The notes beneath the pieces were generated by a model. That model saw only the letters and a program-made list of their open reading frames with translations, ran no database searches and was not told the origin of the DNA. A DNA stretch of 64,000 bases from Sphagnum magellanicum (Eukaryota > Streptophyta > Sphagnopsida > Sphagnales > Sphagnaceae): contig CM038915.1 of NCBI GenBank assembly GCA_021904315.1, positions 3,162,001 through 3,226,000 on the forward strand. The letters run 5' to 3'. Positions 1-64,000 of this stretch are shown one piece after another. The translations under genes and the position numbers were made by a program. Within the stretch, counting starts at the first letter, position 1, and the number at the start of each line of letters is the position of its first letter.

Positions 1-307
1 ACAAATTGTGTGACCCTATTTGTCCCTAATTTGACGTCCCTAACGTGTCACAAGACGTCATTACACCGACCCTTAAAATTCCTTAAAAGTCACAAATTTG
101 AAGCACTGTTGGAGGGGTGCATTCAAAACGAATTTTTTTCTTTTTGTGATGGGCCAATCAAGCCTCTTTGATAGGCCCATCATCAAAAAGGAAACATTCA
201 CCAAATGAACACTTCCTAAATAGGGAATAATTATGTAGCCATTTCCTTTGGTCTAGCTACAGAGGTTACAAGGATAGAAATTTGGGCAAAGGACATGTGT
301 GGTGTGA

Positions 308-436
308 ACAGGAACATTCTTGGGAAACGCATTGAGAATTTGCAGAACCAGTTTGGAACTAATTGAGAACATATCAGGAACACATTAGGAACGTAATGTG
401 AACACACTGAGAACTTGATGGGAACACATTGGGAAC
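308..436. repeat. degenerate short tandem repeat
   Basis: A run of about seven imperfect units of roughly 17-20 bp built on the words GGAACACATT and GAGAAC. Units differ by several bases each, so it is old or was never homogenised. Confidence 0.6.
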
Positions 437-1680
437 ATCAGAATCCAAACCTCCGGCCCTTGCCAAAGGAAAAAGAATTGAGGCTCTTGGCTGCCTGTTG
501 CCTCGTCTCATTGGTTGCAAAGGAATTTGTGTTTCTAATAAGGGTGTTCTTCATCCAACAAAGCTAAGGGAAATCCCAAACTGGGGCTGAAATTCCCCTG
601 AGGACCGACGAATTTAGATGAAAGAAAACTAGTTTGGTCACCAATTATTTTCCTGTGTACTGTTTTCATCTTGACTTCTCATTTAGTCCCCAGTTTTGAT
701 CAAATGGCCACACAATTGTGCCCCAAATTGGAGTGGGGTACCCATAACTATAATAATGTTAGAAAAAGCAGCTAGTTCTACCCCAGGGCTGACAGAATGA
801 AATGTGTGTGATTTTGTCAAGGCAAAAAGAGGCAAGTGGTTTGTATGTATTATTATTGTACCCTCTGTTTGGAACTTCGTGCCCAGTAGAGAGACCAAGT
901 GGATTACAAAGCGCTTTACAAACAACTACCAACCTTGCAAAATGCTCTTTCGGCAAGTGCTTACAAGTGCATTTGTTTTCAAGCAGTGCCTACACCTTGG
1001 TGCATCATGGTATTGGGGCAATGCTACTGTGATGGCCCACCCACTATAGGGTGATGCAAAGTGCACCGCCTGTCCATGCCCTTCTTTCTTCATGATAGTG
1101 CAAATGTCAGGGATAATATTGAAGCCCTGGTCCAAGCAATGGTTTCTGAGGGGTGAGTTGAGGTGTTTAGGGTTTGCCCACGGTAATGAGCTCTTGCATG
1201 GGAGTGTTTGTGAGCCAAGGGCTTTTGGTATATGTCCTAGTGGGAGGACCTCACAACATAATCCTTGTACCCATGGAAGATTCTCATTTGAATTGGAAAG
1301 GACCTTCAATTTCTTTAAGGTTCCAAAATTTTCAAAAGTTTTTTCTTTTTCATATATAAGAAATCATTTTGAGCTCTTCCTGGGTTTGGAGGCCTAGCTG
1401 AGTTTGATTTTTAAGCCGTAAGTTTGAGGGCCCAACTGGACTTGAAAACCACGGAAGAGTCCCAAAAAACAAAAAACAAAAATGTTTCATTGCAATAAAG
1501 TTATTTGGAAAGTACTCCCCCGTCCCATACCCTGTCTCATCCCCTTTCTTTGTTTCATCCTTGGTTTTCAGATATCCCTAAAGTCCCCATCAAGGGGGTG
1601 AAATCTCGAAACTGAGGATTGGACCTTAAAATAGGGGATGAAGCAGGATTTGAACCTTTTTTTCACACACATTTTTTTTT

Positions 1681-1862
1681 TGTTTGGGCACCTTTGAGGT
1701 ACTCCTTTGAAATGTTTTCCGACATATTGTCTTTGTTTGGGCACACTTGAAGGGCCCCCTTGAAACATATTGTCTTTGTTTAGGCACCTTTGAGGTACTC
1801 CTTTGAAATGTTTTCCGACATATTGTCTTTGTTTGGGCACACTTGAAGGGCCCCCTTGAAAC
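1681..1862. repeat. 96-bp tandem duplication
   Basis: A block beginning TGTTTGGGCACCTTTGAGG at 1681 returns almost unchanged at 1777 (one G/A difference near the start). The period is 96 bp and about 1.9 copies are present. The duplication makes the repeated glutamine/proline/lysine-rich motif in the overlapping minus-strand open frame, which is therefore not taken as a gene. Confidence 0.85.
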
Positions 1863-2600
1863 TTTCTTGAGGGCACACTTGAAGGGGTTCTTTGATTTTT
1901 TTTAGACTTTTTTTTTAAAACATGCACTTTGGAGGGACTTCTTAAAGCTTGCACTTTCAGGCTTTTATTTTTAAAAATCATTACAAAGTTATTATAGGCT
2001 TTGCACTGTGGATTAAATAGGATGTTTTTGAAGGTGTGTTTTACATGGAACTATATAAGTGGATTTTTCCAATTTTCACTTGTGGTAACTTCAGTACTTT
2101 TGGCCCGCACTTGAGACTCTTCTACATAAGGTTTTTTCTTAAGCTTATTCATATGTTGCCCTTTTCATTTTGGGGGGAGCTCCTTTGATTTTCACTTTTT
2201 GTTTTAACTTGCTTTTTTGGCTTCTTGTGTAATCTTGTTGTTTATAGGGTTGTTCATTTCTTTTTGTCATTTCTAGGGTTTTTTTTTTTCTTGTTATTTT
2301 GACAACTTTTAATTTTTCCTTGTTTTTTTTTTCTCAAGTGGATTTCTCTTTTTCTTTTTAAGGCTTGCTTTTAAGGTTTATTTTGAAGTTGTATTTTTGG
2401 ATTTTGCACAAGATTTTCTCTTTTAGTATTTGTAGGGTTTGTTTTATGCTTGTTGTGGGCTTTTTCAGGGTTTTTTTTAGGAGGATTTTTAGAGTTTTTT
2501 TTTGGATTTTTTTTAAGGCTTGGTTTTGAGTTTTTTGGGGGGTTTTTTTTATCAATTACATGGTTTTTTTCTATGGTGAGGTCTTTTCAAACATGAGATA

Positions 2601-4410
2601 TTTCAATAATTATTTTATTAAGTAGTGATGAGGAGGTGTTTCAAAGGACACATAAGCAACATCAAGTTTTGTTCGCAATTATAGTTGCCAACCTTCACAC
2701 ATTGGAGCTTTCAACACAAATGAATTCAAGTCAAGTGCCGGGCAATCAATCAATCAAGATGTGAGTGTTTGAAATGTGTTCAACACAATGCAATCAACTT
2801 CAACTTTGTGCAAGACTTTAACAAACTTTAATTTGTCAAAGTTTCATAAGTCAACACCATTAGTGGTCCTCACCATCTAATCTTGTGCAAAAGCTACTAA
2901 CGAACATTGCTTGATAGGCCAATCAAGTAAACTAACCCCAAAACAACAATTATTCTAACTCATCCTTTACATAAAACATGATAATGTAATCATATATAAC
3001 ACATTCTTATGGAACTAAAACAAAAGTGTAATATGTAACAATGCCAACTTTTACCACATCATGCATCAAGGAGATTCAATGGTTTATTGTTGAGGAGCAA
3101 GTGACCCTTAATACACACATCCCTAAATTAAAGGGTTGCAAAATATCAAAAGGGCTATACAGGAAACCATTTTAGATTGGACCTTAAGATAATTTTGTTT
3201 GGCTTATGGTTCAACCTTAGGACACGTTTTTAAATGTATTCATTTCATCATGCATATATAATGGAAAGGTGCCTTGAAAATGTGTGATGATCCATGTGTG
3301 TCATTTGGGCGGGTGAATGTACTAGACCTGACATTTGTCATCAATGCAAGAAAGAAGTGGCTTGAGCGATGCATTCTCAAATACATTCCTCAACATGTTC
3401 GCAATAGCACCTCAATTTTGTCCCATAAAATAAAAATCCTGGTATGCTATATACCTGATGTAGTTTTATTTAAAAAAAAAGTTGCCAAATTTTTGATATC
3501 ACAGAGTGGTAAAATAAAACTTTGTCCTCAACTTTTTTTTACTCACGAGCAGTTTAATTGATTTGGAATATAATGGACTTCACATCACCCGACAATGTAG
3601 GGATACAAAACATTGGCCCTTTTTTTGGTCCCTCATAGCATTTCTACTTTGAAAGCCAAAGCTAACAAAAGTTTTGTGGCTAATGTCTCGTAACATGCCA
3701 CTTTGGGTGAGTTCATCTTGTTCAAGGCGGGCCTTGTGCTCGAACCACCATGGTGGCATGGGAAGCTAAACAGTGGCAAGTTTGGGTTTAACTCCCCAAC
3801 TCGTCTGATGGGACTGGACCCTGTGGTTGAGGGAACGTGGTTGAAAGCAAATAACGTTAATGATGAACTAAAAACAGGTTTTTGGGGGGCGAGGGGGGGG
3901 GGGGGGGGGGGGGGGGGGGGATGTCAATTTGTCCCAAGGTGACACTTCATGTGGCCCTACAAAACGGTTTTGGGCCAACCATGGGGTTGTCCTGGGGCAA
4001 CATTTGGTGTTGTCTCAGAAAAGGCTTTGTGTCTTGAGACATCCATTAAGTGTTGTCTCTTGGGATGCCTTGGGCTAACTTGGAGTTGTCCTGAGAATTG
4101 ACTCTTGTGAAATGGTCTACATTATTTTAAGGTTTAGCTTATCTAAACTCATCTATCTTAGGTATGACTTAAGTCCAGAAAAAGCCAGAAGATTTTTGGC
4201 CAACCTAATGTGTTGTGGGATGGAAAGGTTGTTATAAGTTAGGTGTTGGAAGCTGTGCATAGCTTGGGCCACAAGAGCAAGAGGAACAAGCAAAAGGAAC
4301 ATCTCATTTGGTTCTAAAAGGATGTTGGTTTGAGGTTTAATTTTAATTCTGCCAATGAAAAATGGGCCACATAATTAGGCCACTTTAGACGAGGGTACCA
4401 GGTCCAATTT
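2601..4410. other. gene-free stretch with a 28-base G run
   Basis: No supported gene. A 95-codon plus-strand frame at 3274-3561 has no recognisable motif. An uninterrupted run of 28 G lies at 3893-3920. Its exact length should be treated as uncertain because homopolymers of this size are often mis-sequenced. Confidence 0.55.
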
Positions 4411-4750
4411 CCTATACATATGATCTGCACACTACGTTTGCAATGCGTGGGGTTAGGGGCTGTTTGACCACCAAAAACAGACCGTAGTGCGGGGCTGTTT
4501 TCCTGTAGTGCGGGGCTATTTTTGTTGACCTTTTTCACTTTTTGTTACTTTTTGTTACTTTTTTTACTACTTGTAACTTCTGTAATTTATTTTTTTATTA
4601 TGGAAGGTTCACTGTTTGTTATTTTTTGTTACTTTTTTTATTGTTTATAACTTTCATAAATTACTTTTTACTATTGAGAAAGGCTAAAGGAATTGTTGTA
4701 TTATATTTATTCATTATTCAAGGGGAGGGGGTCCGCCTTGATTTTTTTTT
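4411..4750 (+). repeat. T-rich dispersed repeat, copy 1 (5' part)
   Basis: Starts with CCTATACATATGATCTG, followed by a hairpin-like GC-rich segment with the phrase TTTGACCACCAAAAA, then repeated GTTACTTTTT words, and ends near GGGGAGGGGGT. The same order of words recurs at 7388 and 25806, so this is a dispersed element and not a gene. Class unknown: I see no coding sequence, terminal repeats or target duplication. Confidence 0.8.
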
Positions 4751-5204
4751 AAGGGATGGTTTAATTCATTTTATCTAAACTAAAATAAACTAAACCTAGT
4801 TAAACTTATTTAATTAAATTCAACCTGACTAAGTTAATTTAAACTTGGTTAAACTAACCTAATTTTTCTTTGAAGCCTCTAAAAATGGGTGCAACTCATG
4901 GAAGCCTGGAAGTTACTGGTCGTAATGTACTCGAACTTTTATGTAGTAGAGAATAGGTTGTCCTATTTTTTCGATTATGGTTTTGGTTCAAATTCAGAGC
5001 TTGCCATAGATAGAGGATGTGAAGATTTGTGGAAGGACATCGTGTTCATTATATGACTTTGAGGATGGAACTGTGTTTTCAGTGCGAAGGTTACCTTATG
5101 GCGAAATAGGAGAAGAAAACTTGAAGGCAGAGGCTGCAATGGTGAAAAAATGGCACATAAGATCACACACAAGATGAATGAGATGCATAACAACAACCGG
5201 CGTT
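4751..5204. other. no feature seen
   Basis: AT-rich sequence with repeated AAACT/TTAAACTT words near 4770-4860 and no supported gene. Confidence 0.5.
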
Positions 5205-6084
5205 ACCAAACCGAAAATAGCAAAGGCAGGTTTATAAAGGCGGTATAAAAAAATAGCATAGGAAAGCCAATTTTGCGTTTCCCATATTGGCAAAGCGGAT
5301 TTCGATGATTGGGATACGTAAATTGGATTTGCCACATGTGATTTCAAAAAATGGGGTTTTCCAAAACTCGGATTCGACAAATAGAAGTTCCCAAAACTGA
5401 ATTTGGCAAACCTGGTTTGGTAACGGCAGATTAGAAAAACCCGATTTGGAAAAGGCGGATTAGGCAAAGCCGAATTTTGTAACGGCAGATTGGAAAAACC
5501 CGATTTGGAAAAGGCGGATTAGGCAAAGCCGGATTTCGTAAAGGTGGATACTACAAACCAAGTTTTGAAAAGCGGAATTGGGGACACTTGGTTTTAGCAA
5601 TGTCGGATTGAGAAAAGTGGATTTTGTAAGGCGAGATTTGGCAAACCCGGTTTTTCTTAAGGTGGATTTCGGAAGCGGGATTAAGAAAACCCAATTTTGA
5701 TGAAGGCGAATTTAACAAAGCGGGATTTTGTAAAGGTGGATTTTGCAAACCCGGTTTGAATAAGGCGGATTTTGTAAACTCGGTTTGAATAAGCCGGATT
5801 TGGCAAACCTGATTTATGCAACAACAAATCGCGATTTTTTGGCAATACACGGTTTCGCAAGGATGGATTTGGCAAATCGGGTTTTTGTAAAGATGGATTT
5901 TGCAAACCGGATTCGGAAAAACCAAAGTTTTGTGAATGCAGATTAAACAAACCGAGATTTTGTGAAGCGAGATTTCACAAACCCAGTTTCAAACAGCTAG
6001 ATTTGGCAAACCCGATGTTGGGAACAACGGATTCAGAATATGCGGTTTGGCAAAGAAGGATTTGACAAACCCAAATTTTGTAAA
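5205..6084. repeat. minisatellite of GCAAACCCGGATTTTG-like units
   Basis: About 880 bp made of degenerate units of roughly 20-33 bp, each with a GGCAAA or GTAAAGG start and a GGATTT core. Around 5413-5540 a longer higher-order unit of about 66 bp is present twice with few differences, so local duplication continued after the array formed. The minus-strand frames rich in asparagine, proline and leucine across it are products of the repeat. Confidence 0.85.
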
Positions 6085-6475
6085 GCGGGGAAGATAGGGG
6101 CGAAAGTCGGGGTTGAGGTTAAAGGGAAAAGGAAAAAGGAGGAGGATTTAAGTGCGGGCGAAAGCGAGAAAGGGCGAAGAAAGGGAGTGCGGGAGGTAAA
6201 GAAGGTGAAAGGGGTGGGCGCAGTGGAGCGGGGTAGAGAAGGGGCAAGGGAAGGGGGAGAGGGCAAGGGAGAGGGGGGCAAAAGGAGGAGGAGGTAAAGC
6301 AAAGTAGGGAAGCAAGATTGAAGGCGAAGCGAAGTAAAGAAGGGAAGAACAGAGGAGGAGGGGCAGGAGGGGTTGAAGGTTTAGGGGAAGAGGCATGAAA
6401 GGAAGGGAGAAGAGGGAAGCAATAAGAGGAGATGCAAGGCACGTAAGGAGGAGGAGGAGGAGGGGGTAAAAGGAG
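6085..6475. repeat. polypurine tract
   Basis: About 390 bp in which the plus strand is almost all G and A (blocks of GGGAAA, GGAGGAGG, GGGCGAA). The complementary strand is therefore polypyrimidine, which explains the long proline/leucine/serine-rich open frames on the minus strand. It joins two minisatellites of similar strand bias. Confidence 0.8.
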
Positions 6476-7080
6476 GTAAAGCGGGGTAAAGGGAGTTAAA
6501 GTGTGGGACAACGCAGTGAAGCGGGGTAAAGCGGAAATTAAAGCATGGTAAATCAAGGTGAAGCGAGGTAAAGCGAGGTAAAGTGGGAGTTAAAGTGGGA
6601 CCAAACGGAGTGACGCGGGGTAAAGCGGGGTGAAGCGGCAATTAAAGCGAGGTAAAGTGGGGTAAAGTGGGGTAAAACGCAGTGAGGCGAGGTAAAGCAA
6701 GGTGAAGCGGCAGTTAAAGCGGGGTAAAGTGGGGTAAAACGACAATTAAAGCAGGGTAAAAGAGGGTGAAAGAGGGTAAAGCAGGAGTTGAAGCGGGAGT
6801 TGAAACGGGGTAAAGTGCGGTGAAACGAGGCAAAGCGGAGTGAAGCGAGGTAAAACGGGAGTTCAAGTGGGGTAAAGCGACAATCAAAGGGGGGCGAAAA
6901 AGGGTGAAACAGGGTAAAGCAGGAGTCCAGGCAGGATAAAACGAAGGTGGAAGCAGGGTAAAGTGGCAATTAAATCGGGGTAAAGCGGTAATTAAAACGG
7001 GGTAAAGTGGGGTAAAGCGTGGTGAAGCGAGGTAAAGCGGGGTAAAACGGATTGAAATAGGGTAACGCGGGAATGGAAGA
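6476..7080. repeat. GCGGGGTAAA minisatellite
   Basis: About 600 bp of a degenerate decamer-like unit, GGGGTAAAGC with variants GAGGTGAAGC and CAATTAAAGC. The plus strand is purine-biased throughout. It ends directly at the telomeric tract at 7085. Confidence 0.85.
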
Positions 7081-7084
7081 GGGA

Positions 7085-7125
7085 GGGTTTAGGGTTTAGG
7101 GTTTTAGGGTTTAGGGTTTAGGGTT
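7085..7125 (+). repeat. interstitial plant telomeric repeat
   Basis: Six successive units of TTTAGGG type, one with an extra T, read on the plus strand. This is the Arabidopsis-type telomere repeat used by most land plants. It follows a G-rich minisatellite, an arrangement common in subtelomeres, but it is short and sits inside a contig, so it may equally be a repair insertion or an old fusion scar. Confidence 0.9.
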
Positions 7126-7163
7126 ACATGGGTGACCCCACCAAAATTGGGTTTTTTTTCTTG

Positions 7164-7374
7164 GGTTTTGAGGTGACCTACCCCCCATTTTCAAGGGTTT
7201 TGAAACCAATGGTGAAGAAATCCCACCATAATCTATCACCATTTGCAAGATATGGGGGGTTTGAAATTTCAGGGGGGCCGGATAGATGAGGGCATAAAGG
7301 GTTAATTATGATATGTGTTAAAAGTTTTGAAGTGACCTACCCCCCCCATTTTCAAGTGTTTTAAAGCTATTGGT
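7164..7374. repeat. 50-bp direct repeat pair
   Basis: A segment with GTGACCTACCCCCC and CATTTTCAAG occurs at 7164-7213 and again at 7325-7374 in the same orientation with a few differences. It lies between the telomeric tract and the T-rich element. Confidence 0.75.
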
Positions 7375-7387
7375 GGGGTTATTATTG

Positions 7388-8165
7388 CCTATACATATGA
7401 TCTGCGCACTACACTCACAGTGCGCGGGGCTGGGGGTTGTTTGACCACCAAAAACAGACTATAGTGCGGGGCTGTTTTAGCGTAGTGTGGGGCTGTTTTT
7501 GTTGACTTTTTTCATTTTTTGTTATTTTTTGTTACTTTTTTTTACTGCTCGTAACTTTTGTAAGTTATTTTTCCCTGCTGAAAGGGGTAAAGTTTGTTAT
7601 TTTTGTTACTGTTTTTACTACTTGTAACTTTCATAAATTACTTTTTATTGTTGAGAAGGGCTAGGGGAATTGTTTTATTAGTTATATTCATTGTTCAGGG
7701 GGAAGGGGTGTGCCTTGATTTATTTATTTTTTAATTCTTTTACTGTTGAGGGGGAGGGGGGGTTCAAGTTTATGTTTTATTTTTCTCCTTCATTTGACAT
7801 GTGGAAGGAGGAAGGGAAAGGCCCATGTTTTGTTTCGAATTTTTTTTTTTCATTGTTGAGTGGGTAGGAGGGTTAGGGTTTTTTTTTTAAATATGTTAAA
7901 AGGGGATGGGAAGGGGAGGGGGTTTATTTTATTTTTAAATTTTTTTTTAGGGTGTTGAATGGTTAAAGAAGGGGAGGGGGTTGATTTTTTTTTACAAATT
8001 CATAATGGGAGAAGGGGGGGCCAGTGGTTAAAAGTAGCCATTTTCAAAATACTAGCCACTCATGGGCCTTGATTTTTTTATTTTTTTATTTTTCCTACCA
8101 GATGTCATCATTAGCATATACCTAATAGGTCGTGAAGTCCTCTTAGATGGGCATTTTCCCCCCTT
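7388..8165 (+). repeat. T-rich dispersed repeat, copy 2 (longest)
   Basis: Same start (CCTATACATATGATCTG) and word order as the copy at 4411, but it runs on through alternating T-rich and GGGGAGGGGG segments to a tail with the phrases CACTCATGGGCC, AGATGTCATCA and GATGGGCATTTTCC. The tail recurs at 21940 and 26336, so the full element is about 650-780 bp. No terminal inverted repeat is obvious and no protein is encoded. Confidence 0.8.
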
Positions 8166-8718
8166 GTTTCCATGCTCCATTCTTTTATTTTCATTTTCAT
8201 TTTTCTACTTTTTTTTAGTTGTTACTTTTCATATTATTCTTTTCTTCTTCTTACTCAATGTTTTTTATTTTATTCTTTATTATATTTCCTAGTTTTACAT
8301 TTTTTTATTTCTTTATATTTTACTAGTTTTATTTTATTTTTATATCTTTTTTTTTGCCGGAACAATTGTGGTTTTGTTCAGTGCTTTTGGGAAAATGTGT
8401 TTGGTTTCGTTGGCTGTGAGATTCTCCATCTCTTGGAGCTTCTAAGGATGCTTTCATACCTGGCATTATCTATATATTCCTTTTCCGTTGGCCCTGTCTG
8501 ATTGCCTGTTCTAGCAAGCAATATCTGTCTAATTCTGCAAACAAGATTGTGAATAGTCAGTCTATCGTTGGATTGCTTGTTTCTCTTTGGGATTGCATTC
8601 TTTTCGGATAGTCACAAGAAATACCGTGCGAAATCTAGTACAAAATTTGATTCTGAACCTAGTTTGAAGCTCATGGTTTTCTATGACTCTTCTTGTTCGA
8701 TCTCACTTTTTATGTTAG

Positions 8719-8937
8719 GTCTCCGATGACCGACAACTGCGGATACTTCTAAATGTTCGAAGCCGTATGAGCATTAGTGTTACAAAATCAGGTGTTTTGC
8801 AAGACTTCCTGGCTTTATCTTACTGTGATCCAAGTTGCGAGGCTGTTGTTTCTTCATTTTTGGAGACTATGAGGGTGGCAAATAGGTTTCTATTAGAGGT
8901 TTTGAACAGGGTTCAGGATGAGCACGAAAATAGGTAG
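8719..8937 (+). CDS. terminal exon of an unrecognised gene
   Basis: An open frame of 72 codons starts directly after a good splice acceptor (a T-rich run ending TATGTTAG) and ends at TAG. The frame is closed just upstream, which fits an internal acceptor. The peptide is leucine- and valine-rich, probably helical, with the segments SVTKSGVLQDFLALSYCD and VANRFLLEVLNRVQDEHENR, and has no low-complexity bias. I do not recognise the family. A possible preceding exon lies at about 8379-8501 after an acceptor TTGTTCAG, in a frame with motifs CFWENVFGF and LLELLRMLSYL, but I could not find a convincing donor. It may be a live gene whose 5' part was displaced, or a gene fragment. Confidence 0.45.
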   Translation, partial: VSDDRQLRILLNVRSRMSISVTKSGVLQDFLALSYCDPSCEAVVSSFLETMRVANRFLLEVLNRVQDEHENR

Positions 8938-10247
8938 CATAGTGGTAGCCGTATAGTTCAGGGATATGTTGCTCCCTATGTGCAAGGCTCTACAAAGAGG
9001 TGATTTGTGTGAATCAAATAGGCCTTCTTAGGGGAAGATTAGATTCTGCATCTATCTTTTGTAAAGCTCAGTGAGGTAAAAGCTTGAATGAGGTACAATC
9101 CATGACCATTATTGCTCCTTTTTGTACATTGTACCTGTCTTATGTGTAATTAAAAATATGATGCTGGCATGATTCTGTACTCACATCCAAGTTTCTAGAG
9201 CTGGAAAATACCCTGAAGTAGCAGCACTAGTTCTGTTTGTTCACTGTTTCTCATGTTCAATGGTAGACATTGTATTGTTTCCTCTTAATAGGTATCTACT
9301 ATCTGCTCTTACAGATTATAGATGGGTTAGTGGTTGTATGGTTGCTGGGTGATTATATTTGGTTACCTGTGCACCTAGTTGGTTACCCCTAAATTCTTTT
9401 TTTTCAATCTAAGATGTTTTACTTCAAAAGTATATAGATCAAGTTGAAAATTTGATTTCAATTGATTGGTTGTATGTTGCTAAATAGTCAAAAAATCATA
9501 AAATAGGAGTTTGAAGATCCATTGGAAGTCTCTACCAACACATGGACAGTGTGGAATGTGGTGTAGTAAGTGTTGGAAATGTAAGAAGTTTTAATGTGGT
9601 ATTTGTCTATGAACTAGAGAAAAACTTTGCTAGCAAAATTGGACTGTAGGTTATGTGTAGTTTGAGGAGTGAAATCGTATTTTTGTCATAACTATTGCAT
9701 GTTGGTGGATGAAGGTGTGCGCCCACTACTTCAGCGGCTGACGACTGTTTTTTAAGGGTCTTTTTCTCACTCACTCTTGGAAGTTAAATCCATGTTGGCT
9801 CAGGAGCTCTGACTCTTATGTTGGATTGATTATGTTATATGGAATCGGTGACAAATGCGAGCTACAGTTAAGGAAGTTGCTACCTTCTTTCCAACTGTAA
9901 TAATTAAAGGTTTCTCTCCCTTACTATTTGTTGTTAACTTTGTTCTGTCTTTTCAAATTTCATATACTTACATCCTATTCCTTGATTGAGTGGGCAACAC
10001 ATCTTCCATTCCCTGAATACATTCTATCTCAGGCTTTGATCGGAAAATCAAGTTCTTAGAAATGTTGTGCTTTTCAGACGCGTGAGCTACAAATGGTTGT
10101 CTTCTCATTCAGAAATTCTGTGCTTGCTGTAGGGTCTATGAATTTGTACAACTAGTCGAGCTGTATTATGCAGGGAGTCATGGTATGGATAGTCATGAAA
10201 ATAGGTGCAGTGCTTAATTTCAATCCATTTTGGTTTATAGACTGATC
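8938..10247. other. 3' flank of the 8.7 kb exon; no gene seen
   Basis: Mixed-composition sequence without supported open frames. It is less T-rich than its surroundings and may include 3' UTR of the exon ending at 8937. A polyadenylation-like AATTAAAAATATG occurs near 9148. Confidence 0.4.
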
Positions 10248-10296
10248 AATCATTGATCCATCAGTGATTTATAGTACCACTGATGGATCAATGATT
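10248..10296. repeat. perfect 19-bp inverted repeat with 11-nt loop
   Basis: The left arm at 10248-10266 (AATCATTGATCCATCAGTG) is the exact reverse complement of 10278-10296, with the loop at 10267-10277. It lies at the left edge of a stretch rich in ACAACATGAATACAA words (10370-10580). It could be a transposon end, a small foldback element or a non-coding hairpin. Confidence 0.85.
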
Positions 10297-10582
10297 TGCA
10301 ACTGTGTTGTTGCAACATTGCATCCCCTATGCTCAACAATGCACATGCAATGCAAATACGATGTTGAAAAAATATGAGTACAACATGAATACAAAATATA
10401 GACAACATGAATACAATATAAAATCAATACAATAATAGAATTTGTAACCATATTGTAACAACATTGTATCATTTATAACTAAAAATGCATATCCAATACA
10501 ATCATAATACTAATGCAATATCATTACAATATGGACATAATGTGAATACAACATGGCAAACAACATAAATACAATGCAAATA

Positions 10583-10750
10583 TGATGCTACACCAATTAT
10601 CATTGAAACAAAACCAAAATTAAATCAATACAATCTAAATTATTTCAATGCCTATTTTACACGAACAAAACACTAAACCTTGGACATCTTGTAAAAGTAT
10701 TGTGAAAGCACTTAAATAACACTAATACAAAGGGGTCCCCACTTTGTGAT
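10583..10750 (-). repeat. dispersed repeat, inverted partner of 22270-22440
   Basis: This roughly 168-bp segment, starting TGCTACACCAATTATC and ending near GGGGTCCCCACTTTGTGATG, matches the reverse complement of 22270-22440 with only a handful of differences. The two copies are 11.5 kb apart and inverted. Both sit next to pieces of the T-rich dispersed repeat. Confidence 0.85.
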
Positions 10751-10759
10751 GTGTTCATC

Positions 10760-11230
10760 ACAAATTTCTTTTACTATTGAGGGGGAAGGGTTGCACCTTC
10801 ATTTTTTCATCAATTTTTTTTAGGGTTGAGGATGAGGGGGGTGGAGGTTAATGTTTTTTTTTTTCTTTTTGATTTGACTTATGGAAAGGGGGAAAAGGGG
10901 AGGTGGGGGGTGTAACGTTATGAAATTTTTTTTAATTTTTCGTTCAAGGTGGGTTTAAAGTTAGGTTGCAATTTTTATTTTTATTTTCCTTTCCCCATCC
11001 TCTTTCCTATATTTATTCATTATTCATGGGGAGGGGGTGCACCTTGATTTTTTTTTTAACTTATTTTACTTTGGAGGGGGAGGTGGGGTATAAGTGAATG
11101 TTTTTTTTTTCGTCCTCCATTTAACGTGTGGAAGGAGGAGGGGAAGGGGGTTAAGTTTTTCCTCAAATTTTTTTTTCATTGTTGAGTGGTTAAGGAGGGG
11201 GAGGGGGGGGGGTTTGTTTTCCTTTTTTTC
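10760..11230 (+). repeat. T-rich dispersed repeat, copy 3 (partial)
   Basis: Shares the GGGGAGGGGGTGCACCTTGATT and GTGTGGAAGGAGGAGGGGAA type phrases with the copies at 7388 and 25806 but lacks the CCTATACATATG start. Part of it seems duplicated (10765-10900 and 11015-11150). Just to the right the hydrolase gene is cut off. Confidence 0.7.
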
Positions 11231-11457
11231 TCCTTTTTTATATTATTCTTTTCCTCTTCTTATTGGATTTTTTTTTTGGCCATATTTCCCAATTTTACCT
11301 CTTCTTTGCTTTGTTTTTAAATTTTTTTATCATTTATATTTTTTTCCCCTATTTTTTTCAATTTGTGCCAATGCATTTTCTTTTATTCTTCTATCCTTTC
11401 CTTGGTTTTGTAAGAGGCATTGAACGAATAATAATGAACAAATACATGCAAGCTTGG

Positions 11458-13930
11458 AATTAATACGATTTCTGATGGTTGATTTCCTCTTCAATTTTAC
11501 AACCAAGCTCTTCGACACCAACCCTCCAAAACTATGGCCAATTAACATAGTAGGATGATGCCATTTATACCTGCACAAAACATATTCATTTGCTATACTG
11601 AATTTCGAGGAAATACCCTAATCGACTTCTACATTTCATATTAGTTAAGTCTATATTTATGTGTGACTGAAATATATCATCAAATGCACACCTCTGACAT
11701 TGCTCAAAAGAATTGTTGCACATTCCTGCACTTTAACTGTCCTCGTGGCATTTTCAGATTTTAGAAAGTCAAGGCCCTTTCCACTTTCAAAACCAAGCTT
11801 TTTAACACCAATCTCTAAAAACATAGCATATTTTAGCAATAAGGATGATTCCATTCACCCTGCACCATACATTATTGTGATATGTTCAGTTTCAGGAAGT
11901 GTTGAAACACCATCTATAGTTGGCCGATATACTATCATTGATAAGTGTACAAATTTTCTATACGATTGAGAGATGACCCAATGATTGAGCAACAAATCTT
12001 AAATCTGAAAATTTTAATTGCTTGATATATTTGTGAGTGAAACCACTATATTTGCCCAAACATGACATTGTGACAATCAAAGAAAGGTGACTTGTACCTA
12101 GGATTGATGAGAGTCTGGTATACATTATTCGCAACATGTGATACATGACCAAGAGGGGAGCTTTCTAGTACATGTGCATTGTATGAAACTAAGAAAATGC
12201 GCATAACTTCCCCCAAATCAATTGGTAGCCATTCTTCAGGCCAACATACATCATCATGACCTCGTTGTGTCCCTCCAGGCATGACCTTCCAGGCATCACC
12301 ATTGTCATTTGCAGTTACTTGGAGCCCACAAAACAAGACCACATCCATTTCAACACTTCGCTTGTCTTCACGAGGTGGCCACAGCTAATGTACCGGCCAA
12401 TGACTTTGCCATCAAAATTCCACATTCAAAATATTGCACAGTAACCAAAGTCTAAATCATAGCACCAGAAAGTATTAGAGACTTGCTAAGAGGAGATGCC
12501 ATCAATTGGTTTACGAATGTAATAGAATGGGCTATTTGAACCAAAACTCTTGGAAATAAATTAGTATCACAATGGTCCAGTCAGCAAGGTAAAAAGAACT
12601 CACAGAACTAGCAACCATGATCATCAAGATGGCTTCTTGTTGTTGTACATAAATCCATGATATGGTAACACTCAGCGATACCATGAGTCTTAGCAGTCTC
12701 ATCCATTGGCAAACTGCCATTTTGCTCTATTTTTAAGAGCTGAGAGGAATCCAAAAATCCTTGTTCCTTGAATAAATGGCTCTCATGACATACAAGAAGA
12801 GCGTTGTTGCTCTCAAGATCTAATAGCTTTGCACTCCTCTTCAAATATTGATAGGTGAAAAATAGCATGGTGGGAGCTGCCATACAAACGACAGTGTTGC
12901 TGTCACGCATGCATTTTCCGTTCATTCACACAAGGGGAGAAAATCCCTGACAAACTTGTGTAGTTATAAACATCATACATTGTTGCACATTGTTGAGCTC
13001 TTCTCTGAATTCCCAATCAAGCAATAGAGAGTCAATTTGTAGACTCTGTCACCTAGCCTTAGACACACATACAGTACCACCCTGGAAGTTAGATTCTACA
13101 CATTATTTGGGAAAAACACGAAGGGTGGTGAGAAAACAATACATAATATTCTGTTCATCTGGTTTTTGCCCATTAAGTGATTGGATCTGTTGATATGATT
13201 AGTACACATTAATCGACTCTTAAACAAAGAACTACTCTCATATGATCAAAATAACACAAATCTTTAGACCCTAAGCAAGACCCATGTTCAGACAATGGTA
13301 CATAGAAAGAAATGGACGCCAACATCCAAAATCTTGCATCGTCAAGAACAATACCTGAAATTCCTGAATCTGGAAGCACCATAAGAAAGAATAGCCAGCG
13401 ACAAATGATGTGCTGAAAAATTGCCATAGAAGTTCAACAACACCTTTATCTCTTCGACAAGAAAATCTTATGCTTCGTACCTCATAAATTGGACGCATAG
13501 AGTTTGAATCTAGTTGATGCAAAGGCAATCTGCAAAATACAAACCTTCAAACGGTTCAAGTCCTTGAGCAACATCAGGTAGGACTCCGTTTTGGAATGTG
13601 ATTTCAGGAACTTTCAAAACTAAAACTTCAAGTGATACTGGAAAGCAGTTTGCTGAACTGATCCAGCAGATTCCAATTGTTCAACAAATAATCAATGCAT
13701 AACCAACAAGAAAACATGAGGTTAGGAGTCCATGTAGCACAATACCACCAATTGTGGTTTTGTAGATGCCCTAGAAAATAAAGTTGCTTGCAAGCCAGTC
13801 GCATGCCAAGGAGATGGTTATCGGCTGCGAAAATGTAGACTCCACAGTAGTTAGAGTCGAAAATCAATAGGAAACCCTCAAACCGCCAGGAGTTGGGAGC
13901 CATCGATGCTGGAGCACAGCGTTCATTTCT
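11458..13930 (-). pseudogene. SERAC1-like alpha/beta-hydrolase gene relic (hydrolase-NLR type?)
   Basis: Two exons read clearly on the minus strand. Exon 12098-12348 has HGLQ-like CGLQVTANDNGDAW, then GHDDVCWPEEWLP and MRIFLVSYNAHV, and ends at a donor CTAG/GTACAAG. After a 527-bp gap an acceptor GTGCAG opens 11458-11570 with the nucleophile-elbow motif LIGHSFGGLV and KSLVVKLKR. Phase and residues join as expected in SERAC1-like hydrolases, where the elbow serine is catalytic. In mosses, liverworts and lycophytes such a domain also heads a class of NLR immune receptors, from which this may derive. Possible earlier exons lie at 13548-13650 (VLVLKVPEITFQNG, GLEPFEG), about 13300-13550 and 13770-13900 (MAPNSWRFEGF), but their joins are uncertain. 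The lid, the C-terminal half and any NB-ARC are missing: the reading ends in T-rich repeat. The expected catalytic Asp/His region is absent, so it is taken as a pseudogene. Confidence 0.65.
11695..11865 (-). pseudogene. decayed duplicate of the GHSFGGL exon
   Basis: Inside the gap between the two clear hydrolase exons lies a second, diverged copy of the elbow exon. After a GTGCAG-like acceptor it follows the same base pattern (…TGGNATCATCCTTA…, …GGTGTTAAAAAGCTTGG…) but has lost the GHSFGG codons. Unlike the other copy it runs on into TVKVQECATILLSNVRG, the segment that follows the elbow in the family. The pair is an exon-level tandem duplication in which each copy kept a different part. Confidence 0.55.
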
Positions 13931-14092
13931 CATGGGAAACGGGAAAACCGTCGAAATTAACAATATACCTACTGTGTGACTTTTCTGTGGATGTCCCCCA
14001 TTCCAAGAAACGATACAACACGAACAAAGACATGACTGATCTTCAATATTCTCCGCACCGCATTGGACACCATAGTTTGGTGAAGCTCCTTC

Positions 14093-14707
14093 ATGCTTGA
14101 CCACTTGTTTTATTATTACCCCAGGGGGGAACATTGGTCGAAAACAGCAAGACACACGGTCTTTAGATTTCAACAAAACCTGAACCTATACAAATTGTAC
14201 ATGGAGCTTTACAATATGCGACGGCAATCTTCACACCTCCGAAACAATCTTCACAATGTGTGTAAAGTAATGCATCGCGAAAGAGGAATTGACAGAGAGT
14301 GGATGGAGCAAAGAAAAATGTCAGCTCAGAAAACTAAATCCAAACAATCTACAACCTGTAGTAGACTTGGAAGTATACCCACCAAAGGGGTACTAGCGGA
14401 TGCAAGCCCTAGAACCAAAACTAGTAAGGAATGGGAGGAGCTGCTACGGAATACAGCAGAGCAGGAGATGAAAACGGAGCTAGGAAGGGGTAAAATACCA
14501 AGGAAACAAGCACAGTATAGCTTTGAGCGACACATACAAGTCTATGCGGAGGAGGATGAAGTCGATAGTGACCCTTATCGTAGTGCGACTTCATCAAGCT
14601 CTAGTGACTCTGATGCCAGCCTTTCTTGCACACCACCTTCCATTCGTTGTTGTTGCAACCCTAAAAAACTTGCAAGAAGATGTCAACCACAACGAAAGGA
14701 GGCATAA
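14093..14707 (+). CDS. 204-aa charged protein of unknown function
   Basis: An open frame of 204 codons begins with ATG and ends at TAA 14705-14707, 44 bp from the stop of the minus-strand helicase, so the two converge tail to tail. Residues about 60-160 are rich in Lys, Arg, Glu and Gln (DREWMEQRKMSAQKTKSK; EWEELLRNTAEQEMKTEL) and may form helices. An acidic stretch EEDEVDSD follows, then a Ser/Asp run and a short Cys-rich basic end (CCCNPKKLARRC). I know no family. Its first 60 codons overlap sequence possibly belonging to the minus-strand hydrolase relic, so the true start may be later or an upstream exon may exist. It is long for random sequence here and not repeat-derived, but its expression is unproven. 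Confidence 0.4.
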   Translation: MLDHLFYYYPRGEHWSKTARHTVFRFQQNLNLYKLYMELYNMRRQSSHLRNNLHNVCKVMHRERGIDREWMEQRKMSAQKTKSKQSTTCSRLGSIPTKGVLADASPRTKTSKEWEELLRNTAEQEMKTELGRGKIPRKQAQYSFERHIQVYAEEDEVDSDPYRSATSSSSSDSDASLSCTPPSIRCCCNPKKLARRCQPQRKEA

Positions 14708-14751
14708 GTAATACAACACAGCTGACAGTCCTTGGACATATGGGTTTAATC

Positions 14752-16431
14752 CTAGAATTGTATTTTTCTGTGATTGTCTTGCTCCAACATTTGGATGCAC
14801 GCATCTACCAATTGTGTGAAGTTGGTGATAGATCGTCCCAAGGCCTTCAGTCCCATCCATCGAGCCAATTCTTCATCGCGAATGATGTCTTTCAATTCCG
14901 GCATGGCCTTGTGCATGTCCGACGGGTTGCGACGCCAAATGGCCCAAAGAAGAATGCGGTATCGTTGACCCAGGCAATCAACACCGTACCTTCCTTCGTG
15001 CAACTGGACATTGCCTAACGCTTGCTCGTTGTGCAAAAGGTGGCACTTGGGACAACTGTCAGGTGACCGGGGAATGGAATTGGGGCAATCCGACCTAGGA
15101 TGCGATCCCAAACATTTGAAGCATCGACAACCATCCAGCAACAACGGACAATTTTGACTGGGGTGACACAAGTTTCTAACATCGCCGTAAACACTGCACA
15201 TGAGACAATTGGGTTCATCAAGAGCAACAAATCGATGAAAATTCTTCAAGGATGTACAATCCTCGTTCATGAAGGAGGTGAGCACTGTCACTCGCACCCT
15301 AAGCATCGGCAATGGTGGGGGGGGTTCTAGTGACACCGCCCTCGATTGTCGTACACAATTGTCACACAGTTGTGCTGTTGGAATTAGGTTGCACCGTTGT
15401 GATTGACCATCCACAGCCAAATGAAAATTGTGTCGTCGATAATTCTCCGTGTCCGTGATCCAAGCGTTAGGTTGGACGAACGATGAATCGATGTGCAAAG
15501 CTTCAGCTTTAGATTTTGCACTAGAAATCACTCTGTTAATATTAGGTTTATCGTCGCGAGCAAGTCGGCCCGACTCTTGGTGCAGAGCAGTAAAATACCT
15601 AAAAGATCCATGGTGAATGACGAGCCTGACCGACGGGTAGTTGTACCCACACCCAATGACCCCGGTGGCCACCATAACCCGAGCTTCACCCGAGAGCCAT
15701 GATTGTAACTGTGCCTTCTTAGCGTCTTCATCCAGATGGGCATGAAGATGGGCGATCTTGACGCATGCCACGTTATTGGCGATCGATGCCACATGTTTGA
15801 CAAACTGTCGTGTCAAGTAATATACGATTGCCCAATCCGTCTCGGAAGACACATCGCAATCCCATTCGACAAGTTGTCGAATGATTTCATCGTCGACATC
15901 AACCACTTCATCGATGACATATCCAATCAACGGGCGCACCGTGGACATCCGGATGACAGTGAGTGACATGGACATCATGATCTTAAGGTCAGTCTCTTGA
16001 GAGGGGGACAAAGAGGTTGTCAATGCGACGAGTTGGCACCCCATGACCCACAACGGCAATAGGCGCTTCATGACCGGTCTGAAATCGGACAAAAGCAAAT
16101 GCGCTTCATCCACAATAACACAATGAAGCTTTTGCAAATGGTTTAATGTATGTGCGAGTTCCACAAACCTAGGAGTTGTTGCACGTTCCACTGATACGAA
16201 CAAGATGGACAAAGGATCATGAAACGTAATTATGTCTGTGCCATAGGTTGCGTATCGTAAGCCAGCTCGACTCGCATCAGCTTCGTGTCCATTGACAAGG
16301 ATGCTGAGAGGTACCACCACGATGATGGTGCGACCAGTGACCATGGGTGGAATCATGAACGCGGCTAATTTGCCATGTCCAGTGGGCATGACCACCAATA
16401 AATCAAGTCTATTTTCCAACACTAATGTCAC
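14752..16431 (-). CDS. RecQ-type DEAH-box helicase core with C-terminal zinc knuckles
   Basis: A 559-codon open frame, the longest in the window. Motif I is MPTGHGKLAAF (about residues 15-25): the GK is present but the usual Ser/Thr after Lys is Leu, so ATP binding may be impaired. Motif Ia is TIIVVVPLSIL (35-45), motif II VIVDEAHLLLS (105-115) and motif III LVALTTSLSP (134-143). Motif IV AIVYYL, motif V VMVATGVIGCGYNYPSVRLV and motif VI ALHQESGRLARDD follow. The C-terminus has CDNC, NCLMC, CRCFKCLGSHPRSDC and CPKCHLLH clusters, as in fungal relatives. The frame begins at a GTG codon without ATG, and the coding match extends upstream, so it is the 3' part of a larger gene. Expected role: 3'-5' DNA unwinding in the nucleus; here probably inactive. 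Confidence 0.9.
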   Translation of the reverse strand: MTLVLENRLDLLVVMPTGHGKLAAFMIPPMVTGRTIIVVVPLSILVNGHEADASRAGLRYATYGTDIITFHDPLSILFVSVERATTPRFVELAHTLNHLQKLHCVIVDEAHLLLSDFRPVMKRLLPLWVMGCQLVALTTSLSPSQETDLKIMMSMSLTVIRMSTVRPLIGYVIDEVVDVDDEIIRQLVEWDCDVSSETDWAIVYYLTRQFVKHVASIANNVACVKIAHLHAHLDEDAKKAQLQSWLSGEARVMVATGVIGCGYNYPSVRLVIHHGSFRYFTALHQESGRLARDDKPNINRVISSAKSKAEALHIDSSFVQPNAWITDTENYRRHNFHLAVDGQSQRCNLIPTAQLCDNCVRQSRAVSLEPPPPLPMLRVRVTVLTSFMNEDCTSLKNFHRFVALDEPNCLMCSVYGDVRNLCHPSQNCPLLLDGCRCFKCLGSHPRSDCPNSIPRSPDSCPKCHLLHNEQALGNVQLHEGRYGVDCLGQRYRILLWAIWRRNPSDMHKAMPELKDIIRDEELARWMGLKALGRSITNFTQLVDACIQMLEQDNHRKIQF

Positions 16432-16509
16432 AGCCAGGCCTTGTTCCTTGCATGTCCACTGTTCATGGCCAAATCAACAAAGAGCTCGTAAAGCACGCAC
16501 TTCGTGTGT

Positions 16510-17334
16510 TTAATTTCGAGGTGGAGGCAGGATGGCCGGTTGAGCGGGAGTCTGTGCGACCAAATACATGAACGATGCGAAGAGAGATGCGCAATCAGTT
16601 TGCAACGGACAATGGGTGTTGGGTCGGTCAATAATCGTCGGAATCTCAACGGTCGAAGTACCTGAGGGAGGTGGATCGAAGGGGCTCCCATCGAGTTGTA
16701 ACAAGCGATGCCATGCTTCGACGACCAATTTGTATGTGTACATTTGTTGGTTATCCATGAACCTGTGATCGTTCGAATAGTTGGCATAATGTCTTGCGAC
16801 CGTGGTGGAAGACTGCCCTAATGTCTCATCGATGGGAAATTTCGTGCAATAATATTGTTTAATGGTGCCGCCGAAGTAAGCGACGAGATGACGATAATTC
16901 GCAATCCCAAGATCAAGATTTGCATGCTCGAGGAACCCAGTGGCCACCAAATGCGAAACATGTCCGCCTTCCATGGCCACATCTCGTTGAATGGCCCAAA
17001 CGTTCATGTATTGTTGGGTAACGTCGATATTTCCACGCAAACCGGCGATGAACGACTACACCGGCCTCACAAGCAACATATATTCAGTGAACAACAAATT
17101 TAGTTTTGGAGGTAGGAAACGGGGTATCAATTTGATAGGTGGCCCTGCATTGGCGCCCTTGTGGTATTTCTGGAAAGTCATAATGGTGCCAAAGGACCAA
17201 TAAAATGTCCTATTAGAGTGTTTCATGTTGCGAATGAGATAACTTTTATATTCCTCCCCTCGAGGAGGACCGCTAGCAGTGAGATGCATGAGTAAAAATA
17301 ACAACGCATCATACGATCGACTGCTCGTGCTCAC
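16510..17334 (-). pseudogene. pre-helicase domain of the OrsD-RecQ gene
   Basis: Two open blocks (17056-17334 and 16510-17040) lie in the same frame with one stop codon between them. The first carries SGPPRGEEYKSYLIRN, NRTFYWSFG and YHKG, then IKLIPRFLPPKL, strongly resembling the GQPARGTE / RNiy / RYLP segment of fungal telomere-linked helicases. The second has LGIANYRHLVAYFGG, DETLGQSSTTVARHYA and EAWHRLLQL. In relatives the middle motif reads GHS..TA..YA, resembling the H-x-x-R…Y end of tyrosine recombinases; here the His is replaced by Ser. That resemblance is my inference and would matter if the family was once mobile. Confidence 0.7.
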
Positions 17335-17339
17335 ACTGC

Positions 17340-18630
17340 TAAGGCATTTTCATTCCATATGATGGATCAATCATTGTTTGTGCCTTTGATAAAAAATCTT
17401 CGAGTAAGCCGATCGGTAAAAAGGTGGATGGTCAGATCCTGTCCATGATGATGAAATTCATTACAGGCATCCGAGAAGAAAGAATATCCAACTTTGTCTT
17501 CATTCACCTTGTTGACGATGTTGCCTTCTGTTATCACTCAACCGATCCAGGTCGTCTAGAGTCCCAGTAGTAATTGGTTGCTCATGACTTTATTTGCCTC
17601 GTCGAACAGCTTGCCAACCATGTTCTATAATGTGTTGATTATCACAGTTTGACCATCGATCGTGCATGCCAAAGGACCGATTCGAATTAGTCTAGGGACG
17701 TCCAGGTCGTTGCCCAACACCGTGCAAGCAAGGCGCATGGTCTCCCGCAATTTGTTGAACGGTGTGTCCTTGGCATTATCATGAATGCAGGTGAGCCACT
17801 CATTAGCCTTGCACCAAGGGATGGTGGGGTGATCAGGTTGTCACATTGGACGCACAAGCTACATGAGGATCGTACATCTCCACCAATACTCAAGAATGGC
17901 TATGGGACCTGTCACATGTCGAACATGTTCGAAGGCAACGTTGGTTGATGAAGGGTTCGACTTTAAGCTGTTCACAATCAGGAACCTCATTATTGGACAA
18001 TCGATTTGTAGCCCATGCAGAACGACCGGACACATCGGTGGTCGACAAATGTGCAGCAACACCGTGTGGATGTGAATGAGATTTTCATTGTCCATGTCTG
18101 CATCTTACCGACCTCAGATATAAGAAATGAGACGGTTGAGCGCATCTGCGAGATCCGAATGTAATTGGCCAAGAACATTGTCGAATGGCTTATCATCTGT
18201 CAGACTGTTATCTCTGGATTGGACCATCGTAATGAGAAGCTTGGTCATTAGCATACAATATTTGCTCACTGTGGATGGCACCCAAAGCTAGTTGAGCCCC
18301 ACCGTGGCCACGGGGGAATCTTCGATAGAAACTACCAGCCGCCTGATATGCCAAATATGGTCGGACCATCGAGGGTAGGCAATCCAAATTGAATTCCCTA
18401 TTCATCGGGGTCGGGAGCACGCTTGCTTGCTTGATATGGTTCAATGGCGTACCCGCTGGAATGATGTGATTGACGGCTAGCTCGTGCCAACAAGACACCC
18501 TGAGCCATGGACTCAACTCACGAATGGATGGATTTGGTGCCACGTTCAATATCGAACATTCGTGGGCCTTTAACGAAGCACGCACTTGCTCCTTAAGTTG
18601 GAGTCCCATCGGGTCACCCACAAGCTCCAT
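17340..18630 (-). pseudogene. middle region of the OrsD-RecQ gene
   Basis: 18208-18630 is open and contains ELSPWLRVSCWHELA, the NPWL..tGW..hl-type motif of the family. From about 18215 to 17340 the match continues in a different frame: DDKPFDNVLGQL, CPIMRFLIVNSLKS, KDTPFNKLRETMRLA, then VGYSFFSDACNEF with FTDRLTRRFF, equal in order to the gYSFl.D.RN segment expected before the PARGTE motif. Several stop codons interrupt it. Collinearity over 1.3 kb shows a decayed but not rearranged gene. Confidence 0.6.
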
Positions 18631-18634
18631 ATTT

Positions 18635-19029
18635 TAGTGGTTGACACCAAAATAGGCGGTGTGCCCGACCTTTCTAAAAAGGCGCTACACTTGGCACGGT
18701 TAACAACTGGCATTCGCTAGTAAGAAAAAATGGTTGGCCAGGCGATGATTGGCAATGGTCCTCTTGGAAGCGGAATAGTACGCACATCCATCCGCCTTGC
18801 ATCGATATCCATTGATGACCGTGATACCTGGGACCATAGGTAAAAGCTCCTGCGGTGGAGATGTGGTATACCTTTCAAGGCAAGGGTCTTGCAATTGGGT
18901 GAATTCAATCTCATCAAACAACGGTGCAAAATCTGTGAAAGGTGGGATCGTAGTCACACAATGCTGGCCACCGTTGCGATGTCGTTTAAGAGTTCTGTGA
19001 TTGTCGTGCCCCAATAGGTGGTTATGCAC
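18635..19029 (-). pseudogene. OrsD-type C2H2 module
   Basis: Contains LPMVPGITVINGYRCKADGC followed by SASKRTIANHRLANH: a C-x4-C-x12-H-x4-H finger preceded by the 'lpgl.v.dGy.C' phrase typical of the second half of the OrsD domain (PF12013). Beyond an in-frame stop the same frame continues to RLFRKVGHTAYFGVNH, as in relatives where a VQtlF…yF segment follows. One of the stops (TAG) stands where relatives have Gln (CAG), consistent with a C-to-T change. Confidence 0.65.
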
Positions 19030-19139
19030 TTAGCAAGGCTTCGGCTCCAAATATACATCACAAACCTTGTACAATAGTAGACGAATGCCATCCACGGTGT
19101 TGAGAACAACAAGGCCAACATCACGGAGCAGCTCCGGTG

Positions 19140-19440
19140 TTTGTTTGACAGGTGGTTAAATTAACATGCCCATCGACATCGCCTTTTGCACATTGTCGTC
19201 ATGGAGCTCATTGAGGGTTGAATTGCTTTGCTCCACATGTTACACTTTGAAATGGCATTGGAGCTTATCGTTGCGTTCAAATGCCCTTGTGCAGCAATCA
19301 ACGGGGCAAGGAAATTTGCCTTCAATGGATCGGTGGACAGTAATTCAACTAGTGACAGTGCGAACCTTACAAGTGGATCGATGCACCAATCGGCAATGTC
19401 CATCACGTTGATGAGAAGCGAGAAAAAAAATGTTGCACTC
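19140..19440 (-). pseudogene. N-terminal C2H2-like fingers of the OrsD-RecQ gene
   Basis: Minus-strand frames give NFECPECNIFF followed by His-rich HQRDGHCRLVHR, and, in another frame 100 bp on, KFPCPVDCCTRAFERNDKL with QCHFKV. Both look like C2H2 fingers, one with the spacing Cys-x4-Cys-x12-Cys/His. A last in-frame piece is STLNELHDDNVQKAMSMG. The start of the gene was not found: to the right (above 19440) the sequence turns AT-rich and repetitive. Confidence 0.45.
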
Positions 19441-19540
19441 GGGGCATTCAAAGTTAGCCATGAATACCATATAACAATATGTAAGTGTTTGTGAACACAA
19501 CAGAGCTGCAACTGATAATAAAAGGTCAATATATCAATAA

Positions 19541-20247
19541 CTCGGGCTTTGTCGAACCGACCTTAACCCTGCAGACAAACGAAATTGAATTTTTGGTGTG
19601 AGTGATTTTCCCCAACATAACATCTACGCAAAATGACAATGTTCAAATTCATGCATACAACAAATATGTTCGGTAAATGCGATTACTTGGTCACATTGCT
19701 AAAATAGGTTTGCACATATATGGAGTTGAATCTGCGATGTGATCTAACCATTGTGCTCCTTCCGCCTCGTAGCCCTTGCGAAACATGGCAATGCTGGAGT
19801 TGAAAGATGAAAACAACACAAATTCCATCCATGCGACAAACTCCCAGTGCACACACTTCAAATGTTTGGAGTTATGTAAACCAATATATCATGAACTGAT
19901 GTTTGCACATTATGTTAATTTGGTATTGCGTAGACAAACATTCATTTCGCCAACACTAATAATGTTTTCGAACCATCAAAAAATACTGCAAAGATATCAG
20001 GGGCAGTCATACAAATTTTGTTGTGATCTCATAATTGTATCTATGAGAACAAGTTGAAATTTGCAACATGCTACATGATTCACAAAAGAATTTTCTATTC
20101 CTAATGATTTTTCACTACACTTCAAAGCCACGATGACAACGACAACAAATGAAATTTTGAAAGGGAAAGAAATGTAGATGCTGGTATAGGTTGAGGTTTT
20201 CATACCTGCACTCATTCATTGTGCTCAAACAAGCTGGCATGTGTGTG
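19541..20247. other. AT-rich left flank of the direct duplication
   Basis: No gene. Around 19690-19770 there is a faint copy of the word string GGAGTTGAA…GATGT…GTGCT that heads the duplicated units at 20248 and 22566, so the repeat array may have begun here. Confidence 0.4.
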
Positions 20248-21722
20248 GAGTTGAACTTAGGATGTTTGTGCTACAATGCCCCCTGCCAACATAACATACA
20301 CAAAAAATGACAATTCAAAACTTCACAATTTGAATGATAGGCCAACCTTGCGTAAGAGATTTCAAGATGCATCTCTGAATTTTACATGGAGCTATATGTT
20401 AGGTTGCTCACCTTAAGAACAAGAGTTTGGTGATGTACACCGCTATAGTGCACAAACACAATAGCTTTTGGTTTTCCAAATCACAAGATTTCGCAAGACA
20501 AATTCTTGTTGCACACACAAGAAAATTGGAAAAAATAAATCTCCAACCCCTTATGTTTATCTTGTGTCCTACTCCAATTTCACTATGTTTGAGGGAATTG
20601 ATAAATGACGTGGTGAAATGTACTTTGGCCTTCATGGCACATTGCGCAACCTTTTATTACCATCCATGCATATATGTTATTTATCTTGATAAATGGAATC
20701 CAATTTTGTAAAAAGGTAAATTACTTTATGTTGGATTTGATACGATTATGTATTCATTGCAATATGGGTGCCAACTTTTCGAATACAGGTGGGAAAATGT
20801 TGAACAATGTTTCAGGTATTTAATGCGGGTTGTACAAAAATCTTGCGTACCATATATGCAGCATATTTTATAATTTTTACATGTCGCATATATGACCCAT
20901 ATAACATTTCCCCATGGTGCTATCGCATGTCATTTTTCTACATCATGGCATATCACACATTATAATGAAAACGAGCTTATTTTTTATGGCAAGCAGTCTC
21001 CAAATTTCGGCTTGAATTCGGGTTTTCGTACCACTCCACTAAATTTTTCAAGAAATTTTGAAGGCGAGCTCATTGGGTGCCTTGTTAAGTGGCCCCCTTC
21101 TCCTTATTTTTCACTATAAATAGTTTAAATAATTATGTTGGCATTATATTTGGCTTTTGACTATCCGTCAAAATGTCACCATTGAAGCAACTTTGTAGAA
21201 TCTTTTTTTAAAAAAACCTTGAACTCAAGGGTTTATAAGGGCCACTGGGCAAGGTTGGAGAAGCAGATGGAAATTTAAGCAGGGGGGGATGTGACAGCCC
21301 CCTGAACATTATTTATAACGGTCCTGTAAATTGTTGTAATAAGAGGATCCATCAAATATGCAATCACATAACATTTACGGACATGTCTAATTCATGGCCA
21401 AATTATGTTTTGTACATTCGGTGGGAAATAGATCCAATTCTTGTTCTCATCATTCAATAAACATTAATTCATCCTTCGTCCCAACAAATCTTCATTACAA
21501 TTAATGTTTATGAATTAAAAGGATATGTGATATAGTAAATTTTGTGCAAGTGTGAAACACTGGCACAATTTACCAAAAATGTCCCAAGATTACAATTAAT
21601 AAGAATTCACCACGATAACACACTTCAAAGCATGCATGCCATACCCCATTGCCATAAGGTTCCTTTTAGCAAAATGAGGCTAGCTGCTATCTGGTCGGGA
21701 TAATAAATAATTTTTGATTAAC
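20248..21722 (+). repeat. 1.45-kb direct duplication, copy A
   Basis: Segment after segment recurs in order at 22566-23990: CCAACATAACATA near the start, ACACACAAGAAAATTGGAAAAAA in the middle, the phrase TTTGGCTTTTGACTA, and near the end AATTAAAAGGATATGTGATAT and AAAAATAATTTTTGATT. I judge identity at roughly 80%, so the event is not recent. Copy A has about 75 bp extra near 21290-21365. No conserved open frame spans both copies. Confidence 0.8.
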
Positions 21723-21939
21723 TTAAAATAAATTAAATTTCTTAAAACTAGTATAATTTTGAGAAATTTAACAAAATTTTGGGACACAAATAATATGCAC
21801 TGAATTTTTCCAACAACCAGAAGGCTTACTAACCAATGAAAAGTGGGGAAGTACCCCTATTTGGATTTCGAAAGTCAGAATAAGGTATTTTAATTTCAAA
21901 AGATTTCAATTACATGGGTTACATGTTGATAAAATTTGT

Positions 21940-22090
21940 TGAAAGTAACCATTTTCAAAATAAATGGCACTCATGGGCTTTAATCCATTAATGTGTTTTT
22001 TTTTTCTCGGATGTCATCACTACCATTTACCAAATAGATTAAGAAGCCCTCTTAGACGGACATTTTAAATAATGCTGGCTTAACCATATT
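21940..22090 (+). repeat. T-rich dispersed repeat, tail fragment
   Basis: Carries CATTTTCAAAATAAATGGCA, CTCATGGGC, CGGATGTCATCA and CTTAGACGGACATTTT, matching the last 150 bp of the long copy at 7388-8165. Confidence 0.7.
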
Positions 22091-22269
22091 TTTTGACCAA
22101 ATCCATTTGGAGTTAGATTTTGTGTATGAAACATTGAGGTGCTTGAGTATTGGAGGCCAATGAACCAACATGAAGAAAGGACGAACCCCAAGTTTGTTTT
22201 GGGGGGGGAGGGGCTCCTAGACTTTGTTTTTTTAATAAACAAGAATGTCAATTGTGAAAAAACCAGGAA

Positions 22270-22440
22270 GGGTACATCACAAAGTGGGGACCCTTTTGTA
22301 TTAGTGCTATTTAAGTGCTTTCACAATACTTTTACAAGATGTCCAAGGTTTAATGTTTTGTTCGTGTAAAATACGCATTGAAACAATTTAGATTGTATTG
22401 ATTTAATTTTGGTATTGTTTCAATGATAATTGATGTAGCA
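22270..22440 (+). repeat. inverted partner of 10583-10750
   Basis: Reverse complement of the segment at 10583-10750 over about 168 bp with few differences. It ends TGATGTAGCA exactly where the following sequence turns into a partial copy of the duplicated unit, so 22440/22441 is a junction. Confidence 0.85.
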
Positions 22441-22565
22441 CATAACATTTGCGGACCTGTTTAATTCATGGCCAATTTATCTTTTGTATATTTGGTGGGA
22501 AATAGATGATATTTTTATTCCCATCGTTCAATAAACATTAATTCATCCTCCATCCCAACAAATCT
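22441..22565 (+). repeat. third, partial copy of the duplicated unit
   Basis: Matches 21368-21487 in copy A and 23630-23755 in copy B (CATAACATTTGCGGAC, TTCATGGCCAATTTAT, AATAAACATTAATTCATCC). It then switches directly to the start of copy B, implying at least three units once existed in tandem. Confidence 0.75.
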
Positions 22566-23990
22566 TGCGCGTAGAGTTTAACATGCAATGTTTGTGATGC
22601 CATGCCCCCTCCCAACATAACATATGCAAAAAATGATAATTCAAACATTCACAGTTCGGATGTTGGGCAAACCATGTGTAAAAGATTCCAAAATGGATCA
22701 GTGAATTTTACATGGAGATATATGTTGTGTTGCTCACCCAAGGAACAAGAGCTTGGTGCTATACACCGCTATACTACACATACAAAATAGCTTCTGGTTT
22801 TCCAAATCATGGGATTTTACATGACATATTCCTCTTGCACACACAAGAAAATTGGAAAAAAATGAATATTTACCCCCCCCCCCCCTTTGTTTGTCACGTG
22901 TCGTACCTTTTTATTGCCGTCCATGGATATATATGTTATTTATTTGGATAAATGGAATTTAATTTTGAAAAAAAGTAGATTATTTTGTGTTAGATTTGAT
23001 ACGATTATGTATTCATTGCAATATGGGTGCCACCTCTTTGAATACACTTGGGAAAATGTTGAACATAATTTTAAGTATTTAATGTGGCCTGTACAAAAAT
23101 CCCATGCACCATATATGAAACATATTTAATAATTTTTACATGTTAAATAGACTGACATGTATAACGTTTTCCCCATGGTGTTATCACACGTCATTTTTCT
23201 GTACATGTCATATCACACATTATAATTTTTAAAAATTATTATTTTTTATGGTAGAAAGTCATGAATTTTTTAGTCTAATTTGGGTCTTCCTACCACTCCA
23301 CTAAATTTGTAAAGAAACTTTCAATGCAAGCTCACTCGGTGGCTCGTTAATCGGCTTCCTTTTTCCTTTTTTTTTCGGTGTACTCAATTATAGTATAACT
23401 TCTCCTAGCATGGTTCGAATCATTTTACGTTTTTGTGTGTAGTTTAAATAGTTTCGTTGGCATTATATTTGGCTTTTGACTACCCATCAAAAAGTCACCA
23501 TTGACACAAATTTTATAAAAAATAAACCGCGAACTCAAAGGCTTACCAGGGCCATTGGGAGAGGTTGGAAAAACATATGGAAATTTGGGGGGGGGGGGGG
23601 GGGGGGGTTTCAAACTCGGGGGCCATCACATAACACTTACGAACATGTATGATTCATGGCCAATTTATCTTTTGTATTTTTGGAGGGAAATAAATCTGGT
23701 TCTTGTTCTCATTATTCAATAAACATTTAATTCATCTTCCATCCCAACAAAACTTTATTACAATTAATGCTCATAAATTAAAAGGATATGTGATATATTA
23801 AACTTTGTGCAAGTGTGAAACTTTAGTATAATTTGCCAAAAATGTCGCAAGATATTTACTAATTAAAATTAACCATGACTCGACACGATGACATACTTTA
23901 GATATGCCATACGCCATTGCCATAATGATCCTTTAGGCAAAACAACCCTAGCTACTAGTAGGTCGCCGTAAAAAATAATTTTTGATTTAT
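22566..23990 (+). repeat. 1.45-kb direct duplication, copy B
   Basis: Second full copy of the unit described at 20248-21722. It contains a 13-base C run near 22873 and a 21-base G run at 23587-23607 that copy A has only in shorter form. Confidence 0.8.
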
Positions 23991-24747
23991 TTTGTTATAC
24001 GGCTTAAGTCATTCATATTAAATACCTCTTTGATGATAAAGATTTTCAATTTTGACAAGTATATTTTATCCATTTTTTCCGAGCTATTCTTTAATTTGCC
24101 TAGGAGAAAAGTTCGTCCACCTTGAACCCTAAAACGAGATTTGTGGCTAGTGCGTCGGTGGGTGTTGGGTCATTCAAGCCCAAGAAAATAAAAGGGGGGA
24201 AATTTTATATGGCACGAATTTTTTTTCCTGTTTAATCAAGTGATGAACATCCTTGGTGGGTAGGAGTCCTACAATGTTCCTACTTTTAAAAAAATGCAAA
24301 TGATTACGATCCCAAAACAAAATACGTCCTTGCACAACATTAAATATTTATACCCTATTAAATGTATTCACAAAACATAAATCCTTGGGTGGTCCACATG
24401 TATATCCAAAACATTTGAGGGGTCCAATAAAACAAACTTTAAAAAGTAATTATTGATTAATTTTGTGATACGGCTTAAGTTATTCCACACAAATCCATAT
24501 TATATACCTCTTTGATGGTAAAGGTTTTCAATTTGATAAGCATGTTTTATCCATTTTCTCCAAGCTATTTTTTAATTTCCCCAGGAGAAAAGTTTGTCCA
24601 CCTTGAACCCTAAAACAAGATTTGTGGCTTGTGCATCGGTGGGTGTTGGGTCATTAAAGCCCATGAAAAAAAAGGGGGGAAATTTTATATGGCACGAATT
24701 TTTTTTCCTGTTTAATCAAGCAATGAACATCCTTGGTGGGCAGGAGT
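23984..24747 (+). repeat. 285-bp tandem repeat, period about 471 bp
   Basis: 23984-24267 and 24455-24747 are direct copies with roughly 90% identity: TACGGCTTAAGT, AGGAGAAAAGTT, CACCTTGAACCCTAAAAC, GGGTGTTGGGTCATT and TATATGGCACGAATTTTTTT recur in order. The second copy ends in a unique sequence. Confidence 0.85.
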
Positions 24748-25805
24748 GACTTGGGTGATTTTTTAGCCATTTTTTGGACCTTTTTTGAAATGAAAATAAA
24801 TAAATTACCCATATCTAGACCTAGGCACACCAATTTTGTAAAAATGCTACAGCCCACCTCAAATGACAGTTGCTAGTAATAATGCTAATAAATGTTGGGG
24901 GACCCTCCCCCATTGGACCTACTCGAAGAATTTGTAAAGAAAAAAGAACCCTATGTACCTCAGACAAATAATATGAACAATGGTTTGGATGAGTCATAAT
25001 ATTTGTCTAAGGTATTTAAGGGGGGTTTTTTTTTGTTTTCAACCCTAAACCCTAAACTATCTATTGGATGCCCATTATGACTCAGTCTTGGATGAACTTC
25101 AAGTGAGTTAATATCTCATTTCACATTGATAACCCATTCTATAAGAAACATAAACCCTATTTGTACATATATATATATATAGAAAGAGAGAGAGGTGAAT
25201 ATTAGGTAAGAAAATAGGTGATTGCTAGGTAAGTAGATGGTTTACACATGGGTAAAGGATCATTTTACTACATGCCTACTAACAACCTTGAAACAGAAAC
25301 TGAGGTAATCATTATGGTTAGCCATTTGGTGATGAACTGGTTGTTTGATTTGGAAGAGGTTTGTTGTTAGGGTTTAGGGGTTGAGTACCCATCCAAGTCT
25401 ATAGTTGGCATGAATTGTGAATAATAATCATAGTCTTAATGCACACACAACAAGAGCTAGAGCATTGTGTGGTATATGATTCTGCTCCTTATGGCAAGCT
25501 CAAACTCCCAAAAGCTCAAATATGGAATTTTGAATGTTTGATGAAGTCCCAAAAGAACGAACAACTCATAATTTCGGGGTTCATATTGTGAACATTCCTC
25601 AAAACATGGGACCAAATGAAAACCAAATGGAGGTTATCTCTTATCTATCTCCCTTTGGAAGAGAAAATAAACTTAGAGGAAGAGAAAGAATATTGGGAGG
25701 AGCCAACAACGGACCCTTCATATAATAAAGTGAAGTGGGATTCATATAAATTTTAATTTGATGTAAGGTTTTCACCCAAAGTGATTTTTTGGTTTTTTTA
25801 ATGAG
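24748..25805. other. gene-free stretch with TA/GA microsatellite
   Basis: No supported gene. A (TA)n run passes directly into a (GA)n run at about 25166-25193. A 63-codon frame at 25534-25725 resembles nothing I know. Confidence 0.5.
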
Positions 25806-26450
25806 CCTATACATATGATCCGAGCATTATGCTCGTGATGCTTGAGGCTTGAGGCTCTTTGACCACCAAAAATACACAGTGGTGCTGAGGCTTTTTAGTG
25901 TAATGCTGAGGTTTTTTTTGTTGATTTTTTTCACTTTTTGTTACTTTTTGTTACTTTTTTTACTACTTGTAACTTTTTCAAATTACTTTTTATTGTTGAA
26001 GGTTCAATGTTTGTTACTTTTTGTTACTTTTTTTACTGCTTGTAACTTTCATAAATTATTTTTTTTACTATTGAGAATGGCCAGGGAAATCATTTAGTTA
26101 TATTTTTTCATTGTTTAAGGGGAGGGGGTGCGCCTTGATTTTTTTATTTATTTATTTTACTATTGAGGGGGAGGGGGTGTAGGTTGGTTTTTTCCTTTCA
26201 TTTGAAATGTGGAAGGAGGAGGGGAAAGGGGTTTTTTTTTTTTTTTCAATTTTTTTTTCATTGTGGAATAGTTGAGGAAGGGAAAGGTTTTTTTTTCTTT
26301 TACAAATTCATTATGGGGGGAGGGGTTGGTTGAAAATGGCTATTTCCAAAATACTAGGCACTCATGGGTTTGAATTCATTAGTGTTTAGGGAATTTATTC
26401 TTTTCGGATGTCATTAGCACCATCTACTTAATAAGCTATTAAACTTTAAA
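25806..26450 (+). repeat. T-rich dispersed repeat, copy 4
   Basis: Begins CCTATACATATGATCCG and has the same order of words as the copies at 4411 and 7388, including GTTACTTTTTGTTACTTTTT, GGGGAGGGGGTGCGCCTTGA and the tail CACTCATGGGTTTGAATTC with CGGATGTCATTAGC. An additional fragment of the GGGGAGGGGGTG part lies at about 26500-26660. Confidence 0.8.
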
Positions 26451-26660
26451 TTTTTCTTTATTTTTTACTATTCAAGGGCTTGGTGAGTTGTTTTAGTTTT
26501 TTTTTGAATTGTTCAAGGGGAGGGGGTGAGCCTTTATTTATTTATTTTGATTTTTTTTATTGTTGAAGAAGAGGGGGCGGAGGTTAAGGTTTTTTTTTCC
26601 TCCTTCATTGGACATGTGCAAAGAGGAGGGGAAGGGGGTTTAGTTTTTAACCCTAAAAAC

Positions 26661-28089
26661 AAGGGAAAAAAAAAAGGAAAAAAACCACTGCTACTACTAT
26701 TACTTAAATGGTGTGTACATTCGCAATGTTGTTTACACAGAGGTGTTGTAACATGATCGTGTAGACAGTAGAGCTTAACAGAACGTTCGGGGTGGTTGGA
26801 GTGGCCGAGCCACGGGTTACCTACTAGTTTCTTCTAATGTGAGACCTCGATTGGTGACAAGGTTATTGAGTGATTCGGACAATAAATGGCAAATGAAACA
26901 ACATCTCAATGAAGGATGGAATCATGTTACACACACACACACACATACATCACTTTCCAGACCCCTGATGTGAATGTTGATGTTCTCACAACATTTGTAC
27001 ACTAATATAATTAAAGTGCAACAATACCAATTCGATATATTAATTGTAAGTTTATCATGCTTGAACATGCACTTCCTAGTCACATGGAAAAGAATGAATG
27101 AACAATCAATAGATGCACCAACAAGTCCACTAACAAGCGACAAACAAAATCTTTAATGAAAGGAAACAAGTGTACCTATGGCCATTTGTATAGAAGTTAC
27201 AACTAGTGTACCTATGGCCATTTGTATAGAAGTTACAACTAGTGTACCTATGGCCATTTGTATAGAAGGCAACCATAAGATAACTAGCATGGAACACATA
27301 GTCTGGATGCGAATTTGTGCAATACTAGTACTACATGAGTTATGCGATTGTCATTAATGTGAAGTGGTTAAATTACAAAGTAGTTGCACATTAATGTTAA
27401 ATGGGTGTCTCTGTAATTGAATATTAGTTGCACATGTACCAAATGAAATCATTTGTAGGTTGGATGGATGAAGGATGTGTGTAGATTTCATCTAAACATT
27501 GACAAATTTTGGCAAGAAATCCCATGTGGCATGTAGTTACACATGTATTGCCTTTGTATACGATCTCGTGTATGATGTAGTTTGTTTGATGTGATTCATG
27601 CAACTTGTCCATTAAAACTAAGGGGATACAAAATATGCTTAGTTGTAAATGACTTCTGTAACTAGAAAACCTAATTGCAAGGCTAGTTGCAAAAGGGCCA
27701 TTTTACTCATAGTGAATAACATACCATTATATTCAGTAAATGTGTAATTAATATTTACATTTACAAAATTAACACAAGAAAAAATCATAAGTAAAAACCT
27801 TTGGGAAAATTACATTCGACCAAATAGTATTATCATAACAGAGTAAATGAGACAAAACAAAGACATTCAATAGGAGCATTACCCTTTTAAAAAACCTTTG
27901 ACCCTTTTAAAATCATATTTTGATTTATTAAAAATCTGTTTTTTATTTAATTTAAATGTGAATTTATTTGACGATCCATGGAAGACAACATATATGTAAC
28001 ATTGTCATGTCTACAATCCATGGATGGATTCATAATCCTACGAAATATTACTATGCAAGACATAAGCAAAGCTAACTTAAAAAAAAGGA
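26661..28089. other. gene-free stretch with (AC)n and a 36-bp tandem repeat
   Basis: No supported gene. An (AC)8 microsatellite lies at about 26928-26945. A short GC-richer island at 26780-26850 has a weak tRNA-like look but fails to fold as one (see rejected items). Confidence 0.5.
27171..27269 (+). repeat. exact 36-bp tandem repeat, 2.75 copies
   Basis: Units at 27171-27206, 27207-27242 and a partial unit at 27243-27268, each starting TGTACCTATGGCCATTTGTA, are identical as far as they go. Absence of any difference means a recent expansion or a polymorphic locus. Confidence 0.9.
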
Positions 28090-28797
28090 TTGCTAGAAAT
28101 GTTGGAACTTGTTTCAAAACATAATATAACAAAAAACATCCAAAATAATAATCCATTGAAACTTACAAAGAAAAAAAAACATTTAATTATGATTGATGAT
28201 TCATATGATAACAATATTGACAACAATGTCATTGATTATTGGCATGAAGAATTCCAATTAACTAAAATTGATGAGAACATTCTTCTCAATCCAAATGGAT
28301 GATTGAACAACCAACATTTAGCAACTACAATGCAAATATTGTATGTTCAAAAATTACAATTGTTAGGATACCAACCACACACATACATAATCATAAGAAC
28401 TATACATAGATACCTAACCAATTATCTTTAACATATTTTCATAAACAATAATCATTAGATTTTAGTCCAAATACACGCATCCCCACTAAATATTCATTGC
28501 ACAATATATGATTCAAACATACCGATAATGAAAAAATTACCAAATTACACCATCCAATTACTAACTAACATCATAAATGTAAAACACTTATTGTATTCAT
28601 ATGCAAATGTTATACAACAACTGGACAATTCATCTTGCAAACTTTTTACAATAGCATATGCAACTGATATAACATTTGGATTCAACCCAAAAAAATCTAC
28701 TCACAATGTGCCACAAATGCGATCACATTTGCATAGCGACATAAATAATAAAACTATATATCCATTCCCCAAATACTCATATTCAAACACATTGTAA
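28090..28797 (+). pseudogene. Ulp1/C48-like cysteine protease relic, transposon type
   Basis: Plus-strand frames give, in order, WLNNQHLATTMQIL (family: WLnD.hI..aq.LL), a TIYDS element, and QQLDNSSCKLFTIAYATDI followed by VPQMRSHL. This is the C-terminal half of a SUMO-protease-like domain known from transposon-associated open frames, in which QQ.n..DCGlFAIA.A and MR.HL are typical. The catalytic Cys and the Gln six residues before it are retained, but the usual Asp-Cys-Gly is Ser-Cys-Lys and the catalytic His-Trp is not seen. Two open pieces (28090-28302, 28528-28797) are separated by interrupted sequence, so it is dead. The host element was not identified. Confidence 0.55.
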
Positions 28798-28969
28798 AAA
28801 TAACATGGTAGATCATCAATAGTAGTGCATAGCAACGCGAAGCCCAAGTGTTTTTTAAGGTGCACACAAATGTTTGTTAGCCCATGGTTCAAAAAACTTG
28901 TAAGGTAAAGTTGTATGGGTTATGCATAATTGTAACATTACCACACAACTTTACCTCACACTTAATTAC

Positions 28970-29360
28970 CTAGGGGTGGGGAACATTCCCAAAATGCAAG
29001 GTTGGACTTGGTAGCTACCACCTCATCCATCCTGGGCCCCTTTATATTGAGAATGGTCCCACCTTAGGGCTTTACCTTACACTTAAAGACCCTATGGGTG
29101 GGGGAGATTCCCAAATTGCAGGGTTGGACTTGGTAGTTACAACCTCATCCTAGGCCCCTTATATTTGGGAACAACCCCAAATATAAGTGTAGGGCTTTAC
29201 CCTACACTTACAAACCCTTCACCTAAATAAATGGGAGGACCTAAATAAATGAGGCCGGAAGGGCCAGTTGGCTGTGGCATCACCTCATCATAGGCCCCTT
29301 GTTTTGAGAATGGCCCCACCCGAGGGCTTTACCCTACAATTAAAGACCATGTGCCCTGGG
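28970..29360 (+). repeat. tandem block of CCCTACACTTAAAGACC units
   Basis: Three copies of a 120-150 bp unit: GGGTGGGG, ATTCCCAAA, GGTTGGACTTGGTAG, CCTCATCC, TAGGCCCCTT, GAATGG(C/T)CCCA and AGGGCTTTACCCTACACTT in that order. A further diverged copy lies at 43895-44000 and a stub near 44340-44400, so the unit is dispersed as well. Confidence 0.75.
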
Positions 29361-29940
29361 TAATGTGAGGGCATTGAGGCTGGAAAGGGTCAGTTGAACG
29401 TGTTTTCTTTCTAGTTTTTTTTTCTATGAATTTTCGCTCCTAGCCAAAAGTGACAATCAATAATAGGAAGATGTAGAGAGTGGCGATCATCCCTAAGAAG
29501 ATTTAGCCAAATATGGTTAGGAACCAGAGAGAAAGTAAAGATCTATAATATTTCTATATTTCTGGTTACAATGAAAATAAAAACCTAGTATACAAATATG
29601 CCGATTTTTTCCTCTGTTTTGGCGACTGAAAACCTCGAAAACCACTTCTTTTTCAAAATTTTAATTTTCAGTTTCGCTTTTTGGCGAAATTTCGCCAGTA
29701 AAAATAAAGGCTGGAGCTTCCTTCCGGATGTGCATGAGCAGACGCGCCGATCGCCGCGCGTTTCCCCGCACGCACCATGTTCTCAAAAACCTCAGTAACA
29801 AAAAGATTGCAGAAGCAGTCACGTAGACGCACCGCCAAATCTACCGCGAATTAGTTTTGGTGGCGGCAGCGTTGGTGCGTTGTTACATTCCAAATTTTCC
29901 CGTTGTTGTTCCATTTGTGGGTGCATCGATTGTCGTCTAG
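29361..29940 (+). promoter_or_regulatory. 5' flank and leader of WAPL
   Basis: To about 29700 this is dispersed-repeat sequence with the phrase AAGAAGATTTAGCCAAATATGG shared with 48120, 49900 and 54745. From about 29720 composition turns GC-richer (CGCGCCGATCGCCGCGCG), as expected for the promoter or 5' UTR of the gene starting at 29941. No TATA box could be assigned. Confidence 0.4.
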
Positions 29941-32900
29941 ATGATCGTGAGGACATATCAACGGCGGAATCGGATCGTGCGCAGGCTTTCCGATGGAGGT
30001 GGAGGAGATGGGACTTCGACGTCACAACAGGAGGATTCTTCTTCGCCCTGGAGCAGCAGCTATCAGGATGCTTTTCCATCGTCGTCATTCCCGTCGTCGT
30101 CGCAGGTGCTGTAGTTTTTAAAAAACAAATCTCGTACCCTAATGCCTCATGCTTGCTGTCCAAGTTATTTATTTATTTATTCTTTCAGAGATTCAAGGGA
30201 AACCAAACAAACCCCTGTAAGGATCTCGATAAGATACATTAGGGTTTCTTTTCCTGAATGGGGTCTCATCATGTCTGAATGTGAGTCTGCATGGGGGGTC
30301 TCATCATGTCTGCAGGAATCTGGCTGGTGGCAATCTGATCATGGAAACAGAGCACTGTTGTCCTCTGGCTCAGCAGGTGCACAGGAAGGTGTTGGGGCCA
30401 ATTTGGTTAGGCCGAGATCCCTCACATGGACTTACCAAAAAAAAACCCATGAAGATTTGATGGAGAATTCTATCATGGACACCCACTCCATGATAGATGC
30501 AGAAGGCAGGTTCAGTCATGAGATAGAAGGTGGTGCAGCCAGGATGGAGAGTCTAATGCTGAATGGTGATTTCACAAGTTCCAAAAGCTTAAAACATAGG
30601 TGTAATTGGTCCCAGACGGTTATGTCAACAGGGATTTCAGGGGGAGCAACAACTCCTGCCATTTCAACTCTACTAGAAGCACAGGAATCAGGAGAGATGA
30701 TGGAGCACATGGATGAAGCTAACTTTGCATTGGATGGCTTGAGGCCTGAACAGCCCCTGCAGATACAACGTGCAAGTCTCCAGTCCCTTCTCTCCCTCTG
30801 TGGGTCAATCCAGTGTCGACGTATCTTAAGGACTCACAGGTACATGTTCAGATCTCTTTATCTACATTGGATTGTTGGCTCATGCAGGCAGTCCCCTTGT
30901 GAAGTAGCTCAGGGTTTTTTCAAGTTTGTGGTGTCCTCATATTGTGGTGTCAAAATGGCAGTCTGGTGAAACCGTTGCTGGATGCAGTTGTGGCTCTTCC
31001 AACTGATGATTCACCATTGGCTTTGGCTGCAGCTGCTGTGCTGTATTTTCTTGCGCTGGATGTAAGTCAGCAGTGTCATCACTGTCGTGTATTGAGTGCA
31101 CAGGATTACACATCTAGGAGTGTTTCTGTTGGATAGCTCACATATGTGTATGTTATGCTGTAAGGATGTCCAACCTACCTTTGACAGTCTCTGGGTGGGC
31201 TATGTGAACTTTAGATGTCCTTCAGTGGATCAGTGCCCTAACGGTTTGTGATTGCTGGCAGGGACAAAATGAGGAACTCTTTGACTCTACAGGCTGTGTG
31301 CAGTTCCTAATGAGACTGTTAGGTTCCTCTCTTCCACAGCCACCCAAGAAGAGTCTTTTCAGTATTGGCAACAAGCTGGCAGGGCTGGGAGCTAGGATGA
31401 AGACTGGTAATGCAGGCATGGCAGCACTTGATCAGGGAGGTGCAGCAGTGGTTGCTGAAGTGCACAAACTGTTTGCAAGAGAGGAGAAAATTGATAACAG
31501 TCAGGATGAGGGGTGTGGATATCTGCTTGGACAGGAGTTGACTGCCAAGTGGCTGGCTTTACTGACTCTTGAGAAAGCATGTCTATCCACTGTTGTTCTT
31601 GAAGGTGCATGTCTACACCCACTATCTTGAGCTGATGACGTCAGTGGGAAGTAATTGCTGCTATTACTGCTATGTATGATGAAGGTGATGGTCTGATACT
31701 TTGTCACACTCAGAAGCTATGACTGTGCTCAGTTCTTATCATACTTTTGTTGGTGTGACCAAAAGTGCAAAATATTTGTTTGGTGGCATGATGTGCTTTT
31801 GTGGGGTTTATCTCTGCAATAAAACCAACAATATCCCCTTTGAATCTTATCAGGCTCTTGAGTCTGCTCATTAATCATTGCTTGTATAATCCGTAGCCCT
31901 CAAAATCTGTGTGTTTGTGTAGAGATCTCAATATTTCATTCTTTGTGTCCTCTCACATGGATAAGGTAGGTCTCTCTTCGATTGTGAATCTTCCTCCTGT
32001 TATTGAGTCACTTCCTTCAATCCTCAGTAGATTTTGGTCTCCTCTGTAGTAGCTTGGAAGTGTGTGAAATCTTTGGGTCAACATTTATTCAATTTATGGA
32101 GATATCGAAAAGGTCTTGTGCCTCTTGGAAGTCCAAAACATTTTGAGTTGTGATTAAGCTCATTCTAAGTTCCTAGTTTTATTAATCCTCACTTCGCTCA
32201 TGTAATTTCAGCTGACCTAACATTCTTTCAAGGCTGAATTTTATTGACCTTTTTTCAGATTTGAGAGGTAGAATGTTATCATCTGATCATTTCAGTTTTT
32301 TTGTTAGTTCAGAGGTCAGCTTTGACTTTGGGTATGTTTGGTTGAAGAATAAGGATGAGCTAATAAGCTCATTGCAGCTTGAATGAGGATACTATTGGTC
32401 TTTTTTATTAGAGATGTTTCTTGAGTGCTAGTCAATTTCATGACTGAGTCTTCCTCTTGCTTCCAGAAATGCAACAGAAACTCAGGATGCACATTTTGAT
32501 CTATTGCTCACCAAATTTTTTGGCTGACTATTATATACTAATCTACACCCACTGTAGAGAAAAATAGTTATTCTTCAGAGTTGAAAAAAATTGTAAGAGG
32601 TAGGCCTAACCAAGAATGACTTCTGTTTGGTTTGCCTGCCTTTGTAATCTTTGAAATGTCTATTTCAAAGAGTTCTTAATGGAAAGTGGGAGCTTTTCTA
32701 AGCCCACTTTGAGGTTTCCTTTTCCTTTTCTCTTTCTTTTTGTGTTACTCTTTCTTCTTGGGTTCTTCTGTCTTCTTGTCTTTTAGGTTTTGTTGAGCTA
32801 GCCAAGCTTCATGCCTGAGTTTTCATGTTACTGCAGGTCTTGTGACATAAATTCAGTATGTTTGCTTGATAGTTGACACTAATTGCCATGCATTGTCAAG

Positions 32901-35900
32901 AGCTGATGAAGTCATTGGGATCTTATAGTAGGTGATCAATAGAATTCAAGTTGCTCTTGACATCCCTGAACATGTGTATGACTGTTGCAGTCATTCAAAT
33001 GCTGCATAGTGTATGCCTTCCTATGGCTTTGTCTTAGATGCTTGCTTGTACAAGAGCAAACTAAAATGTAACAAAGCTTAACCTCAAATATTTGTTGCAG
33101 CTTCAATTGGGATCCTATTGACTTGTTTTTGTTTAGCTATCTCCCAATTGCTAGCCGACATCTGAGTCTTCTTTTTGCTTCTGAATCTAGCAGAAACTCA
33201 ACACAGATTTTTTTTAATGTCTTGCCCTTGCCCTAAGTTTTTAGCAGATTATAATATGCTTGTCTATAACCATTGTCAGTAGCTGATTAAGTCAGTGGGT
33301 GATTAATGGCAGCTAGTCACTACCATTCAGAATGAAGGTGATGGACCTGATACTCACGTTCACAAGGTTATCACTTCTCTCATGTTTTGTTGTGTTTGTT
33401 TTGCTTTGGCTGGAACTTATATGACAATTTTTATTTTTTGAAGTTTCTCTCTTGAATCATATTGGGGGTAGGAGGTAAGCCATTTTGACCTGTTAGTGAT
33501 CCATGGGCATCAAGAATTGCAATATTGCCTTCTTTGTTTTAACACATGAGTTGTATGCAGACACTTCTGGAGCTGCAAGGAAGGTGGATGGTTGCTTCAA
33601 AGAGAGGCTACGTGAACTTGGAGGCCTTGACACTGTTTGTGACCTTGCTGTTGGTTGCCTGTGTAACCTGCAGGTACGTGGCTGTTTATTTGCTGGTTCT
33701 ATCTGGTTTTCCCAGATCTTCTTCAGGGCATGTTCTGCTTTTAAGTGCAGTTGAGAGAGAATTGAACATGATGTTTTGCTATGAGGAGAGGTTATTGTGA
33801 AGAATTTGTGATTTCCTATTTGCTTTACAGCTTTCCAGAGCCTCCAGTCCTCAGTTGGAATGTGAACTTCATCATGAAAAGATGGACCATAGTCCTTCTC
33901 TGGGTAGCTTGAAATCCCTCATGAGAAAGATCTCTCTTGCTGTATTTTGCATGGCTTGTATGTGAATTCATGTCAAGGTACAGTGGGTCATCATTCTTCT
34001 ATCTTTTGAAATCAGTCAGGTCCCTTCTTTCTTGATTTACTTGAGCAAAAACTCTACTGCTCTTATGAATGACAGTACAATGAGACTAGTAAAGTAATGG
34101 GGATTTTGCAGGATGCATTAGAGGGAGAAGAAACAGAGCAAAGCAAAAGGAACAGAGATTTTAAGGCACTTGAGAAATGTGAGAAGAATGGAGGAGTTGG
34201 GATGCTTCTGAGGTGCTTGCGGGTCATTGAGAATGTTACCTTTCTCAGTGAGCTGAATCAGGTAAGCTTCCTCTAGATGTAATTTTGTGTGGTTTGTTTG
34301 TGTTGGCAACATGTCCTGGTGCAGTTGCTCTTTAGACTGTTGATTGTGTAGTTGAATGGCATCTTTTCATTTCATGAGTTTGCTTTTGCACATTCACAGA
34401 GACATCTGCTAGAGTTGCGATTGCCAAGGCAGAAAAGGGATGCTCCAGTGTCATTCATTGGTCTTGTCATCAGCACCATAAAGATGCTTTCTGGTAGGGA
34501 TGAGCTTCATCTTGTGAACAAGCATTAAAAAACATTTTGGCAGCCATCATGTGGATCCAATCATTCACATCTGGCATCATCCATAGTTGTATGTTGCTCT
34601 AATAACCTTTCTTGTTGTCTTCAAAGCATCTTCTGGGTTCCTGGTACTCTATATCAGTTGAAGTGGGGTTTGGCTTCTGAGCAGAGCTTTCTGACGGTCA
34701 CAAGGAGATGAAGAAGGTTCTTGGAAGTCAACCAATTGAGCTTGGTGTGACTGGCAAAGAACCTGGAACAATCAAGATAACTATTAAACATGCTTCTTCG
34801 AGTTTGGAAGGTATGCTTTTCATTTGCAACAAATAACTAACGGCATTGGATACAAGTGAACAACCTGACTTGATTTATTCTCTTGCCAATTTCCTTACCC
34901 TCCATGAGATTATGACATTGATTGAAGAATAATAATGTCATTATGTAAGGCTTTACCTGGTTCTGGATTTTAACTTGGGTTGTCAACAGCTCACAAGCTG
35001 CATATAAGGGCTGGAATATTATGTCAACAGTCTGATGCAGTGCAGTATTTTTGAACTTGGTTACATGTAAGTGAAATAGGGTTTAAACACTGACCATTTC
35101 AGGGCATTGGCCAATGGCATCTTGGATGGCTGACAATGCAGTTTGACCGAAAGACACATTGTATGTTGTGAATATATCACTTCATTGTGTTCCAAAAACT
35201 GGATTTCAGTGAAAGTTTCCAGTGTTAAGTATTTAGTTCTAACATTGATCTGTCTCTTCATTGCCTGCTAACATCATCACTGAGTCTTCCCATTACTTCT
35301 GCTAATGTGACAGAAGCTCTGGATGCAGATTTTGTAGAGTGGTTTGCCCAAAATTTTGGGTGGACTAGTATACACTGATCTACAAATCTGGAGCTGATGA
35401 AGTCCATGGGTAATCATGGCAGCTTGTCACTGCTATTCTTGATGAAGGTGAAGGTCTGACACTTTGTGAGTGATTCTCATAAAGTTATGACTGCACTCAT
35501 TGTCATGTTACCTTCAAAGTGTTGTGAAGATTTCTCTGCATCCTCATAGATATGTTATAGCATTCAATTATTTCTCTCCATGGAAGCAAAAAGTAAGTCA
35601 CTCACTAGCTTCAAACATGAACCTTACAGTCCATGTTCGAAGTTAGGGGGATGGGTGACTTGAAAATTGTCAGTAGGTGAAATCTGCAGTATGATGCATT
35701 GGAATGGACAGCCATTGCAATCCTGACTCATTTAACTGGTTTTATTGCACAGACATTGAAACAAACAGCAGGGGTCAGTTCTTTAAACATGACTCAGCTG
35801 GAGCCACCACAAACCAATGGAAAGCAATTGTGGGTTTCTCCTCTTTACCTGATCTAGAGTATGGAAGCAATGATCTCATGAAGACCAGCCCCAGTAAGTC

Positions 35901-38254
35901 TCTGTTCCGATTCAGGAAGTCTGTCCAAAATTTGGTGAGACCATCTAGTAGCATGGCGCAAAAATGTAGCAATGCAATCAGCAATGGCAAACCACTCATG
36001 GAGCAGATATTGGTGCATGCAAGGTCACAAGATGCCCAGGAATTGGTGAGCCTTTCATGTAGCTCATGGTTCAGTAAACCACACACAAAACCTCAAAAAG
36101 TTTCCCTGTTGAAAAGGAAGGAGAGCATGGGGATGGAGGATTCACAGGACCCTTTTGCATTTGACGAGGTTGATCTTGATTTCTGTTTTGAGAAAGGAAG
36201 TAAGAAAAAAGGCCGGAAAACTGGAAAGGTGTTGCTGCTGGAGGAAGTTGGTGATGCCACCAGGGCTAGTAGGGAAAGAGGAGAAAATTCAGTTGCAAAT
36301 AAAGATGATGGTAACATAGAGGGCTCATTCAGCTCAGAAAGTTGTAGGGAGGCCAGCTCATACGCAGCAGTGTACACTGATTGTCTTCTATCTGCTGTCA
36401 AGGTATGCTATTGCAAGACCTGGATAAGATTGTGATAAGATGTGTTTATTAGTCTCCTTATCTTCTGTGAACAACTGGAACACCAAAGCTTACCTAGTAA
36501 ATGTGTTTTATGTGTGTAAGGATTTGTCTGGGCTTCCTCAAAAATGCATGAGAAATTCTCATCATAAGTACACACTTTTTTTTTCCTTCAGTAATTTGCT
36601 ATGAAATTGTTGAGGTTTCTAAGGGTTGAATGGTGGGTTGTATCATTGTTCACCAGGTGCTCATGAATCTCACAAATGACAACCCAGTCGGTTGTTTCCA
36701 AGTTGCAGCATGTGGTGGCCTTGGCGTAATAGCATCTCTACTAGTTGCGCACTTCCCCAGCCCTCAATCAGGACCCCAAGAGGAGGGACAAGAGGAGAGT
36801 CTTGGAGGTGTGCAACATGGATCTTCTGAAATGCTGAAGGGGAAAGGTGGCCAGGCAGACCAACACTTGGATCTGGTGGTTGTGGCTCTGGGGGTGCTTT
36901 GCAACCTTGTGGAAAAGGATGAGGGGAACAGGTGTGTAGCTAGCAGATTTGAATTCATGTGCTTGTGTAAGGATAGCAGTTAAGGGAATCTGTTTCTGAG
37001 ATCAACATTAAGAGTATGTAGGATGGTGATTGATTGTGTGGTATGCTGCAGGGCTCAATTAGCAACACTGGAGGTGGAACTACCTTCATATGTTATATTG
37101 AAGGAAGGAAGTGCGTGGCATGACAGTAGCATGATTGCACTTCTGTGTGCATTGTTTCTGAGCAAGCATGGTGCTGGTGAAGCAGCAAATGCAGTTGAAG
37201 AGAAGATTGCAATGGAGGTGAGGCCTTGCTTGTCAGATTGGGATCTATAAAAGATTTCTATGCAGGCATTGGATTATACCTGGTAGAAAAGTACTTGTGG
37301 AGTGGAGAGAGGATTTGGATGGGCTGCTACATATTTGATGTTTGTGGACTCATGGGATATCATTTCTTGTAGAGGATCATTGCAACTGTCAGGAGCTGAT
37401 ATAGTTAAGTGAGGAGTGATAGCAGCTCACCACTGCTCTTCATGACAACCATCTGATGGTCTGATACTCACAATGTTATGACAGCACTTGTTCTTGCAGA
37501 CAGACATTCAGGCAAAATTCAAGCAAGGGGAACGTGAAGCTGAAGATATGATTGTGGAGGCATATGCTGCATTGTTGCTTGCCTTTCTTTCAAGAGAAAG
37601 GTAAGAGGTTTTCACTGAATGCAATCTGTGACATACACGGCCCTTATTTTTGCAGATCAAGATTCAAGTCATTCCAGAATTTTCATCATTTCTCCCTTCA
37701 GTACATTCTTTGTATTCTGAAGCTTTTGAATTTAGTTGTTAATTTTGATGGGCTGTAGTGACAGGGCTCGTCTTGCTATTGCACAATTTCTACCAGGGGA
37801 TGATTTGACAGTGCTTGTACCTGTCCTTGAGCAATTTGTGGTAAGTTACACTTTGAATATCCATCTCCTTGAGGAAATTCTCCTGAGTGAGGAATGCTTG
37901 AAAATACTTGGAAAGTGTAGCTTCTTTCTATGTGGGGGTTTGCAGGTAAAAATGGTTTATGGATCTGGTAGAAATACTCCTTGGAGATTTTGTGTCCAAG
38001 ACCACTGCAGTTTCAAAGCATATCTTACTGCCACCAAAGTTGAATGCCTAGTCTAATTGTGTCTCAGCTTAGATGGCGCTTGAAGCAGGACATCTCTGTT
38101 GCCTTGGTTGTTTATTTAACAGACTCATGGGGTATGTGTGGTGCAGGCATTCCACCTCTCCTTGAACATGCTATCTCAAGAGACACACAATTTGGTCAAA
38201 GATGTGATTGATTCCTGTAGACAACCTTTGTTAGTGATGCCATTACTAGTCTGA
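29941..38254 (+). CDS. WAPL: WAPL, cohesin release factor (wings apart-like)
   Basis: Fifteen exons give 1035 aa: 29941-30105, 30316-30839, 30962-31061, 31262-31604, 33561-33673, 33831-33941, 34112-34261, 34400-34493, 34685-34810, 35753-36402, 36657-36931, 37052-37217, 37500-37600, 37759-37840, 38147-38254. All junctions are GT-AG and keep frame. The start MIVRTYQRRNR matches the conserved beginning of plant WAPL proteins, which fixes the ATG. Further matches to Arabidopsis WAPL1 as I remember it: STLLEAQESGEMMEH, NFALDGLRPEQPLQIQRASL, FKERLRELGGLDTV, DPFAFDEVDLDF, LMNLTNDNPVGC, MIVEAYAALLLAFLS and, at the end, VPVLEQFV then AFHLSLNMLSQETH. WAPL opens the cohesin ring and removes it from chromosomes in meiosis and mitosis; it acts in the nucleus with PDS5. 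Exon 6 is doubtful: it is 111 nt, phase-neutral, with a weak donor (GTATTT), and may be skipped or wrong. Introns 4 (1.96 kb) and 9 (0.94 kb) carry dispersed repeats. Confidence 0.93.
31625..31735 (+). repeat. intronic repeat family, 3' fragment in WAPL intron 4
   Basis: Carries GAGCTGATGACGTCAGTGGG, ATGAAGGTGATGGTCTGATA and CTTTGTCACA, the last third of the repeat seen complete at 33040-33385. Another 3' fragment lies at 37380-37490 in intron 12 (TCAGGAGCTGATATAG, GATGGTCTGATACTCAC, GTTATGACAGCACT). Confidence 0.7.
32340..32575 (+). repeat. intronic repeat family, 5' part in WAPL intron 4
   Basis: Contains CTTGAATGAGGATACTATTGG, TTTCTTGAGTGCTAG, TGACTGAGTCTTCCTCTTGC and CAGAAACTCAGGATGCA, ending at CTACACCCACTGT. 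It matches the first two thirds of the copy at 56430. Confidence 0.7.
33040..33385 (+). repeat. intronic repeat family, full copy in WAPL intron 4
   Basis: Runs from GCTTGCTTGTACAAGAGC through CTAAAATGTAACAAAGCTTA, GAGTCTTCTTTTTGCTTCTG, the AGAAACTCA word, and CATTGTCAGTAGCTGATTAA to the end near GTTATCACTTCTC. Same orientation and order as 56430-56815 in the PEF gene. About 350 bp, non-coding; no pol III boxes or inverted ends were recognised. Confidence 0.75.
35270..35500 (+). repeat. intronic repeat family, partial copy in WAPL intron 9
   Basis: Contains ACTGAGTCTTCCCATTACTT, GACAGAAGCTCTGGATGCAG, TTTGCCCAAAATTTTGGG, GGAGCTGATGAAGTCCATGG and AAAGTTATGACTGCACTC, the same series as in the other copies. 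It lies about 250 bp before exon 10. Confidence 0.75.
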
Positions 38255-39407
38255 CAGAACTATGATACACAGTGCTAGATGAGTTGTAAACTACCTGGGA
38301 GTAAATGAACTTTTGTATAGTAGGAATTCAGATCAGTCCTGCTCTTGAAGATCCCATCTGCCAAATTTTACAGTTGCTATGAGTTGCTATTTCAGTTGCA
38401 CTTGTAATTTCAATCATGCAGGTTTCTTTAATGTCTTTTTAAGAGCAAAATATTGATGCAATTTTGGAGGCATGCTTGTGAATCAATCAAATTTTACTGT
38501 TAAGATGGGTAGGACTTTTGCCAGGTGTTCAGCCAAGTAGGGGGAAAAAAAAAAAATGTTTCATAAATTCAGAAAGTCTACAAGAAATCCATTAACTCCA
38601 CTTGGCCAAGCTGAATTTACTGTTAAATCCAAACTCTTGGCGTCTTGATTAACAAAACTTGATTAACTGGAAAAAAAGTGAGTGACATAGAAAAGCCAAA
38701 CAATTTATGCCAAAAATAAGCAATGGATATGGCTCAATTGTCCATATTTTTATCTTCTTCCTCCTGAATAGCAAATCCGTATTGAGTTTCAGTGACTGAA
38801 CACATGAGGATAAAATTACATGGGGGCTGCAGCGAGCTTCACTCAGGAACTCCAGGAGTGATGTCTTCAAAAGAAGTGAATTGCAACAGCTGTAAACACA
38901 AACATCACTCATCTGCTCAACTACAGAGGACTCCCTGGGCTGGGATAACCTAACACTGCAAAGTGCTCCAAATTGGCATCAAACCACACAAAAGTAGGTT
39001 TTGGCTGCGGAACTGCAAAAGCTCATCTGACCTAAAAAATCAATGTCCTCCAATACCAAATAGGTTTGTTTCTACTGAACAATAAGAACTGTAAAAACTC
39101 TGACTGACAGTGTTTGCAGAAGATAGAGTTCCAACATTGAGAGCATAGACGAAGCAGCCCCATTGTCTCCATATGTCAGGAACTATACATGAGAGATGAT
39201 TCCAGTCATCAATTTTAGACCTTTGGAAACTCACAGACATTGCAAGTGAGAAAGTGTTCTTCTCTTTGTTCATTGGACATAAAAGAAATGAAAATGTGAT
39301 GAAAAGTACTGAATCTTGTTGGAAACCAACATCAATGCAGACATATGAGTTTCATACAGAGCAACCAAGAGTACAAACCTAACTAAGAGACATTACAAGC
39401 AAATGTT
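38255..39407. other. convergent intergenic region between WAPL and BPM
   Basis: The stops of WAPL (plus) and BPM (minus) are 1.15 kb apart. The interval must contain both 3' UTRs and terminators. It has no supported open frame. A 13-base A run lies near 38548. No clear transposon sequence was seen. Confidence 0.6.
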
Positions 39408-41240
39408 CTAAGTCCTGGGCCTAACTCGCCTGCCATTGGCTTCAGTACCCTCAGAGGATTGACCCCACACACTCCTGTTGCGGACTGATCCTGTGGCTCC
39501 ACCTCCACTATCTTCATGTACACCAGCCACTGTTTTCAACAACTCAGACTGTAGTGTTGGACAGCTTTTCTGTAGGTATTCAAATCCATCTGACTGCATA
39601 ACTGCTGCAAGATTTGATGCAGCGAACTTGAGGCACACAGCCTTTAGCTCTGACGCATGGTGCTGCTCTGCAAGGGCAAGAGTAGTGGCCACTGTATCGG
39701 TACTCACATTCTCACACAGCTTTGACTCACATAGAAGCCGTAGCCGGTCAAGGCCATATTGATCTGCTGCTGCCAACAAGTGTTGAGCTAGCAGAGTGGA
39801 TGTAGATAATCCACCTGATAGTTCCTTTGTGTCAGGTAAGACATCCTTGTAAATAAAATGCAGCAGGGCCTTAAATACCTGTCATATGCAACCACAACAA
39901 GAAATTGCAGTTTCCAGAGAGAAATGCAAACAATGGACTCTGGTCATCCTTGACATATTTCACAGGTATTGTGAAAAACAAGACAAGCTACAGACCTGGA
40001 GATGCAATGCAACAATTCCACTAGAAATATCTGAAACAACTGATTGAAGGTGAGAGAAAAACTGTGAATTCAACCAGATAATGGATACCCATGAGAACAA
40101 CATAAACTAAGGTCTTAGAGTTTTGTCGCAAGTCGTCTGTCACATGCAGCCCAAGCAAATTTCTGAGTGATGAAGGGGTTAGGAGAGAAGTAAAGCAACA
40201 ACATGGAACTGAAGATAGATCCCTCTTTTCTTCCTTATGAAATTTACTAAGGTGACTGGTGATTCACCTATGCTTGTGTAGGTCACAAATAGGTACCAAA
40301 AGAAATGTCAAGTTGCTGTAAAAGAGATCTGAATGAGGGTTTGAAGGAGTTAGGGTTATAATAGGTGAGCGCGGAATCTTGGACGAGACTCGTCGATTCG
40401 TGGGTGAATAGACGCACACACACGCCTCGATGACGATTTGCATCTCTAATGTACTTGAATCTCAAAAACCAGACAACAAGAGTTGAAGGAAAAAAAATTA
40501 CATACCGGGGCTTCGATGTCGGCAATCTGCAAGTTGCTGCTGTTCCGGTCCCGCATTGGCCCAAACAGTTGGGCTTTGAAAACAGGTGATCGGGCCGCCA
40601 ACACAAGCTTATGCGCATGGAAAACTTCGCCGTCGACCTCGAAAGCCACATCCGTGCCCTCTCCGCTTTCCAACAGCATGCCGAAGTGCTGGCCTAGGTC
40701 AGGCTCCGGAACGGGGATAGAGTACAGCCTAGGCCCTTGTGTTGACGAGACAACCACACCCACTGTACACGTGATGGCTAAGCTATCACTTTTCAAGAAA
40801 TCCGAAGTCTCCAGATGAGCTCGCCTGAAGAACCGCTTGTAACCCCACATAGAGCCACGATACTTAAGCGTGTAAGGCCCACTTTCCAACGAACGATCAA
40901 AGTGGCTATGCACCTTATGCTTACCTTTACCACTTTGATCCAACATCGTCAACTCGAAAAGCGCCCGAACGTCCGTCCCTTCACTGGCTAAAGCTATGAA
41001 AACAGACACATATAAGGAATTATCTTCTGCGTTCTTCCCATCTGGATAGAAGTAAATTGCCCACTGGTATCCACCAACAGAGAAACTCTCGCTCGCGATA
41101 TACTTCCCCACTCCCATCCCCTTGGCCAACGAGTATCCATTAATCGTGAAATGATGCGAGCCGTTCACGGTTTCCGTCACGCATCTGGATCTACTGTTTG
41201 TACTACCCGCTCCTGTGCACGCCATAGGCGTCCTTGCCAT
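39408..41240 (-). CDS. BPM: BPM-type MATH-BTB protein, CUL3 substrate adaptor
   Basis: Two exons, 40506-41240 (245 codons) and 39408-39878 (156 aa plus stop), give 401 aa, the usual length for plant BPM proteins. The 627-bp intron has CCG/GTATGT and GACAG/GTATTT borders, and the join reads [15 protein letters not shown], as in Arabidopsis BPMs. The MATH domain covers about residues 25-160 ([43 protein letters not shown]). The BTB domain covers about 190-310 ([20 protein letters not shown], then [12 protein letters not shown]). A BACK-like helical region follows ([41 protein letters not shown]). BPMs bind CUL3 through BTB and recruit HD-ZIP, ERF/AP2 and MYB factors through MATH for ubiquitination. 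The start is the first ATG of the open frame, 20-25 residues before MATH, as in the family. It looks intact. Confidence 0.95.
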
Positions 41241-41640
41241 CCCTTCTCTCCGTTTCTTACATACCCTAGGTTATCTTCCCCTCCCCACCCCCCACAGCAA
41301 CACTCACTCACTCACTCCCTCACCCACTCTCTCTACGACTTCCAACTTTATTTCCTTCCTTCTCCCCTCCTCTTTTTCCTCCTCTTCTTTCTTCCCCACC
41401 CCACGAACGCCACAAACCAATGCTTGCGCGAGCGAGCGAGAGAGAGAGAGAGAGAGAAAAAGAGAGTTCACAAAGCGAATGGCGATGGCAAATCCCTAAC
41501 TCTTCAAAACCCAACGTTCTCGTCCCTCTCGTACTTTACACAAAGCTATTTCCCCAACACGCTAACGTAAAGTCATTTCATTTCAGTGATAAGCGCCAAA
41601 TGTTGCACTAATGTCGGCCTCCTTCTCCATTAGGCTAACC
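41241..41640 (-). promoter_or_regulatory. 5' leader and core promoter region of BPM
   Basis: In the sense of the gene this region is rich in C/T and G/A blocks, including a (CT)9 tract at 41439-41457, common in plant 5' UTRs. Plus-strand open frames across it are serine/proline-rich by-products of this composition. No TATA box was assigned. Confidence 0.5.
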
Positions 41641-41649
41641 TTCTTCTTA

Positions 41650-42195
41650 TTATTAATCTTGTCACTAATTTCAAACCTTTCCTCACTAATCGTATCTCTC
41701 TTGGGGGAGAGGGAGGGGGATGTTACAGGCAGCTGTCATTAAGAATCGATGAATGAATGAATGAATGAATGAGAAATTATGCACTAATCTTTTCACTAAT
41801 TTCAAAAACTGGCTTCACGAATCGCATCTCTCCCTCTCTCGCGCGCTTGCGCGGCGGGTGGGGTCGGGCCGGGTGGGCTCCTCCTGATGCAAGCAGCAAG
41901 AATCAATGGATGAATGAGAAATTATTTACTAATCTTGTCACTAATTTCAAAACTTGCTTCACTAATCACATGTCTATTGCGGGGGGAGGGAGGGGGGTTG
42001 CGGTGGGGGAAGGGTGATGATACAGGCAGCTGTGATTCAGAATCAATGGATGAATGAGAAATTATGTACTAATCTTATCAATAACTTCAAAACTTGCTTC
42101 ACTAATCACATCTCAATGGGGGTGGGGGTGAGCGGTGGGGTTATGATGGAGGCAGCAGTAATTAAGAATCAATAGATGAATGAGAAAATATGTAC
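41650..42195. repeat. tandem repeat upstream of BPM, about four units of 120-145 bp
   Basis: The phrase ACTAATCTTGTCACTAATTTC recurs at about 41653, 41785, 41928 and 42068. It is followed each time by CTTCACTAATC, a GGGGGAGGG-type stretch, CAGGCAGC and AATCAATGGATGAATGAGAA. A fifth unit is cut off near 42190. Within it a (GAAT)5 run lies at 41751-41771. It starts about 400 bp before the BPM start codon, so it may lie in the promoter. Confidence 0.85.
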
Positions 42196-43880
42196 TGTGT
42201 GTGCCGCCGGCATTTTGTTGGTGGTATTTGATGTGCGTCTTTGGCTGGCTGGCTGTGCTGGCTGGCTGTCTGTTTGTCTGTCGTCCTCGTCCTTCCTTCC
42301 TTCCTTCCTTCTTCCTCAACATCATTCCAGTTCCATCATCAGCCTTCTTCGTCCGTGCTGTGCGCCACCAATTGGCATTGAAAGCAGAGTGGTGAAAAAG
42401 CCATGAAACCTGCTCTGCTTTGTTTGTTGCTGCTGAATCCTGACGACTCACTCTTTTGACCTCTTTCTTTTCTTCTCTTTTTTTCCAGTTGCACTGACTA
42501 CAAGTGACCATTGTTCTTTTTATTTTATTTTTTCAATTTTTTTTACTGGAGTGTCAGTATCGAGAATCTCAACTCAAGGGGGAATCCAGCAATAATAAAA
42601 TGCCAACATCCAAAAACATTATAAAAAAACCTTTGCAGTCTGGCTACATACAACAATATGGAATAGATGTCTAACGAAATTGAGTCAACTTTCTAAAAAT
42701 TCAAAATAAACAAATAAATAATTTTTTTGACGATTTCTTTTTCCAAAAGTAAGGAATATATTGCTATGATATATTCCCTTTCTCAAAAATGAATTCACAA
42801 CAAAGCGAAATTTCACACCCAAATAAAAACAAGGGGTGTGTGACCACTGTGGCCTTGTCATTTACATTAACAAGTATCTTAAGGCAAAAGAAGAATTATG
42901 GAAATTCAAATATTCACCATACAAAAATATAATCTTCAAAAAAATCCTCTAAAAGAAACCAAGACCCTTCAAGATATCACAACACTATAACTAATCTCAA
43001 GTTTCAACACAAGCCAAAATATCATCTTTCAAAAATCCTGGCATCAAAATAGACTTACTACCTAGGGGCCCAAATCCATTAAGCTGCTATACTCTATAAT
43101 GAATCTAAACACAATATCCTTGCCTTGATAGCCAAGGCCAACAAATGCTGCTAAGGACCGTCGGCTAAAAGTTGCCTAAGCAAAAGTCATAGAGTATACA
43201 ATAAGGACCTCAATCAGGACTGTTCCAGGAACAAGGGCGCAGTGGGACATACGAGTTCGGTGCAAGTCCTGAAACTCCAAGAACATCTCGGTCTGAGGTC
43301 CTTATCTAGTGTAAAGATCTGGTAAAATTTTAAACGGCTGTGATTCATTTGAGAATGCACAAGAGGCAAGAGGCAGTACTTTATGCATAAGGTTCCTAAA
43401 AAGGAAGGGGTTGTTTTGGGAATGAGGGCCTGGCATGAGATGGACCGTGGGAGCTGAGTGCAAGACCCATGCTCCCAAAACAACCCCCTTTTGAGGCCTT
43501 TAAAGATCTGCTAAAATTTGGTTCATTCGAGCAAGAGAAGAGGGACCTTACACATATGGTGCATCTTCTATTGAGATATAAAGGCAAGGCAAGGCAAGGT
43601 TACTGTGTGTAAGGCAATGCCCCTCAGCTCCGCTTTGTTAAGTTAGCTGCTCTGTCTGTTTCCTCTTGTATGAACAAGCACTGGGAGAACTTTCCTATTG
43701 GATTTGGAGGGCACAACAGATGTTGTGCATACCTGAAGAGGGATATTAAACTTACACTTTAAAAGTGGGAGGGATCTCACACCTATCATAGGGATCTTAC
43801 ACCTGTAATAGGCATAAGAACCTACCCCTTCTTAGGCCTCATAATTGACATATGTTGAGGTTCATCTGGTGCACTGTGAT
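42196..43880. other. gene-free stretch with short microsatellites
   Basis: No supported gene. (GGCT)n, (TCTG)n and (CCTT)n runs follow each other at about 42239-42310. At 43225-43565 a diverged direct duplication of about 190-bp period is visible (GAGTTCGGTGCAAGTCC with AAGATCTGGTAAAATTT, then GAGCTGAGTGCAAGACC with AAGATCTGCTAAAATTT). (CAAGG)n lies near 43583. Confidence 0.5.
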
Positions 43881-44077
43881 GGGTACCCCCCCCAAGGATG
43901 ATGAACATTCCCAAAATGAGGGACTGGACTCACCTACAGCCCTCCTCCTTGGCCCCTTATTGTAGGAATGCCCTAACCCTACACTTCATGGCCAGGTTGA
44001 AAATTGGAGCTTGAAGAGAGTTCCTTCTCTTTGAAGGATTGGGTATTAACTCTTTTGTTTTCAACCATGGCTTGACC

Positions 44078-44170
44078 TGGTTGAAGCAGCAACCACTCTG
44101 GTACTATGCTTCAACCACTCTGGTACTATTACCATAAACCATAGTACCAGAGTGGTTGCTGCTTCAACCA
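44078..44170. repeat. perfect 31-bp inverted repeat, 31-nt spacer
   Basis: 44078-44108 is the exact reverse complement of 44140-44170. The spacer holds a further 20-bp copy of the inner part of the left arm (CTTCAACCACTCTGGTACTA), so the right arm could pair with either. It would form a long hairpin if transcribed. Downstream at about 44249-44277 a second, smaller inverted repeat occurs (CCCGGTGTAAAGAA and TTCTTTACACTGGG). Confidence 0.9.
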
Positions 44171-44400
44171 AAACCTAAACCCTTAAAACTGTAAGCTGTC
44201 CCATCCTGTGAGTGGCACCCGTGCATAGCCATGCTCCACCCGGTGTAAAGAAATTTCAGTCCCATTCTTTACACTGGGTAGGCTAAAGCCCTTGGAGAAA
44301 GGCTGAGCAGAAATAAGGAACCTGCTTGGCTCTGCCTCATGCAGGTCCCTTATTTTCGCACAGCCCTCCTCCTAGGGCCTTACCCTACACTAATAACCCT

Positions 44401-45849
44401 GAATTATATATGGGCTGCTTCTAGATATGATAAATATCCTTGCCTTAAATCAAATCAAAGAATTCTGAGTCCAAATTTAGCATTTCCTGGGTTCAATGTA
44501 GCCCCCCACTGAACTTAACATTTTTGGTGATTTGCTCTTTTTGTTTGAAATGATTGAGAGTTTGAAGTCTGAAGTCAGAACCCAATTTGAACAGAATTGA
44601 CCATTTTTTGCTCTACTCAAAACATTTCATAACATTGAAGGAATCATCAAAGAACAGTTACTTTCTAAAGTTGACCTATTTCAAAATTGCTGCATGAAAG
44701 AAGGGGAGATGACTTACAGAGAAGCTTCTTTTAATGATGATGGATGAATGTTTATAAAGGAAAACTAGATTGCAGAAGGTGGATGGAGGATGATCCCCTC
44801 CTTATGCAGATATCTCTTCCCAAAGCTTCTTTTTTTTTTTTTTTCTGTTTTTTTGGGAAGCACAACAGCAGACCTGATCTGACAAGCCATTGGCAGCCCG
44901 AAGTCAAGCTCATTGGCAGAGGAGGGCCTGCAGGAGTTTCACCTGCACACCACTGGGTTTGAACCTGCTGGACAGTACCATCTCTTTCACAGCTTTGAAA
45001 TTTTACTTTTCTGTTTCAGAGAAAGAAGCAAAACAAAAAATAAAATGAAAAGAGCAAATGAATAAAATATTCAACACTCAAATCAACACTAAACGAAAAA
45101 CGAGCAGGTGCTTTTGCTATTTTGACGACAAGTAGGTGAGGCCCCTTTCCGTCACTCAATTCTCATTCTGGAGCTTTGCAATGCTCACTTTTGTTATTGG
45201 AGACCTGTTATGTTCCATTGTTGTTGATCTTTTTTTGTGTGCTACTCCATTCACTAGTTGCTGATATTCTTTGTGCATTGTTTTGTTCAATCACTATTGA
45301 TTTCATTGTTTTTGTTGTTGTCATCGAGCAACATGCATTTCGTCAAGCTTGTATTATTGGTTCATTTTTTGTAAATATAATATGAATTGCATGAATCATT
45401 GTTCGTGTTACAAAGATGTCGATGACATAACACCTCAATTTTCAAACATCAATGTGAAGTTGACAAGTAGGGAAATCTTTCAAACTATGTGGAATTTTGT
45501 CATGTTGCATGAGTATCAAATGTCCCTTGTTTATGATTTGATGTAAGGAATTAAAAGATTGGGCGATAACAAGGTTTGTGACTTGGTTCACACATTTTTT
45601 GATGACACAATATGATGATTTCAAATGGATCGAGTATTCTAGGGTACTTGAAAGTTTGTGCAATAATTAATTGAAAAGCTAAAGCCTTTGATGTAGAAAA
45701 AAGATATGATGTACCGATATACAATTCCTGTGACCATTTGAATTGCGTGTTCTTTATACAAACTTGTTCATGGCACTGAATACTTGCACTATAGTGAAAT
45801 AATTGTAGTGTGCAAGTCCACTATTCATTTGTTTTGTGTGAATTTGTTT
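44401..45849. other. gene-poor stretch before the PIF/Harbinger relic
   Basis: No supported gene. 45160-45850 may contain the N-terminal part of the transposase gene below, but I could not read it. A 22-base T run lies near 44829. Confidence 0.4.
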
Positions 45850-46490
45850 AATCTTTGAATCAAATGTTTTGAAATGAGATCACATGGTTGGAAGAAAAAG
45901 ATATCATTCCAGTCATGAGTGGTTTTAAGGAATTTTGCAATCTTCCAATAGTCCATGGAACAATTAATGTTACACATATTCACATTTTCAAACTAAGGGG
46001 GTGTTGTGCAATTGAGTATTTCTCATACAAGTATAAAGCCTACAACATGTAACTTCAAGTTGTAGTCAACCACAAAAAGAAGTTTAAATATGTGTTTGTT
46101 GGGATATTGGGGTTGATGAATGATGCTCATGTTTTGCACATTTTTTCTTTGCATTAGAAAAATATTCATCAACATTTGTTTTGAATGGATTGTGATGAAT
46201 AAGACATCAAACCTTACATAATAAGTGATAAGATATATCTTTTACTACTTTGGTTTATGATTCTTCACAAGTAGGGAAATGTTCGCCACATTATTTTAAA
46301 ATCCTTGTTCAATAGATAGTTTTCTATAAAAAGAAGTGTTGTTAAAAATTCTTTCGAGATTTTAAAAAGAGCTTTAGAAATTTGTTGAAAATTAACCTTC
46401 ATGTGCTATGTTTGCCAACTATTGTCATTTGTTGTTACACCTTTACAACATGATTTTTGAAGGAAATGATTTGACCATAAACAATTTCAT
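45850..46490 (+). mobile_element. PIF/Harbinger transposase relic (DDE nuclease)
   Basis: Read on the plus strand, the pieces follow the order of a HARBI1-type DDE nuclease: GFKEFCNLPIVHGTINVTHI (family GF..icGlPncHGaIDgTHI), EYFSYKYKAYNM, LQVVVNHKKKFKYVFVGILG with LMNDAHVL (second Asp kept), PYIISDKIYLLLLWFM (third Asp kept), KRSVVKNSFEILKRAL, and the LHNMI-like end. The first Asp is Asn here and several stops interrupt the frame, so the element is inactive. Terminal inverted repeats and the TTA/TWA target duplication were not found, so the element borders are unknown. Confidence 0.8.
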
Positions 46491-48119
46491 GATGCAATTA
46501 AAGTTGGAGAATTGAGTTGTAGATGTTCATTTTGTTGGTTATAGCGAGGTGAATGAACATGGGATTGTTGTAGAGCATGGAGTTGAAAATGAAATACAAT
46601 TACATGGTTTGGAAATGTTAAGAACAAATTAGCACACTTTTGGAATAATATTTTGGAAACATGCCACAATGTGTGCATTGAAATCTTTTGAAAAACAATT
46701 TTGTAATGTTGTTTCAACTAGAAACAATATTTGAAATGGAAACTAAATTGTTTGTGAATTGTTTTGATGTAGCCAAAACCGATAATTTTTAATGTTTTAG
46801 TCATTGGATCCTCATTGATATGTTTTTGAATAAGTAAAGCATTTGATATATCTTTGAATCATTTTTTATTTGATGAAATTGGATAAAAAAATCTTCATTG
46901 ACATGCCTTTGAAACATTAAAACACTTGATCCATCTTTGAATCACTCTTCATTTGATGAAACCAAATTGAATTTCATTAGTGGAGACATATTTTTTTCTT
47001 TTGTATGAAAGCATGACACATGGTTTTGTTAAGGTTAAAAAGGGCACTAGCAATGTTTTGATTGGCCTTATTAATTTTTAAATTTTTTTGTTTTAGGTAT
47101 CAAAGTGTTTTTGAAGGTGTGTTCATGGACTATCATTTGTTTGTTTTCAAATTCAATTTGTGTAGTGTTCATAAAATTCATGGTTCAATTTATGGCTTCC
47201 ACCATCGCGCTATTGCTATTGTTAATTGTTTCAATAATTGGTGAGAAGATATTACTTCACTTCCATTTAACCTTATATTTGCAAGTGCAATTAGGGTTTT
47301 TGAGAGCTTTTTGATTGCTTGTTGAGGTTGTGGAGTTTAAGCATTTGACAAATTGACGAACAACATTTTGCAATGATGAATGTTTTTTGAAAAGTCATCT
47401 AGGAACTTATAACATTCACGTGAACTAAAATTGTTTCATTGCTATCATATGTGAATTGTTCATCTACCACATAATCATTACCAAGAATCTCCTGCATGAA
47501 TGTTCATTGTGGTTATGTTGAATTTTGATCCTCCTATGTATTTGATATCAATGTAATCAAGTTTGTTTTTTCATCAACTTACAAATCTTTTTGACATGGA
47601 ATGGAACGTTAATGCTCCTTTTTCTAGAATTGCCTTTATTACTTCATAATATTCATGGTTGAATTACCTTGGCAAGTGCACCTTGTCACAATCATTAGCA
47701 ATCAACTCCTAATAACAAGTGTTGTGGCTAACCTTGTGGTAGTTTACAATTTTCTTGTAATTTGAATGAAAGACATTCTAGTTATCCTTGCATGTCTTGG
47801 CATTTCATGGTGTTCATGTGTTGATCATTTTTTGAAGTTAATTGGCAATCTTGGCCCATGTCTTTGCACAATATGAACCATATGAGATATTGGATCTATG
47901 GAATCCTTTTATGTAGCATATTTAACATGTTTGCAATTGAGTGCAAACACTTCATTGTGTTCCCAATTTGTTTGGCATTATTGAGTACTCTTATTATCAT
48001 TGGGTCCTCCTTTTGAAAATTTTCTTTTTTTTCCATAATTTAAGGGAATTCATTGGTAAGAAACCCCACTTTTTTGACTAAAAGTTTTCAACTACATGAC
48101 ATTTGCAACTAGGGTTTTT
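46491..48119. other. gene-free, AT-rich
   Basis: Repeated phrases such as CATTTGATCCATCTTTGAATCA and CATTTGATGAAA occur near 46830-46990. No supported gene. Confidence 0.45.
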
Positions 48120-50350
48120 TTTAAGGATTTTGTGATGTAGCCAAGGTGGTGACCATCCAAAAACTATTTTAGCTAATTTTCGCTACATGCCAAATATGAA
48201 AATAGAAAAATAACTAGGATCCTTCTATATTCTTGGCTACTTATTGGAACTTCTTATAAAAATCTAACGATTTGAATTTATTTATTTTCAAAATTTGGCG
48301 AATTTGGACCATTTTTCCCATGAAAAATCCTTTGTATTGGTCAAAATCACATTTTTAAGGTCGATTTTTTGTGAAATTTTTCCAATTAAAAAAAACTATT
48401 TATAAAATTTTTTTAATTGAATTTAAAGATAAATTATGGTAATTACCAATTAAGCCAATTCATCTACTATATTGGTATATAGTAGAAAACATTTTTCAAT
48501 TAGGTGGTTATTTGCTGAATATTCCTAGCATCAACAATGTTTCCAAGTTGAACAACCAACTATGTTGGTAAACAATGTCAAACATGTTTCAACTAAGAGG
48601 CCATTTTTAAAATATTCTTTGCATCTAATGTTTTTTTGGTTGATATATAATTAAAACATTGACTAGTGGTCAACTATCTTGGTGACATCATCAACACACA
48701 TGTATATAGATGATAAAATATATTAAAGGATGGATGAAATGTAATCTTGTTTGAAACTTTGTTGCAATAATCTATTTTAATTAGGTTAGACAACTAGTAG
48801 GCAGCTTCAATTTTATACATATAATATTTTAATATTAATTAGATTATTATAAAATTAAATTACTTGTAAAGTTTACTTGCATAAATGAATGGTTATTTTG
48901 TGCACATAAATATTAAATTTTAATTTCAAAACAAAAGTTAAGGAAAATTTGAAATATATGTTGATAATAATGTTAATGTTCAATAATGTGGGTGGATAGG
49001 TTGGTAATACATTTAAGTAGGTGGGTGGGTTGGTAGGTATGTAGGTAGGTTGTGAAATTATAGGTGGGATATAAAAGGTAGGTAATTAATACTTATGTAT
49101 AGTGGGCTAACTTATTACTTAACATAAGATGTCCCATTTGATTAAAGAACATTGATTGTCTTGATTAATAATGTTAATTTTTTATGTTTAATTTGACTAA
49201 ATGTTTGACTTAATTAAAACCCATTGATCATTTTGACTAATGATGTCAATTTCATCACAAACTTACTAGGTTTCATAGGTTCATACAAATTTTATGCAAA
49301 ATCTGGTTTTCAAATATGAATTATTTATTATGGTTAATATGAACAATATTTGTATGTATTTGATATTTTATATGTTCAATTGGATGAGACATTGTTTTTG
49401 AATGAAATACATGAATGTTCATGTTAAATACACGAAAATCACATAGTTTCATGCAAAATTACATCATGATAATTGTACATATTTAGTTAAAATGTGAATC
49501 ATATGTAATTCACATCACGACATCATAAGTAGAAAAGACACATCAACTTTACACTTTGAAGCCCTTGGATTTTGCATTAACATATTGTTTTGCAAAATTT
49601 CCATAGATTTTATTGAAATTTCATGATATTAAAAGTTTGTAATGTTTTTTATGTTCAACTTGATTAGATGTTCCATTTGACTTAACCATTTTGACTAAGG
49701 TTGTCCAACTTGAATAAATGTATCCATAAAATAAATCATTCTAGTCAAATTGATTGGTCAAAAAATGTATGTCTCAAGTTTTTAATTAAAATGTACATCT
49801 CCATTAAAGAATAAAATCAACTTGAACCATTTGAGAAACCAAGAATTCTAATAATGCGAGGTGATGATTAATAATTTTTTTTCCCAAATTTTTCTTAAGC
49901 CAAAGTTGTAATTACCCATAAGAAGATCTAGCCAAATGGTTCCTTCAAAGTATGGAAGTTGAAATTTGTAAGGATGATCCTTTTTTTCCCCTACTCGTTT
50001 TAGCTTGAGATAAATTTCAGGCCAAAGAGGTCTAAATATGGAAAATTATTCCAATTTTGTGATAAGAAAATTTGGAGTAATGTTGCAATTTGGTGAAGTT
50101 TTGTGCAAAAAAGAATTGGTTGGTGGTGATCAGCCATAAGCTGATTTAATTTGGCTATTAAAAATTTGAAAAAATTCTTTTGAATATGTTCATATTTTTG
50201 GCTATTTACTTGAACCATGTATAGAAATCCAACAAAAAATGTAATATTACTATTTTGGGGCAAATTTTAACAATTTTTTTCAAAGAATCATTAATTTTAG
50301 ATCCAAAAAAATTCAAAATTTTTGCCCCATCGGAAAATTTCACCCAGAAA
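48120..50350. other. AT-rich region with copies of a dispersed TTTGGCTA repeat
   Basis: Fragments sharing TTTTGTGATGTAGCCAA, AAGAAGATCTAGCCAAAT and TTTTTGGCTATTTACTTGAACC occur at about 48120-48330 and 49900-50350, with relatives at 29450-29600 and 54745-54960. A TAGG-type minisatellite lies at 48985-49070. Nothing else was recognised. Confidence 0.5.
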
Positions 50351-51499
50351 AAAATGTTCGGAGAGACAGGTTGGAATTTTTTGGGGTAAATTTTAGATTA
50401 TGTCTAGAGGTAATTGAACTTGTAATCATTTGACCACCCAAGAAAGAAAACATTTTTATGTGAATGAAAGGGGTCTTAATGTCACCATTTATTCACTCTG
50501 AGCTTGGGACATAAACATGGGGGAACTATTTTTTGTGTGGATATAGGGCCAGAGAATCAAAATTAAAATTAATGGATAAGGTTACAGGTGTAGGTTTTCC
50601 CCTTTCCAAAGTTTGGTTGGATGAAGTGAGGTGAGGTGGGAGGAGAGGAGGCTTGGGATTTTTTCCCAACCAAGAAATAGGCCCTTTGGATGGGAAAAAA
50701 AATCCTGTATATATATTTTCTTACTTGCTTGCTAAAATAAAAGGGGGAGAGAACTATCAAGTGGCTGATTTGTTTTTGCCCAATGTTTTTAATTTTGAAT
50801 ATATATATATATATATGATGTTTTTAATTGATGTTTATAATAATCCTATTATTAAATAAGGTAGTTTGTTTTAGTCACATTGAAATCTCACAAACCATGA
50901 CACCTCCTATCAAGATTTTCATACCATTGGACTCTAAATGAATAGGGGTGCACAAAGTTTTTGAACCCATGGTCCAAAAGTTATTGAATATTGATCTTAT
51001 CATTGAAAATTCAATGAAATCAAAACAAAAAGTTTTGGGGCAATTGGGGTGTGTTCTTGATATTGTTGGAAAGCCTTCAATGATCATCAGTAAGAGATAT
51101 TAAATCTTGAACATTTTTGGAAATTGCACAACAAATGACAAATTCATTTTTTAATGAATATAAAAATTGGAGCTAAAGAAATTTGAGTGTGCTCTTGTTA
51201 TTCTTGGAAAACCTTCAATGATTAGAATTCAATGGTGGTGGTTTCATAATTTTTAGACATACATGCAAGAAATATTGAATTTTTATATCAAAAAATTACT
51301 AATAAACGAAAATGCAATTTCAATTAGAAACACTAGCAGAAAAATGTCAAAATGTAACCAATTGATTTGCAACTACATTCAACCATCGATTAATTGTCAT
51401 TTGCAACTAATATTGATTACATTTTTGACTAAAAATCACATCACATTTTTTGATCACATTTATGATGATGTGACTATTGGGTTTTTCATTCTTTTAATG
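50351..51499. other. gene-free, with a short direct repeat
   Basis: 51035-51115 and 51170-51290 share AATT(G/T)G(G/A)GTGTG(T/C)TCTTG, TTGGAAA(G/A)CCTTCAATGAT and AGATATT(A/G)AA-like words in the same order. (TA)n lies at 50799-50815. No gene. Confidence 0.5.
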
Positions 51500-53400
51500 G
51501 GATGATTTTTCACATTATTGAATCCTAGAAGGTCCTTGTATGCCCCCATTAGTTGCAAAAGTGACAAAAAAATGATAATTAGTATTAAATTATGTATGTT
51601 ATTAATTTTGTATAGGGTAAGTTATGTGTTTTATGGTAACTAACAATTATGTATACTAAGCCTTATGTCTACATTAAGTATGCCAAATTCACTAAGGTAT
51701 ATATATGTGTTGTTCTCATGGATTAGTTAGGCATGGCTTGAAAAATTATTAACGTACATTAGCCCCATATTAGGCTATTTGTAAAAGTGGCATTACATTA
51801 ATGGTCCATAGCTGTAAATATGTATATTTTGAGATTATTAAAATTATATTGGAAACCTGGAAATCATGTTTTGAATTTATAATTAAAATTATTATTTAAA
51901 TGTTTTACAATAGTTTTAATGTAATTAAAATTATTACTGCACTTATTGTAATTAAAATATCTAAGTTATAATAAATCATTGTGTTTACAATTTATAACTA
52001 TCTATTTACCATAAATCGTTATTATTGCAACATAAATTCTTACATGTTTCATTGTTGATAAATTTTCACAGTAATAAAAAACAAGCATAGTAATTATCAT
52101 AGAATTAATGTAATTAAATTAATTACATTTTAAGAAAAAAAGTTATAAATAACTATAAATAACAAGATTATCCACAACTTATAGTTCATAATTTAAATCC
52201 ATATTTAATATATTTACACTAAATATAATGTAATTATTATCATGACTCATTATTGTAAATTAATGTATTTATTATTTCTAATTACTTATTTATAGTAAAT
52301 AATTATTGGTTGAACATAAAAGTTTACCCTAATTACTAATTTTTCTACAATTTGCTAGAAGTTAATTAAAAAATTTATAAATATGTAACTTCATTTAATA
52401 ATCATAATTTATAATTATAATTCTAATTAATGATTTTTGGAGTAATTTTACTAATATTAGTGTAATTAATGTAATACTTATTACTGTAATTAAAGTAATT
52501 CAATTATAGTAAATTCCTGTATATAAAATCTATAATATTCTATTTACAGTAATTATTATTACAATATAAATTTCTACAATAACTTTTAGTATTTTCACTG
52601 TAATAAAAAGCAAGTATAGTAAAAATATTCTAATTAAAATTATAACTGTAAAACCACTATATTTAGAGTAATTATATATTAATTAAAATAAAAATTTTCC
52701 TTTAATAATTACTGCAATTACAATAATTTATTGACAGTAAATAATTATTATCACAACATAAGTTTTCATTCTTGTTAATAATATTTGCACAGTACCGAAA
52801 AAAATTTACAGTAATTATATGATGTAGAATTGAGCTGAGTTATTACTAATTATTCGTTAAAATTAATAATTAAAATTAGGATTTCAAAATTTATTGTAGT
52901 TTTAATAGTAATAAAGTAATTACTGGAATTAAATTAACTATAGATTAATTACAGAAATTGTATAATTGTGTAATTGAATATAGTATTCGTAATTTATAAC
53001 TTATAGTTTTCTAATTGAAAACCAGTATTTATTACTTATACTCAATAATTATTAACAAATTAATATTTTAGTGATCTATTAATTAATTTATATATTATAT
53101 ATTGAAAAAGAGTATGTAATTGGTAAGTTAGTTAAATATTTACAAGTTATTAGTAATTTATGTGGATGATATCGTTTACATTTATTATAAATAGTTAACA
53201 TTGTATAAATATAAAATTTTTATTATTTAAAAATTTAGCTAAATATTTTATCATTAGTTAATTACGCATTTTATTTGAAAATGAAAAAATGATAACAAAA
53301 GTAGTGAAGAAAATTTTATGTGTGGAACTTAGTTTTTAACTAAGTTGTAAGTTCAAAACTTATCTCATATTGTTTATTTTTCATTCCCCTTTTGAAAACT
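51500..53400. other. extremely AT-rich block
   Basis: Almost two kilobases made mainly of TAATTA, ATTATT and TATAGTAA words, with G and C reduced to isolated bases, including repeated AATTAATGTAATTA and TTACAGTAATTATTAT-like phrases that suggest amplification of a short unit. No open frame of interest. Possible readings: an old satellite-like array, a matrix-attachment type region, or decayed organellar or transposon DNA. Confidence 0.6.
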
Positions 53401-53559
53401 ATATGAAGAAGTTTTGTAGTTCAACATCATTGAAATAAAAAGGTTGCATCATTTGGGATGAGCAAATGAAAAAATTCAACCCAAAATAAAAATGAAAAAT
53501 GTTTATGCATCATTCTAATTTACTTACCTCCTTAATCTATTTATTTTCCTATTCATCTA

Positions 53560-53790
53560 GGTAGGTAGATAAGTAGTAGGTACCTAGTTCAATCTACCCA
53601 CCTAGGTGGGTAGGTCAAATTAGGTGTCAATTTTTAAAATTTGATCTACCTACCTATTTGGACTTACCTAAATGGGTAGGCACTTAACCTAAGTAGGTAG
53701 GTAGTTTAAGTAGGTGGATAGGTAGTTAGATTACTAATCTACCTACTTAGGTACTTACCTACCTACCTACTTAAATATTAATTTAAATTT
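53560..53790. repeat. TAGG/CCTA minisatellite with both orientations
   Basis: Runs of TAGGTAGGTAGA and of CTACCTACCTA alternate, so each half can pair with the next. Phrases such as CTACTTAGGTACTTACC and GGTAGGTAGTTTAAG recur. A related one-sided run lies at 48985-49070. Confidence 0.75.
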
Positions 53791-54124
53791 ATTTGGTGTA
53801 AATTTAAACTAATATGCCACATGAAAAATTTGTATTGCGTACTATGTTACAATCCAAATATAAGAATCTAACCCAATGTTAAATTGTAACCTAATTAAAA
53901 GAGATTGGGTCTCTTTTATTTCTCAATTATAAAAAAAAAATAGAATGCATTCACATGTCACCATGTGTCAATATTAGGGAACTCTAAGTAACAAAACATT
54001 GATTGGCACCAAAATAGTTGCAGATTAGTCCCAAATGACCATACATATGAAATATTTTATGTGTCAGGATGAAATCGTATAAATACTCACTTGAAATAAT
54101 AAGGCACATGTAAAGCTTACAACA

Positions 54125-54650
54125 ATGCTAATAGTTGCAAGATGATCACAACACCATCTCTTACACTAGCAAAAATGTAAGCGAAAAGGAGTAACATCAT
54201 AAAAACTCAACATAAATCTTGAAACTGTACTATGCAAGATCACAATGAAAGAAATTACAACACAACCATAAAAAAAAGCACAAAATGATAAAAAAAAGGT
54301 AAAGCATAAGGGCCAAGGAATTCAGTTGAAACAAGATGTTGACGAAGCTTGTAACCATGCTAAAAATTGCATGTTGATCGTAACACCATCACCTACATTT
54401 ACAAAAATATGTAAGTGAAGAAGAGCCACATGAAAGAACTCCCCGTAAATCTTTAAAACTTCATATGCAACACCACAATGAAGGGAATTACAATACAACC
54501 ATAAGAAAAGGGAATGCACATGATAGAAAATAGATAAAAAATAAAATGTAAGAAGCTCACCTAAAACAAAACATTGATAAAACTTCCAATAATATTAGGA
54601 GTTGCAAGATGACCACAACACCACCACCACCTACACTTACAACAACCACA
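54125..54650. repeat. tandem repeat of about 233 bp, 2.3 copies
   Basis: Units start at 54125, 54359 and 54591 (GCTAATAGTTGCAAGATGA, GCTAAAAATTGCATGTTGA, ATATTAGGAGTTGCAAGATGA). They share ACAACACCATC, CCTACA(C/T)TTACA, CACAATGAA(A/G)G and CAACCATAA phrases. Confidence 0.8.
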
Positions 54651-54744
54651 CAACATTAGTTAGAACCTATGGACATAAGTCATGTATCAATCCGGTAGCA
54701 TCCTTGCTATTGGCATTGAGACCAATGTTTTTTTTTTTTGGATA

Positions 54745-55494
54745 AATTTTGTGATGTATCCAAAGTGGCACTGATCCACAAAAAGATTTAGCCAACTTTG
54801 TCAATAAGAAGCTATATTTGAAAGTATTTTTAAAAAAATTCTATGATTTCTGACTACATACTTGAACAATAGAAGAACTCTGGCTTTTTTTCCTTGAAAC
54901 TTGGTCGAATTATGGCTATTGAAAATCTAAAAAAGCAGTTGATTTTTGCACTCTTAAATTTTAATATAGCTTTTTGGCTATGTATATATAGCCAGCAATA
55001 AAAAAGGGCTGATTGATAGATACCATAGCTGATACCAGGTGCAGGCCTGTGCAGGTACCAGTCTCCGGACCAACAGTGGACCGAACGAAGGAAGGAACGG
55101 CCCTGTGGTCGTACACCGTCCTCTCGCTCCCTCTGCGCTGTTGCCGTTGAGCTTCCTCCCTGCCCGTCATCAATGCCAACGCGGCGATCGTCTTGCTTGG
55201 AAAACAAACAGCATCGTTGCAGCAAGTGCAGTTGGTACGTAGCAAGTAGAAAAGGATCTGTAATTTTTTGCGTTTCTTTGTGCTGCTCGGAAGTCTTTCG
55301 TGGCCTGAACTGTTGTTTGTAATTGGCATCGTCATTATTTTATTTCTAGGTGTTGAAGGTGCTCGTTGGAGACAAGAAAGAGCGCCATCGATCGATCCAT
55401 CCCATCAAAGAAGGCGGGGGTTTTACTTTTGTTTTCGTGCGTGCACTGTCGTCAGGTACTTACACATCAGAAGGATTACAGTTTAGCAGCAGCG
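54745..55494 (+). promoter_or_regulatory. 5' flank and leader of the PEF gene
   Basis: 54745-54960 is a copy of the dispersed TTTGGCTA repeat. From about 55030 composition turns GC-rich, as expected for the leader of the gene starting at 55495. A possible leader intron with acceptor TATTTCTAG ends near 55350, but no RNA evidence is available. Minus-strand frames here (up to 124 codons) are taken as chance. Confidence 0.4.
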
Positions 55495-57953
55495 ATGTCA
55501 TCATACGGGAATCCCAGTGCCCCTCCTTACCGTGGCCAGTCCCAGGGGCAAGGCTGGCAGCAGCAGCAGCAACAAACCCCAAGCTATGGACAGACTGGAG
55601 GCTCCTACAACTACGGCGATTCTGCACCGAGTTCTTATGGTCAGCAACAAACTTACTACGGCCAGCCACCACCAGCTTCGTCTTATGGACAGCAGCCGTC
55701 TGCATACTCTTCTCACGGACAGACATATTCTGCATATGGACAAACCCCGTATGGTCAGCCGACGTCGATCAGGTCGCACTTTCCACCGGGTACAGATCCT
55801 GAAATTGTAAGAGCCTTTGAGCAGGCAGATTCAGACAGAAGTGGAACTATCGAAGCAAAGGAGTTGGGAAGAATTTTGTCAGCAGATTATGGAGATTTTA
55901 GCCCTCGGACAGTGCGCCTCATGCTCCACTTGTACGCGGACAACAAAACCGACACCACTCGCATTGGTACCTTCTTCCTCTTCCTCCTCCTCCTCCATCA
56001 TTTGTTCACACATGCAGCCAGTTGCTCACTTCAAATACTTCCAAACTGATTTCCTTTGATCCATTCCGGGCCAGCCCAGTCGGACACCAGAAACTCTGTG
56101 TAGAATGAGAATACCTCGATCATCACCTGAGAGTAACCTTTCTGGAAAATTTCTTTTTACTTGCTGTTTGATATGCTCTCTCCCGAGCTTCAAAGCCTCT
56201 CTCAGACTGGCTTTGGAGCTGTATGCTGATTTCTTTCTTGTCGAGCTGCAGGACCAGCAGGGTTTGTTCCATTGTGGATGGCTATTGCACAGTGGCAGGT
56301 AACATCTCATATCTGCCAGTTAGTATTGTTTCTCTTCTGTTGCTGATTTTGCAGCAGTGTTGTGCTTAGTGAAGGAATATGCTCAAGGTGAAACCCTAAT
56401 CCTTCATGTTGGCATTCCTTCTATACATTAGATTGCTTGCTTGCTTGTACAGAGGGCAAGCTAAAATGAAATGAAGCTTACGCTCACAAGCTTGTTGTGC
56501 TTGATTAATGAGGCTACTATTGGTGTTGCTAGTCCAGCTATGTTTCTTGGAGTGCTAGGTAACATCATGATTAAAGTCTTTCTGTTGCTTCTGGAAATCA
56601 TGTGACAGAAGAAACTCAGGCTGCAGATTTCTGTACAATTGTTTGCCCAAAATTGTGAGCAGATTGTTAACTATATCTCTACACCCACACCCACTGTCAG
56701 GAGCTGATAAAGTGTGGGGGAGTAATGGTAGCTAGTTAATCCTAGTGATGATGAGGTGCGATGATACTTTGTGAGTGACAGTTGTAAGGTTATGACTATA
56801 CCTGTTGTGTGGGTTTTTTGGTACTGCTGGAATTGACACAATGCTTAGCTTCAATATGTTAGTGGGAGTTTTCTCTGCAGTCTCATAGGTGATGTGTCCT
56901 GTTCCTGTTTTAGTTAGTTGCCTATCTTCTTTTAAGGAGTAATCCCTCATGATGGATGTGCCACTGTTGAGCCCTAGTGATATGGGTTTCCATTCAGATT
57001 TTTGGCAAGCCAAAGTTCTGGAAATGCCAGGAAAATGTATGCTAGCAATTGTTAGATTTTGATTCATTTTTGATTTGGTTGCTGCTTAAGAGATACATGC
57101 TTGTTTACTTATTGAACTGGCCAAATATTATGTCGCATGTTAACAGTTGAGCGCTAAACCCTACTTTTTGGTGCAGACTGTGTTTGAGAGGTTTGACAGA
57201 GACAGGAGCGGAACAATTGAGGGGAATGAGTTACGAGAGGCACTGCTAAGCCTTGGATTCAATATTCCTCCTCAAGTCTTGCACATACTTGTGTCTAAGT
57301 ATGACACCACAGGCCGAGGAAGGAGCATTGAATATGATAACTTTATTGAGTATGTTGTAACCCCCCACATTGCTATACGACATAGTATTAGTCAAGATAA
57401 TCAAGTGTTCTGGACCCATGAGCACGAGGAACACTTTTGCATTTGATTTTGTTGATATTGTGATGGGAGCCTTAAGCATGGTATAATCAATCTCTGGTCA
57501 GAAATATGGGGTGAAACATGGAAGTTTTTTGTAGATCAGAAGAAAAGCACTTTCAGTTTCTTCTGTGTTAACTCTTTATCTTCTGGTGGGATTTGGTGCT
57601 TGTGATGTTGACTTTCAGGTGTGGGCTTATTGTGAAGGTATGCTTGCTCTTCCAGTGGTTATTTCTCTTTTGGTTTGTTCTCTAATTTGTGGTAATTGAC
57701 AGAGTGTGCTGCTTTTTCTGAGAATGGAAATTGGAAGGATTGTGCAAAGAAGAGTTCATGAATCTGAGAACAGGACATGTGAATGAAAGGCTGAGGTGTT
57801 TTTTTTGCGGATCCTGTCATGAAGGATTGAACATGTGGGGTTGTACAGGGATTATCAGAGAAGTTCAAGGAGAAGGATCAAAACTACACTGGAGTTGCTA
57901 CCATGGATTATGAAACTTTCATGCTCATGGTGTTGCCTTTTATTGTTGCTTGA
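55495..57953 (+). CDS. CML48/49/50: penta-EF-hand calcium-binding protein (CML48/49/50, ALG-2/PDCD6-like)
   Basis: Five exons give 271 aa: 55495-55966, 56252-56298, 57177-57349, 57619-57637, 57849-57953, all with GT-AG borders in frame. Residues 1-95 are a Gly/Tyr/Gln/Ser/Pro-rich disordered head with repeated SYGQ/YGQ motifs, typical of the plant family. EF1 has the loop DSDRSGTIEAKE (112-123). The next exon is GPAGFVPLWMAIAQWQ, and EF3 has DRDRSGTIEGNE (180-191). The segment SKYDTTGRGRSIEYDNFIE and the C-terminus CGLIVKGLSEKFKEKD, DYETFMLMVLPFIVA complete the PEF fold. Exon 4 is a 19-nt micro-exon. An in-frame ATG exists 43 codons upstream, but the family starts at MSSY, so 55495 is chosen. 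PEF proteins dimerise and bind partners on calcium binding, in trafficking and stress signalling. Intron 2 carries a full copy of the repeat found in WAPL introns. The gene looks intact. Confidence 0.94.
56430..56815 (+). repeat. intronic repeat family, full copy in PEF intron 2
   Basis: Contains TTGCTTGTACAGAGGGCAAG, CTAAAATGAAATGAAGCTTA, ATGAGGCTACTATTGGTG, GACAGAAGAAACTCAGGCTG, GTTTGCCCAAAATTGTGAG, CACTGTCAGGAGCTGATAAA, ATACTTTGTGAGTGAC and GGTTATGACTATACC, the same series as in WAPL introns. With the copy at 33040-33385 it defines a unit of about 350-385 bp. Confidence 0.75.
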
Positions 57954-60499
57954 GAGCAGTTAATGAGACTTGCATCTGCACAGAACTCAGGAATGGAGGC
58001 TTCAAAGATTGAGGGGCAAGTGTTGTCTGGATAGAACCACATCTACTTTCCCGCCTTGTTGGTGCTAGAGATTGAAAGGGTGTGATGATATATATATACT
58101 CTTCCAAGCAGATTTTCTTGCAATATGTGAATTTTACATGATCCACTGTGGACAATTAGCAGCTGCATGCATTTGGGTAGAATTGATGTTATGTGGAGTA
58201 TATGAGCATATATGAGTGAACTTGTAAATCATGATTTACAAGTTCTTAGGGCATGGGGGTGAGAAATATGAACTTGTGATAAAAAAAGAGAGTTAATTAT
58301 GAGTTGGGGTGCCTATGGTTCTCTCAGATCTTACAATTTCTTTACAATTAACAAAGGGAGAAAAGCGGCATCATGCATGATGATTCTATGCATGATGACA
58401 GTGCTTCATCAAGTTTGGTTCTGGACTACAAGTGATGATCATTGGCATGCTATTGTAAATATAATTGTCAACGAGGTGATTTCCAACACCTTGGATGAAC
58501 CAGCATTTACATTTGTACCATGGTAAATACTAGAACTAAAAAAAAAATTGCTTCTGAACATTATAAATCAGTCCCATGCGACTAGAGGCACAAAAGTCTA
58601 GAAATGGAGCCAATGTTCATAGAGGGAAAAAAATATCAATCCAACACCATGCTTGAAAATAAATCAACAATAAACTAGTGTGAAAAAGTTCTAGGAAACT
58701 CTTCTCAAGGTGACTTCTTCCTTCCATCCGAAGGAAGTTTGTTTTTTGCACCAACATGATGTCTTGTGCAATACAACATTAATTTATGAAGAGTAGTTTC
58801 ATGTTGTCTTTTTTTCTCCAATGTGAATTGAGAATAAGAATCCACAATTTACAAACACACATTTATTGAGATTAATTACAACCATTGTGCAGATGCCATT
58901 TTATATCACCTTTTAATAAGAGATTATATCGATTAATCAAATTGGGATTCAAAGAGAACATGAAAATAATGACTCGAGAAGTCCTTTACAAAATTAGTAC
59001 AATATATTTGTTGTATGTAATCATTTTTTCCCCTATCAAGATCAGGATCATACTAGTTTGGAAACAAAAAAATTCTCATAACCATTGCTAAGGTCTTACC
59101 TTCACTATATTTGTGACTACCTTCCCCATGTTCATATGCATTTCAACTTTTTTCAGTATGCACACAAAAATTAAAAGTATTATATTAAGATTATGAACAT
59201 ATTACACTAAAATCTAGAGAGTTGAGAACCATTAGAATATTTTTTAATCTTTTATAATTCAAAATAAATGAAAGGGACGTAACTTATGTTTAGAAAAAAT
59301 TATGAAACAACAAGTTGTAATAACAATGTGTGCCTAATTTTCAAGTTTGAATAATTGGTAAGTGTCTTACAAGTGGAATACAAGTTGTGCAAATTTTCCA
59401 ACATTATTGCATCAATGTTTGAAAATTATGTTTGATCACAATTTATTTCTCTTCATGTCAATTTTCAACTTTTCAAGCACCGCTTATTTTCAACTATTTT
59501 ATTTTGTTCAAAAGGTGGCATCTACATATCACACTCATTCATAATTGTAGAAGTATATATGTTGCAAAAATGGCAACATTGAAAACCATAAGAATTGCAA
59601 AATGATATATTTGATGAATTTTTAAAATATAATTTGATGAATTTTCAATTATTTGAAAAAATGCTAATGCAAATGTTTAAAACACACTTGATAGTGGATG
59701 ATTTAAAATGTTACAATGATGTAGTTTTCATAATTTCATTTCATAAATGGCACTTTGATATTTTATCCCTAGCATCATATATATCCTCAAGTTGTAGATG
59801 TTACATTATCACAATTAACTTAAAACAAAATTAAAGGTTACAAATCACACAAGTCATTGAATTTTAATATTTAAAATATTCCAATTCAAATAAAAAATGT
59901 TAATAACCTACAAACTAAATTGAAAATGGATGGAGTTTTCTTATGGAATTCCATATTAAAAAATTGTCACCATTTTTATGCATAGTCTTAAACTATTTTT
60001 TGTGCCAAGTAGGATTCCACTTTTCTTGAAAATTATCACTTCCAAAATCATCATTGTGTGGTTGTCATTGTTTTTGCCTATGGATCCTTGCCATGTTCAT
60101 TGTTTTCACCTTATCAACAAGTTATTTATGAAAATAAAATAGTGAAACCTAGGTGGAAAGACAATGAACTACAACAAAGGTTTCCAATCTTTGTTTATTG
60201 ATGCTAAATACCATAATGTTAATATATAAAAATCACATTGTAAAGAAAACATATTTTGTATTGATGAAAATTCAAGATATGAAGAAAATCATGTCAATTG
60301 ACAATATCTTTTATAAACCATTATTGGAAAATACATGGAAAGAAAGAAATCAAAAGGGTTTTCAAGAAAATCTTATTCAACTTCAACACTAATCATTACA
60401 TCCTTAATACCTTGAGATGAAATGGAGGAAGGGTGTAATGAGATGTGCTTTATAATGCAATACATTGAACAACTCATGTATGGCCCTTCATGTTCCTTT
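57954..60499. other. PEF 3' flank, then gene-free AT-rich DNA
   Basis: 57954 to about 58300 probably holds the 3' UTR of the PEF gene. From 58550 on the sequence is AT-rich without recognised repeats or genes; the open frames present are short and AT-biased. Confidence 0.5.
58218..58245. repeat. perfect 28-bp palindrome
   Basis: A 14-bp arm GAACTTGTAAATCA is followed at once by its reverse complement. It lies 265 bp after the PEF stop and may be in the 3' UTR, where it could fold as a hairpin or act as a dyad binding site. Confidence 0.9.
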
Positions 60500-61110
60500 C
60501 AGAACCTTAGTTATGGCTCACATTCTTTTCGAAATGTACTTGGCCTTGGCTACAATCAACATCCTTGTTAGAATGCACCTTGCCCATAATAACATCCTTC
60601 ATGTTTTTTTTTAAACACATACCAAAATCCATTGTGCTTTTCAAATGATGAAAAATTCGTTTTACCACAATCCAATGTGATTGTCCAAGACTGGCCATAA
60701 ACTGGTTCACAACCCCCATTGCATGTGTAATATTAAGTCTTATGCATACCAATGCATACATGAGATTTCTAATAACATTTTGAAATGGGATAGCCTGCAT
60801 TGTTTTCAAATATGCATCACTTTAAGGACTCATATCCTTTAAAAGCTTGTAATTGGTCATAAAAATAGTTTTTACATGCTTATTTTTAGCCATTGCAAAT
60901 TGCTTCAATCTACCTCTAAAATACTTTCTTCGGTTTAAATAAATTGTTTGGTCTTGTTGAACATGATTTATTTGTATCCTTAAGCAATACTGAATCTCAC
61001 TTAAATTCACCATTTCAAATTTCTTTGAAAGATTATTTTTTGTCTCTTTCAACAAAATCAAGTCTATGCATTACACCAATATGTGTTCAAGTTTACTATG
61101 TGTTTCATTA
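60500..61110 (-). mobile_element. Ty1/copia fossil: reverse transcriptase to RNase H part
   Basis: Minus-strand pieces match the Ty1/copia pol region: a segment with SKKFEMVNLSEIQYCL (family: FeMkDLGe..yfLGi), then VIRNLMYALVCIRLNITHA (family: vGsLmYam..TRPDi..A), VNQFMASLGQSHW and IFHHLKST. Only the downstream part of reverse transcriptase and the start of RNase H are seen. LTRs, gag and integrase were not found. It is broken, with several interruptions, and looks old. Confidence 0.8.
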
Positions 61111-61529
61111 CACTCTGAGTGCAATTGAACAAATTTATCATGGTGAAAATGGCCAACCCTTTAATAAATAAGGAGTAGTTGTTATGGATAGGTGAATTCA
61201 CCAATAGGTAGTCAAATTCACTAATAGTTAAATCATTAATAATAAATTCACAAATAATTAAATCATCGATAATAAATTCATTAATAGTTAATTACAAACC
61301 TAGATTAAACATTTAAAAAACTTCATTAGGTTATTTAGTTTAAGCTAGGAACCTAGCCCACTTAAACATTTAGCCCACCAACCTAGGGTGCAAGTGTGAA
61401 GGTTTGAACCTTGCACCTTCTCTCACCTTCATTTTTAATGAACAACTTTTTAACCATTGAACCATCATTTAAATAAATGATATTTTCTTGTCATGACATA
61501 TTATTATGCACATTCTTTTTGCCTTAAGC
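61111..61529. other. gene-free; short AATTCAC(C/T)AATA repeats
   Basis: 61190-61290 has a run of degenerate units of the AATTCACTAATAGTTAAATC type. No gene was seen. Confidence 0.5.
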
Positions 61530-61970
61530 AATTCTTGGTTATTCTACCATAGGCTATTATAGGCTATTCTATCATAGCCTATTGTTGTATATTTTAGGTT
61601 AATTTACCATAATGTTATTCTTGGTTATTTTATTTTAAGCTATTGTTGGTTATTTTAGGCTATTTTACCATAGGCTATTTATTGGTTATTCTATTGTACG
61701 CCATTGTTGGTTATTTTAGGCTATTTTACCATAGGCTATTTATTGGCTATTTTATTATAGGCTATTGTTGGTTTTTTTAGACTATTTTACCATAAACTAC
61801 CATAGACTATTTTATCATAGGCTATTATAGGTTATTGAATTGGTTATTTTAGGTTATTTTACCATAGGTTATTATTGGTTATTCTATCAAAGGATATTGT
61901 TCATTATTTTAGGTCATTTACCATAGGTTATTTTATCCTAAGTTATTTTTGCTTATTTTATTGTAAACTT
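61530..61970. repeat. TAGGCTATT minisatellite, first block
   Basis: Degenerate units of about 20-30 bp made of TTACCATAGGCTATT and GTTGGTTATTTTATTATAGG. The array resumes at 62375 in the same orientation. Confidence 0.85.
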
Positions 61971-62374
61971 GGTGTAATCACACTAACAAGAACCACAACA
62001 AGTGTAATGCATGTTTAATTTTTCACGTTTAGAAGTGTTAATTTAATTTGTTGTTGAAAATATAAAATATTTTTATATGGTAAGGTTCATAATATATCAT
62101 TATAACATGTGAATTAATTTGAAAAATATTCAATGAATAAAAGGCTTTCAAAAAACTCATTAAACATTGTAACATGTGTTTATTATCGTGAAAAAAACTT
62201 ATAAATAAATTCCATTTTTTTTGAAATATCACATGTATTTTGAAATATTTTACATAAACCTTGACATAATAATATAAAAATATATATATTTTGAAGAATT
62301 TTTTGAAAATAAAAAAAAAATCCCCCTAAAGCAATCCCAAAAGTAAGTAAGTGCAACTCACGTTATTTTGTTTG

Positions 62375-62600
62375 CAACAGATTATTATTGATTATTTTAA
62401 GTTATTTACCATAGGCTATTATTGGTTATTTTATCATAGGTTATTGCTAATTATTTAAAGCTATTTTACTTTAGGCTATTTTTCATTATTTTATCATAAG
62501 CTATTGTTGGCTATTTTGGGTTATATACCATAGATTATTACTGTTTATTTTATTGTAGGCTATTTTTGGTTATTTTAAACTTTTTATTATAGGCTACTTA
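62375..62600. repeat. TAGGCTATT minisatellite, second block
   Basis: Same unit as at 61530-61970 (TTACCATAGGCTATTATTGG). The intervening 400 bp are unrelated AT-rich DNA, so the array was split by an insertion or the middle has decayed. It stops exactly at the CACTA terminus at 62601. Confidence 0.85.
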
Positions 62601-64000
62601 CACTACAACAAAAACATGTCCTTTTCAACCTTTGAATGTGACTAACATGATTGTATAGTCAAGTTTTTTTTGACAAACATGACTAACCATGTTTGATTTG
62701 ACTAACTACAAAAGTAACAATGTCTATTATGACTAAGTATAGTTTTCATTTAATCAAAACATAGATACCCATTTACACGTGGAATGTGCAATGCTTAGGT
62801 GGACATCACACATGTATGAATGTGATTAAAATTAGTCACTCAAGGAGGACATGCTCGATGTCGTGGTACCACATTTGATAACGTGACTAAAACTATCACT
62901 TGTTTGCCTTATGTTGCAAAATGTGTAAATTACATTTAATTATGTGGCAATGTATAATTAATGAACTATTTTTTAATTGTCTATATTGCCTTCTATGGTA
63001 GAGTGTGTAAACAAAGTTTATGAGTTAATTATGGCATGATATTAATAGATTTTGAGATCAAATGAAACATGAATAATCCAAAGGAAAAATAACAAGAACA
63101 ATATGCATCATGATCAATTAAAGTTGAATCTTAAACCAACATTTTTAATTATAAAAACAACCCAAATCAATATCTATCTTAACATCAATGCCTTTTGAAA
63201 TTGCACAAATGTTAGGTTCAAATTAAGAATTCAAATCGATTTTCAATGTGTTCATATAAGTTGCCACATTTTGTAGTTTATGTATAAAATTTGAAATTGA
63301 ACCTAGTAATATAAATTGGGTGCTTGACTTCCAAAATCATGTGATCTAGTTACTTTGACCTAACATAAAATTTATACCTACGTGAAGCTCGAAAAATGAA
63401 AACATATGCATATGAAATGATTGTTCATGTAGGTAAAACTCCAAACTAACATCTATGAGCTATGCACATCATGTGTTAGAGTCACTTGTTGCATAGTCCT
63501 CTAGACTATCAATTCCATTATCTTCTTCTCCATTGGAAAAATTAGCAACTAGGTCTATAACATTAACAACACAACCTCCCACAACATTGGTTGGTTGAAT
63601 CGAGTCTTGAATAAAGGTTGGAGCTTGTAGACCTAAATATTCATCAACATTCCCAACTCTAAACATATCAAACTCAATAGGGTTAGTTTGAATGTTTTCA
63701 ACTATTCGTCTCCCATGAGGATCCTTTTGTAAAACTATTTTCCAACCCCTTTCCCTTGAATCACAACTAGAAAAAAAAACTTGTTCTATATGTAGGGGGA
63801 AAGCAAAAGATTGGTTTGAAATTGGAATAAAAAAAGAAAAATTTATGAAAGTAAATCCGTATTCATCTCGTTTGACTATTGCACTACTACCATTGCAATT
63901 AGTTTTCACCCAGTTACACAACAAAACTATAATATTCACCACCCCATATTTTAACTATAAGATTTCCTTAACCCACCCAACATACTCCAATTTTGCAATA
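62601..64000 (-). mobile_element. CACTA (En/Spm) element, one end; runs out of the window
   Basis: The sequence at 62601 begins CACTACAACAAAAA, the typical terminus of plant CACTA elements. The next 300 bp hold many short GACTAA / TTAGTC words in both orientations (for example TGACTAACATGA, GACTAACCATG, GATTAAAATTAGTCAC), as expected for subterminal transposase-binding repeats. About 870 bp inside lies coding sequence of a CACTA protein on the minus strand. The bases before the terminus (TTA, 62598-62600) could be the 3-bp target duplication; the other end is outside. The insertion is inside or at the edge of the TAGGCTATT minisatellite. Confidence 0.8.
63469..64000 (-). pseudogene. CACTA element protein, DUF4216-type C-terminal part
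   Basis: The open frame at 63469-63942 continues as a match to the window edge. Motifs are YGVVNIIVLLCNWVK (family: …vvLFkCdW), KRDEYGFTFINFS, FAFPLHIEQVFFSS, RGWKIVLQKDPHGRR and an acidic C-terminus (GEEDNGIDSLEDYA). This is the DUF4216 region found after the TNP2/DUF4218 part of plant CACTA transposase genes. The stretch just above 63942 has an in-frame stop, so the copy may be broken, or an intron border lies there. The rest of the gene is outside. Confidence 0.7.

Follow-up and report, generated by a model that had tools for sequence, protein, structure and literature searches.

A probable decayed relic of an OrsD-RecQ gene of the telomere-linked helicase type in plant-type DNA near WAPL

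The 64,000-nucleotide stretch of DNA analyzed here (the window) quite probably contains a pseudogene, the decayed remnant of an OrsD-RecQ gene of the "telomere-linked helicase" (TLH) type, fixed in a plant nuclear chromosome approximately 10 kb from WAPL. The relic reads as a single colinear protein on the minus strand, with the frame switched twice (at ~18.21 and ~17.36 kb). The coordinates of its parts and of the flanking repeats are collected in Table 1. An order of C2H2 fingers, OrsD, NPWL-, PARGTE-, YRH- and WHRLL-like blocks, a RecQ core, and Cys knuckles had originally been predicted, and this order was borne out by Pfam searches and translation. The OrsD domain (PF12013) was detected in the Pfam search at 34 bits (E value, 4.6e-8), over the curated cut-off of 26.6, and the helicase core scored 51 bits for PF00270 and 45 bits for PF00271. 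The top PDB matches of the helicase core were RecQ proteins (E value, 8.5e-19), and the TIGR00614 recQ_fam model gave 106 bits, under that model's 220-bit cut-off. The N-terminal fingers had no Pfam match and were called from their C-x2/4-C-x12-H-x4-H spacing. Within the intervening region, the NPWL-like block contains SPWLRVSCW and the PARGTE-like block contains PPRGEE.

Table 1. Features of the OrsD-RecQ relic and flanking repeats (positions within the window)
Feature	Position	Strand	Basis or remark
Whole OrsD-RecQ relic	14755-19461	minus	Runs from the Met of MANFECPEC to the codon preceding TAG 14754
C2H2-like finger 1, C-x2-C-x12-H-x4-H	19381-19446	minus	Translation; no Pfam match
C2H2-like finger 2, C-x4-C-x12-H-x4-H	19237-19308	minus	Translation; no Pfam match; internal stop
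OrsD domain (PF12013)	18730-19032 (strongest part, 18730-18909)	minus	Pfam
NPWL-like block ELSPWLRVSCWHEL	18478-18519	minus	Translation; compare L017 LEPNAWLARLGAPAHLA and L062 DYQSAWIKTLGCGKHLAG
Frameshift 1 zone, frame 2 to frame 0	18211-18218	minus	Translation
Frameshift 2 zone, frame 0 to frame 2	17350-17369	minus	Translation
PARGTE-like block ASGPPRGEE, candidate Arg I of tyrosine recombinase	17251-17277	minus	Translation, alignment
YHKG block, candidate catalytic Lys	17155-17166	minus	Translation
TAG nonsense codon	17056-17058	minus	Aligned block; Trp in the homologue L017
LGIANYRH block, candidate Arg II	16888-16911	minus	Translation, alignment
QSSTTVARHY, H/Q-then-9-then-Tyr, candidate catalytic His (Gln here) and Tyr	16786-16815	minus	
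WHRLL block	16699-16713	minus	Translation
TGA immediately upstream of helicase frame	16474-16476	minus	Translation
RecQ-type helicase core, DEAD and Helicase_C	15556-16443	minus	Pfam, PDB matches, TIGR00614
Walker A, degraded, PTGHGKL (L017, PTGSGKS)	16366-16386	minus	
Helicase motif VI QESGRLARD	15553-15579	minus	
Cys knuckles, C-terminal	15043-15366	minus	Translation
Dispersed host repeat, left of relic	10581-10752	plus	95% identical to right copy
Dispersed host repeat, right of relic	22274-22444	minus	95% identical to left copy
Second host repeat family, left copy	11008-11200	plus	
Second host repeat family, right copies, WAPL side	26061-26648 (26099-26282, 26508-26648)	plus	

Two independently found contigs, L017 and L062, share this architecture and, together with the Pfam matches, uphold the predicted family assignment. 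L017 was found with a degenerate DNA pattern for RGTE...YHKG, which was run across genome contigs and hit 18 loci, 17 of them without a significant match and one, L017, a real relative. In a small three-contig search, it matched the relic by tblastn in three segments (E values, 5e-8 to 8e-7), covering the middle domain and two helicase parts. Its blocks run in the order LEPNAWLARLG, GGQASRGTEL, TGYHKG, and SQWRH, followed by AGHSGRMSRNVY, AWHHFLGF, PTGSGKS, and QESGR. In L062, OrsD scores 50 bits and precedes the same middle domain that L017 has. Since the same blocks recur in the same order in both contigs, the family assignment has independent footing, and the Pfam significance combined with these independent relatives argues that the architecture of the relic is more than chance.

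Both contigs are part of a GTDB metagenome-assembled genome (MAG) labelled Mucilaginibacter sp. RYN_329. They are contaminants there, as their GC content of 0.60 to 0.62 is foreign to the MAG (0.39 to 0.43) and a search of 399 genomes of that bacterial family detected OrsD in this contaminated MAG alone, not in the remaining 398. We take their source to be eukaryotic; PF00504, PF00172, and PF00069 searches of the MAG gave no clue to it. Long runs of Gly, Thr, and Gln occur in both contigs, whose source may be a green alga instead of a fungus. No relatives turned up in viral contigs, whether the query was the helicase half, the middle domain, the family alignment, or any of several degenerate DNA patterns, and some weak matches there were rejected as antisense chance matches. 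In plasmids, tblastn returned ordinary bacterial RecQ only, and phages searched with the middle domain contained no relatives.

The core of the relic is roughly 25 to 30% identical to bacterial and human RecQ, as it would be if the locus were an ordinary plant RECQ gene. This reading is hardly credible, however, because an OrsD finger and the middle domain lie upstream of the core, and because the motifs VVVPL, SPSQE/PPSKE, and QESGR are common to the relic and L017 but absent from the aligned bacterial RecQs.

The original prediction of a helicase gene did not hold. Between positions 19533 and 16474, 17 in-frame stops were found, of which 7 fall in the OrsD part, another 7 in the middle, and 3 in the YRH part; these stops and at least two frameshifts lie upstream of the helicase part. 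In addition, Walker A reads GHGKL in place of GSGKS, with the loss of its Ser/Thr. As judged from its translation, the relic is a pseudogene, not a working gene, and can no longer make its protein.

A functional, intron-bearing gene would offer another account of these stops: the stop clusters would be short introns, and the helicase half would still be translated. The stops are indeed partly clustered (18702-18636, 18116-18107, 17861-17843, 17627-17540, and 16512-16476), and the last 573 codons, 14755-16473, are open. Nevertheless, we consider this account improbable. No in-frame Met occurs from the TGA at 16476 to the first helicase motifs, and the stop at 17058 falls within an aligned block where L017 has Trp. 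The missing Ser/Thr of Walker A likewise speaks against a functional gene. Moreover, the distance from the NPWL-like to the PARGTE-like block is ~419 codons in the relic versus ~442 in L062; as this spacing is no longer than that of the relative, introns are not needed and have little room.

The stop-free helicase frame, set against 17 upstream stops, indicates that the decay of the relic is uneven. At the upstream rate (17 in 1,015 codons), ~9 to 10 stops would be expected in the helicase frame, and none is present (Poisson P, ~7e-5). Codons that are a single step away from a stop are similarly dense, at 0.39 per codon in the helicase frame versus 0.29 to 0.39. Either the helicase half was retained longer, or the upstream stop rate is inflated by noncoding stretches.

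The surroundings of the relic fit a plant nuclear chromosome, as judged from neighbouring genes and repeats rather than from a database match; Rfam and tRNA scans returned nothing that would identify the host. WAPL, which had been predicted nearby, was confirmed on the plus strand at 30115-36980, and the placement of the relic in plant-type DNA is further supported by a MATH-BTB-BACK gene of the BPM/SPOP type (exon at 40449-41270), TTTAGGG-type repeats, and repeat families on both sides. The window also contains a sub-threshold match to DUF4216, a plant transposon-associated family. The TTTAGGG-type repeats form an interstitial array of 42 bp at 7084-7125, ~7.6 kb from the relic; no TTAGGG array was found beside the relic, which does not adjoin telomere repeats.

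Further open frames and tandem repeats were observed in the window. A 207-codon open frame without a Pfam match (14084-14704) directly adjoins the relic at its 3' end and runs on the plus strand, opposite to it. Another, at 12049-12384 on the minus strand, contains WKVMPGG...WPEEWLP.DLG...VSYNAH, likewise has no Pfam match, and presumably resembles an alpha/beta-hydrolase of the SERAC1 type. A strongly G-skewed minisatellite of the GGGGTAAAGC type (6455-7071, ~0.6 kb) adjoins the TTTAGGG-type array, and a second tandem array, of the TTTGGTAAAGGCGGATT type with units of ~29/59 nt, occupies 5387-6104. A diverged tandem duplication with a period of ~2.3 kb and 72 to 88% identity extends over 20245-23987, between the relic and WAPL, and an AT-rich array with ~60-nt units (TACCATAGGCTATT) is found at 61520-62588. 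The WAPL locus (29799-38053) has an observed/expected (o/e) CpG ratio of 0.19 (0.14 in its exons), against 0.94 in the MATH-BTB exon a few kilobases away, so that the two have markedly different CpG histories.

Composition was predicted to set the relic apart, and its GC content of 0.47 does exceed that of the flanks (0.34 to 0.41). The argument for transfer built on this difference fails, however: exons of neighbouring host genes reach the same values (0.44 to 0.51), so the enrichment is no evidence of transfer. CpG o/e is 0.89 in the relic versus 0.33 to 0.47 in the flanks, an argument for foreign origin that is weakened by the value of 0.94 in the host MATH-BTB exon. In their use of synonymous codons, the two relic halves agree best with each other (r = 0.57); the relic correlates with host exons at 0.11 to 0.23 and host exons correlate mutually at 0.41, with bootstrap intervals that overlap. 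As sequence statistics, CpG and codon usage thus hint at a foreign source without settling it.

The same departures of GC, CpG, and codon usage from flanks or host exons would also be seen if a fungal fragment had been joined into a plant contig by contamination or chimeric assembly. We regard such a join as very improbable, since each of the two repeat families has copies to the left and to the right of the relic. CpG and GC furthermore shift gradually over 1 to 2 kb at the relic borders, with no step, which together with the shared flanking repeats argues against a chimeric join, and the relic shows no RIP-like CpA depletion (CpA o/e, 1.37). A reading of the inverted pair at 10581 and 22444 as the termini of an element was discarded, because the pair belongs to a 167-nt dispersed repeat and has no target duplication.

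A horizontal origin of the relic is plausible; horizontal transfer, or carriage within a mobile element, probably brought it to its present place. A serious rival to horizontal origin is an overlooked green lineage, in which OrsD-RecQ would be an old Viridiplantae family and the relic a local dead copy that involved no fungal transfer. The GC content of the relic, inside the host exon range, is in line with vertical descent, as is the possibility that L017 and L062, with their Gly, Thr, and Gln runs and GC of 60 to 62%, are green-algal rather than fungal. We nonetheless judge vertical descent somewhat unlikely, given that the known relatives were reported from fungi in the literature searched and that the codon usage of the relic is unlike that of neighbouring genes.

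In the relic, L017, and L062, the middle blocks match, with substitutions, the order and spacing of the catalytic residues of tyrosine recombinases (YRs). The candidate series consists of R..E, K ~30 to 35 residues on, R-H, which we liken to the LRH of the HxLRH motif, and then H, with Tyr exactly nine residues later. His is replaced by Gln in the relic, Arg II is replaced by Gln in L062, and the box-II His is missing from all three. A relaxed catalytic pattern occurred in 0.3 to 0.5% of shuffles, a post hoc estimate in which some matches lay off the claimed sites. The PF00589 profile did not match L017 or L062, and hmmsearch of the middle domain gave scores within those of decoys. Alignment to 39 YRs with hhalign covered the H-Tyr segment only (E value, 0.066; score, 19.1), and 2 of 60 column shuffles scored higher. 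An AlphaFold2 model of the middle domain, made from two sequences, was of low confidence (mean pLDDT, 32; pTM, 0.20), and the order of helices and strands in this low-confidence model (pLDDT, 32) fits a YR. No link between TLH genes and tyrosine recombinases was found in the literature searched. Going by residue order and spacing, the middle domain could be a tyrosine recombinase, an identification that we hold tentatively, at slightly below an even chance.

The ancestral protein would have bound DNA through its zinc fingers and OrsD finger and opened or moved it with a 3'-5' RecQ motor, and its middle domain may have served for strand exchange in the manner of a tyrosine recombinase. The gene could thereby have spread as a selfish element, of a chromosome-end or a transposon-like kind. 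No such function is left in the present copy; as it is dead, its value is that of a fossil and a pointer to intact relatives. A non-telomeric copy in a plant chromosome would, if true, mean that genes of this type can pass from one kingdom to another, behaviour more in keeping with a mobile element than with a gene for telomere maintenance. We think it unlikely that OrsD-RecQ TLHs are mobile tyrosine-recombinase-plus-RecQ elements able to cross between land plants and fungi (or algae), with the relic as a fossil insertion near WAPL. Should the middle domain prove to be a tyrosine recombinase, the spread of TLH genes would gain a direct, testable mechanism.

Among mobile elements, those of the Crypton type may be comparable in the middle domain, where the candidate catalytic residues of the relic follow the order and spacing of theirs; the profile and fold comparisons above lent this likeness no support. 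We know of no Crypton that carries OrsD or RecQ. Neither terminal inverted repeats nor target site duplications were found at the relic borders, nor are the borders linked by any repeat, direct or inverted, of more than 11 nt; YR elements likewise lack terminal inverted repeats and target site duplications (PMC3627910). The contigs L017 and L062 share with the relic the NPWL-like, PARGTE-like, YRH/YQH, H-9-Y, and WH-F-L blocks, with OrsD in L062 and the RecQ core in L017, at ~27 to 32% identity where aligned. L017 is itself broken by stops, and the L062 contig ends without a helicase.

The closest named kind is that of the fungal telomere-linked helicases, namely, UTASa/UTASb of Ustilago maydis, tlh of Fusarium oxysporum, tlh1 of S. 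pombe, and TLH of Magnaporthe. Genes of this type crowd chromosome ends in many fungi and, to our knowledge, have no agreed function. Fungal TLH genes and the relic alike encode a RecQ-like helicase, and the UTASb elements of Ustilago are reported to contain an OrsD domain (PMC10532341). The relic spans ~4.7 kb, compared with ~3.5 kb for the Fusarium tlh open reading frames (PMC12857005). Unlike the fungal genes, it lies in plant-type DNA with no adjoining telomere and carries stops and frameshifts. Of the family features, it retains OrsD, a downstream RecQ-type core on the same strand, and conserved middle blocks that align to L017 and L062, and it lacks an intact frame with catalytic helicase motifs and a position beside telomere repeats. 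As the intact frame and the telomeric position are missing, we class the relic by its architecture as a decayed rather than a working TLH, a member of a family that is known but in a host where it was not expected.
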